Assembly (NCBI GenBank): GCA_034231615.1
Contig: CM067311.1
Location: forward strand, 23,691,967 to 23,755,966
Direction: 5' to 3'
DNA: 64,000 bases
DNA from: Meghimatium bilineatum
Lineage: Eukaryota > Mollusca > Gastropoda > Stylommatophora > Philomycidae
The notes under the pieces are model-generated. The model saw only the letters and a program-made list of their open reading frames with translations, was not told the DNA's origin and did no database searches. Positions within the stretch are counted from its first letter, which is position 1. Each line of letters starts with the position of its first letter. Position numbers and translations under genes: made by a program. Positions 1-64,000 of this stretch are shown piece by piece.

Positions 1-353
<353 letters not shown>

Positions 354-595
354 AAGCTGTGTCCCTTGTTTGCTTTGCAGCGTCAGGGGTGGAAGAGTTC
401 TCTGGAGATGGCCTTCTTGTGCGCTGTTCGTTAGTTTGTTCCTGTGGCTTCTTTGATTTCTGTGATCCATCTTTTACATGGTCTGCCTCTGGCATTATAA
501 CCGTTATGTCTATGTGTCATGGCCATTTGTGGCATGCTATATGTCAGTAGTCTGGAAGCGTGTGAAAACCACTTGATCTGAACATCTTGCTGGAA
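354..595 (-). mobile_element. LINE RT C-terminal-domain fragment, 3' end
   Basis: On the minus strand this is near-identical to 50995-51178 (plus). In one frame it reads a 'GRPCKRWITEIKEATG' stretch, typical of the basic segment after the reverse transcriptase in non-LTR elements. Stops and frameshifts break it. Only the extreme 3' part of the element is present, as expected of a 5'-truncated insertion. Confidence 0.8.
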
Positions 596-690
596 ATCTA
601 GTAGAACGATTGTCCCGCTACAGAAGAGTTACAGCGGAAGTTTGTGAATGAACGCGGAAGAAGAAAGAGAGTGCAACTCATTTTTATTTT
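560..690 (+). mobile_element. SINE 3'-end fragment
   Basis: Contains the dispersed 3' module 'cttgctggaaatctag', then 'attgtcccgctacag' and a GAA-rich tail. Variants recur at 21.4, 26.5, 40.2 and 43.7 kb. No RNA polymerase III head is visible. Confidence 0.6.
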
Positions 691-785
691 GTATATACTT
701 TTTATTCTTTATGGCGACATGCAATGAAAATCACGGGAAAAGTTAAATGCATTACTTTAGAAGGATTCTTCTCAATGAACCAGCA
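690..785 (+). mobile_element. Short dispersed foldback family, degraded copy
   Basis: Shares 'caatgaaaatcacgggaaaa' and 'ttactttagaagg' with copies at 37.43, 49.57 and 62.45 kb. In the best copy (62445-62545) the two halves are inverted repeats. This copy keeps mainly the right half. Confidence 0.5.
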
Positions 786-1014
786 GATCCTTATATGTGT
801 CGGTTCACTACTTTCACTATTTCTCATACCAACAGAATGAAACCACTAACATTCACGACCTTCTTTAGTTCTTTCTCAAAATCCTACATATTTGCAGGAT
901 ATAGCGACGTTTACAGCTTGGCTGTGTTATCTACTTCTTTCGGCCTGATACTGTGATACATCAATGATTTTGTGTCAAGGTGTCTTTCAAGAATACACGA
1001 CCAATCTCTTGAAT

Positions 1015-1219
1015 GAGTATGAATGAACCTACAGGCAAAAGAGAAGGGGTAGACCAAAAGAAACACGCAGAAGAACAATACTTAGAGAAAGTAAAACAAC
1101 CAATATTCATACTATTCAAGAACTGCACAGAATAGCTTTGAACAGACATAATTGGAGAGATCTGACCTCTGCCCTATGCGCTAACTTCAGCGCAAAAGGA
1201 AAATGAATGAATGAATGAA
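1015..1219 (+). mobile_element. LINE C-terminal fragment with (ATGA)n tail
   Basis: Reads 'GRPKETRRRTIL' followed by 'LNRHNWRDLTSALCA' in one frame. This is the end of the RT C-terminal domain seen at 39500-39775 ('GRPKTTLRRTF' ... 'WRTITSALCAKHGK'). It ends in 'atgaatgaatgaatgaatg', a microsatellite 3' tail. Confidence 0.75.
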
Positions 1220-1378
1220 TGTCTTTCTGCGGGAACACATCAAAGCTTTTGTGCCACGATGTCTTTCTAGGGGAGCACATAGCCGCCCCAACGAAAAAAA
1301 AACTTCCTGCCCAGGTGTCTCTTATGGCATACATGACATGTCATAGTTGCTGAAAAGTGTTGCTGCTTCTTCGGACGT

Positions 1379-1855
1379 CGTCAGCACACAAGTGCAATGA
1401 AGATTTCATCTGTTACCTCCCAGTCACGGATACCGTCAGCACACAAGTGCAATGAAGATTTCATCTGTTACCTCCCGGTCACGGATCCCGTTAACACACA
1501 AGTGCAATGAAGATTTCATCTGTTACCTCCCAGTCACGGATACCGTCAGCACACAAGTGCAATGAAGATTTCATCTGTTACCTCCTAGTCACGGATCCCG
1601 TCAACACACAAGTGCAATGAAGATTTCATCTGTTACCTCCTAGTCACGGATCCCGTCAACCCACAAGTGCAATGAAGATTTCATCTGTTACCTCCCGGTC
1701 ACGGATACCGTCAGCACACAAACGCAATGAAGATTTCATCTGTTACCTCCCGGTCACGGATCCCGTGAGCACATAAACGCAATGAAGATTTTATCGGTAA
1801 AAGACCCGGTCAGCACATAAACGCAATGAAGATGTCATCTGTTACTCTCCGGTCC
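1379..1855. repeat. 55-bp minisatellite, about 8-9 copies
   Basis: Unit begins 'gtcagcacacaagtgcaatg' and contains 'catctgttacctcc'. Copies start at 1380 and 1435 and continue with a few substitutions. The last copies are shortened and diverged. Confidence 0.95.
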
Positions 1856-2430
1856 TACTTCAATATTTCACATTTTTATTAGTGATTTGAAATTTGTTAT
1901 TTCCGTTTGACATTTTGTTAGAATGAAGAGAATGGTAATAACAAAATGCAAATTTTCTCGGGAGAAAGTAAATGTTACGTCCTGGTTAGATTTTTGGAAA
2001 ATAATAAAAGTAATAATACAGGGTAGAGATGAAGTGGGTGTAACCTTTTATGATCAACAGGCCGGGTTGAACTGTTTTTCGTGAGGTATGAGGCCCAAGC
2101 TTTTGTTACATTGCGCTCCACAGTAAAAAAAACACAAAGTCGCAGCACTTATCTAAAAAAATGATAAATGTAGCAGCTTAAAACGGAGACTAGCTAGATA
2201 AGTTAAGATGAAACACCATACCATGTGACCTTACCAATCACAGCTTGACCAAAGATCTTTATAGTCAGTATAGAACTTAACCATCTACCAACTAGTAGAC
2301 AAAACATAAGCCCGTAGATAAGGGGAGGGGTCTCCCCCCCCAACCTATAACAAATTAGAACATGATTATTAGCAATAGGAATGTAGCCAGAAGTTTGGTA
2401 AAACCCCCCTCTCGTAACGAGTTTTTACAC
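1856..2430. other. AT-rich spacer, nothing recognised
   Basis: No credible open frame, tRNA or terminal inverted repeat was seen. It contains short C and A homopolymer runs and ends just before the 50-bp array. Confidence 0.6.
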
Positions 2431-2440
2431 AGTGATCATC

Positions 2441-2710
2441 ACATTTCTCCTCAGGCAGAGGGAATTACATACGTATGCTCCCCCCCCCCCACATTTCTCC
2501 TCAGGCAGAGGGAATTACATACGTATGCTCCCCCCCCCCCCACATTTCTCCTCAGGCAGAGGGAATCACATACGTATGCTCTTCCCCCCCCCCACATTTC
2601 TCCTCAGGCAGAGGGAATTACAAACGTATGCTCTCCCCCCCCCCCCACATTTCTCCTCAGGCAGAGGGAATTACATACGTATGCTCTTTCCCCACCCCCC
2701 ACATTTCTCA
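2441..2710. repeat. 50-54-bp minisatellite with poly-C, 6 copies
   Basis: Copies begin 'acatttctcctcaggcagag' at 2441, 2491, 2542, 2594, 2647 and 2701. Each ends in a C run of variable length that accounts for the drift in period. Its open frames in three phases are repeat artefacts. Confidence 0.95.
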
Positions 2711-2794
2711 CCGAAGAACCGAAGACTATATACGGCCCTAACAGAAACATACCTCTGACTTTCAGAAAGTATATGTAACAAATGATTAATCTGA

Positions 2795-5700
2795 CTTGTG
2801 ATGGATGAACAGCTTGTGATGGATGAACAACTTGTGATGGAGAAACAGCTTGTGATGGATGAACAGCTTGTGATGGAGAAACAGCTTGTGATGGACAAAC
2901 AGCTTGTGATGGATGAACAGCTTGTGATGGATGAACAGCTTGTGATGGAGAAACAGCTTGTGATGGACAAACAGCTTGTGATGGATGAACAGCTTGTGAT
3001 GGAGAAACAGCTTGTGATGGATGAACAGCTTGTGATGGAGAAACAGCTTGTGATGGATGAACAGCTTGTGATGGAGAAACAGCTTGTGATGGACAAACAG
3101 CTTGTGATGGAGAAACAGCTTGTGATGGACAAACAGCTTGTGATGGATGAACAGCTTGTGATGGATGAACAGCTTGTGATGGAGAAACAGTTTGTGATGG
3201 AGAAACAGCTTGTGATGGATGAACAGCTTGTGATGGAGAAACAGCTTGTGATGGACAAACAGCTTGTGATGGAGAACCAGCTTGTGATGGACAAACAGCT
3301 TGTGATGGAGAAACAGCTTGTGATGGAGAAACAGCTTGTGATGGATGACAGCTTGTGATGGACAAACAGCTTGTGATGGAGAAACAGCTTGTGATGGAGA
3401 AACAGCTTGTGATGGAGAAACAGCTTGTGATGGATGAACAGCTTGTGATGGATGAACAGCTTGTGATGGAGAAACAGCTTGTGATGGACAAACAGCTTGT
3501 GATGGATGAACAGCTTGTGATGGATGAACAGCTTGTGATGGACAAACAGCTTGTGATGGACAAACAGCTTGTGATGGAGAAACAGCTTGTGATGGAGAAA
3601 CAGCTTGTGATGGATGAACAGCTTGTGATGGAGAATCAGCTTGTGATGGACAAACAGCTTGTGATGGTTGAACAGCTTGTGATGGATGAACAGCTTGTGA
3701 TGGAGAAACAGCTTGTGATGGACAAACAGCTTGTGATGGATGAACAGCTTGTGATGGATGAACAGCTTGTGATGGACAAACAGCTTGTGATGGACAAACA
3801 GCTTGTGATGGAGAAACAGCTTGTGATGGAGAAACAGCTTGTGATGGACAAACAGCTTGTGATGGAGAAACAGCTTGTGATGGACAAACAGCTTGTGATG
3901 GACAAACAGCTTGTGATGGAGAAACGGCTTGTGATGGACAAACAGCTTGTGATGGATGAACAGCTTGTGATGGACAAACAGCTTGTGATGGACAAACAGC
4001 TTGTGATGGAGAAACAGCTTGTGATGGACAAACAGCTTGTGATTGAGAAACAGCTTGTGATGGAGAAACAGCTTGTGATGGATGACAGCTTGTGATGGAC
4101 AAACAGCTTGTGATGGATGAACAGCTTGTGATGGAGAAACAGCTTGTGATGGACAAACAGCTTGTTATGGATGAACAGCTTGTGATGGATGAACAGCTTG
4201 TGATGGAGAAACAGCTTGTGATGGATGAACAGCTTGTGATGGAGAAACAGCTTGTGATGGATGAACAGCTTGTGATGGAGAAACAGCTTGTGATGGACAA
4301 ACAGCTTGTGATGGAGAAACAGCTTGTGATGGACAAGTAGCTTGTGATGGATGAACAGCTTGTGATGGATGAACAGCTTGTGATGGAGAAACAGCTTGTG
4401 ATGGAGAAACAGCTTGTGATGGATGAACAGCTTGTGATGGAGAAACAGCTTGTGATGGACAAACAGCTTGTGATGGATGAACAGCTTGTGATGGATGAAC
4501 AGCTTGTGATGGACAAACAGCTTGTGATGGAGAAACAGCTTGTGATTGACAAACAGCTTGTGATGGATGAACAGCTTGTGATGGACAAACAGCTTGTGAT
4601 GGACAAACAGCTTGTGATGGAGAAACAGCTTGTGATGGACAAACAGCTTGTGATGGAGAAACAGCTTGTGATGGAGAAACAGCTTGTGATGGATGACAGC
4701 TTGTGATGGACAAACAGCTTGTGATGGATGAACAGCTTGTGATGGATGAACAGCTTGTGATGGAGAAACAGCTTGTGATGGACAAACAGCTTGTGATGGA
4801 TGAACAGCTTGTGATGGACAAACAGCTTGTGATGGAGAAGCAGCTTCTGATGGAGAAACAGCTTGTGATGGAGAAACAGCTTGTGATGGATGACAGCTTG
4901 TGATGCACAAACAGTTTGTGATGGATGAACAGCTTGTGATGGAGAAACAGCTTGTGATGGACAAACAGCTTGTGATGGATGAACAGCTTGTGATGAATGA
5001 ACAGCTTGTGATGGAGAAACAGCTTGTGATGGAGAAACAGCTTGTGATGGATGAACAGCTTGTGGTGGAGAATCAGCTTGTGATGGACAAACAGCTTGTG
5101 ATGGTTGAACAGCTTGTGATTGATGAACAGCTTGTGATGGAGAAACAGCTTGTGATGGACAAACAGCTTGTGATGGATGAACAGCTTGTGATGGATGAAC
5201 AGCTTGTGATGGACAAACAGCTTGTGATGGACAAACAGCTTGTGATGGATGAACAGCTTGTGATGGACAAACAGCTTGTGATGGACAAACAGCTTGTGAT
5301 GGAGAAACAGCTTGTGATGGATGACAGCTTGTGATGCACAAACAGTATGTGATGGATGAACAGCTTGTGATGGACAAACAGCTTGTGATGGACAAACAGC
5401 TTGTGATGGATGAACAGCTTGTGATGGAGAAACAGCTTGTGATGGACAAACAGCTTGTGATGGATGAACAGCTTGTGATGGATGAACAGCTTGTGATGGA
5501 CAAACAGCTTGTGATGAACAAACAGCTTGTGATTGAGAAGCAGCTTCTGATGGAGAAACAGCTTGTGATGGGGAAACAGCTTGAGATGGATGACAGCTTG
5601 TGATGCACAAACAGTTTGTGATGGATGAACAGCTTGTGATGGAGAAACAGCTTGTGATGGACAAACAGCTTGTGATGGATGAACAGCTTGTGATGGATGA

Positions 5701-6659
5701 ACAGCTTGTGATGGAGAAACAGCTTGTGAGGGAGAAACAGCTTGTGATGGATGAACAGCTTGTGATGGAGAATCAGCTTGTGATGGACAAACAGCTTGTG
5801 ATGGATGAACAGCTTGTGATGGATGAACAGCTTGTGATGGAGAAACAGCTTGTGATGGATGAACAGCTTGTGATGGATGAACAGCTTGTGATGGATGAAC
5901 AGCTTGTGATGGACAAACAGCTTGTGATGGACAAACAGCTTGTGATGGAGAAACAGCTTGTGATGGAGAAACAGCTTGTGATGGACAAACAGCTTGTGAT
6001 GGAGAAACAGCTTGTGATGGACAAACAGCTTGTGATGGACAAACAGCTTGTGATGGAGAAACAGCTTGTGATGGACAAACAGCTTGTGATGGATGAACAG
6101 CTTGTGATGGAGAAACAGCTTGTGATGGACAAACAGCTTGTGATGGAGAAACAGCTTGTGATGGACAAACAGCTTGTGATGGAGAAACAGCTTGTGATGG
6201 AGAAACAGCTTGTGATGGATGACAGCTTGTGATGGATGAACAGCTTGTGATGGATGAACAGCTTGTGATGGAGAAACAGCTTGTGATGGACAAACAGCTT
6301 GTGATGGATGACAGCTTGTGATAGATGAACAGCTTGTGATAGATGAACAGCTTGTGATGGACAAACAGCTTGTGATGGATGAACAGCTTGTGATGGACAA
6401 ACAGCTTGTGATGGATGAACAGCTTGTGATGGATGACAGCTTGTGATAGATGAACAGCTTGTGATGGAGAAACAGCTTGTGATGGACAAACAGTTTGTGA
6501 TGGATGATAGCTTGTGATGGATGAACAGCTTGTGATAGATGAACAGCTTGTGATGGACAAACAGCTTGTGATGGATGAACAGCTTGTGATGGATGAACAG
6601 CTTGTGATGGAGAAACAGCTTGTGATGGACAAACAGCTTGTGATGGATGAACAGCTTGT
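2795..6659. repeat. 3.9-kb satellite of about 214 18-bp units
   Basis: Unit is gatgga-NNNaaa-cagcttgt with three main classes: 'gatgaa', 'gagaaa' or 'gacaaa' in the variable half. On the plus strand this reads M-D/E-E/K-Q-L-V. About ten 17-bp units ('gatggatgacagcttgt') shift the frame, for example near 3345, 4083, 4694, 4891, 5322, 5591, 6222 and 6310. Marker units with 'gatgcacaaacag' occur at about 4900, 5331 and 5600, showing a larger duplication layer. The long open frames on both strands are artefacts of an 18-bp period without stops. Confidence 0.97.
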
Positions 6660-6687
6660 GGTTAAAAGTTGTTTTTTTTTACAATTT

Positions 6688-6831
6688 AGTCTCTTGGAGC
6701 ACCAAGTACTTTCTGAGCTCGGGGCGTCAGTACTTAGTCTCTTGGAGCACCAAGTGCTTTCTGAGCTCGGGGCGTCAGTACTTAGTCTCTTGGATTTCCA
6801 TGTGTTTTCTGAGCTCGGAGCTAGTACTCGG
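6688..6831. repeat. 48-bp repeat, 3 copies
   Basis: Copies start 'agtctcttggagcaccaagt' at 6688 and 6736, with a diverged third at 6784. The sequence after it (6835-6882, 'ttttgctcaccgtggggt') resembles a hAT-type terminus also seen near 18760. Confidence 0.9.
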
Positions 6832-6967
6832 CAGGCCAGAAACAATTGCTTGGTTGGCTGTATTTTGCTCACCGTGGGGTAGATGATCAAGGAACTAACC
6901 TTATTTATACAAAACGAATCGGAATATCCATATCTGAAGAATATAGGACATGTCAATTCATCACACC

Positions 6968-7259
6968 AGTTGAGTAACCGCTAATTGACAGTTGCGTGAC
7001 CGCTAACTGACAGTTGAGCGACCGTTAATTGACAGTTGAGTAACCGCTAATTGACAGTTGAGTAACCGCTAATTGACAGTTGAGTGACCGCTAACTTACA
7101 GTTGAGTGACCGCTAACTTACAGTTGAGTGACCGCTAACTTACAGTTGAGTAAACGCTAACTGACAGTTGAGTGACCGCTAACTTACAGTTGAGTAAACG
7201 CTAACTGACAGTTGAGTGACCGCTAACTTACAGTTGAGTAACCGCTAACTGACAGTTGA
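6968..7259. repeat. 22-bp minisatellite, about 13 copies
   Basis: Unit 'ttgagtgaccgctaactta' plus 'cag', with alternating 'attgaca' and 'acttaca' variants. Confidence 0.95.
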
Positions 7260-8224
7260 TCGATACCTGCTTTTCATTTAATGAATTGTGACTCAAAATA
7301 TTCACAAAATGATCAATGAAAAAAAATCTGGTCAGTCTGATCAGCCAAGATAAGTTACGCAGAATATAGGGTCTATACATTGCTACGGATATTCCTTTGT
7401 GCACTTTACCGATAATGTCGACCATCAGTAAAGGTTACGAAGCTGTACACCACAAGTAGAAACACACAAAGGAAAGTTTTTTTTAAAAGGATCTATTTCA
7501 GCTAATTCCTGTACCACGCTGTAATTGTTACATTGTTAATGCTCTTAAAATTGTCATCATCTTAAGTGCATTTGAAAAAAAACATTTTAGTGCAATAAGC
7601 AGAACTACAGCTATTAATGGCAGACGTGCGTCATTGGAGTGCCGGATATAGACTGCATACCAACTTGACAAGTTCAAGGCATCTTTTCCTTTAAAAGTAG
7701 AGATAAAGATTTCAATGGAACAAACTTTTTGAAAAATATCAAGTGCCAGGAAATAAAACAAACGCAGAAACCAAAGTGGGTCATATATTTTTTTTGTAAT
7801 CATCCAATTATGTTCACGTGATGAGAACTTGATTTCTGAAACGAAGAGATAAATCATGCAAGTCCCTCTCCGACATTAGTCCTGTTCGCAGATCTAGTAT
7901 CCTTGTTAAATCACGCAATTTGACGTTCTGTGCTTTTCATCGGCTAGTTTTCAACACACAGTTACCTACAAGCTAAGTTCCTCGCCGGGATAGTCCTAAG
8001 CGCTTATTTTGGAATAGTTCGGGTTACTATTGTCTGTTCCCAGGTGGACGATGGTTGATCGTATTCACACTTGCTGTTAAGCGTAGAGGTGGGAGCTTAA
8101 GCTGTTGCTCCAAGGCCAGATGTGTCGCAACGGGTGCATTAAGCCCATGTTTGTTCAAGGCTATCTTGATGTTTTCTATCCACCGTTTTCTTTGTCTACC
8201 TTTTCATATTACGAATGTATTTAA
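7260..8224. other. Spacer, nothing recognised
   Basis: AT-rich DNA with only short, compositionally biased open frames. No splice-flanked exon, RNA gene or inverted repeat could be supported. Confidence 0.55.
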
Positions 8225-8227
8225 TTC

Positions 8228-8760
8228 TTTCTGTTAGTTAGTTAGTTAGTCATCGGATCATCATCACTGCAAACTGGACACGTCCATAGTTGCTCCGATC
8301 TCTCCTTGGGTGTATCCGCCATTACACCTTTGCTGACAGTACCGGCCCTATGCTGGTTGACCATCATTCTTCTGCGTCCTCCAAAATGTTTACTATTAGC
8401 AACACCGCATGTCAATCTCTGATCTTTAATCCTAGCCATTGAAAAGGAATCATCATCCACATTAGTCTCACTCTCGTGTGTTATATTTGTTAAGGAATCC
8501 AAAACGTCAGCTCGATCCATTGCTCCATCGCCCTGTGTCACAATTGCGCATGCTGCCAGTTGATCCGCTCTTTCATTGTCTCGAACGCCCACATGTCCCG
8601 GCACGAAAATAAATGTAACCACTTTCAGGCTCGCCTTTCTCAAGGCCTCAATCCACTGTTCGCGAACGAGACCAATTCTTTCTGTGCTTTCGTTAACTGC
8701 CAACGCAAAGTGAACAACAATCAGCCCCCAGCCCCAGATGGTGACTCAGCAAGTAGGATT
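8228..8760 (-). mobile_element. LINE RNase H C-terminal fragment with (CTAA)n tail
   Basis: A 153-codon minus frame (8703-8242) reads 'FIFVPGHVGVRDNERADQLA', the last catalytic block of a retrotransposon RNase H. It is followed by 'MVNQHRAGTVSKGVMA' and a Cys-containing end 'LWTCPVCSDDDPMTN'. The 3' end runs into four to five TAAC units. The first catalytic Asp and Glu blocks are missing, so the copy is 5'-truncated. A sister copy lies at 28297-29046 in the opposite orientation. Confidence 0.88.
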
Positions 8761-8866
8761 GACTGGAGAAGAACATGACGAAAAGTGATCAATGAACAGC
8801 CGGTCAGCCAAGATGAATCACTCAGCATGTAAGACAAAACTAGAGAGGGACTTGAATTACAAGTAT

Positions 8867-9291
8867 GTAAAGGAAATGTGATAATCAACAAGTTGGAAAT
8901 GTGATAATCAACAAGCTGGAAATGTGATAATCAACAAGCTGGAAATGTGATAATCAACAAGCTGGAAATGTGATAATCAACAAGCTGGAAATGTGATAAT
9001 CAACAAGCTGGAAATGTGATAATCAACAAGCTGGAAATGTGATAATCAACAAGCTGGAAATGTGATAATCAACAAGCTGGAAATGTGATAATCAACAAGC
9101 TGGAAATGTGATAATCAACAAGCTGGAAATGTGATAATCAACAAGCTGGAAATGTGATAATCAACAAGCTGGAAATGTGATAATCAACAAGCTGGAAATG
9201 TGATAATCAACAAGCTGGAAATGTGATAATCAACAAGCTGGAAATGTGATAATCAACAAGCTGGAAATGTGATAATCAACAAGCTGGAAAT
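8867..9291. repeat. 23-bp minisatellite, about 18 copies
   Basis: Near-perfect repeats of 'gaaatgtgataatcaacaag' plus 'ctg'. Very high identity suggests recent expansion. Confidence 0.97.
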
Positions 9292-9639
9292 AGAGAGAAC
9301 ATATAGAGGCGGATGCCCGAAAGCAACATAACTGAAAACATCCGTAAGCATTTCGATTAAGAAAGTATTTGTAAACATTTTATCATTACAAAAGTTTGTA
9401 TAAGGAAGTTACTGATATCCCTTTCTAGGAAAGAGATACGGAATTCCAAAGTTAGAAGCTACAAATAAGCAACTATCGTTTAGAACAATGATTCTCGAAG
9501 TTGGCTATGTGGTTCTCCAGGGGGATCACAGTTACAGCGAAGAAGAATAGTGAGAAATTGGACAGATCCATCTATTAATGTTTCTATTAATCTAGTAATG
9601 ACAGATAAATGTTTCAACGGTATATAATCAGATATACAG

Positions 9640-10195
9640 TAATATGACTTGAAGGGGACAACAAACATATGGCTTGAAGGGGACAACAAACATTTGACTT
9701 GAAGGGGACAACAAACATTTGACTTGAAGGGGACAACCCCATGTCAAAAGGGTCCCCAGACTCCAGAACATATTCTGCAGACATGCCCACTCTTTGATGA
9801 CGTGAGAACCAAAATATGGCCCCAAGAGACATATCTGAAGGTGAAGCTGTGGGGCAACCGTGAGGACCTCCTGCTGACGACTGAATTCATGGAGGCGGCC
9901 CACCTTCCTGTATAGACTTATGAGCATAGGAAACTGATCGCGGAAGAAGAAGAAGAAGAGGACAACAAACATTTGACTTGAAGGGGTCAACAAACATTTG
10001 ACTTGAAAGGGACAACAATCATTTGACTTGAAGGGGACAACACTCATTTGACTTAAAGGGGACAACAAATATTTGACTTGAAGGGGACAACACTCATTTG
10101 ACTTAAAGGGGACAACAAATATTTGACTTGAAGGGGACAACACTCATTTGACTTGAAGGGGACAACAAATATTTGACTTAAAGGGGACAACAAAC
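9640..10195. repeat. 25-bp minisatellite interrupted by a LINE insertion
   Basis: Unit is 'acttgaaggggacaacaaac' plus 'atttg', with variants such as 'cactcatttg'. The array is split at 9737 by about 220 bp of retrotransposon sequence and resumes at 9959 with 'ggacaacaaac'. Confidence 0.95.
9737..9958 (+). mobile_element. LINE RNase H 3'-end insertion inside the 25-bp array
   Basis: Reads 'GPQTPEHILQTCPLFDDVR', then 'WPQETYLKVKLWG', and stops at 9915. The 3' tail is 'gaagaagaagaagag'. This is the Cys/His-rich C-terminal part of the RNase H LINE superfamily seen at 44.2 and 47.7 kb, but a different family. Array sequence '(g)gacaac' sits on both sides, consistent with a TSD. Confidence 0.85.
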
Positions 10196-10700
10196 ATATT
10201 AGGTTCGAGTGTGGTTTTTAATGGAAGAGGTACTGTCCCAAGGAGTCACGGAAGAAAAACTGCCTCAAAGTAGGCGACAGAAGAAAAGCTTAGAAAAGAA
10301 AGGAGACCGTCGGCGGTTAAGACCTCTGTACAGAAAGTACACAAGCCTTCATTCGTGACGTTTTTGATTATTGTCGTGTTGTCGTTGGTGGCGATTTATA
10401 TACTTGGAGTTGCATGCAAAAAATAAAAAATTAAGGCCGACCAACCGAAATCACGGAAATAATAGAAAAATCAGCCTTCATGTCATGTTTACTTTCTGTT
10501 CACAGGTCTTTACTGGAGGCATGCCATGATTAAGGAGGGGAAAAATTGTGAATTTTTGCGAAAATAAATCACTTTTTGTCGATTGCATCGACTATTCAGA
10601 ATTATTATATGATTTGCAATATAAGATCTCATGACTAATGGGAAATCAAACTTTCTACAATAAACTCATTTGACTGTTCCTTGATTGTAATTAGTTGTAA
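10196..10700. other. Spacer, nothing recognised
   Basis: No supported feature. AT-rich with short ORFs only. The part around 10330-10440 ('ttgattattgtcgtgttgt') shares weak similarity with 15500-15560 and may be an old repeat. Confidence 0.5.
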
Positions 10701-10704
10701 TTTC

Positions 10705-10850
10705 GCGCATGAGGTTGTGTCTGTGTGTCTCACCAATGGCTCACTAGACAAACCAACCATGCAACAGAAAACCTTAGTAAATGACATGCCTTTATATTGA
10801 GGTTATCTTCTTATAGAAGCTTCATGGCACGTCATCTATACAATCCCGTA
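10705..10850 (+). repeat. Dispersed repeat, inverted partner at 35475-35610
   Basis: Contains 'tctcaccaatggctcac', 'gcaacagaaaaccttagta' and 'cttatagaagcttcatggc'. All recur in reverse complement at 35475-35610. No coding capacity or termini are evident. Confidence 0.75.
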
Positions 10851-11110
10851 GTCGTAACCTTCGATAACAGTTACCATGTTGTTCCGACATTCCGACGTTG
10901 TGCTTAAACTGGTTACAGGCACAGCATGGGTGGGCGGAACATCAAAGAAACCTGTCGCAAAGGGCCAGAATTGTGCCCTGATGTCGACATCTGTTTAGGC
11001 AACATTAGACTCGAAACACCATCGAGTCGAATGGCTGCTGGAACAGAGGGCTGAGCACTTATGGGAATGCCCCAAGTGCCGTGAGGCCAGTTCTAATCAA
11101 GAATTCAAGG
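10846..11110 (+). mobile_element. Dispersed repeat (LINE-like 3' end), partner at 54770-55035
   Basis: Homologous to 54770-55035 from 'cgtagtcgtaaccttcgata' to 'tgaggccag'. One frame ends 'HLWECPKC', like the end of the RNase H LINEs. The tail has 'aatcaagaa' repeats in both copies. Confidence 0.75.
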
Positions 11111-11487
11111 ATTAGTTGTCACACAAGATATAATCACAGCGATCATTGAAAATCACCAGAATAGTCAAATAAGTCATTAGGAAGGTGCGATTTTTCATTA
11201 CCCAGGTGGACTGTCTTATAATATAGACGGTCATCAGCGCTATGTATAAGGTGCCCGGTTTAGGTATAGATTGAAGTAGAAAATGTAGATGGAAAGGACA
11301 CACGCTCAGAAAGAAGTCGTGACAACATGTGCTGCTTGTCCATTTGTCCATATGTGCATGTGAATGTGATGCTTGACAAACGGTACACATGGCTGTGCTG
11401 CCAATTTTGAATTTTGATTTCATATTAATGCGGAGTCAGTTAATCTTGATTTGAGGCATAGATCTGCGATCTAATCTGGTTTGTTCC

Positions 11488-11693
11488 TTCTGCTTCTTCT
11501 TCTTCTTCTTCAGCGTTCGCTCTCAAATAACCACAACGAATATTTCGTGTGATTTCCGCCGGGGAGCGTGAAGTACGTTGTGCTGCATGTTCCACAGTAA
11601 AACTGTGATTATTTGTACCCCGGTTGGCCACTTGTGGTCAGGACGTCCGAGGTCCAGCACATCCGTTTTCGTCATTCCTTTATTTCGGGTTTG
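11488..11693 (-). mobile_element. SINE-Y insertion with 9-bp TSD
   Basis: Flanked by 'ggtttgttc' at 11479-11487 and 11694-11702. On the minus strand it ends in a GAA-repeat tail after 'gagagcgaacgctgaag'. A second copy lies at 38751-38905. The 3' end resembles that of RNase H LINEs, so LINE-driven mobilisation is likely. Confidence 0.85.
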
Positions 11694-11714
11694 GGTTTGT
11701 TCATAATTTGATAG

Positions 11715-11999
11715 CCTCTGTGAGTTACCGGAAACCGAAAGGGTGTAAAAAAAAGTGGCACCGTTTACCTGTTATGCATGTCGCAAGAGGCGACTAATGA
11801 GGTTTTGGCGTGGAGTTGATTGTCAAATGTCATGGAGGGTCAAAGTGACAAAGAAGCCATGCTGAAGTTGGATGTGTCAGACCGAAACGTGCAAATATAG
11901 GAATTGAGCTGCACACTATGACACACTGCATTCTGTTCTGTTGACTACATCCTGCAAATCTACAGGAATGTGAGAACGAACGCATAAGAATAAGAAGCT
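11715..11999 (+). mobile_element. SINE-X insertion with 8-bp TSD
   Basis: Flanked by 'tttgatag' at 11707-11714 and 12000-12007. Carries the SINE-X body: 'gcaagaggcgactaatgagg', 'gccatgctgaagttgga', 'gactacatcctgcaaatc' and an 'acgcataagaataagaag' tail. Diverged relative to the copies at 13.0 and 38.0 kb. Confidence 0.88.
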
Positions 12000-12149
12000 T
12001 TTGATAGGCATCTTGTGGCTTTCTTATTGATTTTATCCGTTGATGTTTATGATAGTACGTGATCGATATATCTATATGGTCATCGGTAACGCCATCATTG
12101 ATTAGCTGATGTGCGTATTATTTGCTGGTATCCCACAGTGACAAGGTAC

Positions 12150-12535
12150 ACCTCAAAGAATGCTGCGCAAGATAGAAAAGTGTATGATCAGAACTGAATG
12201 GGTCACTCTTCTCGACAATGCGCAGAGCATTACATGGATTTACTGTCCTGGTCATGCTGGGGTCAGGGGAAACGAAAGATCCGATGTGTTGGTTGGTAAG
12301 GCGTTGATGAACGGCATCGAGATAAGAAGAAACAGGATTGAATTTATTAGAGCAGTCATGGATACCCTAAGAGAAGATGAGGAGGAAGTCGAACGTTACA
12401 ATGTACATATTCAGAGAATGATAGAAATGGGAGTGACTAGAGTCGATGGGAGGAAGTGCTCCCTCTCCGGAAAGATCAGAAGAACGCGTAATCAGCAACT
12501 GACTGGGACACTGGGACAAAATAATTTTTGAAGAC
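12150..12535 (+). mobile_element. LINE RNase H C-terminal fragment
   Basis: The 123-codon frame at 12160-12531 contains 'WIYCPGHAGVRGNERSDVL', the final RNase H catalytic block with its His and Asp. A Lys/Glu-rich segment follows with no Cys-rich end. It is 5'-truncated and sits head-to-head with the minus-strand LINE at 11350-12141. Confidence 0.85.
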
Positions 12536-12639
12536 ATTTATTTTCAAATGAATTTCATGTCGTCTCCAGTTCTATCTTTATTTACCAGCTTTATCTATCA
12601 CATGTTAATATAGATATTACATTGGAATTTGCGAGTATA

Positions 12640-13480
12640 TGTCTATCTATTGTCTTGTCTGCTTTTGCTGCAAGGCATCGCAGGATTGAATAACGATTGG
12701 TTTTCGTGCTGTGCCACTTGATATGTAGTAATAGTGTGACGTCCCTGAATGATGGTACCTTCTTTAATCCCCATTCTTCTTGGTCTTCCTCTGTATCTTG
12801 CTGTTTCCATTTTCATTTGTATGCTCTTGCCGCTGGCCAATATGGGTTCATTCTAATTAAGTGGCCGAACCATTACAGTCTCTATTTTTCAACAGAATTG
12901 ACCACATATGTTGTTCTAACAGTACTTGCAATTTCTTCATTCCTCATATGATTTCTTCTTGTTCTGTTTGCTGTTTTTCTCAGACATCTCATTTCACATG
13001 TAACAAGTTTTATCTTTTGTTCTTTTCTTCTTCTTCTGCGTTCGTTCTCAAACTCCTGCAGATTAGCAGGATGTAGTCCGGAGAACGAAATGCGTTGTGT
13101 CATGGTTTACAGCACTGCTGCGATATCTGCATCTTTCGAATTGACACATCCGACTTCAGCATGGCGTTGGGTCACTGACCCTATATGGGATGGGACAACC
13201 AACTCCATTCCATTACCTCTTTAGTCGCCTCTTACGAAATGCGTGGAAGGTAAACAGTGTTGCTATTCTTTGCTCCCCTTTCGGGCCCTGGCAACACACG
13301 GGCGTCTTGTTCTTTTGCTAGTGTCCATGTCTGACATTGATAACACAATGTTAGTACGACGATTGAATTTATGATTTTCCTTTTGGTTTTCATCAGATAA
13401 GATTTGTTTAAAATTGTTTAAATTGATTTGTTTAACGTTCATAGCTTACGTAGTTGGCTTTTTTAATACTTGTCTCGAGC
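12640..13480 (-). mobile_element. LINE RT C-terminal region, interrupted by SINE-X
   Basis: Homologous to 56150-57060 and to part of 45590-46930. On the minus strand, about 13355-13320 reads 'VVLTLCYQCQTW', the conserved segment after the RT. It is broken by stops and by the SINE at 13027-13306. Confidence 0.78.
13027..13306 (-). mobile_element. SINE-X, near-complete copy with 10-bp TSD
   Basis: Flanked by 'ttgttctttt' at 13017-13026 and 13307-13316. On the minus strand it runs from 'cgcccgtgtgttgcc' and 'cccgaaaggggagcaaag', through 'ccatcccatatagggtcag' and 'catgctgaagtcggatgtg', to 'ctaatctgcaggagtttgag' and a GAA tail. No clear A/B box head was found, so its promoter type is open. Confidence 0.9.
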
Positions 13481-13484
13481 TCTC

Positions 13485-14230
13485 TGTCTATTCTTCCGTT
13501 GTCTGTAAAAATGCTCACAGGATATTAAAACTCCAGCACTTGATTCAGTAAATGATCATTTTTGAACAGTCGTAGTATGGTAGACTTACTTATTGTATTT
13601 CCAGACGTTTCTTATGTGATTAAGTACATTGGTTGCCAACACAGATTAGAAAAGACAGAAAAACGGACATACTGACGTGAATAAATACCACCATACACAT
13701 AATTACATGAAAATATCTAGACAGACATGCAAACATACAGCGGATATAGATATAAGTGACATACAAAAAGACAGAATGACTGACTTACAGACAGACATAT
13801 AATTTAAATTTAATAAAACAAGCCCTCATTTTTCATGTTCAAGAAACAAAAATGTGTTTTATCAACAACAAATCAATGAAAGTACGTGGCAGGATTAGGA
13901 AAAAAAGAACAACAAAATATAATTTGAAAGACAGCAAATAAACCATATGTTCATTATATACAAGCAATGCTGGGTTGTAAACACTACAAACACTTAAAAT
14001 CTCATTATTTTGTTTGAGAATAGTATGTGTAGATAAGCTATTGCAACAAAATCATCAACACTGCACTATACTGCTTAGTTTTCATCGAGACATTAGGTAT
14101 TAGAGTACACTAACAATGCTTAGTTTCCATTGAAATATTAGGTCGTAGAGTACATTAATAATGTTTAGTTTTTCATTGAAATATTAGATGGTAGAGTACG
14201 TTAATAGTGTTTAGCTTCTTATATAAGATA
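13485..14230. other. AT-rich spacer
   Basis: No coding or RNA feature supported. Around 14080-14215 there are three loose copies of a ~60-bp sequence containing 'attagg' and 'gtagagtac', an eroded tandem repeat. Confidence 0.55.
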
Positions 14231-14374
14231 GAAAAGGGGGGGGGGGCAGCGCCTCTTACTTGGCTCATCACGAAACTATCGACACAGTCATACAGACTCT
14301 CAGAGCTTGATTCACAAGTTGGAAAAGTAAGTGATAAGTAATACGTTGGTCTCTTCTCAACACCGCCCGTTCAT

Positions 14375-14545
14375 GTATCACATGTAAATACTGCCCAGGT
14401 CATGTGGGAGTCAGAGGCAATGACAGGGCGGATACATTGGTGAGGTTACAGTAGATGTGGCAATGATGGGAAAAGGCAGTGTTGAGTTAATTCTGAAGGA
14501 GACAATGTACATATTAAGAAATGATAGAAATCGAAGCGACATGGG
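14375..14545 (+). mobile_element. RNase H LINE remnant
   Basis: One frame reads 'YCPGHVGVRGNDRADTLV' and then stops. This is the last catalytic block of the same RNase H family as 12160-12531. It is too decayed for a functional call. Confidence 0.65.
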
Positions 14546-14584
14546 CAAAGTGTAACTATCTGAAATACCTACAACCAATAATTG

Positions 14585-14697
<113 letters not shown>

Positions 14698-14699
14698 AG

Positions 14700-15590
14700 A
14701 TATGTGGATCTCAGCTTGTGCTATATAGCATTGAACTAGGGGATACATCACTTTGCTGTGGGGTAGGTCATGAAGAAAATACGGAAATATGGGGGTACAT
14801 AAAAGTAACTAATTGGACAATATGTGGAAATACAACGAGTATTATAAGAAAGCTGACCAGTTTCTGTTTTAGACCTCTGGGAAGGCAATGAAAAAAAATG
14901 AGTCTCAAAACAGGGCTAAGAGAGAAATAAAATCACTTGCTTAGATGGCTTACTCATGATGAACTGTTGATCTGAGCACTTATGATCTTTTTTCCAGTTC
15001 AGTGATGATGGCTCAATGCCGTGTATAAGGAGTGGGTTTAAGGGGGTCACATCCCGTCAGTAGGAAAATAGAACATTATATTTATTAATAAAGAAACGAA
15101 TAAATCAGAGAGTAAAACACCCACAACCTCCAAAGCTGTTTACCAAAATAAGGTCATTCAGAAACTACTAAAAAATTAAGTATTACACTTTTTTAAGTGA
15201 AAAACACGCCCTTATTAAATCTATTTACGGCCCTGGTCTGGCTTCTAAACACACCCTTACCAAAATCTGTTTACGGTCCTGGTCTGGCTTCTAATCAAGA
15301 TTCAGGAAGGATATGGTTGAAGAAAATATAAAACTGTTTTTTCCGCACATTTGAAGGAAATCTTATGATGGAACAAATCTTGTGATCGGCTGCATAGTCT
15401 TGTGATCGGCTTAATATATCACCCTATCACCCTAGTCATGACTTTGACGTGACCTTCGACAGTACTTATAAGACTAACTTACATACTTAATTAGTATTTC
15501 ATTCGCTACGTTTTTGATTATTGTCATATTTTTGGTTGGTCACTATTTTTATACTTGGAGTCGACGACTATTTTTGGCATCCGACTCCAA
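14700..15590. other. Spacer with a short direct repeat
   Basis: 15215-15292 has two copies of a ~50-bp sequence with 'tttacggccctggtctggct' (truncated here). Otherwise nothing is recognised. Confidence 0.5.
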
Positions 15591-15599
15591 GTACATAAA

Positions 15600-15920
15600 T
15601 AGTCCCACTACGATGTATCCCTTGTTTGCCTTGCGGCGTCAGGGGTAGAAGAGTTCTCTGGAGATGGCCTTCCTGTGTGCTGTTTGTAAGCTTGTTCTGT
15701 GGCTTGTTTGATTTTTGTGATCCATCGTTTATATAGTATGCCTATGGCTTTATAGCCGTTATTATCTATGTGTCATTGCCATTTGTGGCATGCTATCTGT
15801 TGGTAATCTGAAAGCGTGTGAAAACCACTTGATCTGTTGTCTTTTGATGTGTTCCAATACTGGTATTGTTTTGGTTATCTGTCTGATGTTATCGTATCTA
15901 ATTTTATCTCTTAACGATAA
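15600..15920 (-). mobile_element. LINE RT C-terminal fragment
   Basis: Minus-strand homolog of 50800-51178 and 354-595 ('RDRIRNDNIRHITKTIP' region through the GRP-rich end). It lacks the adjacent GATA array that follows the other two copies. Frames are broken. Confidence 0.78.
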
Positions 15921-15924
15921 TAAT

Positions 15925-16440
15925 ACAAAACAAGTAACGAATGAAGGCCCAATAAATTATATGCAGAGGTCTTCCTTATGCAGACGATCATGCTCTACCT
16001 ATGGTCTTAATCATCTAAATTAACAAACAACTATATCAGTATATCCATAGATTTCTAGACTTACAAGCTATCACACTTCCTCAAGGAAACAGTGTAAACC
16101 GTTGCTCTAGACTGTACAGGCCTTCTAGCTGAAATAATTTGGATTCCGTTCATGAGTATTGTTGGATTGTTAATTTGTCGCATATTTATTTACTTGAAGT
16201 CGCATACCAAATAATTCAAGGCCAAACAATAGATTTTACGCAAATTGGAAACTAGATCGTGTTTACGTTTTAGTTGACAGGTCTCTTATATACCAACGGT
16301 CGCGTTGTAGAAACATTATCCGGATGTGCGGGGGTTGGGTTGCTACATGTCTTTTTAGCTAAATTTCTAGGACTAAAAGTAATGTTATCAACCCCAACGG
16401 GGAGAGGGGGGTGTTTCTGAAATCCCCCCCCCCCCCCAAA
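15925..16440. other. 3' flank of the host gene
   Basis: No feature recognised except a C homopolymer at about 16425-16437, a few bases beyond the gene's candidate poly(A) signal. Confidence 0.5.
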
Positions 16441-16447
16441 ACAATTT

Positions 16448-16453
16448 TTTATT
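16448..16453 (-). terminator. Candidate poly(A) signal AATAAA
   Basis: AATAAA on the minus strand, 186 nt after the stop codon at 16640-16642. It is correctly placed for the end of a terminal exon. Such hexamers are frequent in AT-rich DNA, so the placement is the main support. Confidence 0.5.
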
Positions 16454-16639
16454 TACAAAATCATCTAATCATCTACAGACTTGGAAACTCCTAACAATGT
16501 TCATTTATAACCAAATGTGTTTATGACGATGCAAATCCCTAACAAATTGTCTAGAATGCAATGGACTATCACAGTATTGTAGCACATAATACGTTCGTTG
16601 ATATCATGTTATATATTGTTTTACACTGAGTTATTTGAT

Positions 16640-17940
16640 TTATATGAATCTGATATTCGGTACTGTAGATTCCGTATGAAGCAGAGATGTCGCGTTTTCG
16701 TCTGAAAATAAATTCAAAAGAGCGAATGGACTTTTCATTGAGGTATTGTCGGTGTCATCCTCAAAGTTTGAGGACATGGACAAATCTATACTCGATAATT
16801 GAAGTGGTGATACCAAAGAATGGACGGAACTGATCCTTGACCAAGCTGGAGAAATGTCACAGTACGAGAGATCTGAAGATGCGGGGCTCGGCCTTTCTTG
16901 TAGAGAGTTTTCTGAGTCTGTGTATGAGTTGTGTCGAATTGTATTTCTTTGATTATTGTGTTCCGTGAGTATTGAAAGTTTAAACCGGGACATACAATCT
17001 ACATATGTATTGTTATTTTTAGATTGAATGTCTGTTCGTGGAAATATTAAATCTTGGTCTGATTGCTGTTCCTCTTTTCTGTCCATGGATTCTGTTTCAA
17101 AATTGTCCAAGTCAACAAATGACTCTAAATCTAAAGATGGCGTAAAGTAGCTGTTGCTGTTTGATGTTTCGGAGAGATTTGTGGCACACACTCTGTTTGC
17201 AACATTATCGTTGTTGTTATATTGTTGTAAGTCTTCTTGCTGGCCTTCGCTAAGCCACGTCATGACGTCAACTGTCTCCCTGTCTAATCTCCCGTGATCG
17301 TCATCCTCCATCATAATTTCCAGAGTGTCATCGGGAGATTGGACAGATTTAGAAAACCCATTTAGAGTTGTATCGATGAATAAAGGTGACATGACTATAT
17401 CCAATGTTTTATCGATTGTGCATTCGCCGTTATTTGAACGTTCTTTACTCGTAACCAAATTACTTGGACATATCCTGACAGTTTCTTGGTGGGGAGGATG
17501 GGCAGTCGAGTAGACAGCTTTGAAGACACTTTCAAATTTTAGACACGAGCACTGCCTCGTAGGTATCACATTGTTCGTAAACGCATCTTTAGCATCAAAA
17601 TTTGAAGATCTATAACAATTTAGGTCTGCTGTAGTTTTATCTACCAAACTGTTGGAGCTGATGGAGGACGATGGTGGTAGAGATATCGAGGACGAAGACC
17701 AACTATCATCACTGTTTGTGTTTTCTTGTGTTGGTCTTAGATCAAGTATTGCTAAAAACTGTTCTTTGTTGAATATCACCGCATCTGAAGCGTGGGATTG
17801 TTGACTGCTGCATGTGGAGGTTTTGTCGTTAGCGGAAGGGTATGATTGCTCCAGAGCAGAATCAATGAAATCTTGAAAGCTGTCCTCCATGGTGACTTCA
17901 CAGCATGGGTCAAGGCCATCTAAACCGAAGTTCAAGTCAT
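16640..17940 (-). CDS. Host gene, terminal exon: acidic Ser-rich protein of unknown family
   Basis: Terminal coding exon, spliced to 26813-27182. The acceptor is 'tttttatttacag' ending at 17941. Exon 2 begins with AT, which completes a codon opened by the last G of exon 1 (phase 1), giving '...DFLIDL-D-DLNFGLDG...'. The combined product is 556 aa, of which this exon supplies about 433. It is rich in Ser, Asp, Glu and Asn and low in basic residues. I see no zinc finger, bZIP, bHLH or homeodomain. Acidic-hydrophobic patches recur: 'DDLNFGLDGLD', 'DSFQDFIDSAL', 'DVMTWLSEG', 'LESFVDLDNFE', and 'SPFALLNLF' near the end, as in transactivation domains. A run of SP dipeptides ('SPASSDLSYCDISPAW') suggests phosphorylation. 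It carries no repeat or transposon signature, unlike everything around it. A nuclear regulator is only an inference. Confidence 0.75.
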
Positions 17941-18065
17941 CTGTAAATAAAAAGGTAAACTCTAGTTTTGAAACGATGTAAAAATAATTAAACATTACTC
18001 AAAATTGTAAAATAAGATAATTGTATGTAATATTTGTTCATAATTTTACATTTAAAAAATAAATT

Positions 18066-18470
18066 GTGTCTCTTTTCTTACGTTCATCTTCTTTCTTACT
18101 TATTTACCCGCTGTCTTACGGATTAGCACGGGGGTGTCTTATGCTTATAGAGCGTAGCATTACAGAAATTCCCCACTGTCGGGTTAACACGGCAGTGCCT
18201 CGGGCCAAGGGTGCAAACCCTTATATAAGATTTGCAGAGAAGACACTACTATGGTGGATGGTGTATTAAACCATCTTTTGCAGTTCTGCTTATTTCCAAG
18301 CGTTTTGACGTTGCCTTTCGCTTGGAATTAATCAACAGATCCGAGAAGGAGCTTGGGCAAGCAATCATGTGTCATAGAGACTATGTGACTCAACAATTCA
18401 ACTTGAAGTCTCATGGTCCAGTTGTAATTTTACACTGACATTGCTTTCTGAACGTCTGTAAAAACGGAAA
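18066..18470 (+). other. Possible old SINE or MITE, unclassified
   Basis: Ends 'cattgctttctgaacg', a 16-base match to the SINE-B 3' module at 26410 and 63640. The middle part is unique in the window. Two short open frames here have no homology that I recognise. Confidence 0.3.
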
Positions 18471-18479
18471 AAAGAAGCT

Positions 18480-18565
18480 ATCATCTAAAGTAAGGTGACA
18501 AATCACACCATCATCTAAACTAAGGTGACAAATCACACCATCATCTAAAGTAAGGTGACGAATCG
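18480..18565. repeat. 30-bp repeat, 3 copies
   Basis: Unit contains 'catctaaagtaaggtgac' and 'aaatcacacc'. Confidence 0.9.
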
Positions 18566-18579
18566 ATCATACTACAGTA

Positions 18580-18775
18580 CAGTAAACCAGAACTCGGGAG
18601 GCCAGTGATGTATTTAGAGTATAAAATAGTGTTATATTAACTCGGGGGATGGGGGGGACAGTGGTGTATTTGGAGTACAAAGTGGTGCTTTATTAACTCG
18701 TTCGATAGTGATGTATTTGGTACTTAACGGGCCAGAAAGACATGACTTGGCGGGCCACATTTTGCTCACCCCTGC
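18580..18775. mobile_element. Possible hAT-type non-autonomous remnant
   Basis: Ends 'ccacattttgctcacccctg', which read in reverse is the CAGGGGTGAGCAAAA... type of terminus common in hAT MITEs. Internally there are three loose copies of 'gtgatgtatttgg'. The left terminus is not identified. Confidence 0.45.
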
Positions 18776-18949
18776 CATAACCCTACATCACATAGAAAGA
18801 GATCCATTACTTAGAATTACTGGTGATTGAAATAAATAGACATATTGGAAAAGTTCAAGATTATTCTTTCTTATAGCTTTATACCCCCTTATGCCCTGCA
18901 GTTTAGGGTTCTCTTGTGATGATTCATATATGTTTGTTTTCGTTGACTC

Positions 18950-19200
18950 ATTTATTTCTGTAATCTATCGTTTGCAAGGTCTCCCCCTTGCTTTGTATCC
19001 ATCGTGTCTGTATAGTAATGCTTTTTGAGGGGCACTGATAGTTGTCTGGAAGCGTGCGAAAACCGCTTAATCTGATACACTTTAGAATTGTCATTGTGTT
19101 TGTTAGTCTTCTGGTGTTTTCGTTTCTGATTCTGTCTCTTATTGTTACTCTTATTTCTAACAAGTTCAAGATTTCTGGGGACATATATACAAATGGAAAA
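18950..19200 (-). mobile_element. LINE RT C-terminal fragment, decayed
   Basis: The minus frame includes 'RVTIRDRIRNENTRRLTNT', matching the conserved segment at 50870-50935. Stops and shifts elsewhere. Confidence 0.7.
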
Positions 19201-19371
19201 CAAAACATCCAGAACTGAACAAATGACCGTCTGTCAGAGTGCACAAATAAGATACAGATAGTGCTGGGGAATATATTGCAACCAACATTCTTTAAGGAGA
19301 AGACGCACAATCTGATAATAAAATTTGGATAGAGCAGCAAGTCTGATTTCAGTGCGTTGATAATCTATCGA

Positions 19372-19548
19372 ACCACCGCTAGATCTGCAGTTTAAGTGTG
19401 CCCTAAAACTGAACCCTTTAGTTAATGCCGTGTCACCGCTAGATCTGCAGTTTAAGTGCCCTAAAGCTGAACCCTTTAGTTAATGCCGTGTCACCGCTAG
19501 ATCTGCAGTTTAAGTGCCCTAATGCTGAACCATTTAGTTAATGCCGTG
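19372..19548. repeat. 57-60-bp repeat, 3 copies
   Basis: Unit starts 'caccgctagatctgcagttt' and includes 'tagttaatgccgtgt'. Confidence 0.92.
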
Positions 19549-20039
19549 TTGGTTGTACGCGGTTTAGTTTGAATATACTTTCTTCTAGACATATATTTTA
19601 TCCAGTTTAATATAGTTTCAGTATTGATTATAAATACGTACTTTTATACATATCTGCTCAAACGTAACAAGAAAAAAGGCCAAGGTCGCGAGAGTGACAC
19701 TCGGTTCAGTCATGCATTCAATACAAGCGGGCCAATGTCATATATTTATAGGCCTGTTGGTCACGGCAGCCATCAGATGAAAGTATCATGCAACCATATC
19801 TCTCAGATCAAACTTATTTTCATATTTAACACTCGTATGTCATCGTGTGCCTATCATTTGTAGTACAATCATATGACTCACTCGTGGACAGAGCTGTCAG
19901 AACACAGATGACGATAGGACAAGATGGAGGTTTATTGAGAACTATGCTCCGCCGGGAGAAGTGTAGATGGATACATAGGTAAACACACAGACACAGATAG
20001 ATCGATACAGTCATACGCATAACATATCGACAGACAGAT

Positions 20040-20248
20040 TCTTCTTCTTCTTCTTTCGTTCGCTAATAATGTCTATATCTGCAGTGTTGTTTCTTGTATA
20101 AATTGGACAGTGTTTTCCATTTCTTGTTTTGTACCATAAAATTTAACATTCATCGGTGTATCAGAAGGCCAGTATGTGCATCTTAATCTGTCATAGTTTG
20201 CACATTCTTGAAGGATATTTTCTGAAGTCTGGTTGACTTGTCCACAAT
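20040..20248 (-). mobile_element. RNase H LINE 3' end, 209-bp insertion with TSD
   Basis: Flanked by 'gacagacagat' at 20029-20039 and 20249-20259. On the minus strand it reads 'CHCGQVNQTSENILQECAN' and ends in a GAA tail, the Cys-rich C-terminus of the family intact at 44230-45085. Severe 5' truncation. Confidence 0.88.
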
Positions 20249-20327
20249 GACAGACAGATATATGTGTGTAGATAGTCAGACAGATATAGACAGACAGACA
20301 GATATAGTCAGACAGGCAGACAGATAT

Positions 20328-20373
<46 letters not shown>

Positions 20374-20400
20374 TAGATAGATTAGATAGTATATATGTAG
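20328..20400. repeat. (GATA)n microsatellite
   Basis: About 12 GATA units grading into 'gattagatagatt'. It lies just downstream of the 20040-20248 insertion's TSD and upstream of the 30-bp array. Confidence 0.9.
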
Positions 20401-20409
20401 GTAGGCAGG

Positions 20410-20995
20410 CTGTTAGAGGTATATATGCAGGCAAGTAGAGGTATATATGTAGGTAGGCAGGCAAGTAGAGGTATATATGTAGGTAGGCAGGCAAGTAGAG
20501 GTATATATGTAGGTAGGCAGGCAAGTAGAGGTATATATGTAGGTAGGCAGGCAAGTAGAGGTATATATGTAGGTAGGCAGGCAAGTAGAGGTATATATGT
20601 AGGTAGGCAGGCAAGTAGAGGTATATATGTAGGTAGGCAGGCAAGTAGAGGTATATATGTAGGTAGGCAGGCAAGTAGAGGTATATATGTAGGTAGGCAG
20701 GCAAGTAGAGGTATATATGTAGGTAGGCAGGCAAGTAGAGGTATATATGTAGGTAGGCAGGCAAGTAGAGGTATATATGTAGGTAGGCAGGCAAGTAGAG
20801 GTATATATGTAGGTAGGCAGGCAAGTAGAGGTATATATGTAGGTAGGCAGGCAAGTAGAGGTATATATGTAGGTAGGCAGGCAAGTAGAGGTATATATGT
20901 AGGTAGGCAGGCAAGTAGAGGTATATATGTAGGTAGGCAGGCAAGTAGAGGTATATATGTAGGTAGGCAGGCAAGTAGAGGTATATATGCAGGTA
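20410..20995. repeat. 30-bp minisatellite, about 19 nearly identical copies
   Basis: Unit 'gcaagtagaggtatatatgt' plus 'aggtaggcag'. Most copies are identical. The GTAGGTAG and TATA content suggests origin from the adjacent tetranucleotide tract. It is open in both directions because 30 is a multiple of three; the apparent 200-270-aa proteins are artefacts. Confidence 0.97.
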
Positions 20996-21115
20996 GACGG
21001 ATGTTGATTGAGAATTTAATGCATTAAATGCCTGATTGTGGGCGTCTTTGATGACAGAGACGCAAAAAGGCGACAAAAGGTCATGCATCCGCGACCATAG
21101 TTAGCTCTCAGCGTA

Positions 21116-21420
21116 GTGACCAGGACAGGAACCAGTTCTCTTGTACGGTTGGCCGACCATACTACCAATATGGTTACAGAAACAAAAGCTGAATGTGTTA
21201 GTTTTCACGGAAAGCTGAACTTTGTTGGTCATATAAAGAGATATAAAAGCATGGAAAGACTAATAGCAGAAGGCAGAGTAAACGGCAGCAGGGGAAGAGG
21301 CCGCCCAAGACGACGATGGATAAATGATATATCTGACTGTTTAAACATGCCCCTGGTGGAGACAAGTCAATTCGCCCAAGATCGCGAGGTGTTCAGGAGG
21401 TTCATAAAGAAGACTACGTT
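21116..21420 (+). mobile_element. LINE RT C-terminal fragment
   Basis: Reads 'KLNFVGHIKRYKSMERLIA' and 'GRVNGSRGRGRPRRRWIND' (partial motif), the GHI...GRxRGRPRxxW signature that follows RT in many non-LTR elements. A SINE-like 3' module follows directly. Confidence 0.82.
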
Positions 21421-21545
21421 CTGGAAAGAATCATTTCCGTTCTCTGGACTACATCCTGCTATGAAATCGAATACGACCCACTGTCCTGAGAGTGAGACAG
21501 GTGGGAATTCAGGCGGAAGTTCAAGAATGAACACAAACAACAAAA
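21420..21545 (+). mobile_element. SINE 3' module fragment
   Basis: 'tccgttctctggactacatc' followed by 'ctatgaaatcgaatacgacc', as in the 26.5-, 40.2- and 43.7-kb copies. No head is present. Confidence 0.6.
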
Positions 21546-22139
21546 AATTGCCGTTATTATTTTCAGTTAAAAATATAAAAGTACGTTTGAAAATAATACA
21601 TTTTTAAAAAGTCAAACGAAATAATGGCTATTGTTCCAAATATAAATTATTTGTTATAACCTCGGTTTCTTTGACTATATTCATATTGAGATCTTGTGCT
21701 AGCGCAAACAGCGAACCATCGACTGAAGAGTGATTACTCCTCGGGGCGATCCATATCTCCGAGTGATAAACACTAAATGATGATGATTTGAAGTTGATCT
21801 GACCTTTTCAAAACTATTCAAACCAGATTGTCTTTCCATGTATTGATCCGGTTTTCGGTTGAAGAGAGTAGACTCGGCAACTATTACATGGAGATTACTG
21901 TCTGCATTGACGTGACATCCAGGTCACTAAGACATTTTTGTGATAGCGTATGTAAATGGAGGGGGGGGGGGTTGAGAGGTTGGACTGGATAAAGTAGGTG
22001 GGGGTTCAAACATGTTGTCAGCATTTACGTGATGTGACTTTCGAAAATAGAAAATCTACGAGCAGAATCAAAAACACACCTTTTACTTTATGTTGTCTAT
22101 TATTCCCGTGCATTTTGCTGGACGGCGTTGGCAGGTTAT

Positions 22140-22450
22140 ACATAGTGACGTGGTGCTATCATTTGTGATATCTCTGTGTGATTGTACAGTATTTTCTGTG
22201 ATGTCTCTGTGATTGTACAGTATTTTCTGTGATGTCTCTGTGTGATTGTACAGTATTTTCTGTGATGTCTCTGTGTGATTGTACAGTATTTTCTGTGATG
22301 TCTCTGTGATTGTACAGTATTTTCTGTGATGTCTCTGTGTGTTGTACGGTATTTTCTGTGATGTCTCTGTGTGATTGTACGTGTCGCTAGAATATGTGAT
22401 GTGTCCGTGTGACGTGATGCTATCATCTGTGATGTCTCTGTGTGATCAGT
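22140..22450. repeat. 31-33-bp minisatellite, about 9 copies
   Basis: Unit 'gtgatgtctctgtgtgattg' plus 'tacagtattttct'. Edge copies are diverged. Confidence 0.92.
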
Positions 22451-22654
22451 ATTCATCAAATGATGTGTAGGTTTTTGTAAAATCAATAACTAGTGCAGTA
22501 TTTATCCTTGCTAATGTCTATCTATTTTACCCGTCCATTTCTTTTTCTATTTGTACTTGTCCACGGTTCCTCTAGGAAGACTCCACAGACCCCCACGGTT
22601 CCACGGACCACCATTTAATAATAGCTATTCCATGGGATACAAACATTACACGTA

Positions 22655-23296
22655 CACATAAACTCATAACTCATCAGTGGGTCGTAGACTACCACACATA
22701 AACACATAACTCATCAGTGGGCCGTAGACTACTACACATAAACACATAACTCATTAGTGGGTCGTAGACTACCACACATAAACACATAACTCATCAGTGG
22801 GCCGTAGACTACCACACATAAACACATAACTCATCAGTGGGCCGTAGACTACTACACATAAACACATAACTCATTAGTGGGTCGTAGACTACCACACATA
22901 AACACATAACTCATCAGTGGGCCGTAGACTACCACACATAAACACATAACTCATCAGTGGGCCGTAGACTACCACACATAAACACATAACTCATCAGTGG
23001 GCCGTAGACTACCACACATAAACACATAACTCATCAGTGGGCCGTAGACTACCACACATAAACACATAACTCATCAGTGGGCCGTAGACTACCACACATA
23101 AACACATAACTCATCAGTGGGTCGTAGACTACCACACATAAACTTATAACTCATCAGTGGGTCGTAGACTACTACACATAAACACATAACTCATCAGTGG
23201 GTCGTAGACTACCACACATAAACTCATAACTCATCAGTGGGTCGTAGACTACCACACATAAACTCATAACTCATCAGTGGGTCGTAGACTACTACA
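22655..23296. repeat. 40-bp minisatellite, 16 copies
   Basis: Unit 'aacacataactcatcagtgg' plus 'gtcgtagactaccacacata'. Variants (gtc/gcc, cac/ctc) are distributed in a patchy way. Confidence 0.97.
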
Positions 23297-23514
23297 ATGG
23301 ATGCGTCAACGCATAGACCTCCAGCGATTTATGTCTTCAGCGATGCGGATGAGTGTGGAAATACCTTGGCATGTGCGCTGATTGTAGTATTTATGTGGGT
23401 GCCAAGTTTAACTGGCGGCGCCCAACTCCTCTCCAATCTATGTTAATGTCTCGTACAAACGACACAAAACCATCAGTAATGTAGATTTCCTCTGTTTATT
23501 CTATTGGTTGTTAG

Positions 23515-24115
23515 ATATTTTGATTATCCTCTCTGCACACCGGCCATGTCCATATGTACTCAGATCTTCGCTTTAGTAAATATCTCAGGGTATATCGGCT
23601 GATGGTTCCGGCTCTATGTTAGTTCACTGTTCTTTTAAAAATCTTTGTTAGGTGTTCTCTACGGGTCACGCCTATCCTCCTCCCAACTAGCGCATTCTCG
23701 ATATTGACTCATGCTCATTTATCTCAAAAGCATGTGATCGTGCGGACTCACGAAGAACAATGCGTATGTCTGTTCGGTCCATAGGCTGACCATCTGTTAT
23801 GGTGGCGATGCTAGATAATTGGTACTTTTTGCTCCACGCCCGCATGTCTGGAGACAACGATAAGCGTGAGTTTTTGCAGTGAGGCCCGCATTTTAGCTCT
23901 CTAATGACTCCCCCTATCCCCTACATACATCACCTGTTTTGACTTTCTGAAACATATTCATTGAGTCACTTAGTATGTACGCATGGGGATATGCTTGGAT
24001 TCCAGCCAGTTAAGTGCCTGCGTTACGGCAAACACTTCCATTGTTAGACTGCCTGTTGTTCTATTAGTCATATCGCAGTGCTAGATCTGCAAGTTTGTCG
24101 CCAACCTTCAGTCTT
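23515..24115 (-). mobile_element. Degenerate RNase H LINE copy
   Basis: Minus-strand similarity to the 28297-29046 family: the C-terminal end near 23520-23560 and upstream RNase H blocks to about 24110. Many stops. Much older than the copies with intact TSDs. Confidence 0.6.
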
Positions 24116-24312
24116 TTTCCAAGTCATGGCTACGGCATCACAGAGTTCCGTACATCTCACCAGGGGTTTATTACCACAGATTAAAAAAAGGTAACAATTG
24201 TCTACCCCCAGGTGGTGTTGTCATAGCTTTCACACTTGGCTTTGAACGTAGGGGGTTTTGTGAAGGAGGTGTAGTTACTTTCCAGAGTCAGATGTGTATA
24301 TAGGCCTTAATG

Positions 24313-24443
24313 GTTAGTGCTCGCGCGCACTAAAGAACTCGTATGGTGTGAGCACATGTCTTTACGAGAGCACCAAGGTAAATATTCTCGTAAAAAGCAT
24401 GTTCACGCACTATACGAGTTAAAAAGTGCGCACGAGCACTAAC
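24313..24443. mobile_element. 131-bp foldback MITE
   Basis: Two arms of about 58 bp, starting 'gttagtgctcgcgcgcac' and ending 'gtgcgcacgagcactaac', are near-perfect inverted repeats around a ~10-bp centre at about 24378. The whole element would fold into one hairpin. No convincing TSD was found. Confidence 0.8.
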
Positions 24444-24444
24444 G

Positions 24445-25120
24445 ATTACATGTGGACTGTGCTCGTCGCCTGAATAGGTTAAGGACCCCTTTTTACAGCT
24501 TTGCTGCGATATCGCACTAAACACCTAAAATATCAAATGACTAATGTAGAAAAAATGAGAGATTCTAATCGAGAGATTAAAAATAAGGCGCGGATAAATA
24601 AACGACCTAATCAGAAACATCATCTGCAGAAAAAAGAGTAAACACATTAAAAAAAAACCCCAGTGATAACACGCTTGATTCATATTATCTATGGACGTGT
24701 CAGGTGTGCATTGATAATGATCTGACGTCTAGAATTGTTTCCGTTAAACATCATTTAATCTTCAAATAGTCTGTAAGTACAATAACGTGTTCTTTTATAT
24801 CTAGCTAGCTAGCGACATCGACAGCTTCTTAAGCGTTTCAATAAAAACCTTCATTTTTAGAAAAATGTATGCGTATGGCATCACGATCCGTTTTTTCCTA
24901 ATGCAAGCAAGCTCGTAAATAAATGATATGGGCGGGGTTTAGGGAAAGGAAGGGATTCAGTCCCCCCTCTCCAGTTTGGAAATCAGAACACTACATTTAG
25001 TACTAATAAACACACTAAACATACTAGCAGATTCCTTCCCCCCTCCACATACCAAAATTTTAAGAAGTGATAACGAAAAAAAGGGAAAGGGGGGGGGGGC
25101 TTTTGCAGAAGAAGTATCTA
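24445..25120. other. AT-rich intronic spacer
   Basis: Contains poly-G runs (about 25090-25100) and no supported gene or element. Confidence 0.5.
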
Positions 25121-25129
25121 CAGTGTGAC

Positions 25130-25610
25130 ATATTTACAACATCTGATAGTTTACATCTAGCTGTCCACAACATTTGATAATTTACACCCGGCGGACCGCA
25201 ACATTTGATCATTTACATCCCCGCGTTTCGCAACATTTAATAATGTACACCCGAATATCTGCAACATTTGATAATTTACACCCGGCGGACCGCAACATTT
25301 GATAATTTACATCCCAGCGGTCCGCAACATTTGATAATTTTCATTCCTAGGAACCGCAACATTTGATAATTTACACCCGACGGACCGCAACATGTGCTAA
25401 TTTACATCCCGACAGTCCGCAACATCTGCTAACGACCGACAGTCCTCAACATGTGGTAATGTACGTCTCGACAGTCCGCAACACAAGGATAATTTACATC
25501 TGTCTGCAACATTTGATAATTTACATGTAACATTTGATAATTTACACCCTGACGGTCTGCAACATCTGATATTTACACCCGACAATACACAATGTCTAAC
25601 AATCGACGGT
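25130..25610. repeat. Degenerate ~31-bp minisatellite
   Basis: Repeats of 'caacatttgataatttacac' plus 'ccgacggaccg' with frequent substitutions and indels, about 14 copies. More diverged than the neighbouring 30- and 40-bp arrays. Confidence 0.88.
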
Positions 25611-25679
25611 CAAAAACAGAAAACTAACAACCAACTGCTAACAGAGAATATGCTGATTCGTAGATCTCAAGATGTTAGC

Positions 25680-25795
25680 TAATAACAATTAATCACAATA
25701 ACAATTAATCATAATAACAATTAATCATAATAACAATTAATCATAATAACAATTAATCATAATAACAATTAATTATAATAACAAGTATTAATTAG
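25680..25795. repeat. 15-16-bp repeat, about 7 copies
   Basis: Unit 'aataacaattaatcat'. Confidence 0.93.
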
Positions 25796-25804
25796 AAATA
25801 GCAG

Positions 25805-26095
25805 CCATGGTCGTGTAATGTTAAGCCGTTTGCTCGCTAACCAGCTGACTCTGGTTTCGAATCCATTGGTCATTCGTGGTCTGAAATAAAAAATGACTCC
25901 CGTGAATCGTCCAGCCAACAGGAAGTAAGGTTACTAGAGATTATGCTCTGGGAAGGCCGAGGAATTGCGTAATCGCTACTGAGCAAGTGCTGTAGATGAC
26001 GTTATTAAGCCGGTCTATAATCATCCACTGACTAGACAGTTGAGAGCAGTTATGGGAAACCCATGTGCTAGGATGGTGGTCCATAACGCATATTA
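25805..26095 (+). mobile_element. tRNA-derived SINE, family A
   Basis: The head has a B-box-like 'ggtttcgaatccattgg' preceded by an A-box-like 'taagccgtttgctcgctaac'. The body contains 'cattcgtggtctgaaataa' and 'agattatgctctgggaa'. The homologous copy is at 61275-61535. Copies are diverged from each other and probably old. Confidence 0.72.
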
Positions 26096-26334
26096 CTTTT
26101 ACCTTACCTTTTAATCTGCAAAGTTTTGGACACTTGGTTTTATTTTCGTGGATCGCATGGACACATCAAATATACCTCTTCCCTTTTCTATATTGACTTG
26201 TTTAGCCAAGCCACAGGGCTGTAGCCTACTATCAGGACCAACGCCTTGAATGTTCAGTCATGATACACAGACTTCCATCTCCTACATTTCCACATGGGGG
26301 GGGGGGGGAATAACAATTGAAGGTGTATCCTATT

Positions 26335-26440
26335 TAGGGCGTAGCCATTACCTCCGCGTTAATTTTTTGGTTGTAGTGATTTTCTATGCAATATAAATAG
26401 GTTCTGCATTGTGCCATTGCTTTCTGAACGGTACGGGTGC
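26335..26440 (+). mobile_element. SINE-B 3' portion
   Basis: 'gtagtgattttctatgcaat' and 'cattgctttctgaacggt' match, in opposite orientation, the SINE at 63597-64000. The tRNA-like head is missing. Confidence 0.65.
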
Positions 26441-26529
26441 TCAAATGCATGTGGCCGGACTTTTCCACATATAGGGCATATATACCCACTTCATGCATAT
26501 TAGCCGCCGAAGACGGATATGTGAGGATA

Positions 26530-26660
26530 TTGTCGAAAAATAAAACGGCAACAAGACGTATTTATGTTCTCTCGACTACACCATACTGTAATTCTAATAG
26601 GAAAATGATCCTACTTACTACAAGAGAGATCCGGTAGTTTTGGAACGAACGCAAAAAATG
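26530..26660 (+). mobile_element. SINE 3' module fragment
   Basis: 'atgttctctcgactacacca' then 'aattctaataggaaaatgat' and 'agagagatccggtag'. Same dispersed module as 21.4 and 40.2 kb. Confidence 0.55.
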
Positions 26661-26812
26661 CATGTTTTATGTGAGCATGACAGCAGATATTTATGTAAGG
26701 GCACACATATTTGTTGTGTATGCATGTTTGTTAAAATCACAACATAAATAGAATGCATATTCGGTATAGTAATACACTATACAAAAAAAAAACAACCTTT
26801 GGCACAACCTAC

Positions 26813-27182
26813 CTAAGTCTATAAGAAAATCTACGTCCGTCGTTTCTGCTGGCACTTTCTCAAAATCAACAGCACAGCTACTTAACATTGCATCACCACA
26901 AGTATTGTTAGTGTAGTCAACAGTTTCTCTGCTGTAGTCGCTGTGTGTTGGCAGACCGTACTCCTGGTTACTCATGTGTGTCTTTAACACGTAATCGTGG
27001 TCCGGGTGTATTGCTGAAAGTGCATACGATGATCCTTGCACTGATCCCTTTCGTGACAACGGTGACAGCAGCGTTGATAATACAGACGTTGTTTTAGAAG
27101 GTTGTAGAATTGGCGCGAAGTGTGAAGAAAATGTCATAATATCCAGTGGGTCGAAGATAGTGTTGACACCGGGTGGAGCCAT
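26813..27182 (-). CDS. Host gene, first coding exon (residues 1-124)
   Basis: Starts at ATG 27182-27180 ('MAPPGVNTIFDPLDIMTFSS'). An in-frame TAA seven codons above the upstream TTG, with no splice acceptor between, supports this as the true start. Nothing upstream in this frame is an alternative ATG. The exon encodes 123 full codons plus one base, ends '...TDVDFLIDL', and is followed by donor G|GTAGGT. Composition is Ser/Thr/Pro-rich with a basic island ('PLSRKGS') and no signal peptide or transmembrane segment. Joined to 16640-17940 it gives a 556-aa protein. The junction itself forms an acidic-hydrophobic motif, 'DFLIDLDDLNFGLDGLD'. I do not recognise the family. An activator-type nuclear protein is my best guess, held weakly. 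Confidence 0.72.
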
Positions 27183-27418
27183 TAAAGATGTGTCGTCACA
27201 CGACAAAATTGTAACGAGATATTACTCATACCACGAATATGATGAAATTGGCGCAGCGTTCATCAGTCGTGCAGAAATGTGCGCAATTGATTTCTTGGGC
27301 TGGAAACTTCTTAGATCTAGCCTTGTTGTGTCTGGGTGAACTCAAAACATTTATAAGTTTTCTCGTTCAAAAAATGTATGTTTCTTATCAAAAACGATTA
27401 TTCGTTATAACAGACTCC

Positions 27419-27424
27419 TTTATA
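27419..27424 (-). promoter_or_regulatory. Candidate TATA box
   Basis: TATAAA followed by G on the minus strand, about 237 nt before the ATG at 27182. That spacing would allow a ~200-nt 5' UTR. Such motifs are common in AT-rich DNA, so this is tentative. Confidence 0.3.
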
Positions 27425-27429
27425 AATGT

Positions 27430-28245
27430 AATCTTTAGTTAACACTGCCTCAATACGGTCTGTAGTTTTTACTGTATATAACTGACTCGGTATGTATTTT
27501 CCAGTTAATAGTTATTTCAGCGCGTTACATTCACATTTATCATTTACAGTCACTTTATATCTTCCCGCGGATAATTCCGTACAGAAAGCGCGCTCGTTTC
27601 ACAAGTGGCAAGGTATTTATATACTACCAGCGATAGCTTACCCACTCTCATCCAGCTGTTGCAATATTGTGTACGTCCTCTTTACCTCGGTCACAGGCAT
27701 GCGTTATAGTTTCCTGATCCAATTTTCATAATTTATTTTTTAAAGCCTCTTATCTCTGGAGACTTGCCAAACGAAACTTGCGTCCCTTGACATTGGGATT
27801 GTTTCGCCTTGTATCTTAGGGCGTGGTCCAAACCGCTATTGATAATTTGGGACAATATGATAGAGAGAGGTGTAGATTAAGTATTTTGTTTATCAGTAAC
27901 TGCGTTCTGTGGTCTATTTAATCACTGTTAGGGGGTGGCCTACATGCAACGTGTAAGTCAGGCGATAGATTGGCGGGCAAGTTTAGAATGACTGTTGGTG
28001 AAATGACGAAACACCACTCCGGACAAGCTCACAGGAGATATGTCTTGCCCAGTAAATATCAATGGTTATATGCATGTCGAAGGTTCCAATCGTTCGATGG
28101 TTAAACCGAGTGCCTTGTCAATTATAAGTCACGTGAACACATCCGGGATCATTATTCCGTGTCGATATTTTAGTTTCCCCCGTTTTTTTTATTGGCTGTC
28201 GACACAAACTATTGGACTACACCAAGTGACTGACCAGTGAACCTC
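27430..28245. other. Upstream region of the host gene
   Basis: No open frame with coding character and no repeat recognised. It includes GC-richer patches near 27570-27600 ('cagaaagcgcgctcg') that could be promoter sequence. Confidence 0.4.
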
Positions 28246-29125
28246 AGGACATTACACACTATGTCCCGCCATTTCCAAGTTACACACTCTGTCCTTCATT
28301 TGTCATATTAAACTTATCGGAGGTACTCGCTCTGATTGGTGAGAATTCCAAGGAAGGTGATATGATTATATATACAGATGGGTCGGTTGAGGGACACATC
28401 ACGAGTGCCTGGAACTTCACGGCTCAAAGGTGGGGGAAACCATCAGAGAGGAAAGTGGTGTATTCGTTCGGACGATAAGCAGCATGACAATGGAGATTTT
28501 GGCAGTAACCAAAGCTTTGAAATGGGTGTGCAGACTGTCTTAAGCATGCCTGTATACTCAGTGACTCCATGAACATGATTGTCAAAGGTCAGGCAGAGTA
28601 CGTTCGTGAACAGTGGCTGGATGCAGTGAATAATTCCTGTGTGCGTAGAATGACTTTTATTTTTGTGCCAGGATATGCGGGGGTCCGGGATAATGAGAGA
28701 GCGGATAGGTTGGCCACCCACGCTGCTACTACGGCTGTTGGTGGACCAATGGATCTGGCACACATTTTGAATGTCATACGGGAAAACGCACGAACAAATG
28801 ATTGTACAAGGGACGAAGACTCATCGTCATGACTAGATGTTCCATGACTAGAATACGGGAGCTTGGTTTGAAATGTGGTGTCGCTAGAAAGGAGCGGTTT
28901 CGTGGGTGAGAAAGAATGATGGTCAATAAACTGCGTACTGGGACAGTCAGCCAGCGTGTAATGGCGGCTACACTCAAGGAGAGATCTGAACACCTATGGA
29001 CGTGTCCGGAATGCAATTACGATGATCCAACGACTAACTAACTAAGTAAATTTTCCCCTCATTTGCCAAATTATACACTCTGCCCCTCATTTGCCAAATT
29101 ACACACTCTGTCCCTTATTTGCCAC
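28246..29125. repeat. Eroded ~33-bp repeat surrounding a LINE insertion
   Basis: 'acacactatgtcccgcc', 'ttacacactctgtccttcat' (left) and 'ttacacactctgtcccttat' (right, after 29050) are copies of one short unit. The LINE at 28297-29046 sits between them, so it landed inside this small array. Confidence 0.7.
28297..29046 (+). mobile_element. RNase H LINE 3' part with (CTAA)n tail, frameshifted
   Basis: All RNase H blocks are visible in shifting frames: 'MIIYTDGSVEGH' (first Asp), 'MTMEILAVTKALKWV' (Glu), 'SDSMNMIVKG' (second Asp) and 'FVPGYAGVRDNERADRLA'. Then comes 'MVNKLRTGTVSQRVMAA', a Cys-containing 'HLWTCPECN' end and 'taactaactaag'. At least two frameshifts make it a dead copy. Sister of 8228-8760. 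Confidence 0.88.
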
Positions 29126-29129
29126 ATTA

Positions 29130-29760
29130 ATAAAAGGTAATACTGCAAGTAAAACTGTATGAAAATAGTAATTACGTAGAAAACAGGTGATGAAGTTTTA
29201 TTATACGACAACTAACACACTATCACTATCGGAAGCTCACATGAAATAACATGCACAGCGGAAAACAAGCTATAATCATACAGATAACAATATTATTTCA
29301 ATATAATTTGATTATTTCACGTGTATTGTTATTTGAAACTTTTGAAACTTGTATAATGTTATACAATTTCTCTTATAGTTTGCACATCTTTCATATCGTC
29401 AGAGAAGTCTCTCATCATTAGCAGACGACTCGATGCTAAACCAACGTGGCTAATGCAATTGTAGATTTCTGTTTACTGTGCTTGACAGCTACAGGGACAG
29501 ATGATGTACGTTTGTTGCAAACTCGAGGACTGCTACATCTAGAAAAGATATACTTTCACGGTCACCCAATGACCTTATGTTACTATAATGATGGACGCAC
29601 TGAGTGGAAATAGAAATCGACACTGCCAGCGCACGCATATAAAAATCGGCACCAAAAATCTAACTCCAATCCCCCACCCCTTGTGACTCCAATCCCCCTC
29701 CAACAACTAACTAACCCTCCCCACTTCCCAAAAAACTAAAATACGCTCTAAACTATATAC
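29130..29760. other. AT-rich spacer
   Basis: Nothing supported. A C-rich stretch of short direct repeats ('tccaatccccc') lies at 29665-29715. Confidence 0.5.
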
Positions 29761-29767
29761 CCCAACT

Positions 29768-29937
29768 CAGGGCCGGCCCTAACAATTGCGGGACCCAATG
29801 CGAAACGGATTGCGCGGGGCCCAGTCTGGGTAGGGAAGAGGATAATAAAATAAATTATAATATTAATTTATGGGCCTATGAAGTGCGGGGCCCATTGCGG
29901 CCGCATAGGTTGCAATGGCCTAAGACCGGCCCTCCGG
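29768..29937. mobile_element. 170-bp GC-rich hAT-like MITE
   Basis: Starts 'cagggccggccctaac' and ends 'taagaccggccctccgg', imperfect terminal inverted repeats. Flanked by 'cccaact' at 29761-29767 and 29938-29944 (the eighth base differs: c versus g). CAGGGxxGG-type ends with 8-bp TSDs are typical of hAT. Its GC content stands out against AT-rich flanks. Confidence 0.75.
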
Positions 29938-30074
29938 CCCAACTGCGCTGGAATAAAACGACACAATAACTATAATAATTTTGTTAACACTGCTTATCTC
30001 TTCCTATTTAGTTTCGTACACTAACTCCGGTTACATTTCTTATGAGACTATATTTCGTTCCGTTAAAAAAGGCC

Positions 30075-30180
30075 ACATCTGTCTAACATGAACCCTATCA
30101 GCCGTTATGCCCTGAGAGATTTACTAAATCGGAAATATGAACACATATGGACATGTCCAGTGTGCGAAATGGATAATCAT
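30075..30180 (+). mobile_element. RNase H LINE C-terminal scrap
   Basis: Frame reads 'ISRYALRDLLNRKYEHIWTC', then 'PVCEMDN'. The same end occurs at 36280-36365 ('ISRYNMKDLM'). It directly abuts the LINE fragment at 30176-30565. Confidence 0.65.
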
Positions 30181-30565
30181 CATCAAGTGCCGTCTTCACA
30201 AACGAAGATTGGCTGCAACATACCTCCAACATTCCCTGTCTTTTGTGTTGGTGGTGTACTCTGCTAGACTCTAACGTGCCCATTTAGTGATGTTATTCTC
30301 CCCCATGTATCTCTGTCTACCTCTTGATCGCCTCCTTTCGACTTTACTCTCAAGTAAGGTCTGCAATCAGGTGTCATGTCTTTTAATGTGTTCACAATAT
30401 TTCATTTGCTTGATCTTTATTTCCTTTAATAATTCTTTATTCATATTAAATGTTGTTAGAAACTCTTTGTTTTCTTCTCTTTCCGTGATGTTCTCTCTAT
30501 TCGTCTATATATCCACATCTCAAAAGCATCAATTATGTCTTCTAATTGTTTGTTTATTACCAATC
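30176..30565 (-). mobile_element. LINE-1T family copy 3 (diverged)
   Basis: Minus-strand homolog of the 32061-32649 element with 'catcatcaagtgccgtct' at its 3' end. The sequence carries many substitutions relative to the two TSD-flanked copies. Confidence 0.8.
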
Positions 30566-30589
30566 AACATAGGCCTATCTATAATTATA

Positions 30590-30985
30590 ACATCTATATC
30601 CTGTTCCAAACTTATGGGTGTTACATGGATTTATTTCCTACAACATGCTGGAGTTTTCTAAAACGATAGAGCAGGTAGGCGTACATTGATATGCACCTAT
30701 AGCAGGTGAATTGAGAATGGAGACATTTTGCGGTTGCTTAGCGAACTACTGTTGAATGTAGACATTACTATAAGTGACGCATCTAGGATACAATTAGGAG
30801 AATTTGGTATTCTATATGGTACGTGTTAGGGCTGGGCATCTCAGGGGTATAATAAGGAGTGTGTTAAACTAGTCAGCCGCGGGTACAATCAGCAGTCCCT
30901 ATGCATACTCTTCAATATTTTCTTGAGGAGACTCGGCACTTATGAGTCTGTCTGGGGTGCAGTGACGTCAGCTCCTAATCAATAA
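30590..30985 (+). mobile_element. RNase H LINE remnant
   Basis: Reads 'GVTWIYFLQHAGVF', a stop, then 'NDRAG', a decayed last RNase H block. It continues to a 'RRLGTYESVWGA' end. Heavily mutated. Confidence 0.55.
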
Positions 30986-31404
30986 TCGATCGATAAGAAA
31001 TACAATACATTAATTGAATAACTATATTCTTTGTTATTCAACTGTGTATTTATAAATAGACTACGATCAAAGGTTAGTCAATGAATGATCTCATGTCAGT
31101 TGTGAAATGCGATTGAGAAATACACAAGATCGAACTGGTGAGTCACAAACAGGAACACGTGATTATTGAATTACTAAGGGTTTCTCCACATTACGTTTTC
31201 TGTTCTATTCTTAGCTCGTTCTATATTTTAGCGTTCAGTAAAAAGTTCTATATAATTTTTATTTAAACTCTGCCGTTTCATGAAAAATAAAGATAAAACT
31301 AGGCCACCGCTATATGATAGAAAATTAAATACAATTATTGAAGTGTTTGAGGTCTGTAATGATAACGTAGGTTTTTTTAAAATTGACAATAGACAGTAAA
31401 ATAG

Positions 31405-31480
31405 ATGAGTGTTTCCCAACCATAAAGACGCGGCCCCTGGGTCGGCAACATGTCTGCCGGACCGCGATAGCTTCTCATTA
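31405..31480 (+). mobile_element. Possible hAT-family terminus
   Basis: 'gtgtttcccaaccataaag' with 'cggcccctgggtcggcaac' and 'ccggaccgcgatagc' resembles the ends of Charlie-like hAT elements. The partner terminus was not found. Confidence 0.35.
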
Positions 31481-31850
31481 AATAATAAGTTATGTATGTG
31501 TAGGCCTATATATGTACTTGTGATAATTATATATTTGTACATTAGCTGCAACCTATTGTTTTTGTTGTCCATTGTGTTTGTAGTTATTATATTTATTTAT
31601 ATTATATTAAAATATGTTTTTACATTTATATTTGTGTCTATATTTGTTGTTTTCTTATTATATTTTTTATCAGACGAAGTTTTTATATCGAAACGTCAAC
31701 CGCTTTCGTCCTTATTCATTGCATTATAGACCCTATTTTTCACATCTTTTTATTCGTAGTGGTAGGCATTTGCAACACGTTTACCTATTCACTAATAATA
31801 TTTATGAGTTTATAGAGTGTGTATTGATTGGGTCCTGATCATATACAGAT
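31480..31850 (+). mobile_element. AT-rich retroelement-like segment with GACGAAG/CGAAACGTC motif
   Basis: Long T-rich run followed by 'cagacgaagtttttatatcg' and 'aaacgtc' near 31671-31697. Equivalent T-rich tract plus motif pairs occur near 43078 and 62231. Such motifs occur near ends of Penelope-like and some other retroelements. No RT frame is visible. Confidence 0.4.
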
Positions 31851-32060
31851 TTGTTTTACCTGGCCGCGATCTCACCAATTTTGAGAAGCACGGACGTAGA
31901 TAACTTATTTGATTGCGTATGTTCGTGACGAGATGTGTGCCAAGTGATTGTTTGTAGTTTGTGATACACTATTCTTCCACGTTGACTTCAAATTTGAGAA
32001 TATTTCCCATGATTCTATTATTAGTGTATGGTTTTTTTAATGCGCAGTAGTGATAATAAC

Positions 32061-32649
32061 AGTATCAATATCTTGGACACATAGTCACAAATGATGGCAG
32101 ATTTGAAACAGAAGTTAAAAGGAGAATAGGAATGGCTAAAAGTACCTTCAATGACATGAGGAAATTATTAATATCTAAACAAATTACAAACAAGTTAAAA
32201 ATGAGAATTATAAAATGCTACATCTATTCCATATTAATGTATGGCTCAGAAACATGGACACTAAATAAACAATTAGAAGACGAAATTGATGCCTTTGAGA
32301 TGTGGGTATATAGAAGAATAGGGAGAACATCATGGAAAGAGAAGAAAACAAATAAAGAGGTGCTAAAAACACTTAATATGAAGAAAGAACTACTAAGAGA
32401 AATAAAGATCAGGCAAATAAAATACTGTGGACACATTAAAAGACATGACACCCTATTGAAGACCTTACTTGAGGGTAAAGTCAAAGGGACGCGAGCAAGA
32501 GGTAGGCAGAGATACAAGTGGGAGAGTAACATTACACGATGGACAGGTTACAGTCTAGCAGAGTGCACCACCAAGACAAGAGACAGGAGATGTTGGAGAT
32601 ACGTTGCAGCCAACCTTCGTTGCGGAGACGGCACTTGATGATGATGATG
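32061..32649 (+). mobile_element. LINE-1T copy 1: 589-bp insertion with 12-bp TSD
   Basis: Flanked by 'agtgataataac' at 32049-32060 and 32650-32661. An open frame of 168 codons (32132-32638) covers the post-RT C-terminal domain: 'ILMYGSETWTLNKQLED', 'RRIGRTSWKEKKTNKEVLK', 'YCGHIKRHDTLLKTLLEGK', 'RARGRQRYKWESNITRW' and 'RDRRCWRYVAA'. The stop is followed by the 3' tail 'tgatgatgatgatg'. It is 5'-truncated, lacking the RT catalytic core. The open frame is coding relic, not a functional gene. Confidence 0.93.
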
Positions 32650-33107
32650 AGTGATAATAACCATCAATGGCCGGCGATATTGACAACAGTTTCAAACTTG
32701 TTTTGTTGCAACGCTATTATTTGTGGAGATTGCTGAAAAGTTCCATCCTAGCATAGAATTCCCATGCCACACTTGGGACACGTAGAATCAGAATTGAGTA
32801 CGTTTTTGAATCACGTTTTCTCTGTGCTTCTAAGATTCAATGGGTTTTTTTTTTTAGATGCAAGCACATTTGCTGGTGTAGCAGTGACCTACACTGGGCG
32901 ATTCTGAGCGACAGACTACCAGGTTGAAGGTCTTTATTGACACTTTATTGTAGAATGTCTGAACTGTTGCTTGAGCTGTATTTGTATTAAAATGAGTAAA
33001 AGTTACGCTATTCGTCAACATAACTCTCTCGTCCTGGTATGTTTGACCAGAGTGGTAACGCAAAGTCTGGAAAGACTGGAAAATAGTTCAGGATACAGTA
33101 AGTAACT

Positions 33108-33656
33108 CATCATCATCATCAAGTGCCGTCTCCGCAACGAAGGTTGGCTGCAACGTATCTCCAACATCTCCTGTCTCTTGTCTTGATGGTGCACTCTGCT
33201 AGACTGTAACCTGTCCATCGTGTAATGTTACTCTCCCACTTGTATCTCTGCCTACCTCTTGCTCGCTTCCCTTTGACTTTACCCTCAAGTAAGGTCTTCA
33301 ATAGGGTGTCATGTCTTTTAATGTGTCCAAAGTATTTTATTTGCCTGATCTTTATTTCTCTTAGTAGTTCTTTCTTCATATTAAGTGTCTTTAGCACCTC
33401 TTTATTTGTTTTCTTCTCTTTCCATGATGTTCTCCTTATTCTTCTATAGACCCACATCTCAAAGGCATCAATTTTGTCTTCTAATTGTTTATTTAGTGTC
33501 CATGTTTCTGAGCCATACATTAATATGGAATAGATGTAGCATTTTATAATTCTCATTTTTAACTTGTTTGTAATTTGTTTAGATATTAATAATTTCCTCA
33601 TGTCATTGAAGGTACTTTTAGCCATTCCTATTCTCCTTTTAACTTCTGTTTCACTG
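33108..33656 (-). mobile_element. LINE-1T copy 2: 549-bp insertion with 7-bp TSD
   Basis: Flanked by 'agtaact' at 33101-33107 and 33657-33663. Inverted relative to copy 1 and about 97% identical by eye. Its 168-codon frame (33625-33119) is also open. The 5' truncation point differs from copy 1 by about 40 bp, so they are independent insertions rather than a duplication. Confidence 0.92.
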
Positions 33657-33799
33657 AGTAACTAGGGCGTTCTAATTGCCTCGTCATGCTCTATGCGGTC
33701 CACGCCACTGCGATGAGAATCAACTTTTTACCCATTGTGACAGCTAGTGGCATCATCCGCATAGCTCATCAAGACCAATCTTCACATGCTTGGGTAAGC

Positions 33800-33905
33800 A
33801 GACTCTTCCTCTTCCTCTTCTTGTTTCGTTCGTCTGGAACGTGTCTATATTTGAAGTTTTGTTTCTTCTATAAACTTGACTGTGTTTTATAACTCAAACA
33901 GAGGT
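33800..33905 (-). mobile_element. RNase H LINE 3'-end scrap
   Basis: 'tgtttcgttcgtctggaacg' and 'cttctataaacttgactgtg' match the 3' end of the 44230-45085 copy on the minus strand, with the CTT-rich tail on the left. Confidence 0.65.
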
Positions 33906-33999
33906 CCAGGCAATAGGTGGATCCTAACTGCAACGATCGTAATTATGACGGTCTCACTTCAATTCGGTTGTGTCTGTCAGTCGAGGTCTTCTCCCAGAT

Positions 34000-34185
34000 T
34001 ATGTTCACAGCTGATTTTACAGCTGATGAAACCACATATGATTATGTTCACAGATTATGTTCACAGCTGATGAAACCACATATGATTATGTTCACAGATT
34101 ATGTTCACAGCTGATGAGACCACATATGATTATGTTCACAGATTATGTTCACAGCTGATTTTACAGCTGATGAAACCACATATGA
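34000..34185. repeat. ~44-bp repeat, about 4 copies
   Basis: Unit 'gattatgttcacagctgatg' with 'aaccacatatgattatgtt'. Variants differ by an extra 'attttacagctg'. Confidence 0.88.
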
Positions 34186-34189
34186 GAAA

Positions 34190-35470
34190 TAATTTGTTCG
34201 TGTGCTCACAGTTGGGAAGCCTCACCCAGAGTGTTCCTATTGTGATAGTAACACATTGTTTCTGATATGATAAGAGATTGGGTTCATTATGGGGAAAAGT
34301 GCCTACATTCCAACTATTAAATATCATGCGTAGTTTATTTCAACTTTGTTATAGTGTGCGTAGCTTTCACGACGTCACTGGAATCACGTCACTAGCAAAA
34401 CATATTGTCACAAAAACAAAATGGCTAATTTTATAGAAGATATCTGTTTATTGAACATGCCGGCTACGGTTACGTTTGTTACAGACTCGTGGAGGTGAAA
34501 ATATAAAACACAGTGAAAAGGATCATCTAATGGGGGACATTGAGCGGGTGGGGAATCCTCAGTCCGTAGCGCGTAGATCGATGCATCCGGTAGCAGTCCT
34601 AGAGACTGCAAAATGCGTACTGCATCTTTATCGATACTTATGCGATGCTGCTTATTTGCTCCTATTTTGTTTTTCGCTTATCGCTGCATTCCAACTTTTT
34701 AATATAATATTATTTTTTTGTTCCGCAAAAAATGTAAGCATCTCTCTCCGTAAAGCAGTGTGGTTTGTTTTCGAAATTACACCCCCGGTTATTGACACTA
34801 TTTTCAGTTATCAGTCCCAGCTACACCAGTGTCATGAAACGTTAAACATTGTTCATACCAGTTTGAAAATATTTTCTGTCGAGTAAATAAGCGTGTAGAA
34901 CACTTAAACATTGCTAGAAATTGTTCACTGTCCATAACTAGACACCCATAAAACACACTTTAATATGGTATTCTAGAATGAACGTTGGTTGGTTGGTAGT
35001 TGGTTGCTGATTCATCGGTTGCTGATTCATTTGACCAAATGCCATTAAATGACATTATATTGCTGGGAAGTCTGTGGATTTTCGGCCCATCCCGAGACAG
35101 AGCCAGAGATGAACTATAACACCTCCAGGAAGGTAGGTTTCAACCTATGCACTGCTCCGAGCCACTGCAACCAAGATAGGGTTCACTGTGCTCATTCCCC
35201 GCCACCAATTGACTACTGGTTACACCGAACTTCTCTATTGCTCCAGGCATGCAACCAAATGTTCAAGTCAGAAGGATTGTCATGTCCTGAGTCACTGTGC
35301 CTCTATGATGGGTCTCAGCCATAGGAAAAAACAGTACTGTTAGTTTCCTCCTCCCCAGTGCTGCACAGCACATCTCTGGCTCCCTCCCAACCATAGATGG
35401 TGTATGCATATATTCAAGTAAACATGAAACACAATTCAACAACAAAATAACAGCACAAGGAGCATAATTG
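34190..35470. other. Spacer, nothing recognised
   Basis: A 136-codon open frame at 34476-34886 is hydrophobic with no recognised domain. It has no supporting splice or promoter context, so I do not call it a gene. Confidence 0.4.
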
Positions 35471-35474
35471 TATA

Positions 35475-35610
35475 GATGATGTGCCATGAAGCTTCTATAA
35501 GAAGATACCCTCAATATAACGGCATGTCATCTACTAAGGTTTTCTGTTGCATGGATGGTTTGTCTAGTGGGTCATTGGTGAGACCCACAGATGCAACCAC
35601 ATGCGTCTAG
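35475..35610 (-). repeat. Dispersed repeat, inverted partner of 10705-10850
   Basis: Reverse complement of 10705-10850 through 'gccatgaagcttctataag', 'tactaaggttttctgttgc' and 'gtgagaccca'. Confidence 0.75.
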
Positions 35611-35703
35611 AATGAACGTAGGAGATATCAAATCCTTGCAACTATAACACAAGTATAGCACTATTAGACTTTCATGCGTAATATAATACAAATGTTTGCT
35701 ATA

Positions 35704-35973
35704 CTCTGTTCACTTTAAGAGTGAAGTGGGTCAGTGCTTCTGATTTGTTGTTGATCGCAGAATGCATTATAATCATTATACTCGATTGTTAAGTGCTCAA
35801 TAATATTGTTTTTAAATTTCGTTTTTGATGTTTTTATTTTAATGTTTAAATATTATTTTACTTGTTTTGAATAATATTGCTTTTACATGTCATCAGCTGT
35901 TTAAATATCACATGATGTCGCGGAGTAATACAGGGGTGTGTTTTGACCCACTTCGCTCTTAAAGTTAACAGAG
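35704..35973. mobile_element. 270-bp Tc1/mariner-like MITE
   Basis: Terminal inverted repeats of about 30 bp: left 'ctctgttcactttaagagtg', right 'ctcttaaagttaacagag'. Both are flanked by TA (35702-35703, 35974-35975). The interior is AT-rich and non-coding. TA targets and this layout are typical of Tc1/mariner derivatives. Confidence 0.82.
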
Positions 35974-36216
35974 TATAGACATAGAAAATGTCACAACCGT
36001 CACACACACCCCCCCCCATATCTCCTTCCACCCCGGGGGTTATGATCATCACGTGACCCCAGTGGTTATATATGAGGACTGATCACCTACATTCCACCTT
36101 TCTCTTCAAAGTTAAACACGAACATCTTGATGCAAAGCAAGGTCTTACTACGAACGTTGCAACGTCACAGTAGAAGGCGGTTATAAACAAATATCTGTGG
36201 TATTGCATTTACACAG

Positions 36217-36244
36217 TTCGTGTTATATTAGTTTATAACACGAA
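36217..36244. other. Small perfect hairpin
   Basis: 'ttcgtgttata' and 'tataacacgaa' form 11-bp arms around a short loop. No U-run follows, and its role is unknown. Confidence 0.5.
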
Positions 36245-36274
36245 AATTTCAAAAGGAACACCAGGCCAAAATAG

Positions 36275-36370
36275 AACCGACGTCATCAGCCGCTACAACA
36301 TGAAGGATTTAATGAAGCGGGGGTGTAAGCACCGTACTAATACACGTCCAGTGTGCGAAGATGATAATCA
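36275..36370 (+). mobile_element. RNase H LINE C-terminal scrap
   Basis: Reads 'DVISRYNMKDLMKRGCKH', then 'RPVCEDDN'. Same end as 30075-30180. Confidence 0.6.
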
Positions 36371-36479
36371 ACATATATAAACCTAAACCTAATTAAACTA
36401 TTCCCTTTCTATGTGTTTTTAAACCTTACCGATAGCTTTGTTAGTTCTGCAGAACTCTAACACAAGAGAGTTCTTCAGT

Positions 36480-36915
36480 GTTATATAACCCCTATATTAA
36501 TATATGGGTGCAAGTCTTGGACAATAAACAAACTGGAAAGTGGGAAATTAGAGGCAACAGAGATGTAGTTCTACAGAAGAATGCTGAGAATACCATGGAC
36601 TGCCAGGAAATCTAATGTAGAGGTGTTGAAAGAGTCAAATGCGATACGGACCTTAATCAACAATATAAGAAAAAGGCAATCTTCTTTTTTTGGCCACTTC
36701 ATGAGACAGGCAGGTTTAGAGAATATAGTCACAACAGGCAAAATTGAAGGCAATAGAGACAGAGGGCGACGACGTGAGAAAATATTAGACAGTTTGACAA
36801 CCTGGCACGGCAAGGAAACAACAACGACTTTGATACATAATACTGTGGACATAGAGATGTGGAGAGCCATGACCGCCTACGCCAGCCGGCATGGCACCTG
36901 ATAATGATGACTGAT
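36480..36915 (+). mobile_element. LINE RT C-terminal fragment
   Basis: Reads 'NPYINIWVQVLDNKQT' upstream, then 'EFYRRMLRIPWTARKSNVEV', 'FFGHFMRQAGLENIV' and 'NRDRGRRREKILDSLTTW'. It ends 'MTAYASRHGT' with a stop and a 'tgataatgatgactgata' tail. A different family from LINE-1T, with one frameshift at its start. Confidence 0.85.
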
Positions 36916-36989
36916 AGCTTGTCAAACTGGGAATCGCGTCCTTGAATCAGTGTTACCAGTATAGCTAGACAATGTACGAGAATCGTAAG

Positions 36990-37290
36990 AGAAGGCCGTG
37001 TGTTTCTGGGACTCGAAGGGGGAGCAAAGAATAACAACACTGTTAACCTTCCATGCACGTCGTAAGAGACAGCAGAAGAGATTTTGAGTTAAATTGGCTA
37101 TCCCATCCTACATAGGGTCAAATTGACCAGGAAGCCACTTCACTTGCATGTGTCATGCAGAAAGACGTAGCTAGGCTGTATACAATGACACAACACATTC
37201 CATGACACAACCATGACACAACACATTCCTTCTCTGGTCTACATCCTGCTAATCTGCAGAAGTTTGAGAACCAACGCAGAAGAAAACTGT
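36990..37290 (+). mobile_element. SINE-X copy with an internal duplication
   Basis: 'gaagggggagcaaagaataa' head through 'ctacatcctgctaatctgc' and 'aacgcagaagaaa'. The stretch 'acaacacattcc' is duplicated (about 37187-37228). Confidence 0.82.
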
Positions 37291-37424
37291 ACGAGAAATT
37301 TTGACATTGAGTATTTTTTTTTAAATCCTGCAACTATGACGTGGCACATCTGGTAGTTAGTAGATACTCTCGACAACATAAGAACTGTTGGTTAATTAGA
37401 AAACAGTTTTCTAATATGATTCAC

Positions 37425-37530
37425 GTGACTTTTCCCGTTGCTTTCATTGGTCACTTTGTGTATACTTTGTATTGACAGCCAATGAAAATTACAGGAATAG
37501 TAAAATGAGTGATTTTATAAAGCTGTTTTA
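37425..37530. mobile_element. Foldback family copy
   Basis: 'cccgttgctttcattgg' and 'ccaatgaaaattacagg' are inverted around a ~40-bp centre, followed by 'agtgattttataaagctgtt'. Family also at 0.69, 49.57 and 62.45 kb. Confidence 0.68.
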
Positions 37531-37979
37531 GATAGCTGTACCACAAGAACACCGTGGAAAATGAAGCCTTCATCTTTAAGAAATGGTTCAGCTGCAGATT
37601 AGCACCTCGTCTGGAAAAAAAAATGAAAAAAAAGACGAATACTGGGTACATAACTAAAGTACCAAATTTGTCTCATAACATAGAGCTTAACTTAAACTCG
37701 TCTCGTGACATAGAGTTTAACTCAAACTCATCTCGTGACATAGACCGTAACTCTCACCAATATAAGACCTATGAATCAAAACAAGCCCTTTATATGTCAT
37801 TTTTCGATTATTTAGGTGATTTTTATTGATCGGTGTTGGCAGACGACACAAAATATATACATAGTGACCAACGAACCTCACGGTAATAATCAAAATCATT
37901 ATGAATGAAGGTTGGCTTTAACCCAGCTCTTAGTTCTCCTATTGGAATCATTCATGGACACTCTTGAGTAGGACGCTTC

Positions 37980-38690
37980 TTCGCATGCAACTGACACACT
38001 GCTGAGAGCTGAAGTATTCTAGGCGTGAAATAAAGATCTTCTTCTTCTTCTGCGTTCGTTCTCAAACTCCTGCAGATTAGCAGGATGTAGTCCGGAGTAC
38101 GGAATTCGTTGTGTCATGGTTTACATGATTGCTGCGATATCTGCGCCTTTCGGTCTGACACATCTGACTTTAGCATGGCTTTGGTCACTGACACTATATG
38201 GGATGGGACAGCCAACTCCATCCCATAACCTCCGTAGTCGCCTTTTACGACATGCGTGGAAGGTAATAAGTGTTGCTATTCTTTGCTCCCCTTTTGGGCC
38301 AAATCAACACTTGGGTGTATCTGAATGACCACACTCCACTCCACATAAGCTCAAGCAATTGACACACTGCTGAGAGCTGCAGTATTCTAGGCGTGAAATA
38401 AAGATCTGAATGACCACACTCCACTCCACATAAGCTCAAGCAATTGACACACTGCTGAGAGCTGCAGTATTCTAGGCGTGAAATAAAGATCTGAATGACC
38501 ACACTCCACTCCACATAAGCTCAAGCAATTGACACACTGCTGAGAGCTGCAGTATTCTAGGCGTGAAATAAAGATCTGAATGACCACACTCCACTCCACA
38601 TAAGCTCAAGCAATTGACACACTGCTGAGAGCTGCAGTATTCTAGGCGTGAAATAAAGATCTGAATGACCACACTCCACTCCACATAAGA
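37980..38690. repeat. 85-bp minisatellite, about 5 copies, split by SINE-X
   Basis: Unit contains 'gaatgaccacactccactcc', 'aattgacacactgctgagag' and 'ctgcagtattctaggcgtg'. One partial copy (37980-38033) lies left of the SINE and four lie right of it (from 38317). Confidence 0.93.
38036..38316 (-). mobile_element. SINE-X inserted in the 85-bp array
   Basis: Minus-strand copy almost identical to 13027-13306, with the CTT tail at left after 'aaataaagatc'. Array sequence resumes at about 38317 ('atctgaatgacc'). Only 'atct' can be called as shared flank. Confidence 0.88.
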
Positions 38691-38750
38691 CGAATGACAG
38701 TGCCCCGGTATAATACTATTGATGATCACGATAAGAATTAAGTGAAACTT

Positions 38751-38905
38751 GTGCTGGACCTCGGGCGTCCAGACAACAGAGTGGCCAACCGTGGTGCAAA
38801 TAACCAGTTTTACTGTGGAACTTGCAGCACAACGTACTTCTCGTTCCCCGGCGGAAATCACACGATATATTCGTTGTGGATATATGAGAGCGAACTCAGA
38901 AGAAG
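38751..38905 (+). mobile_element. SINE-Y copy with near-perfect TSD
   Basis: Flanked by 'aagtgaaactt' (38740-38750) and 'aagtgcaactt' (38906-38916), 10 of 11 identical. From 'gtgctggacctcgggcgtcc' to a GAA tail. Second copy at 11488-11693. Confidence 0.82.
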
Positions 38906-39499
38906 AAGTGCAACTTGCTCGTAATTTATGGAGATAGTGACAAATTAAAAATATACGTGCTCTAGCCGCAACTTTCGACGGGCAATAGGCTGCTATTGCG
39001 AGAAAGGCAAACTACACAATGAGAAACACTGGGCACAATTAAGGTTAAGTAGTAGGAAATTAATATGTATCTGTGGTAAGGCACGAATCTTTAAACCCCA
39101 GGCCCGAGTCTATCTTTTTTTTCATATTGTTGAGTATGACTAATTTGAATATGGGAATAACTGACCCTAATACTCTAAATAATTAACCTGCAATATTGTA
39201 TTTGTGCTGAGTTGGTGCGCAGGTCGATAGAACGTGTCGCGCACGAAATTTATCTCTGCGCTTTTAAATCAGGAACTACGAAGCTAACAAAATGTACCAT
39301 CTCAAAAAGTGATTTGCGAATGGTATTTTGCTTTTTGAAAAATTACTGTCTCATCTGCGGGACCCAACACACGATTAATATGGAAGTACCCTGGGAGTTC
39401 CGGTTACCAACTTCAAGATGGCGGACGTATGTTTCAGTTCTCGATTCCTTTGGATACGTCGACGATTTAACAAATTGTCATTGTAAAACTCCCAGTGTT

Positions 39500-39778
39500 T
39501 CTGTAACGGATGTTATAGTTCTTAGCAATATCGGTCACGTAATTAGAATGAAGGAAGACATAATCCCACGACAAGCCTTCATGTGGACACCAGACGCGGA
39601 AAGAAAACAGGGAAGACCAAAAACAACGCTCAGAAGAACATTTATGAATGAATTAAAATCAACAGGCATAAATACACAAGACCTGCAATCCCTAGCAACT
39701 GACCGACATGCATGGAGAACTATAACATCCGCCCTATGTGCCAAACATGGTAAAAGAAGTACTGACTGACTGACCATG
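39500..39778 (+). mobile_element. LINE C-terminal fragment with (CTGA)n tail
   Basis: Reads 'NIGHVIRMKEDIIPRQAFMW', 'GRPKTTLRRTFMNELK' and 'ATDRHAWRTITSALCAKHGK', then a stop inside 'actgactgactgacc'. Same superfamily as 1015-1219. The open frame to its left (39212 onward) is unrelated sequence. Confidence 0.85.
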
Positions 39779-39884
39779 CGCGAAGTCCAATAAAGTAAAC
39801 CCTACCAAACGCCTGAAATTGTAGCAAAAAATTACAATACAGTGACTTGCAATGTATATCATAGAAAACGATTAAGGTATTCTG

Positions 39885-40020
39885 GGTGTTGGAGTTGGCT
39901 GTTCTGTCCCATAGAGGGTCACTTATACCATTAAGTCACGCTAAAGTTGGTCGTGTTGTGCGGAAAGTGCAGATATCGAAGCTAAAGTTAAATCTATGAC
40001 ACAATGAGTGTTGTTCCCCG
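39885..40020 (+). mobile_element. SINE-X internal fragment
   Basis: 'ttggagttggctgttctgtc' with 'catagagggtcac' and 'gctaaagttggtcgtg' corresponds to the SINE-X middle. Diverged. Confidence 0.6.
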
Positions 40021-40184
40021 GCGTGCATCGTGCTATCCAGGAGGAGTTAGCGAGTACAGAAACATAAGAAAATTCTCTTTTCTGTAGGGCCATTATTTTA
40101 AAAATAAAAATGTTGAATATAGAGAAGAATAAAATATAGGCATATCTCTTATAGCGAGACATGTTCCTTTCATGAACGTATCGT

Positions 40185-40340
40185 CGAAGTCGGGTGTGTC
40201 GGACAACTGGCGCAAATAAAATGGTGACACGACGCATTTCTGTTTTCTGGACTACATCCTGCTTGGAATCTAATAGAAATATTGTCCTGCTACAGGAGAG
40301 ATCTGGTTCAAATTTAAGAATTAACGCGCAAAAATTTTAA
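40185..40340 (+). mobile_element. SINE 3' module copy
   Basis: 'agtcgggtgtgtcgg', 'tggactacatcctgcttgga' and 'aggagagatctggttc', ending 'ttaacgcgcaaaaa'. The longest representative of this module in the window. Confidence 0.65.
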
Positions 40341-40344
40341 AAAA

Positions 40345-41400
40345 ATTAAAAAAATTCGTTGTCTTTTGTTCAGTTTGGTTATATCAAATCTGTCCCCAAA
40401 AAAGATAATGGTGGTCTTGATTCAGGTAGTGATGTCACCATGACTTCCAAGATACTCCCTCAGGATAGAGAACGATTGTTTAATAGCCAGTCCAATTTTG
40501 GTGGCTTATAAAAGGATCTGTTTTACGTCATCCTGGGTTCCCATAACTTGCAGTACAGCAAAACTAATAATTTAATTGTCTTGGAAAGATAACATATATT
40601 GATGCAATGTGTGATTTATGCGTGATATATATATTTAAGAATCAATCTATGGGTTTCCCATAGCGTGTAGTGCAACAAAGCTCCTGTAGTGACGTACATC
40701 GAGGACAGCGCTGGGTTTTTCCTAACTAGATCTGGGGTTTGGGCAGTCGTATAGAAATATTTGGGCCACATTTGTCTTAATTTGGACTTTACTTAGGAAA
40801 TCTGAGATTTGGTACTAGGAATTTAACCAAAAGACGGATAAACCCTCTCCATCTTAACTGATATTTTTTTTAAAAAAGGCCACCACAAGAAGTCTTATGG
40901 AAACGATGCTTGCACACGGAAATGGGAGAAAGACCATTTTTTAAAGGCAAATGAGTCTTTCTTGCGGAAGACATATCACAAGCCTTGGTCATATCTAGAT
41001 GCAATATATAGTCTGAGGTTATCTGTTATTTAGGTAGTTCATGGATTATTTCTGAAACGTCAGTGGTAACATTGGTGGCGTAGAATTATGAATACCAGCC
41101 ATGGGAGTTGTCAACAAGGCGCAAATGGAATATCAAGTAGATGTTTGAAGAGATAATAAAAACTGAATTATTTTTTCATTGAATTCATTGTCTGGTATTC
41201 TTTCATGTAATATGTTTTATATCTATGTAAATCACATTCTTTCACGTGTAAATAAGGGCGGCAAAATTATTTTGTTTGCTAGCGAGTAAAAACTTGCAAA
41301 ACAAGTTCCCTGTGCTAGTTAAAACAACTTGAAGAAAATCGTGTCAAATTATCGACTCGTCCTCCCCGCATAACCTCATCTGTTTGAGTGTACAGATGAA
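40345..41400. other. AT-rich spacer with half of a local duplication
   Basis: 40570-40660 ('gtcttggaaagataacatat', 'tgatttatgcgtgata') is repeated at 41410-41495. No other feature is supported. Confidence 0.6.
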
Positions 41401-41409
41401 GGGTATAAT

Positions 41410-41495
41410 TTGAATGTCTTGGAAAGATAACATATATTCATGCAGTGTTTGATTTATGCGTGATACCTATATTTAAGAGTCAATACATGACCTAG
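41410..41495 (+). repeat. Second copy of the 40570-40660 direct repeat
   Basis: About 85 bp with roughly 85% identity and the same orientation, 840 bp apart. Confidence 0.75.
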
Positions 41496-41499
41496 TACG

Positions 41500-42055
41500 T
41501 ACACATATATTTGCATACATATAATTGCCTCCAATGTTTGAAAGCTCTTTGATTTTTCTTTACTGACCTACTTCCCATATTATAATTTGAAAAAGAAACT
41601 CCTCTTCGGTTACGCCTCATGAAATTTTAACATTTTCAAACGCTGAAAACCTAATTATCTTTACATATACAATGTTTACCCTTCGAGCTCTAGATGATGA
41701 TGGGCAGTGTTGCCAGATGATTAGAACTGTTTATCATCAAACTTGGTTATACGTTTTGCCGAAAATGGATTAACTTCACAACTACTAAAAGCATGTAGAA
41801 TGTTCAAGAATGCTACATTTCTATAACCTTGTATTACCTTTCCCAAATTAGCAAATTTAATTCATTGCACAGTGACAAATATATGCTACTGCAAGCTTAA
41901 TTTTGGTTCTCTTAACACATTTGATTTCGATTCTGAGCTTTATCTGGCCAGGAAAGCAATGAGTGTGCGTTTATGCATAGTAATATATTATACATTTTAC
42001 TTTTCATTATGTAGTTACTAAAGTTATAGTTAAATAAATTGTCCCTACTAATTAT
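41500..42055. other. AT-rich spacer, nothing recognised
   Basis: No open frame or repeat worth a call. Confidence 0.5.
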
Positions 42056-42059
42056 TGCT

Positions 42060-42310
42060 AGTTAGAAAGTAATTTAGTCTGGTTAGTTAGTTAATTAGTT
42101 GCTTACCTAGCTAGCTTTCTAACTAACTACTAACTAACTACCTAACTAACCAAATACTAAACTAACCAACAAACACACTAATTAACAAATTAACGGACTA
42201 GCTAGCTAAGTTAGTCTGTTAATTGGTTTTCAGTGTGTTTGTTGGGTATTTAGTTAGTTGGTTGATTAGGTGGTTAGATAGTTAGTTCGTTAGTTAGTGA
42301 TTCGACATAT
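42060..42310. repeat. TTAG-rich imperfect inverted repeat
   Basis: (TTAG)-type tracts on the left become (CTAA)-type in the centre and (TTAG) again on the right. 'aaccaacaaacacactaatt' (about 42156) pairs imperfectly with 'cagtgtgtttgttgggtatt' (about 42231). A 'gctagct' palindrome lies in the middle. Confidence 0.75.
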
Positions 42311-42410
42311 GCTTGTTCTATATATTTTCAATATGCTTTATATCTGTCCATAGTGTTCTTAACATTATTCTATAACACAATAAGTGTTATCATGAATCAA
42401 CGTTTCCTGT

Positions 42411-42645
42411 TGATATTTACTTTTGCCTTGTGTTACTACAGCCCTAGAATTTCAATTATCGGGTACCAACACCGAAGTTTTATCTATAAAAGAGAATTCC
42501 TGCGGGAGTTTAAAATCAAACGTTAAAATATGTGAGGCTGCCATATTATTCACTCTGCCATCATCATCATTAAGGGCCGCCTCCGCAAAGAAGGTTGGCC
42601 TTAACGGACATTCAACAACTGATGTTTCTTGGTGGTCTTGGTGGT
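42411..42645. repeat. Duplicated segment, copy 1 (partner 45205-45425)
   Basis: Shares 'tgccttgtgttactacagcc', 'caacaccgaagttttatcta' and 'ctgccatattattcactctg' with 45205-45425. Both copies run into the same minus-strand LINE-1T 3' end ('catcatcattaagggccg'). Confidence 0.85.
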
Positions 42646-42659
42646 ACTGCTTCTGTACT

Positions 42660-43330
42660 GCTTCTACATAATTTGTTACTATTATGCTAATTGTTCAAGA
42701 TTCACATGCACACATCATAATTGGTTGTGTATTACTTCCTAGAGATTTCTATCCCATTGCTTTTTCTTTGTTGTGATTTTACTTGTTGATTAAATAATTT
42801 GAGTCTCCTGGCTACATTTCTTCGACATTGTAAATACTTTGATGTTTACTGTACACTTATCTAATAAAGCTAAGTTATTATTTCATTAATAATTATATTT
42901 TTGTACTTAATTTCACATTTTCTTTGCACGATGTATTTTCTTATCGTGTAATTTCGCATACTTGTATTGCTTTTTATTTTATTTGACTCTATTCCAATTG
43001 TCGATAGTTTCTATTGACTACATAATCTCTTGGTCTTGAGCGTATTATCCCTTCATTTCTATGTTTGTTTGTCTCTATCTTGATAAAGACCTGTTTATCG
43101 AAATGTCTTGTTCTTTATTGTAGGTTCTACGTTAAACCATTTTATAATTTGTAAAAAAAAATGTCTAACCTCTTTTTCAGTAATAATGGTTTTAATTACA
43201 CACAATCTGCTCCCTCTTTGCCGAAACCACTACCCACACGCACCCACAACGTTTGTTTGAATGCCAAGTTTTTAATTACCACAAACAATATCACAGACGT
43301 AAACAAGTGACGTGGTTATTGACAACGCCT
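42660..43330. other. T-rich region with a GATAAAG/CGAAATGTC motif
   Basis: T-rich tract, then 'cttgataaagacctgtttat' and 'cgaaatgtc' near 43078-43107. This parallels 31671 and 62231. No gene. Confidence 0.4.
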
Positions 43331-43334
43331 GTCC

Positions 43335-43405
43335 TAGATCCGGTGTCTGGGTGTTTTTTTAAACAAAAATTTTTGTTTAAAAAAAACACCCAGACACCGG
43401 ATCTA
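43335..43405. mobile_element. 71-bp near-perfect palindrome
   Basis: 'tagatccggtgtctgggtg' and 'cacccagacaccggatcta' are exact inverse arms that continue through T7/A8 runs to an AAAATTTT centre; the only mismatch is one base in run length. Outer 'gacaacgc' (43321) and 'gcgttgtc' (43433) are also inverted, hinting at a larger foldback element of about 120 bp. Confidence 0.85.
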
Positions 43406-43689
43406 AATTTAAATTTGTATCAAATTAACACAGCGTTGTCAGCTCAAAATTCAAATTGTCAATATAGGCATATAATAATAACTAATTAAAAGATAATAAT
43501 AATAATAAATAATTAAAGTAAGCATAACTATGTAGGACATGGTTGTTTAATTTAACTGTTGTGTATGTAAGCTTCACTTCGTACATACAATTGTTACGCA
43601 AATACAATTAAGACTATGGGATTTCGAACCACGAGGTAATTAGAGAAAGTTGAGTTTGTGTGACGGGCCCTATACAACCGGAGTTGGAT

Positions 43690-43830
43690 GTGTTCGGCCA
43701 TTAGCACACGTAAAACGGTGACAAAACATATCATTCTCTGAACTGTGTGCTACTGGAAATCTAATACGACCATTGTCCCACTATGAGATTGTCCCACTAT
43801 GAGATTGTCCCACTATGAGAGCGAATGTAA
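43690..43830 (+). mobile_element. SINE 3' module with short tandem duplication
   Basis: 'attctctgaactgtgtgcta' and 'ggaaatctaatacgaccatt', then three copies of 'gtcccactatgagatt'. Confidence 0.58.
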
Positions 43831-43899
43831 AATGGACTAGAACAGGAAAAACTAAAATGACGGGAACAGGAAAAGACTAAAAACTAACAGGAGGGAACA

Positions 43900-44217
43900 G
43901 GAAAAGCTAAAATGAATATATCAGGAAAAGAATAGGTATAGTATCTTGTACAGATTACATAGAGAGAGAAAAGTTCAAGTGGTTTGGCCACATTATGAGA
44001 ATGCATAACGAAAAGTTGCCCGTACAAGCATATAACCAAATGAGATTAAGGTACAAAGCCAGAGGAAGACCACGGAAAAGATGGATAGAAAACGTCAGTG
44101 ACATCCTGAACAGACACGGTCATAGCACTTCCGAGGCTACATATCTATCTTTAGAACGCAAGCTCGAGCTCCAATCAACCCTACGCTTAACGGCAAGAGT
44201 GGATCACAAACCACCTG
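43900..44217 (+). mobile_element. LINE RT C-terminal fragment
   Basis: Reads 'REKFKWFGHIMRMHNEKLP', 'RYKARGRPRKRWIENVSD' and 'ILNRHGHSTSEAT'. Cut on its right side by the LINE insertion at 44230. Confidence 0.82.
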
Positions 44218-44229
44218 GGGAAAGACAAT

Positions 44230-45085
44230 TCTTCTTCTTCTTTCGTTCACTTGAAACATGTCTATATCTGTAATTCTGTCTCCTTAATAAAACTCACTGT
44301 CTTTTGTAGTTCATACAGTGTCCCATAGAGTTTTGATTCCAGTGTTGTTTCCTCTGGCCAATATGTCTGCCTCAGCGTTTCATGCTCAGAACACTCTTGA
44401 AGTATATGTTTGGCACTCTGTGCTGCCTGTCCACATGTACACATGGCTGTGTTGCCAATCTTGAACTTTGTATACATGTGACTGCGGAGTCGGTTGTGTC
44501 CTGTTCTGAGACGTAGAATTATAACTTGTTCTGGTCTGTTCATAATATGATAGTCATCTTGTGTTGGTGTTTGTGGCTTTCTTATTGACTTGATCATCTG
44601 TTTTTTCTGATGGTAGGTGATTGGTATATCTGGTTGGTCTTCGGCAGCACCTTCCTTAGCCAGTTGGTCTGCTTTTTCATTTCCTGGTATTCCACAGTGA
44701 GAGGGTATCCACTGCATGGTTACCCTATACTGGTAAGACAATTCACTAAGTAGTTTTTTCAAGTCTGTTAGTTTTTCAGACTGGAGAGCTTGAAGCACTG
44801 ACCTTGCATCTGTCAGGAATACCACAGGCTGTAGGTCAGAGTTGGAGTTCAGCAGTTTTTTAGCTGCCACACTAATTGCCTGGATTTCTGCATCATAATT
44901 ATTGCAGAATTTTCCTGTCGGTGTTCTGATTGTATCTCTAGGCTTGTGTGGATATTCTATATATACACCTGCACCTCCATTCCTCACGGCATTCTGTGCT
45001 GACCCATCTGTGTATAATCTGACCCATATATCTTGTGGATATTCCTCATCCAGGAAACTGAGGGTGACTGTCCTTCGCTGCACAC
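44230..45085 (-). mobile_element. Young RNase H LINE insertion, intact 273-codon RNase H frame
   Basis: 856-bp insertion flanked by the 12-bp TSD 'gggaaagacaat' at 44218-44229 and 45086-45097. The minus frame 45083-44262 is uninterrupted. RNase H catalytic residues by position: D26 (YTDGS), E66 (DAEIQAI), D92 (LTDARS), H129 (SHCGIPGNE) and D139 (KADQLA). A linker 'ILRLRTGHNRLRSHMYTKF' follows, then a Cys/His cluster 'CTCGQAAQSAKHILQECSEH', the end 'YELQKTVSFIKETELQI' and a GAA-repeat tail. The RT is absent through 5' truncation, so it is non-autonomous. The frame begins with non-native residues and is a relic, but its integrity indicates recent insertion. Confidence 0.92.
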
Positions 45086-45204
45086 GGGAAAGACAATAAA
45101 AACATCAATATTTACAAATAGAACATGCTAACAATAGTCGATTGTCTCGTTGTTAATATGTTTAGTTTTAAATACTGGTAACACTTATACATTTTGCTGT
45201 TGAT

Positions 45205-45425
45205 TTTTACTTTTGCCTTGTGTTACTACAGCCCTAGAATTCCATTTTTCGGGTATGTACCAACACCGAAGTTTTATCTATAAAAGAGAATTCCTGCGGG
45301 AGTTTAAAATCAAATGTTAAAATATGTGATGCTGCCATATTATTCACTCTGCCATCATCATCATTAAGGGCCGTCTCCACAAAGAAGGTTGGCTTCAACG
45401 GACATTCAACAACTGATGTTTCGTG
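45205..45425. repeat. Duplicated segment, copy 2 (partner 42411-42645)
   Basis: About 90% identical to copy 1, with small indels. It is followed by a longer remnant of the LINE-1T 3' end. Confidence 0.85.
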
Positions 45426-45565
45426 GTGGTTTCGGTGGTACACTATGCTAGATTGTATACAACCTGTCCATCTCGTAATGTTTCTTTTCCACTTGTATTT
45501 CTGCCTATCTCTCGCTCGACTCCCCTTGACTTTATCCTCAAGAAGTGTTACAATAGATATCATGT
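45345..45565 (-). mobile_element. LINE-1T family 3' fragment
   Basis: Minus strand reads 'MISIVTLLEDKVKGSRARDR' and 'QKYKWKRNITRWTG', ending at the CAT-repeat tail. Diverged from 32061-32649. Confidence 0.78.
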
Positions 45566-46279
45566 ATAAAGATGCATTCTATCTATCTATTGTCTTTCCA
45601 TAAATGCCGTCAATCGTTGTGGGGAGTTGAAGTATTCAGACGTTGGCTTTCTTTGTTGTCTCTGCTATGGTTAGGCCGTGGTTCTTAACAATCTCTCTGA
45701 TCGAGTCTTCCCATCTTGTTCTTGATCTTCCGCTTGCCTTGTAGCTGTCCATTCTGATATTGTACGCCTGGATGGCTGGTTGTGATGGTTCCATTGGCAT
45801 AAGGTGTCCAAAACAGTTGATCAGCTGTCTTTCTATATATTATTTGCATGTTATAGTCTTCACTATCTTTCTGATGTCTTCATTTATCATTCGGTCTCTT
45901 CAGGTGACGTTTATAGCATTTCTCACGCATTTCATCTCGCATGTTGTAATCTTTCTCATGAGTGCTTTTGTCAGAGGTCATATCTGGCACTGGTAACACA
46001 ACGTTGGAATAAAGATGGTGTTTATTATTTGTCGTTTGGTCGCCATCGCTGGGTTTTTAAGTAACGGTGAAAGCTGGTATGTTACAGCGTTTGCTTTTTG
46101 GCATCTCATCTCAATTTCTCTATCAATTTTGCGGTCTTCTGTAAAAAAAACATTTCCTTTGATATTTAAATTCTGATGTCTGTTTTAGTTTTGTCTCGTT
46201 AAAATACAGATTTAGCTGTTCTTTTGCTCCGCATATTTTCCTAGTTTCTGTTTTTGGTATGTTTAATCTCATACTGATT

Positions 46280-46318
46280 CTTCTTTGCTCCCCTTTCGGG
46301 CCCCGGCAACACACGGGC
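46280..46318 (-). mobile_element. SINE-X 5' end, internally deleted
   Basis: 'tttgctcccctttcgggccc' and 'cggcaacacacgggcg' are the first ~37 bp of SINE-X. It joins directly to 'gattcttc', as if the body were deleted between head and GAA tail. Confidence 0.6.
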
Positions 46319-46746
46319 GAACGTGTAGTGTATTTGTGTATCGCTGTAGTCCGTCTTCAGATTTATGTATTAGACCTTGATCATCTGTGACGAGTAGATC
46401 GTTCAGAGAGTTACATAGGTCTCTTGATGTTTCTGAGATGGATTCGTTTTTTGTTTCTGCCTCTTTCGCAATCTTGTCCATCTATGTAACAAACAGCCGT
46501 GGTGATAGTCTCTGTCTTACTCCAGTTGTTGTTTCGAATGGTTCTAACAGTCCAACGTTTGTTTTTAGTATACTTTGTGAGTTATTATATAGTGCTGTTG
46601 TGTTGTCTAGTAGTTGCCAATGTATTCCGTAATCTTCAAGTATCTGCCACACTTTGTCACTATCAACTCTGTCAAAGGCCTTCTCTTGATCTACAAAGGT
46701 GATGTTGGTCATATTCAATTGTCTTGTCGTTTAATTGTCTCAGCAC

Positions 46747-46833
46747 TGAGGAGCTTTCAAATACAGCAGCATTTATTAAGAAAACAGGACTTGCTGTGTA
46801 GACATGTCAAACTCCGAGCGAGAAGAAGAAGAA
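46747..46833 (+). mobile_element. 87-bp RNase H LINE tail nested in the RT copy
   Basis: Flanked by 'gtctcagcac' at 46737-46746 and 46834-46843. Encodes the last residues 'AAFIKKTGLAV' and ends in a GAA tail. Same family as 47704-48027. Confidence 0.9.
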
Positions 46834-46934
46834 GTCTCAGCACAAAGTGAACCCTACCCCTTTTCTGAATCCAAACTGGGTCTTGCTTAGCTATGGTTCT
46901 ATTATTGATATAATTTTTTGTTCTATCACTTTGC

Positions 46935-47240
46935 ATATATATTTACTGCAATTTTAATACCGCATATAAACACCCCCCCCCCCCTCACCAAAAAAAAAAG
47001 AATTAGAAAATAAAATTTTATATCATACATTTCATTCATATATATGTTATCTTTTCACGACATTCCAATTATAATCATATATTAACTCACTCTACCACCG
47101 ATGTGGAAAAAAACAGTATATAGAACATAAATAAGATATATACTTTTTTCCATCAAAACATTTCAAAGTAATCTAAAATTATGTCATACATTGCAAATCC
47201 TAAATACAATTTGTAAATATCATAGTAACAACACTGACAT
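46935..47240. other. AT-rich spacer
   Basis: C and A homopolymers at about 46973-47000. Nothing else. Confidence 0.5.
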
Positions 47241-47304
47241 ATGATGAAGGAGAGAAATTATGCAATAAGAAAACTCAAAATTTCTAGGTGGACATTCGTA
47301 AGCC

Positions 47305-47640
47305 CTGTCATCATCATCACCATTGTCGCCGTCATAATCATCATTATCATCACCATTGTTGTTGTCGTTATCAGCATTATCATTAACATTTTCGCCGTCA
47401 TCATCATCCTCATCATCACCATTGTCGTTGTCATAATCATCATCATCATCACCATCATCATCCTCATCATCACCATTATCGTTGTCATAATCATCATCAT
47501 CATCATCACCATCATCATCCTCATCATCACCATTATCGTTGTCATAATCATCATCATCATCATCACCATTGTTGTTGTCGTTATCAGCATTATCATTAAC
47601 ATTGTCGTCGTCGTTAACAACTTAATTATCATCATCATTT
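47305..47640. repeat. Imperfect (ATC/GTC)n trinucleotide region
   Basis: Runs of 'atcatcatc' with interspersed 'accattgtcgttgtcataat' as a ~60-bp higher unit. Long open frames (182 and 126 codons) are composed of Ile/Val or Met/Thr repeats and are artefacts. Confidence 0.92.
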
Positions 47641-47703
47641 ATCATTACAATCAGTATCAATATTGCAATAATAATTATCTTCATCACCATTACTATAAAG
47701 ATA

Positions 47704-48027
47704 GACAATTACCACTATCTCGACAGAGCAGTGCAGGTTATCTTCCGCCTCAGGACAGGCCACAACAGATTAAACAGCCACTTAAATAGGTTAAGATTGG
47801 TCCCATCACCACTGTGCCCTTGTGGGCAGGCAGAACAGACCGCTGAACATATCCTGCAAGACTGCAATACACTAAACCAGTTCAGGGAAGAACACAGGCT
47901 CACAGAGATGGATATCCACAGAAAGATGTATTGGAGCACTGAGGAACTTTCAAATACAGCAGCATTTATTAAGAAAACAGGACTTGCTGTGTAGACACGT
48001 CAAACTGTGAACGAGAAGAAGAAGAAG
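47704..48027 (+). mobile_element. RNase H LINE 3' insertion with 12-bp TSD
   Basis: Flanked by 'actataaagata' at 47692-47703 and 48028-48039. Frame 47731-47994 reads 'VIFRLRTGHNRLNSHLNRL', 'CPCGQAEQTAEHILQDCNTL' and 'NTAAFIKKTGLAV', then a GAA tail. Recent, with no internal break. Confidence 0.93.
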
Positions 48028-48039
48028 ACTATAAAGATA

Positions 48040-48315
48040 ATCTGTCGCTGGGCCTGAAAGGAGAGCACAGAGTAATAACAATTTTAAATGCCATGCAAGT
48101 CGTTACAGGCGACTAAGCAGGTTTTATGAGAGACAATGACTGTCCCATCTTATTGAGGGTCAAAGTAGCCCATAGGCCATGCTGAAGTCGGTTTTGTCAG
48201 ACCGAAAGACGCATATATTGCAGCTTAGCTTAAAAAAATGACACAATACTTTCCGTTGTATTTAACTACATTTTGCTATTCTGCAGGATTTTCAGAACGA
48301 ACCAAAAAAAAATTA
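48040..48315 (+). mobile_element. SINE-X copy, diverged
   Basis: 'ctgaaaggagagcacagagt', 'gttacaggcgactaagcagg', 'gccatgctgaagtcgg' and 'ttctgcaggattttcagaac'. Starts just after the TSD of the preceding LINE insertion. Confidence 0.8.
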
Positions 48316-48324
48316 TTATTCTCA

Positions 48325-48500
48325 ACACTTAAAGAAGAAATGCTCAAATCAAATTATAACAGCGCAACATAAACACAAGATGACTATCAAATTATGAACA
48401 GACCAGAATAAATTGCAATCTCACGCATTAGAACTGGAAAGATCTATCTACGCAATAAATGTACAAAATATGTAGTATTGGAAAAACAGCCATGTATAAT
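48325..48500 (+). mobile_element. RNase H LINE remnant
   Basis: Reads 'TQDDYQIMNRPE', a stop, then 'RIRTGKIYLRNKCTKYVV', equivalent to 'TQDDYHIMNRPEQVIILRLR' in the 44-kb copy. A further scrap at 49285-49325 reads 'LYELQKTVKIFS'. Confidence 0.7.
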
Positions 48501-48734
48501 AATAGTAATAAAACACATAGTCCGTCAGGGTCGTAGGGTTGTCACACTGAGACATTTGGTGCAGAAAGATATCCACGCATCTCTATCCTGTACCATTCTA
48601 ATGTGTTTGGAAATTTCACATTCGTGATACTATCCATCCATGCCTTCTTCTGTTCACACGTCTTCTTCCACCCTTCACCGTACCTTGAATAACATCTCTT
48701 GTTATCGTGGAAAATCTCATCACGTGCAAACACC

Positions 48735-49147
48735 GGAGTTTACTAAGTTTCACGATTCTTAACAGTGGTTTCCGTTCGCCCGTTAATACATTATTTTTAT
48801 CTTAACAATGGTTTCCGTTCGCCCGTTAATACATTATTTCTATCTTAACAGTGGTTTCCGTTCGCCCGTTAATACATTATTTTTATCTTAACAGTGGTTT
48901 CCGTTCGCCCGTTAATACATTATTTTTATCTTAACAATGGTTTCCGTTCGCCCGTTAATACATTATTTTTATCTTAACAGTGGTTTCCGTTCGCCCGTTA
49001 ATACATTATTTCTATCTTAACAGTGGTTTCCGTTCGCCCGTTAATACATTATTTCTATCTTAACAGTGGTTTCCGTTCGCCCGTTAACACATTATTTTTC
49101 TCTTAACAGTGGTTTCCGTTCGCCCGTTAATACATTATTTCTATCGC
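48735..49147. repeat. 43-bp minisatellite, about 9 copies
   Basis: Unit 'ttaacagtggtttccgttcg' plus 'cccgttaatacattatttctatc'. A few single-base variants. Confidence 0.96.
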
Positions 49148-49559
49148 GCACAAACACATTGGACTTGTGTTTTGGGTAACATACCAAAACACGCCTATGA
49201 CCATGTGTCTGAGTAAGAATGCTCTGAATATGAGGTGCTGATACAAAGATATTGACCCATAGAAATTGCGCTTTAAATCCCAATAATCCCCTGTATGAGC
49301 TGCAAAAGACGGTGAAGATTTTTTCAGGGACAACATCACAGATAAAGACAAATTTTAAACGTACGAAAGATGAAACATCAGTTTACACAACCATTTCTGA
49401 TGTCTTGCACGTCTCACTTCAGTATTCATCATATACCATCTCTAACACTAAGAATTGGAGTCTCAACAAACCGTCAGTGGTCGCTTTGAATTTCCATAAA
49501 TTTACGTTCTCACAATCTTCCTTCATTCGACACGGTAACGATATAAGACCTTTTGGCTA

Positions 49560-49715
49560 ATTTCAAAATAGAAGCTAAAATGACTCATTTATTATTTTTG
49601 TGTGGATTTCATTGGTCAATACTAGTATACTTTTGTATCGAAAGCCAATGGAACTAATGGGGAAAATAAATAGGTCATTTTAGAAGGCTGTTTTCCCATT
49701 ATTCGATAGGACTTT
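49560..49715. mobile_element. Foldback family copy
   Basis: 'ggatttcattggtcaatact' and 'gccaatggaactaatgggga', then 'aggtcattttagaaggctgt'. Same family as 37425 and 62445. Confidence 0.68.
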
Positions 49716-49719
49716 TATA

Positions 49720-50790
49720 ATCACAACGATCACGCGTCAATTATGTGCACGCTCTATTATTACGTAAACTTGAATGTCTCCTTTGTTGATCACGTGACAA
49801 ACGTTACAATATGAAAGATATTTTTATGATATTAATACATTCATTATAACAGAATTATTATAATATGAGAAGTATGGATGAAAGTTTCCCTTGACACCGG
49901 ATTTCCTATTAAGACCCGGTCGCTAGCGCGTGTTGTTAGTCTTGTGACACAGGGATGTCAATCAAGTACATTCTCAGAGATCACATGGCCATGAATCATC
50001 CAAATATAGGCCACGCATAGCAATATATAATGTTGGAAATAATAGCTGGCAGTCACGCGGTTACAGGATTGGATTGCATTTTATTGAATTGTTTCTTCCT
50101 TTTTTTAAATTTTAAATAACATCTACGTGTTATTTAGTTATAAAATCCTATATCACGATGCGTTGTTATGACTTGGTTTTGTGATGTGAAAAATAGATCA
50201 GGTTAAAAGTAAATAAAAGACCAAGGAAAAGTTACATGAAAAGCCGGGTGTTTTGTTTGTTTTGATCCCCATGTATTACACGCGATGAATGATTCCCCCC
50301 CCCCCCAACACATGCAGTTTGGGGGGGTGGGGGAGGGGGTGGCGGAGGTGTTCCAAAGAGTAATTGAATATCCAGAACACTCTAACCCTCAATGACATTC
50401 AATTATTTGAGAAGAAACTTCCTACTCAAAGGGGATCTAAGAGCAAGGTGTAATAACATCTTCAAAACGAGTCTGTTAATGCCATCTTACAGACAAGAGA
50501 CGTTTTATGAGTTCCGGGTCTGAATTTCTTTCTGAAAAAGTTTAGTACGCAGAGCATTCCTTTTTACCAGGTACATGTAATAATCATGTGTCAATGTATG
50601 TACATAACAAGAAGTATGGAATTTCGCGCGTGTTAGGATTCTATAAGGGAAGGTGACTAGCAGTGGTGTTGCGTCAATGCAATAGACGCCACAACGCTCC
50701 CCTATAAACAACGTAAATAGCCCACACACATTACTATTTAGACACTAAAGTTGCATTATAAAAGACTATTATTATTCCATCACTATGCTA
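49720..50790. other. Spacer with C/G homopolymers
   Basis: 50295-50350 holds a poly-C run followed by interrupted poly-G, which could form a hairpin or quadruplex. No gene or element was identified. Confidence 0.5.
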
Positions 50791-50794
50791 CCAG

Positions 50795-51180
50795 TGCCAA
50801 ACTTGGACAATGACAGCACACGACAAAAGAACAATAATGACAACAGGAATGACATGTCTACGAAGAACTATAATACTCGGAGTGTCATTAAGAGATAGAA
50901 TTAGAAACGATAATATCAGACATATAACCAAAACAATACCAGTATTGGAACACATCAAAGGACAACAGGTCACACGCTTCCAGACTACCGACAGATAGCA
51001 TGCCACAAATGGCCAAGACTCATAGACATAACGGTTATAAAGCCAGAGGCAGACTATGTAAAAGATGGATCACAGAAATCAAAGAAGCCACAGGCACATC
51101 CTTACAAACAGCGCACAAGAAGGACATCTCCAGATAACTCTTCCACCCCTAACGCCGCAAGGCAAACAAGGGCCATAGAG
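50795..51180 (+). mobile_element. LINE RT C-terminal 3' end abutting a GATA array
   Basis: Reads 'MTCLRRTIILGVSLRDRIRN' and 'DNIRHITKTIPVLEHIKG', then in another frame 'GYKARGRLCKRWITEIKEAT'. It ends '...ggcaaacaagggccatagag', followed immediately by tetranucleotide repeats. Homologs at 354-595 and 15600-15920. Confidence 0.85.
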
Positions 51181-51182
51181 TA

Positions 51183-51782
<600 letters not shown>

Positions 51783-51849
51783 TTACTATTTATTACTATA
51801 AACATTACCAAATGATACATGCTGGTTTATTTGCTATTTGACAGTTACC

Positions 51850-52168
51850 CACCCTTGAGAAACACACTAAGTATCCACCCTTGAGAAACACACTAAGTAT
51901 CCACCCTTGAGAAACACACTAAGTATCCACCCTTGAGAAACACACTAAGTATCCACCCTTGAGAAACACACTAAGTATCCACCCTTGAGAAACACACTAA
52001 GTATCCACCCTTGAGAAACACACTAAGTATCCACCCTTGAGAAACACACTAAGTATCCACCCTTGAGAAACACACTAAGTATCCACCCTTGAGAAACACA
52101 CTAAGTATCCACCCTTGAGAAACACACTAAGTATCCACCCTTGAGAAACACACTAAGTACCCGCCCTT
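51850..52168. repeat. 26-bp minisatellite, about 12 copies
   Basis: Unit 'acccttgagaaacacactaa' plus 'gtatcc'. Nearly invariant. Confidence 0.97.
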
Positions 52169-52509
52169 GAAGTTTGAAGCCAAGAATCTATGGCGTCCAA
52201 AAAAAAGTATATGATAATAGGACAAAAAAAAAACGTCACGCAGTGTTTGATGAAGCACAGGTCGGAAAACTCACTAATCTTTAAATATCTACGGCACTTT
52301 CGTACAAACTGGCTTTAGACCAACCATAGGTTTAGAGATAATGTATGATGACGCGTTTTCTGGTAATTGCAAACTGAAAACCTCTATCTGTTACACTGTG
52401 CATAGGCCATACATTATTATTTGTGTATGTGTGTGTAATTAGTTGTGTTGTGTATAACTGTTGAAATCTGGAAAAAGTAAGTTTACCAGACTTAAATATT
52501 GTTACATTT

Positions 52510-52890
52510 CTTTTGAAGACTCCTGTGCGCAATTTATCATATGAACAACGTTGTGTGTTGAAATTGCAAAGACCTATTCCGCGTTTGTCAATTAAAGAAT
52601 TTCCTAATAATAGAAATGGAAATTGTCGATCGTCCTGGTATGACATATTTCCTTGCATAACTGGCTGCGCTGACAAACTAAAAAAATATTTTTTGTATGT
52701 CTATTGTTTGGAGGCAAAGACTGAATGGTGCAAGGTCGGCAATTGTGATTTAAGAAACTCTTGTAGAAAATCAGTAAAATACCAGTCTTCAAAAGCATTT
52801 ATTGCACAATGCGGCCATTTATCTGCTGGACATGACACGAATCGAACATGTGCTATCGGCAGCTGCACGACGACAAGCAATAAAATATAA
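52510..52890 (+). pseudogene. Decayed TTF-type zinc-finger (hAT-like) fragment
   Basis: An open stretch of about 125 codons with no ATG start, preceded by an acceptor-like 'acatttcttttgaag'. It contains 'KEFPNNRNGNCRSSWYDIFP', 'CITGCADKLKKYFLYVYCLE' and 'EWCKVGNCDLRNSCRKSVKY', ending 'SSKAFIAQCGHLSAG'. The W-Y-x-x-F-P ... F-x-x-Y-C ... G-x-x-D pattern is that of the TTF-type zinc finger preceding hAT-like transposases and ZMYM1-like proteins. The usual W after FP is C and the His pair near the end is degraded. No downstream transposase is visible. An expressed exon of a domesticated gene is a less likely alternative. Confidence 0.48.
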
Positions 52891-52894
52891 TTAG

Positions 52895-53570
52895 ATTGTG
52901 TCTTCAAACAGACAATACTTGCAGCGATTCATTCAGTCGGTAATTTTCTTTAAGTAAACAGGGACTAGAATTCCGTGGACACAGAAGTACAAAATGTGTT
53001 TCTGGTGTGACCAAAACAAAACCAAAAGGGGGGGGGGGGAAGAGAACTACCTACTTATTTTAAAAAAAAGTTCACTCGGCGTCCTCACTCTCAAAGTTCA
53101 CGATACGCCGCTGGTGACTAGTTGTCGTATTTCAAAAATGGATATTAACCTTCCACAATGTGTATATTGATTTCTGCTCTCGCTTATGAAAAAATAAATG
53201 GTTTAAAAATTGCTGTAAGCAGCTTTCAGAGAGTCCTGTATAAGTAGATTTATAATATTATAGTAGAAGCCCCTTTTCAAACCTAAACGCCCATTGATTT
53301 ATGCAGACCATCAATCACACACGCACTGGCGAGATCGTGACACTTGTACAATAAAACATAAGATTTGACAAAATGTCTAATTAATAGAGAGGGTGCCGTG
53401 GATATATTATTTGGTTGATGTCATAGCATTGTCAGTCAAGATTTACACATCAGGCATCGAATTGGTAACGCCCCTGCACACACCAGGAACGGATGTTTTG
53501 TGAATACCACATGCTATTGCTTTCACAACCTCCATAACCGCCCGATCTAGACCTGTGTTGCTTAATCTTG
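52895..53570. other. Spacer, nothing recognised
   Basis: AT-rich, with a G run at about 53028-53039. No supported feature. Confidence 0.5.
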
Positions 53571-53585
53571 TTTTGCAACCTAAGA

Positions 53586-54148
53586 GAATCTTCTTCTTCT
53601 TCTTCTCGTTTGCAGTTTGACATGTCTACACAGCAAGTCCTGTTTTTTAAAAATAAATGCTGCTGTGTTTGAAAGCTCCTCAATGCTCCCATACATCTCT
53701 CTGTGGACATCCATCTCTGTGGGCCAGTGTTCTTCCCTTAACTGGTTTAGTGTACTGTGCAGTCTTGCAGGATATATTCAGTGGTCTGTGATGTCTGCCC
53801 ACAAGGGCACAGTGGTGATGGGACCAATCTTAGCCTATTTAAGTTGCTGTTTAATCTGTTGTGTCCTTTTCTGAGGCGGAAGATAATAACCTGCTCTGCT
53901 CTGTCGAGACAGTGATAATTGTCTTTTGGGTGGTCAACTTTCCTGATGGCTTATATGAGGATCTTCTTTTCTTGGTAGGTTATTTCTTGGTCTGTTGCTC
54001 CTGTGTTGCTCCATCCTTTGCCATTCTGTCTGCTTCTTCATTTCCTGGTATACCACAGTGGGATGATATCCACTGTAGTACTACCATTCTTTGGATGCTC
54101 ATTTCTCGCATGGCTTTCTTCAGGTCTGGCAGCTTATCGCTGTCAAGG
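53586..54148 (-). mobile_element. RNase H LINE insertion with 11-bp TSD
   Basis: Flanked by 'gcaacctaaga' at 53575-53585 and 54149-54159. On the minus strand it carries the late RNase H blocks, including the 'SHCGIPGNEEADRMA'-like region in broken frame, then the Cys-rich C-terminus and GAA tail. Same family as 47704-48027 but longer. Small indels break the frame. Confidence 0.9.
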
Positions 54149-54164
54149 GCAACCTAAGATAATA

Positions 54165-54765
54165 ATAAAAGGTCACTGAGTCGATGACATTGAGGAGATT
54201 TCAGATAACAGACGAGAAACATGATGGTTATTCCCAAAGTGCCTCATTGAGGTGCTTAATTCAGGCGCATGAACGCTGGAATAAGTTACACTGTGACTTT
54301 CGCAAATACATTTAGCGATTGTCGCGATTATCCTGTTGACAACGTCCATTACCTAAGCCACAGGCCGTGACAGTGGACAACAGAAGACCTTTACGAAGGG
54401 TGTTTTCAGTTAGTGACTTCACGAAGCAAGCCCCCTTGCGTACATGCGAATGCATGCAACTGACTTCTTGAAATAATAATTAATTTCAACAAAGTAATTG
54501 AATACAGTAATTAACAGTGTATAAATATATCCACATATGTACATTATAAGACAGTTTCACAAGTTTTTAACTACTAACAAAATATAGGGCATATTAGGAT
54601 TTATAATGTGCATGTCATGTTATCATGTTTTTATTTTCCGAAACAAAGTTTATACACACTCCTGTCATAAATTTTGTCATCAATCATTTAAAAATTATTT
54701 CTAAAGCATGAATATATGAAAATATTTGACAATGAATTATCTATAGGCATATCTATATAATAGCT
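54165..54765. other. AT-rich spacer
   Basis: No supported feature. Confidence 0.5.
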
Positions 54766-54769
54766 GAAC

Positions 54770-55038
54770 CCGTAGTCGTAACCTTCGATAAGTTACCATG
54801 TTGTTCCGAGATGCCGACGTTGTGCTTAAACTAGTTACGGGCACGGCGTGGGTGGGCGGAACAACAAAGAAAACTGCCGCAAGGGCCAGAGTTGTGCCCT
54901 GATGTCGACATTTGTTTCGGCGGCATTGGACTCGAAACACCAACGAGTCGAATGGCTGCTGGAACAGAGGGCGGAGCACTTATGGGAATGCCCCACATGC
55001 TGTGAGGCCAGTTTTCTAATCAAGAATCAAGAATCAAA
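54770..55038 (+). mobile_element. Dispersed repeat, partner of 10846-11110
   Basis: About 85-90% identical to 10846-11110. Ends 'HLWECPTC' in one frame, with a 'caagaatcaagaatcaa' tail. Confidence 0.75.
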
Positions 55039-55044
55039 CTGAAC

Positions 55045-55500
55045 ATATTGTTGTTATAAAAATATTATGTAAATATTAAAAATGTGAGTGGCAAAATATG
55101 AAAAAATGTGCTCTTTAATTTTCGTTTTTAGTTAATTGTATGCATAATAACAATTGTTGGTCAGCAAACTGCTATATATTGTTAATACATCCATATATAC
55201 ACATTCAAGGAAAGTTTCACAAGTCTTTAACTACTAAAAAATAATATTAGGATTTGCAATGTGCATGTTTTGTTATTATATTTTAGAGTTTGGTTGGTTT
55301 TTTTTTCAAATAAAGTGTTATACACATTCATGTCTCTGATTTGGTCTCACTTCAGGTTTCTCCTTTCTACAGTTTGTTTCTGGGTGTCAGTTAGGCATAC
55401 AGCATCAAATCAATGAGATCTTGACAGTCCTGGATACAGGACCTAGGTTCTTTGACGGACTGCAATTTCACAAGTTGGATAGCCCTATACTCCATGATGG
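55045..55500. other. AT-rich spacer
   Basis: 55185-55265 weakly repeats 54535-54610 ('agtttcacaagt', 'taactactaa'), an old local duplication. Nothing else. Confidence 0.5.
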
Positions 55501-55504
55501 GAAG

Positions 55505-55905
55505 GGGGTAATGGACAACAGGACATTGCGACATAAAAACATACATCTGTAAAGATGGTGCGACATAAAAACATACATTGTAAAGATGGTGCGACATAAA
55601 AACATACATGGTAAAGATGGTGCGACATAAAAACATACATGGTAAAGATGGTGCGACATAAAAAAATACATTGTAAAGATGGTGCGACATAAAAACATAC
55701 ATCTGTAAAGATGGTGCGACATAAAAACATACATCTGTAAAGATGGTGCGACATAAAAACATACATGGTAAAGATGGTACGACATAAAAACATACATTGT
55801 AAAGATGGTGCGACATAAAAACATACATTGTAAAGATGGTGCGACATAAAAACATACATTGTAAAGATGGTGCGACATAAAAACATACATTGTAAAGATG
55901 GTGAG
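55505..55905. repeat. 31-32-bp minisatellite, about 13 copies
   Basis: Unit 'gtaaagatggtgcgacataa' plus 'aaacatacatt', varying as 'atggt', 'attgt' or 'atctgt' at the joint. Open frames on the minus strand are repeat artefacts. Confidence 0.96.
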
Positions 55906-55969
55906 GTTTTCATTTTTTTTCAAAAAGGTCTCACTATACAGTTATATGATCTTCTAGAAATATAATGTT

Positions 55970-56035
55970 GCATGGTGGTTGGTCTGGTGGCCACTGGTGG
56001 TTGGTCTGGTGGCCACTGGTGGTTGCCACCCAACC
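55970..56035. repeat. 22-bp repeat, about 3 copies
   Basis: 'tggtggttggtctggtggcc' plus 'ac' repeated. Confidence 0.88.
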
Positions 56036-56104
56036 TTCCGTATGCTGTTAGGAGGACCTGGCCAGTCTTCGTTTCCAGCATCGGGTGGCTGGACTAAGTC
56101 CCAT

Positions 56105-57065
56105 CTCCACGACAAAAAGTTGGCCTCGATGGTACCACCTTATGCAGGTCTACCTCTGTGTCTTGCTGTTTCCATTGTCATGTTTTATGCTCTTGCCACT
56201 GATCAATAACGGTTCATTAAGTGGCCGAACCATTCCAGTCATTGATTTTCTATTATTTTAACAACAGACGTTGTTCGAGAAATTCTTGTAATCTCTTTAT
56301 GATTTCTTACATGATTTCTTACATGATTTCTTACATGATTTCTTACATGATTTCTTACATGATTTCTTACATGATTTCTTACATGATTTCTTACATGATT
56401 TCTTACATGATTTCTTACATGATTTCTTACATGATTTCTTACATGATTTCTTACATGATTTCTTACATGATTTCTTACATGATTTCTTACATGATTTCTT
56501 ACATGATTTCTTACATGATTTCTTACATGATTTCTTACATGATTTCTTACATGATTTCTTACATGATTTCTTACATGATTTCTTACATGATTTCTTACAT
56601 GATTTCTTACATGATTTCTTACATGATTTCTTACATGATTTCTTACATGATTTCTTACATGATTTCTTACATGATTTCTTACATGATTTCTTACATGATT
56701 TCTTACATGATTTCTTACATGATTTCTTACATGATTTCTTACATGATTTCTTACATGATTTCTTACATGATTTCTTACATGATTTCTTCTTGTTCTGTTT
56801 GCTGCTTTTCTTAGACATCTAATTTCAGACATAGCAGATTCTTCGCTTGTTCTTTAGTTCATCTCCATGTCTGACATTGATAACGCAATGTTGGTATGAA
56901 GGTTGAATTTGTGATTTGCATTTTGGCATAGATTTGTGTTTCAAAATTGGTGTAAAGTTATAATTTATGTTGTTGATTTTTAAAAAAAAATATTGTCTTG
57001 GTCTCCATGTTCGTATTTCTGTTACCGTACTGCTCACGTGATATTTAGATTCCTGTACTTTTTTC
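56105..57065 (-). mobile_element. LINE RT C-terminal copy with internal 12-bp expansion
   Basis: Homologous to 12700-13480: 'gtggccgaaccattccagtc' at left, 'ttgttctgtttgctgctttt' and 'catgtctgacattgataacg' at right. The minus strand reads 'TLCYQCQTW' near 56880. The 12-bp array at 56300-56789 replaces what is a single 'catatgatttcttcttg' at 12946-12962. Confidence 0.82.
56300..56789. repeat. 12-bp array, about 41 identical units
   Basis: Unit 'tgatttcttaca', essentially perfect. It lies inside the LINE copy. Its frames (poly Met-Ile-Ser-Tyr, Val-Arg-Asn-His, Lys-Lys-Ser-Cys) are artefacts. Confidence 0.98.
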
Positions 57066-57083
57066 AATATTTAATCATTTATC

Positions 57084-60014
57084 TGTTAGTTGATTGAATT
57101 GCATTCTCTGCCTGTAGACATTACTCCCTCTGTTCGTTGATTGAATTGCGTTCTCTGCCTGTAGACATTACTCCCTCTGTTCGTTGATTGAATTTCGTTC
57201 CCTGTCTGTAGACATTACTCCCTCTGTTCGTTGATTGAATTGCGTTCTCTGCCTGTAGACATTACTCCCTCTGTTCGTTGATTGAATTGCGTTCCCTGCC
57301 TGTAGACATTACTCCCTCTGTTCGTTGATTGAATTTCGTTCTCTGCCTGTAGACATTACTTCCTCTGTTCGTTGATTGAATTTCGTTCCCTGCCTGTAGA
57401 CATTACTCCCTCTGTTCGTTGATTGAATTGCGTTCCCTGCCTGTAGACATTACTCCCTCTGTTCGTTGATTGAATTGCGTTCCCTGCCTGTAGACATTAC
57501 TCCCTCTGTTCGTTGATTGAATTGCGTTCTCTGCCTGTAGACATTACTCCCTCTGTTCGTTGATTGAATTTCGTTCTCTGCCTGTAGACATTACTCCCTC
57601 TGTTCGTTGATTGAATTGCGTTCCCTGCCTGTAGACATTACTTCCTCTGTTCGTTGATTGAATTGCATTCTCTGCCTGTAGACATTACTCCCTCTGTTCG
57701 TTGATTGAATTTCGTTCTCTGCCTGTAGACATTACTCCCTCTGTTCGTTGATTGAATTTCGTTCTCTGCCTGTAGACATTACTCCCTCTGTTCGTTGATT
57801 GAATTTCGTTCTCTGCCTGTAGACATTACTTCCTCTGTTCGTTGATTGAATTTCGTTCTCTGCCTGTAGACATTACTCCCTCTGTTCGTTGATTGAATTT
57901 CGTTCTCTGCCTGTAGACATTACTCCCTCTGTTCGTTGATTGAATTTCGTTCTCTGCCTGTAGACATTACTCCCTCTGTTCGTTGATTGAATTGCGTTCC
58001 CTGCCTGTAGACATTACTCCCTCTGTTCGTTGATTGAATTTCGTTCTCTGCCTGTAGACATTACTTCCTCTGTTCGTTGATTGAATTGCGTTCTCTGCCT
58101 GTAGACATTACTCCCTATGTTCGTTGATTGAATTGCGTTCTCTGCCTGTAGACATTACTCCCTCTGTTCGTTGATTGAATTTCGTTCTCTGCCTGTAGAC
58201 ATTACTCCCTCTGTTCGTTGATTGAATTGCGTTCCCTGCCTGTAGACATTACTTCCTCTGTTCGTTGATTGAATTGCATTCTCTGCCTGTAGACATTACT
58301 CCCTCTGTTCGTTGATTGAATTTCGTTCTCTGCCTGTAGACATTACTCCCTCTGTTCGTTGATTGAATTTCGTTCTCTGCCTGTAGACATTACTCCCTCT
58401 GTTCGTTGATTGAATTTCGTTCTCTGCCTGTAGACATTACTTCCTCTGTTCGTTGATTGAATTTCGTTCTCTGCCTGTAGACATTACTCCCTCTGTTCGT
58501 TGATTGAATTTCGTTCTCTGCCTGTAGACATTACTCCCTCTGTTCGTTGATTGAATTTCGTTCTCTGCCTGTAGACATTACTCCCTCTGTTCGTTGATTG
58601 AATTGCGTTCCCTGCCTGTAGACATTACTCCCTCTGTTCGTTGATTGAATTGCGTTCCCTGCCTGTAGACATTACTCCCTCTGTTCGTTGATTGAATTTC
58701 GTTCTCTGCCTGTAGACATTACTTCCTCTGTTCGTTGATTGAATTTCGTTCTCTGCCTGTAGACATTACTTCCTCTGTTCGTTGATTGAATTGCGTTCCC
58801 TGCCTGTAGACATTACTGCCTCTGTTCGTTGATTGAATTGCGTTCTCTGCCTGTAGACATTACTCCCTCTGTTCGTTGATTGAATTTCGTTCCCTGCCTG
58901 TAGACATTACTCCCTCTGTTCGTTGATTGAATTGCGTTCCCTGCCTGTAGACATTACTCCCTCTGTTCGTTGATTGAATTGCGTTCCCTGCCTGTAGACA
59001 TTACTTCCTCTGTTCGTTGATTGAATTTCGTTCTCTGCCTGTAGACATTACTCCCTCTGTTCGTTGATTGAATTGCGTTCTCTGCCTGTAGACATTACTC
59101 CCTCTGTTCGTTGATTGAATTGCGTTCTCTGCCTGTAGACATTACTCCCTCTGTTCGTTGATTGAATTGCGTTCCCTGCCTGTAGACATTACTCCCTCTG
59201 TTCGTTGATTGAATTTCGTTCTCTGCCTGTAGACATTACTCCCTCTGTTCGTTGATTGAATTTCGTTCTCTGCCTGTAGACATTACTTCCTCTGTTCGTT
59301 GATTGAATTGCGTTCCCTGCCTGTAGACATTACTTCCTCTGTTCGTTGATTGAATTGCGTTCCCTGCCTGTAGACATTACTCCCTCTGTTCGTTGATTGA
59401 ATTTCGTTCTCTGCCTGTAGACATTACTCCCTCTGTTCGTTGATTGAATTGCGTTCCCTGCCTGTAGACATTACTTCCTCTGTTCGTTGATTGAATTTCG
59501 TTCTCTGCCTGTAGACATTACTCCCTCTGTTCGTTGATTGAATTGCGTTCCCTGCCTGTAGACATTACTTCCTCTGTTCGTTGATTGAATTGCATTCTCT
59601 GCCTGTAGACATTACTCCCTCTGTTCGTTGATTGAATTTCGTTCTCTGCCTGTAGACATTACTCCCTCTGTTCGTTGATTGAATTGCGTTCCCTGCCTGT
59701 AGACATTACTTCCTCTGTTCGTTGATTGAATTTCGTTCTCTGCCTGTAGACATTACTCCCTCTGTTCGTTGATTGAATTGCGTTCCCTGCCTGTAGACAT
59801 TACTCCCTCTGTTCGTTGATTGAATTGCGTTCCCTGCCTGTAGACATTACTTCCTCTGTTCGTTGATTGAATTGCATTCTCTGCCTGTAGACATTACTCC
59901 CTCTGTTCGTTGATTGAATTGCGTTCTCTGCCTGTAGACATTACTCCCTCTGTTCGTTGATTGAATTGCGTTCCCTGCCTGTAGACATTACTTCCTCTGT
60001 TCGTTGATTGAATT
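57084..60014. repeat. 2.9-kb satellite of about 62 47-bp units
   Basis: Unit 'gttgattgaattgcgttctc' plus 'tgcctgtagacattactccctctgttc' (20 + 27 bp; the second part begins 'tgcctgtagacatt'). Four sites vary: tcg/gcg, ctc/ccc, ccc/tcc and rare gca. The rare 'gcattc' units at 57665, 58276, 59592 and 59874 are spaced 611, 1316 and 282 bp apart, exactly 13, 28 and 6 units, showing block duplication. Confidence 0.98.
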
Positions 60015-60360
60015 CCCTATGTTCCTGAGAGAAATACAGTTGGGGAGAATACCTCGGGGTCGAACTCTTCTTCGGCACAATGATGTATGCATAGACACTA
60101 ATTCATAATACACGATACAAAATATAGATACGGAATTATGGGGACAGGATGTCCAAGTTTGTGTTAAATGAAGGGGAAAGATAGGGAATGGTATAAAGAT
60201 AAAAGAGAAAGTGATAGCAGATAGTTCAAGGGTTGCACGTTTAGGAAGGCACACAACAGCACACGATGACACAAGTACTTTAGACATTTCGGCAGCATTT
60301 TTGCCGAACCCGTATGAACAATGAAAGACTCTACATGGCTCAGCGAGTTCATTCTAGCCA
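60015..60360. other. Spacer, nothing recognised
   Basis: No gene or repeat supported. Ends at a ~43-bp repeat. Confidence 0.5.
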
Positions 60361-60482
60361 CAGCCACCTCCGCTATGAAATGTAGCACAAGCTTCCTCTC
60401 ACATCCACCTCCTCCATGGAATGTAGCATCAGCTTCCTCTCACATCCACCTCCGCCATGGAATGTAGCATAAGCTTCCTCTT
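60360..60482. repeat. ~43-bp repeat, 3 copies
   Basis: 'ccacctccgccatggaatgt' with 'agcttcctctcacat'. Confidence 0.88.
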
Positions 60483-60661
60483 TCTTTTTTTTTTTTTGGT
60501 ATAGCACAGTAGCAATATTATCCTCTGTACAGACGGAAATCTGCCAGTTTCTAGAGAATGTCCGATTTGATACTGATGATTTTTTAGAGTGGTGGGTTTA
60601 CTGCATCCTGGTACATCGGTCTCGTATCCATCTATCTTTCCAATTGAGCATGGTTGAATCA

Positions 60662-60665
<4 letters not shown>

Positions 60666-60699
<34 letters not shown>

Positions 60700-60727
60700 G
60701 TGTGTGTGCACGCGTGTGGGTGTGTGG
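60666..60727. repeat. (GA)n(GT)n compound microsatellite
   Basis: About 15 GA then about 8 GT units, interrupted by 'gcacgc'. Confidence 0.93.
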
Positions 60728-60835
60728 TTGACAGAATTCAACACTTTTCCCCACTTTAAATGCAAATTCAGTTGTCGCCATAGCTCAATTGCCATCTCTA
60801 AGTATTCATTATCATTCTTCCTTATTAACCCTCTT

Positions 60836-61237
60836 AGCAAAGGGGAAGCTAGCAACTGCAAAGTACCTCTAGTCAGGATATCTTGCTGTAAAAACCTTCC
60901 AACGAAGGAAGAACATCAATTTACAACAAGATATGCTGACTAGAGGTACTTTGCAGTTGCAGGAACATCAATTTACAACAATATATGCTGACTAGAGGTA
61001 CTTTGCAGTTGCAGGAACATCAATTTACAACAAGATATGATGACTAGAGGTACTTTGCAGTTGCAGGAACATCAATTTACAACAAGATATGCTGACTAGA
61101 GGTACTTTGCAGTTGCAGGAACATCAATTTACAACAAGATATGCTGACTAGAGGTACTTTGCAGTTGCAGGAACATCAATTTACAAAAAGATATGCTGAC
61201 TAGAGGTACTTTGCAGTAGCTTACTTCCCCTTTGCCG
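60836..61237. mobile_element. TIR element whose right arm is tandemly amplified
   Basis: Left end 'gcaaaggggaagctagcaac' and 'gcaaagtacctctagtc' is the inverse of the right end 'gactagaggtactttgc' and 'agcttacttcccctttgc'. Between them, a 52-bp segment of the right arm ('aacatcaatttacaac', 'tatgctgactagagg') is repeated about six times. No clear TSD. Confidence 0.8.
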
Positions 61238-61274
61238 CGTTGTAATGTTGTAAATTAAGATATTTTTAATATAT

Positions 61275-61535
61275 TTTGGAGCCACAGTAGTATAGTACAA
61301 CTTCACTCGCCTTTCGACCAGCCGACCTGGGTTCCGAGTTCACTCATTATTCGTGGTGTGAAATAAGAATTACTCCCGTAGTTTACTCATACAAAGAACA
61401 TTTAGTATCAGAGCTCATGCTATGGGAATGTCGACGAATTACTTCCTCGTTATTGACCAGATACGCTAGCTGATTTTCGGTCAACAACTGTCTACACAGC
61501 TAAACACTTGTGGGAAAACGCATGTTTTTACGCTG
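61275..61535 (+). mobile_element. tRNA-derived SINE, family A
   Basis: B-box-like 'gggttccgagttcactc' after A-box-like 'tagtacaacttcactcgcc'. Body 'attcgtggtgtgaaataa' and 'gagctcatgctatgggaa'. Homolog of 25805-26095. Confidence 0.7.
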
Positions 61536-61634
61536 GCTCATAACTCTGCTTACCCTGTCCAATATGGTCTCATTATTTCATTGAACAAATGTATATCATG
61601 ACCGTCCACAATATAGATTCGGTCCTACAAATTA

Positions 61635-61796
61635 CAGTAGAACCCCTCTATAGCGCATTCGTTTATAACAAATTACCCTTTTTCACACTTTTCATAGCCG
61701 AAATATATTGATTGTTTATACTGTATATAGCAAGTTTCTCTTTTTTCATACATATTTTGTCGGTTCACACCAAGTTGTTATAAAAGGATTCCGCTG
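61635..61796. mobile_element. 162-bp pogo/Tigger-type MITE
   Basis: Left 'cagtagaacccctctatagc' and right 'ttataaaaggattccgctg' are imperfect inverted repeats flanked by TA (61633-61634, 61797-61798). CAGTAGAACC-type ends with TA targets are typical of pogo/Tigger derivatives. Confidence 0.82.
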
Positions 61797-61799
61797 TAT

Positions 61800-62440
61800 T
61801 TGTATAATGACAGAGATTGGCTGCGTGTGTTACATACAACAGGGATAGGAGGGAAGATCTTTGTTTAGAGTTGTTGTGGGGTGTGGATATTTCTTCTGAA
61901 TGAGTACGTTGTGGAGGTATTCCACTGTACATGTTTAATTTTTCTTCCCTCCCTTCAACACCCTCTGTTATTGTGAACTTTGTTCACGATCTGTATTTGA
62001 TAGACCATTACTTTAGGCGTCATTTAGTTCCACCTTTCAGCACAGCCACATTGGATAACATTTAAAATAAGTAGATTTTTCTTAGATTTTTCAGTTACTA
62101 CACACGCCTATTTTAAATTACCCTTCTTCTGATCTTGTTATACTTGCCTTCCGTCTTGTTTTTCCTTGTCTCATTCTTATTATCTGCTTTTGCTTCTTTT
62201 GTATATATTAATTTCATGTTTAATTTTGTCCTGATGAAGACTTTTTAGTCGAAAAGTCGTCTGTTGATGTTACTAGGTTGTTATGTACTGTGTTGCAACA
62301 ATCCTTACTTATTTATGTTTTCCTACTTATTGCCCTGTGTTGCACAGACCTAACATCTTGGGTTGTTCACAGACACTGAGAATTTATCCCTTTATAATAT
62401 AAAAAACGTTAAAAACAATGAGTTAATGAGAAGTCAGGAC
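61800..62440 (+). other. T-rich region with a hammerhead-like core motif
   Basis: Near 62231, 'ctgatgaagactttttagtc' is followed by 'gaaaagtcg'. This has the order CTGATGA, a GACT/AGTC stem with a TTTT loop, then GAAA, as in a hammerhead ribozyme core and in motifs near Penelope-like element ends. Stems I and III are not convincingly formed by eye. No RT frame is visible. Confidence 0.35.
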
Positions 62441-62444
62441 TTCC

Positions 62445-62570
62445 TAATGACTCATGGGACTACTCCCTGGATTTTAATTGGTTGCTATGATTATACTATG
62501 TATGACAGCCAATGAAATCTAGGGAATAGTCGAAATAATCATTTTAGAAGGCTTCGTATTCCATTAGCCA
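62445..62570. mobile_element. Foldback family, best copy
   Basis: 'gactactccctggattttaa' plus 'ttgg' is the inverse of 'ccaatgaaatctagggaata' plus 'gtc', with a ~35-bp centre. A 'aatcattttagaaggct' extension follows, as in the other copies. Confidence 0.75.
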
Positions 62571-62604
62571 ATGTGTCTTATATTACGAGGGTCACGAGTA
62601 TACC

Positions 62605-62700
62605 CACTCACTGTATCAGGCCGAAAGACTACATTCCGTTCTCCAGATTACATCCTGCTAATCTGCAATGGTTTGAGAATTAACGCAGGGGAAAACGATA
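62605..62700 (+). mobile_element. SINE-X 3' end
   Basis: 'caggccgaaagactacattc', 'ttctccagattacatcctgc' and 'taatctgcaatggtttgag'. The head is missing. Confidence 0.72.
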
Positions 62701-62704
62701 CAGA

Positions 62705-63590
62705 CTCACAAGTTACGAAAATACTAACTCACGCCTACTGTATTATATTTTCTGATGGTTAGTAAATTCACCATTTAAAATTATTTTTTTCGAACTGGTC
62801 ATGACACAAAACAAAAATACACGCCCCATATTTTCCGATAATTTATTCAGTTATTTTTTTTTAACTATCCAAAGGGCGGAAATATACAAGTCATTAAAAA
62901 GAAATGAGATTTCTTTTTAGCACTCTTTTCATTTTGCAGAAGTAGCTAAACACGAAATTCTTTTCATTTGCAAAGTACTTAAAAATCAAACATTGATTCC
63001 TGTAATGCGTTGAAAGTTTTCCTTCGTATTCATAATCTTTTCATAAACATGAGCTCTTCAGAAAATGTACATTTGGTCGTTCTGGATTAGTTGACATTGC
63101 CAACGGCATATATTAATATAAGATTGTTATGGTTCTGAATAGGTTGGAGTGACGCATTCAACCACTGGTCTCTAGACGTAAGGATATATCGTTGTACTTG
63201 GAGTTTTGCTATGTCACCATAACGGTTATAAGTAAACATTGTCGGGGGTTTCTTTACGGTGCTATATTTCTAAATTTTGTGTCATTTTGCTGGTGAAAAC
63301 TTGTCAAACTAGTTCTAAAGTCATTGAGAGTCATTGATTATATGTATGTGTTTGTGAGCTGTAGTTTTGTTCCATATAATGTGTTCCATTTATCTGGCCC
63401 TGGAGGGGGAAGCATTTTCCTGATGTCATCCAGCGCTGGACATTATAAACACTGTCTATTCTGCTAATGTAGAAATGAAGAATGAAGGAGTACATGTTAC
63501 AAACAGATATTATGTGATAATACTTTTCTCAGGAAGTTGTTACTATAGTAAGTTACCTGAGGCAGTAAGCGATGAGGACAGAAATTTTTC
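62705..63590. other. AT-rich spacer
   Basis: No gene, tRNA or repeat supported. Confidence 0.5.
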
Positions 63591-63596
63591 ATGATA

Positions 63597-64000
63597 TCAT
63601 AAAATGATATCCTCACCACAGGCAATTGTGCATCCGGGCCGTTCAGAAAGCAATGGCAACCTACTGAACGCATTTATATTGCCTAGAAAATCACCACAGC
63701 CAACAAATGCTGGGTTGATAGCTACGTCCTGGATAGGATATAGTAAGTAAAGTAACCCATAGCATTTATTAATGCCGTAGGGGTGTGATGTGTTAGCGAT
63801 CTCACATTTCACAGGCTCTGCAAATGAGGGCGGTAGCCATCTCCTCTCCCTCGCAGTCTTTACTTCCCGGATTAATCCGGTACCCATTTAAGGCTGGGTC
63901 GACCTGGGAGCCGTTGCGATCTGAAAAACATTTCCGCCTCAACTGGGGAATGAACCCAGGACCACTCATATGCGAAGCCAGGATATGCTACCAATTAAAT
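63597..64000 (-). mobile_element. tRNA-derived SINE-B, running off the window edge
   Basis: On the minus strand the head has A-box-like 'ttggtagcatatcctggc' and B-box 'ggttcattcccc' with correct spacing. The body includes 'gggtcgacccagcctt'-like reverse sequence and 'accggattaatccggg', and a 3' module 'gtggtgattttctaggcaat' and 'gccattgctttctgaacgg' shared with 26335-26440. The 5' edge may be cut by the window end. A 96-codon open frame across it is incidental. Confidence 0.78.

Follow-up and report, generated by a model that had tools for sequence, protein, structure and literature searches.

A two-exon gene and its diverged twin in the slug Meghimatium bilineatum: a candidate transcription co-regulator pair, probably left by the stylommatophoran genome duplication

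Introduction

A whole-genome duplication in the stylommatophoran land snails has been published (PMC12328838), in an article that cites Liu 2021 and Chen 2022 for it and describes Lissachatina as having no Hox1B. The present work concerns a gene on chromosome C14 of Meghimatium bilineatum, designated A, which lies in a stretch of 64 kb (the window), and its diverged twin on C22, designated B.

Among co-regulators of transcription without a DNA-binding domain, the CITED- and CRTC-like proteins are likewise acidic, Ser-rich and apparently disordered, with short Leu/Phe-rich acidic patches. The spacing of Leu and Phe in conserved acidic-hydrophobic patches of this kind is typical of activation domains.

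Results

An earlier note on this DNA had joined two minus-strand open segments through GT-AG sites in matching phase, and this gene model held. Exon-1 ends were varied over the five positions 26811-26815, and 26813 alone read through, giving with 17940 a spliced frame of 556 codons that ends at 16640, with the donor AG/GTAGGT after 26813 and the acceptor TTTATTTACAG immediately before 17940 (phase 1). An in-frame stop immediately precedes 27221, where the frame of exon 1 begins, and 13 sense codons follow before the ATG; this upstream stop and the AATAAA after the coding sequence both agree with the note (Table 1). The protein of 556 aa was acidic and Ser-rich, again as described, with a pI of 4.3, 15.3% Ser and 9.9% Asp. 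The open frame of exon 2 spans 452 codons, whereas the longest stop-free run reached 193 codons when 12 kb were shuffled 100 times with dinucleotides preserved, and 165 in 20 shuffles of the whole window. The TATA-like candidate TATATAAATA is one of five matches to TATA[A/T]A in the 1 kb upstream of A.

Table 1. Features of gene A in window coordinates, with the segments conserved in B
Feature	Position	Strand	Description
Shared non-coding block	28107..28141	-	Shared with the upstream region of B; 36 alignment columns, core TCACGTGACTTATAATTGACAAGGCACTCG; E 6e-4
TATA-like motif (candidate)	27614..27623	-	TATATAAATA; 441 nt upstream of ATG
Exon 1, coding part	26813..27182	-	123 codons + 1 base; begins MAPPGVNT; donor TTAG/GTAGGT at end
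Intron	17941..26812	-	Phase 1, 8872 nt, GT...AG, many tandem repeats
Exon 2	16640..17940	-	2 bases of split codon + 432 codons + stop; C-terminus ...VPNIRFI
Conserved block, residues 245-330	17321..17578	-	53% identity with B over 81 aligned residues
Acidic-hydrophobic patch, residues 394-404	17099..17131	-	DLESF[VI]DLD.F; conserved in B
C-terminal segment, residues 526-556	16643..16735	-	KS..ALL.LFS.ENA.SLL.....VP..RF; conserved; within the lowest-omega stretch
AATAAA polyadenylation signal	16448..16453	-	Begins 186 nt past stop codon

The window holds 57 listed open frames of at least 120 aa, many of which are tandem repeats. When nine frames other than those of A were scanned against Pfam, three matched RNase H (one above the curated cut-off), one matched DUF1132 below the cut-off, and five had no match. 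The claim that A is the sole credible host gene in the 64 kb was consistent with these nine, which were some of the non-repetitive frames. When the 70 longest out of 449 filtered frames from one 200-kb flank and the window were inspected visually, none was recognized as a host gene. A search of the window against Rfam at gathering scores gave nothing, and ARAGORN with the bacterial code predicted no tRNA in it.

The assembly from which the window was taken (1.61 Gb, 32 contigs) was searched for relatives. Exon 2 of A had one significant relative at E up to 0.001, which was located on C22 (E 3e-42), and all other matches in the searches with A exon 1 and B exon 2 (E up to 10) had E values of at least 1.5. 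The sensitivity of the genome search was limited, as A exon 1 missed B exon 1, which surfaced only in a local search. A and B are paralogs that share their two-exon layout, the position and phase of the intron, and the C-terminus. Exon 1 of B ends at the aligned residue of A with the same phase and donor hexamer, its intron measures 3332 nt versus 8872 nt in A, and both copies terminate at the same aligned residue. The proteins are 38% identical (184/485 aligned residues), and the conserved residues include 8 of 11 Cys, all three Trp and 23 of 41 Leu. The N-terminus of A is still recognizable in B (M.P.G.NT). Past MVPHGANTFSDIFM, which corresponds to the start of A, the frame of B is shifted, and either B uses a more internal start codon or the assembly is wrong at this point. 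The shared non-coding block lies upstream of the ATG of A by about 960 nt and of the first ATG of B by about 1220 nt, and when the sequence upstream of A was shuffled 200 times, no shuffle reached its score.

Comparison of the two coding sequences gave an omega of 0.18, a rough value since dS was saturated, with a 2 delta lnL of 97 against omega = 1 and a bootstrap 2.5-97.5% range of 0.04-0.25 (40 resamples). The shifted-frame controls gave 1.75 and 1.90, which together with the value for the true frame indicates purifying selection. Constraint was marginal in exon 1 (omega 0.42, 2 delta lnL 6.1) and over A residues 125-244 (omega 0.51, 2 delta lnL 4.1, fitted from several starts with narrower bounds), and the lowest omega, 0.04, was obtained over residues 471-556. 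Selection has kept both copies, and the two-exon A is almost certainly a real protein-coding gene. With a twin of the same exon-intron layout and an omega well below 1 between the copies, the proposal of an uncharacterized functional host gene was supported.

The statements that A has no recognized DNA-binding domain and can be assigned to no family also stood. Profile searches found no DNA-binding or coactivator domain in A or B; a search of Pfam with A to an E value of 10 returned nothing, the two exon frames of A gave nothing significant in NCBIfam, and nothing significant was obtained from PDB, either by sequence or with a two-row profile. B had no significant Pfam match. The sole PDB profile match, an HSP70 fragment with an E value of 0.66, was taken as chance. 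A matched one PHROG at E 0.007 and B another at E 0.29; since the PHROG of A was not seen in B, these matches were also taken as chance. No literature on the gene was found for four conserved peptides, nor among the matches listed for orphan genes and land snails.

The protein appears largely disordered. AlphaFold gave mean pLDDT values of 28.7 and 35.7 in two runs, with no residue at or above 50 in either, and this does not prove disorder because the input consisted of only two sequences. The block at residues 245-330 follows the pattern VIPT..CSCL...VYSTAH..HQ..VRICPS...C...TLDIV.SPLFID, and all six of its Cys/His residues (C254, C256, H271, H274, C281, C297) are conserved in B, a comparison of two sequences only. 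AlphaFold gave it no confident fold (mean pLDDT 35.7). Around the DLESF patch, 15 of 25 aligned residues are identical (A 383-407).

The likeness to activation domains was the weak part of the earlier note's proposal, with the relevant windows enriched in A and not in B. Acidic-hydrophobic windows of 39 aa numbered 46 of 518 in A, compared with a mean of 6.2 in shuffled sequences, and about 1% of 200 shuffles reached the count of A. In B, 9 of 493 windows qualified, in positions that roughly correspond to those in A, and 23.5% of shuffles reached this count. Neither copy contained a classical NLS according to a pattern for basic clusters, and the proteins might enter the nucleus by other routes.

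Discussion

The reading towards which we lean, with moderate confidence, is that A is a functional two-exon stylommatophoran gene encoding an acidic, apparently disordered regulatory protein, probably a co-regulator of transcription, with B as its ohnolog. The protein would act as an adaptor or co-regulator, with its short acidic-hydrophobic segments (at the exon junction, DLESF.DLD.F, and the C-terminal ALL.LFS.ENA.SLL) binding coactivators. The Cys/His block (CSC...H..H..C...C, then TLDIV.SPLFID) may be a partner- or metal-binding site that recruits the protein to a DNA-bound factor. The transcriptional role, partner binding and metal binding are in this sense all inferred.

Possible, though rather doubtful, is that the pair is real and encodes a cytoplasmic signalling adaptor or a kinase/phosphatase substrate, rich in Ser and acidic residues with many CK2-type sites. 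The absence of a classical NLS from both copies, the lack of a confident AlphaFold structure, the lack of an excess of activation-like windows in B, and the 24 and 18 [ST]xx[DE] sites in A and B, counts taken without a shuffle control, would all suit such a protein. However, the acidic-hydrophobic patches are conserved, with a spacing of Leu and Phe like that of activation domains.

We consider it unlikely that A represents the tail of a member of a known transcription factor family, either larger or diverged, whose DNA-binding part was lost or lies in unseen exons. The C-terminal ALL.LFS may resemble the activation segments of known factors such as HSF1, and an SSALS..(P/A)DH(D/N)Y-like stretch in exon 1 may resemble one from CREB3-type factors. 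This reading is nevertheless opposed at both ends of the protein, by the stop directly upstream of the exon-1 frame and the N-terminus recognizable in B, and by the common final residue of the two copies; the Pfam searches, in which only B matched anything, a zinc finger at E 0.57, likewise speak against it.

Mollusc biominerals commonly contain acidic proteins rich in Ser and Asp, but a secreted shell-matrix or mucus protein is very improbable, as the hydropathy scan found no hydrophobic signal or membrane segment in either copy (highest 19-residue hydropathy 0.88 in A and 1.42 in B). Chance open frames or a pseudogene, which the repeat-rich surroundings, the lack of a recognized neighbouring host gene and the frame-shifted start region of B might suggest, are hardly credible given the length of the exon-2 frame relative to its shuffles and a twin of the same structure under constraint.

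Returning to the origin of the pair, C14 and C22 also share a POU3-like and a FoxO-like gene pair, and Hox-like genes form two sets, one on C17 and the other on C25. A Hox1-like homeobox is present on both of these chromosomes, unlike what is described for Lissachatina, which lacks Hox1B (PMC12328838). The shared pairs and the two Hox-like sets fit the published land-snail duplication. A and B are therefore probably ohnologs left by the stylommatophoran genome duplication, with C14 and C22 homeologous, an assignment that is well supported. The homeology itself is drawn from just two linked pairs. C15 is a further partner of C22, a partner among those read was missing for one of the two homeobox matches on C14, and an HMG-box match on C22 had no counterpart on C14.

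What began as a guess from the letters alone is now a verified pair of genes that probably arose through a genome duplication already known, and conserved segments worth testing are named. A and B represent a fast-diverging yet constrained duplicate from an animal genome duplication, and the curation of land-snail annotations would benefit. More speculatively, and with little confidence, A and B may found an undescribed snail family of transcription co-regulators whose core is a metal-binding block of a new kind (CxC - HxxH - C - C, then TLDIV.SPLFID). The family would have been kept in duplicate after the land-snail genome duplication and would have diverged much faster than other regulatory ohnologs of this chromosome pair, for example the FoxO-like genes, as neofunctionalization predicts.

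Compared with known systems, the block in A and B has the conserved CxC, HxxH, C and C in common with small zinc-binding modules of the Pfam zf-C3H2C3 kind, although the match of B was weak (10.7 bits versus a cut-off of 27) and A had none. In contrast to the CITED- and CRTC-like co-regulators, A lacks both a Pfam match and a classical NLS, and both copies carry a conserved Cys/His block of no known kind. A and B are much less alike overall than the POU3-like (95%) and FoxO-like (85%) pairs, a comparison that flatters the latter because the sampled parts include conserved DNA-binding domains. They resemble other stylommatophoran ohnolog pairs in lying on two chromosomes that share further duplicates and in having a common intron position.

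Gene structure and a twin on a second chromosome

The earlier note had described two minus-strand exons joined across an 8.9-kb intron, and this structure was recovered exactly, with a GT-AG junction in phase 1 (donor AG/GTAGGT, acceptor TTTATTTACAG) and a spliced product of 556 aa; among five exon-1 ends tried, only 26813 gave read-through. The upstream in-frame stop and the AATAAA were likewise as claimed: the stop directly precedes the exon-1 frame and is followed by 13 sense codons and then the ATG, and the AATAAA starts 186 nt past the stop codon. The stop-free run of exon 2 spans 452 codons; the longest such run was 193 codons when the surrounding 12 kb was shuffled 100 times and 165 codons when the window was shuffled 20 times. 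A candidate TATA-like motif, one of five within 1 kb, lies 441 nt before the ATG.

Searched against the whole assembly (G000, 1.612 Gb, 32 contigs), in which the window occupies C14:23691967-23755966, exon 2 of this gene (A) matched itself and a single other locus, which is free of stops and lies on contig C22 (E 3e-42; limit E 0.001). Exon 1, at a limit of E 10, retrieved itself and one match at E 3.2 only. The second locus is a twin gene (B, 531 aa), in which 3.3 kb separate exon 1 from the downstream exon 2; exon 2 of B in turn matched A and two sequences with internal stops (E 1.5 and 4.2). The assembly searches were not fully sensitive, as exon 1 of A missed that of B, which was detected by a local search of the C22 stretch (E 0.004) and by its own open frame. 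The donor context TTAG/GTAGGT is the same in both first exons, at the same aligned residue and in the same phase, and 184 of the 485 aligned residues are identical. Both genes also carry a common upstream block, 36 alignment columns long, that contains CACGTGAC in A and CACATGAC in B; its score of 33.1 bits was reached by none of 200 shuffles, the best shuffle coming close at 31.6 bits.

The counterpart of A's N-terminal start is recognisable in B (MVPHGANTFSDIFM). Since its frame closes after 15 codons and the long frame begins at an ATG 77 nt beyond it, the N-terminus of B is either shortened or affected by an assembly error, or else the short frame is a small upstream frame.

Features of the gene pair and of the surrounding sequence (A positions are residues; omega, dN/dS-type ratio of A versus B)
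Feature	Position	Strand	Remarks
Exon 1 of A	window 27182-26813	-	omega 0.42; 2 delta lnL 6.1
Exon 2 of A	window 17940-16640	-
First part of exon 2	A 125-244		omega 0.51; 2 delta lnL 4.1
Core (Cys/His block)	A 245-330		omega 0.20; conserved VIPT..CSCL, VYSTAH..HQ, VRICPS, TLDIV.SPLFID
Following segment	A 331-470		omega 0.10
Conserved place	A 383-419		DLESF[VI]DLD.F
C-terminal segment	A 471-556		omega 0.04
Conserved place	C-terminal 31 residues		ALL.LFS.ENA.SLL
Match to exon 2 of A	C22:26185847-26187142
Start-codon counterpart in B	L005:2142-2219 (C22)		15-codon frame out of phase with main frame
Minisatellite	window 2795-6660		18-bp unit, about 215 times
Minisatellite	window 57082-60014		47-bp unit, about 62 times
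RNase H piece	window 44262-45104	-	Pfam E 1e-16
RNase H piece	window 8242-8745	-	Pfam E 9e-5, below cut-off
RNase H piece	window 12142-12531	+	Pfam E 7e-5, below cut-off
Inverted frame	window 32060-32638	+	one sub-cut-off Pfam match, DUF1132
Inverted frame	window 33119-33661	-	no Pfam match
Transposase frame	C14:23597658-23598602	-	315 aa
Hox1-like gene	C17:6.52 Mb
Hox1-like gene	C25:7.08 Mb

Constraint on the pair and the encoded protein

The gene pair is under constraint. A pairwise codon model over 485 codons gave an omega of 0.18 (2 delta lnL 97 against omega = 1; bootstrap 2.5-97.5% range 0.04-0.25, 40 resamples), while shifted-frame controls on the same columns gave 1.75 (440 codons) and 1.90 (409 codons). 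The omega values are rough because dS is saturated (about 3.5), yet the direction of the result is plain. Exon 1 and the first part of exon 2 show the weakest constraint, with omega only marginally below 1.

In the libraries searched, the product could again not be assigned to a named family: for A, neither Pfam (up to E 10) nor the PDB sequences gave a match, and NCBIfam gave none for its two exon frames. An exon-2 profile of A and B gave a single PDB match at E 0.66, and B alone a Pfam match at E 0.57. Conservation is concentrated in three places. Aligned positions kept between A and B number 8 of 11 for Cys, 3 of 3 for Trp, 5 of 11 for His and only 2 of 13 for Tyr, and all six core Cys/His residues (CxC, HxxH, C, C) are conserved. 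Acidic-hydrophobic patches of the kind noted earlier, scored as 39-aa windows of net charge -9 or below and at least 7 W/F/Y/L (self-chosen thresholds), show an enrichment in A that B lacks. AlphaFold, run with two sequences on exon 2 and on the core, placed no residue at pLDDT 50 or more, which agrees with disorder, although an alignment this shallow makes it weak evidence.

The best-supported reading is an acidic, apparently disordered regulatory protein that would bind partners and might possibly bind metal. On balance, its likeliest role would be that of a transcription co-regulator; a cytoplasmic adaptor, the main rival role, is less likely. Neither A nor B contains a hydrophobic signal or membrane segment, or a classical NLS.

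Repeats and mobile elements

Two long minisatellites lie in the window, that at 2795-6660 yielding very long repetitive open frames. The RNase H pieces probably derive from retrotransposons. The inverted frames, much alike by eye and about 0.5 kb apart, are presumably retrotransposon-like. In the C14 flank (L022), the first 200 residues of a transposase frame, which we take to be piggyBac-like, matched DDE_Tnp_1_7 (E 1e-22). Besides A, no host gene was recognised by eye among the longest 70 of 449 filtered frames in 264 kb (one C14 flank plus the window).

Probable origin of the pair by duplication

An origin of A and B by duplication is supported, in keeping with the genome duplication published for land snails (PMC12328838). 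Two duplicate pairs link C14, which carries the window, to C22: one is POU3-like (95% over 231 residues), the other FoxO-like (85% over 138). C22 is linked to C15 by a POU4-like pair (95% over 154) and by a pair of paired-type homeobox genes (87% over 79). Because it has duplicate pairs with both C14 and C15, C22 looks like a fusion, mosaic or other rearrangement. B, at 26.2 Mb, is closer to the C14-paired genes (3.6 and 14.6 Mb) than to the C15-paired ones (51 and 62 Mb). These comparisons covered 12 of at least 142 homeobox matches (150 of 252 candidates scored), among them every match on C14 (two) and on C22 (three), and 5 of 37 forkhead matches, including the single ones on C14 and C22; the others were chosen by similar score, so partners may also lie elsewhere. 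The second C14 homeobox had no close partner among the 12 read (best 52%). HMG-box matches (27) included one on C22 and none on C14.

Although uncharacterised, the pair belongs to a familiar type, that of regulatory proteins which evolve fast, appear disordered and are retained as ohnologs (duplicates from genome duplication). Public annotations of snail genomes may already list the gene under the label of uncharacterised protein.

The homeobox matches also include two sets of Hox-like genes, on C17 (7 read) and C25 (6 read), the gene names being our presumed assignments. On C17, three of the seven pair with a C25 gene at 92-98% over roughly 62 residues read, and the best matches of the remaining four among the six read on C25 are at 51-81%. 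A Hox1-like gene is present in both sets, which differs from Lissachatina as described in PMC12328838.
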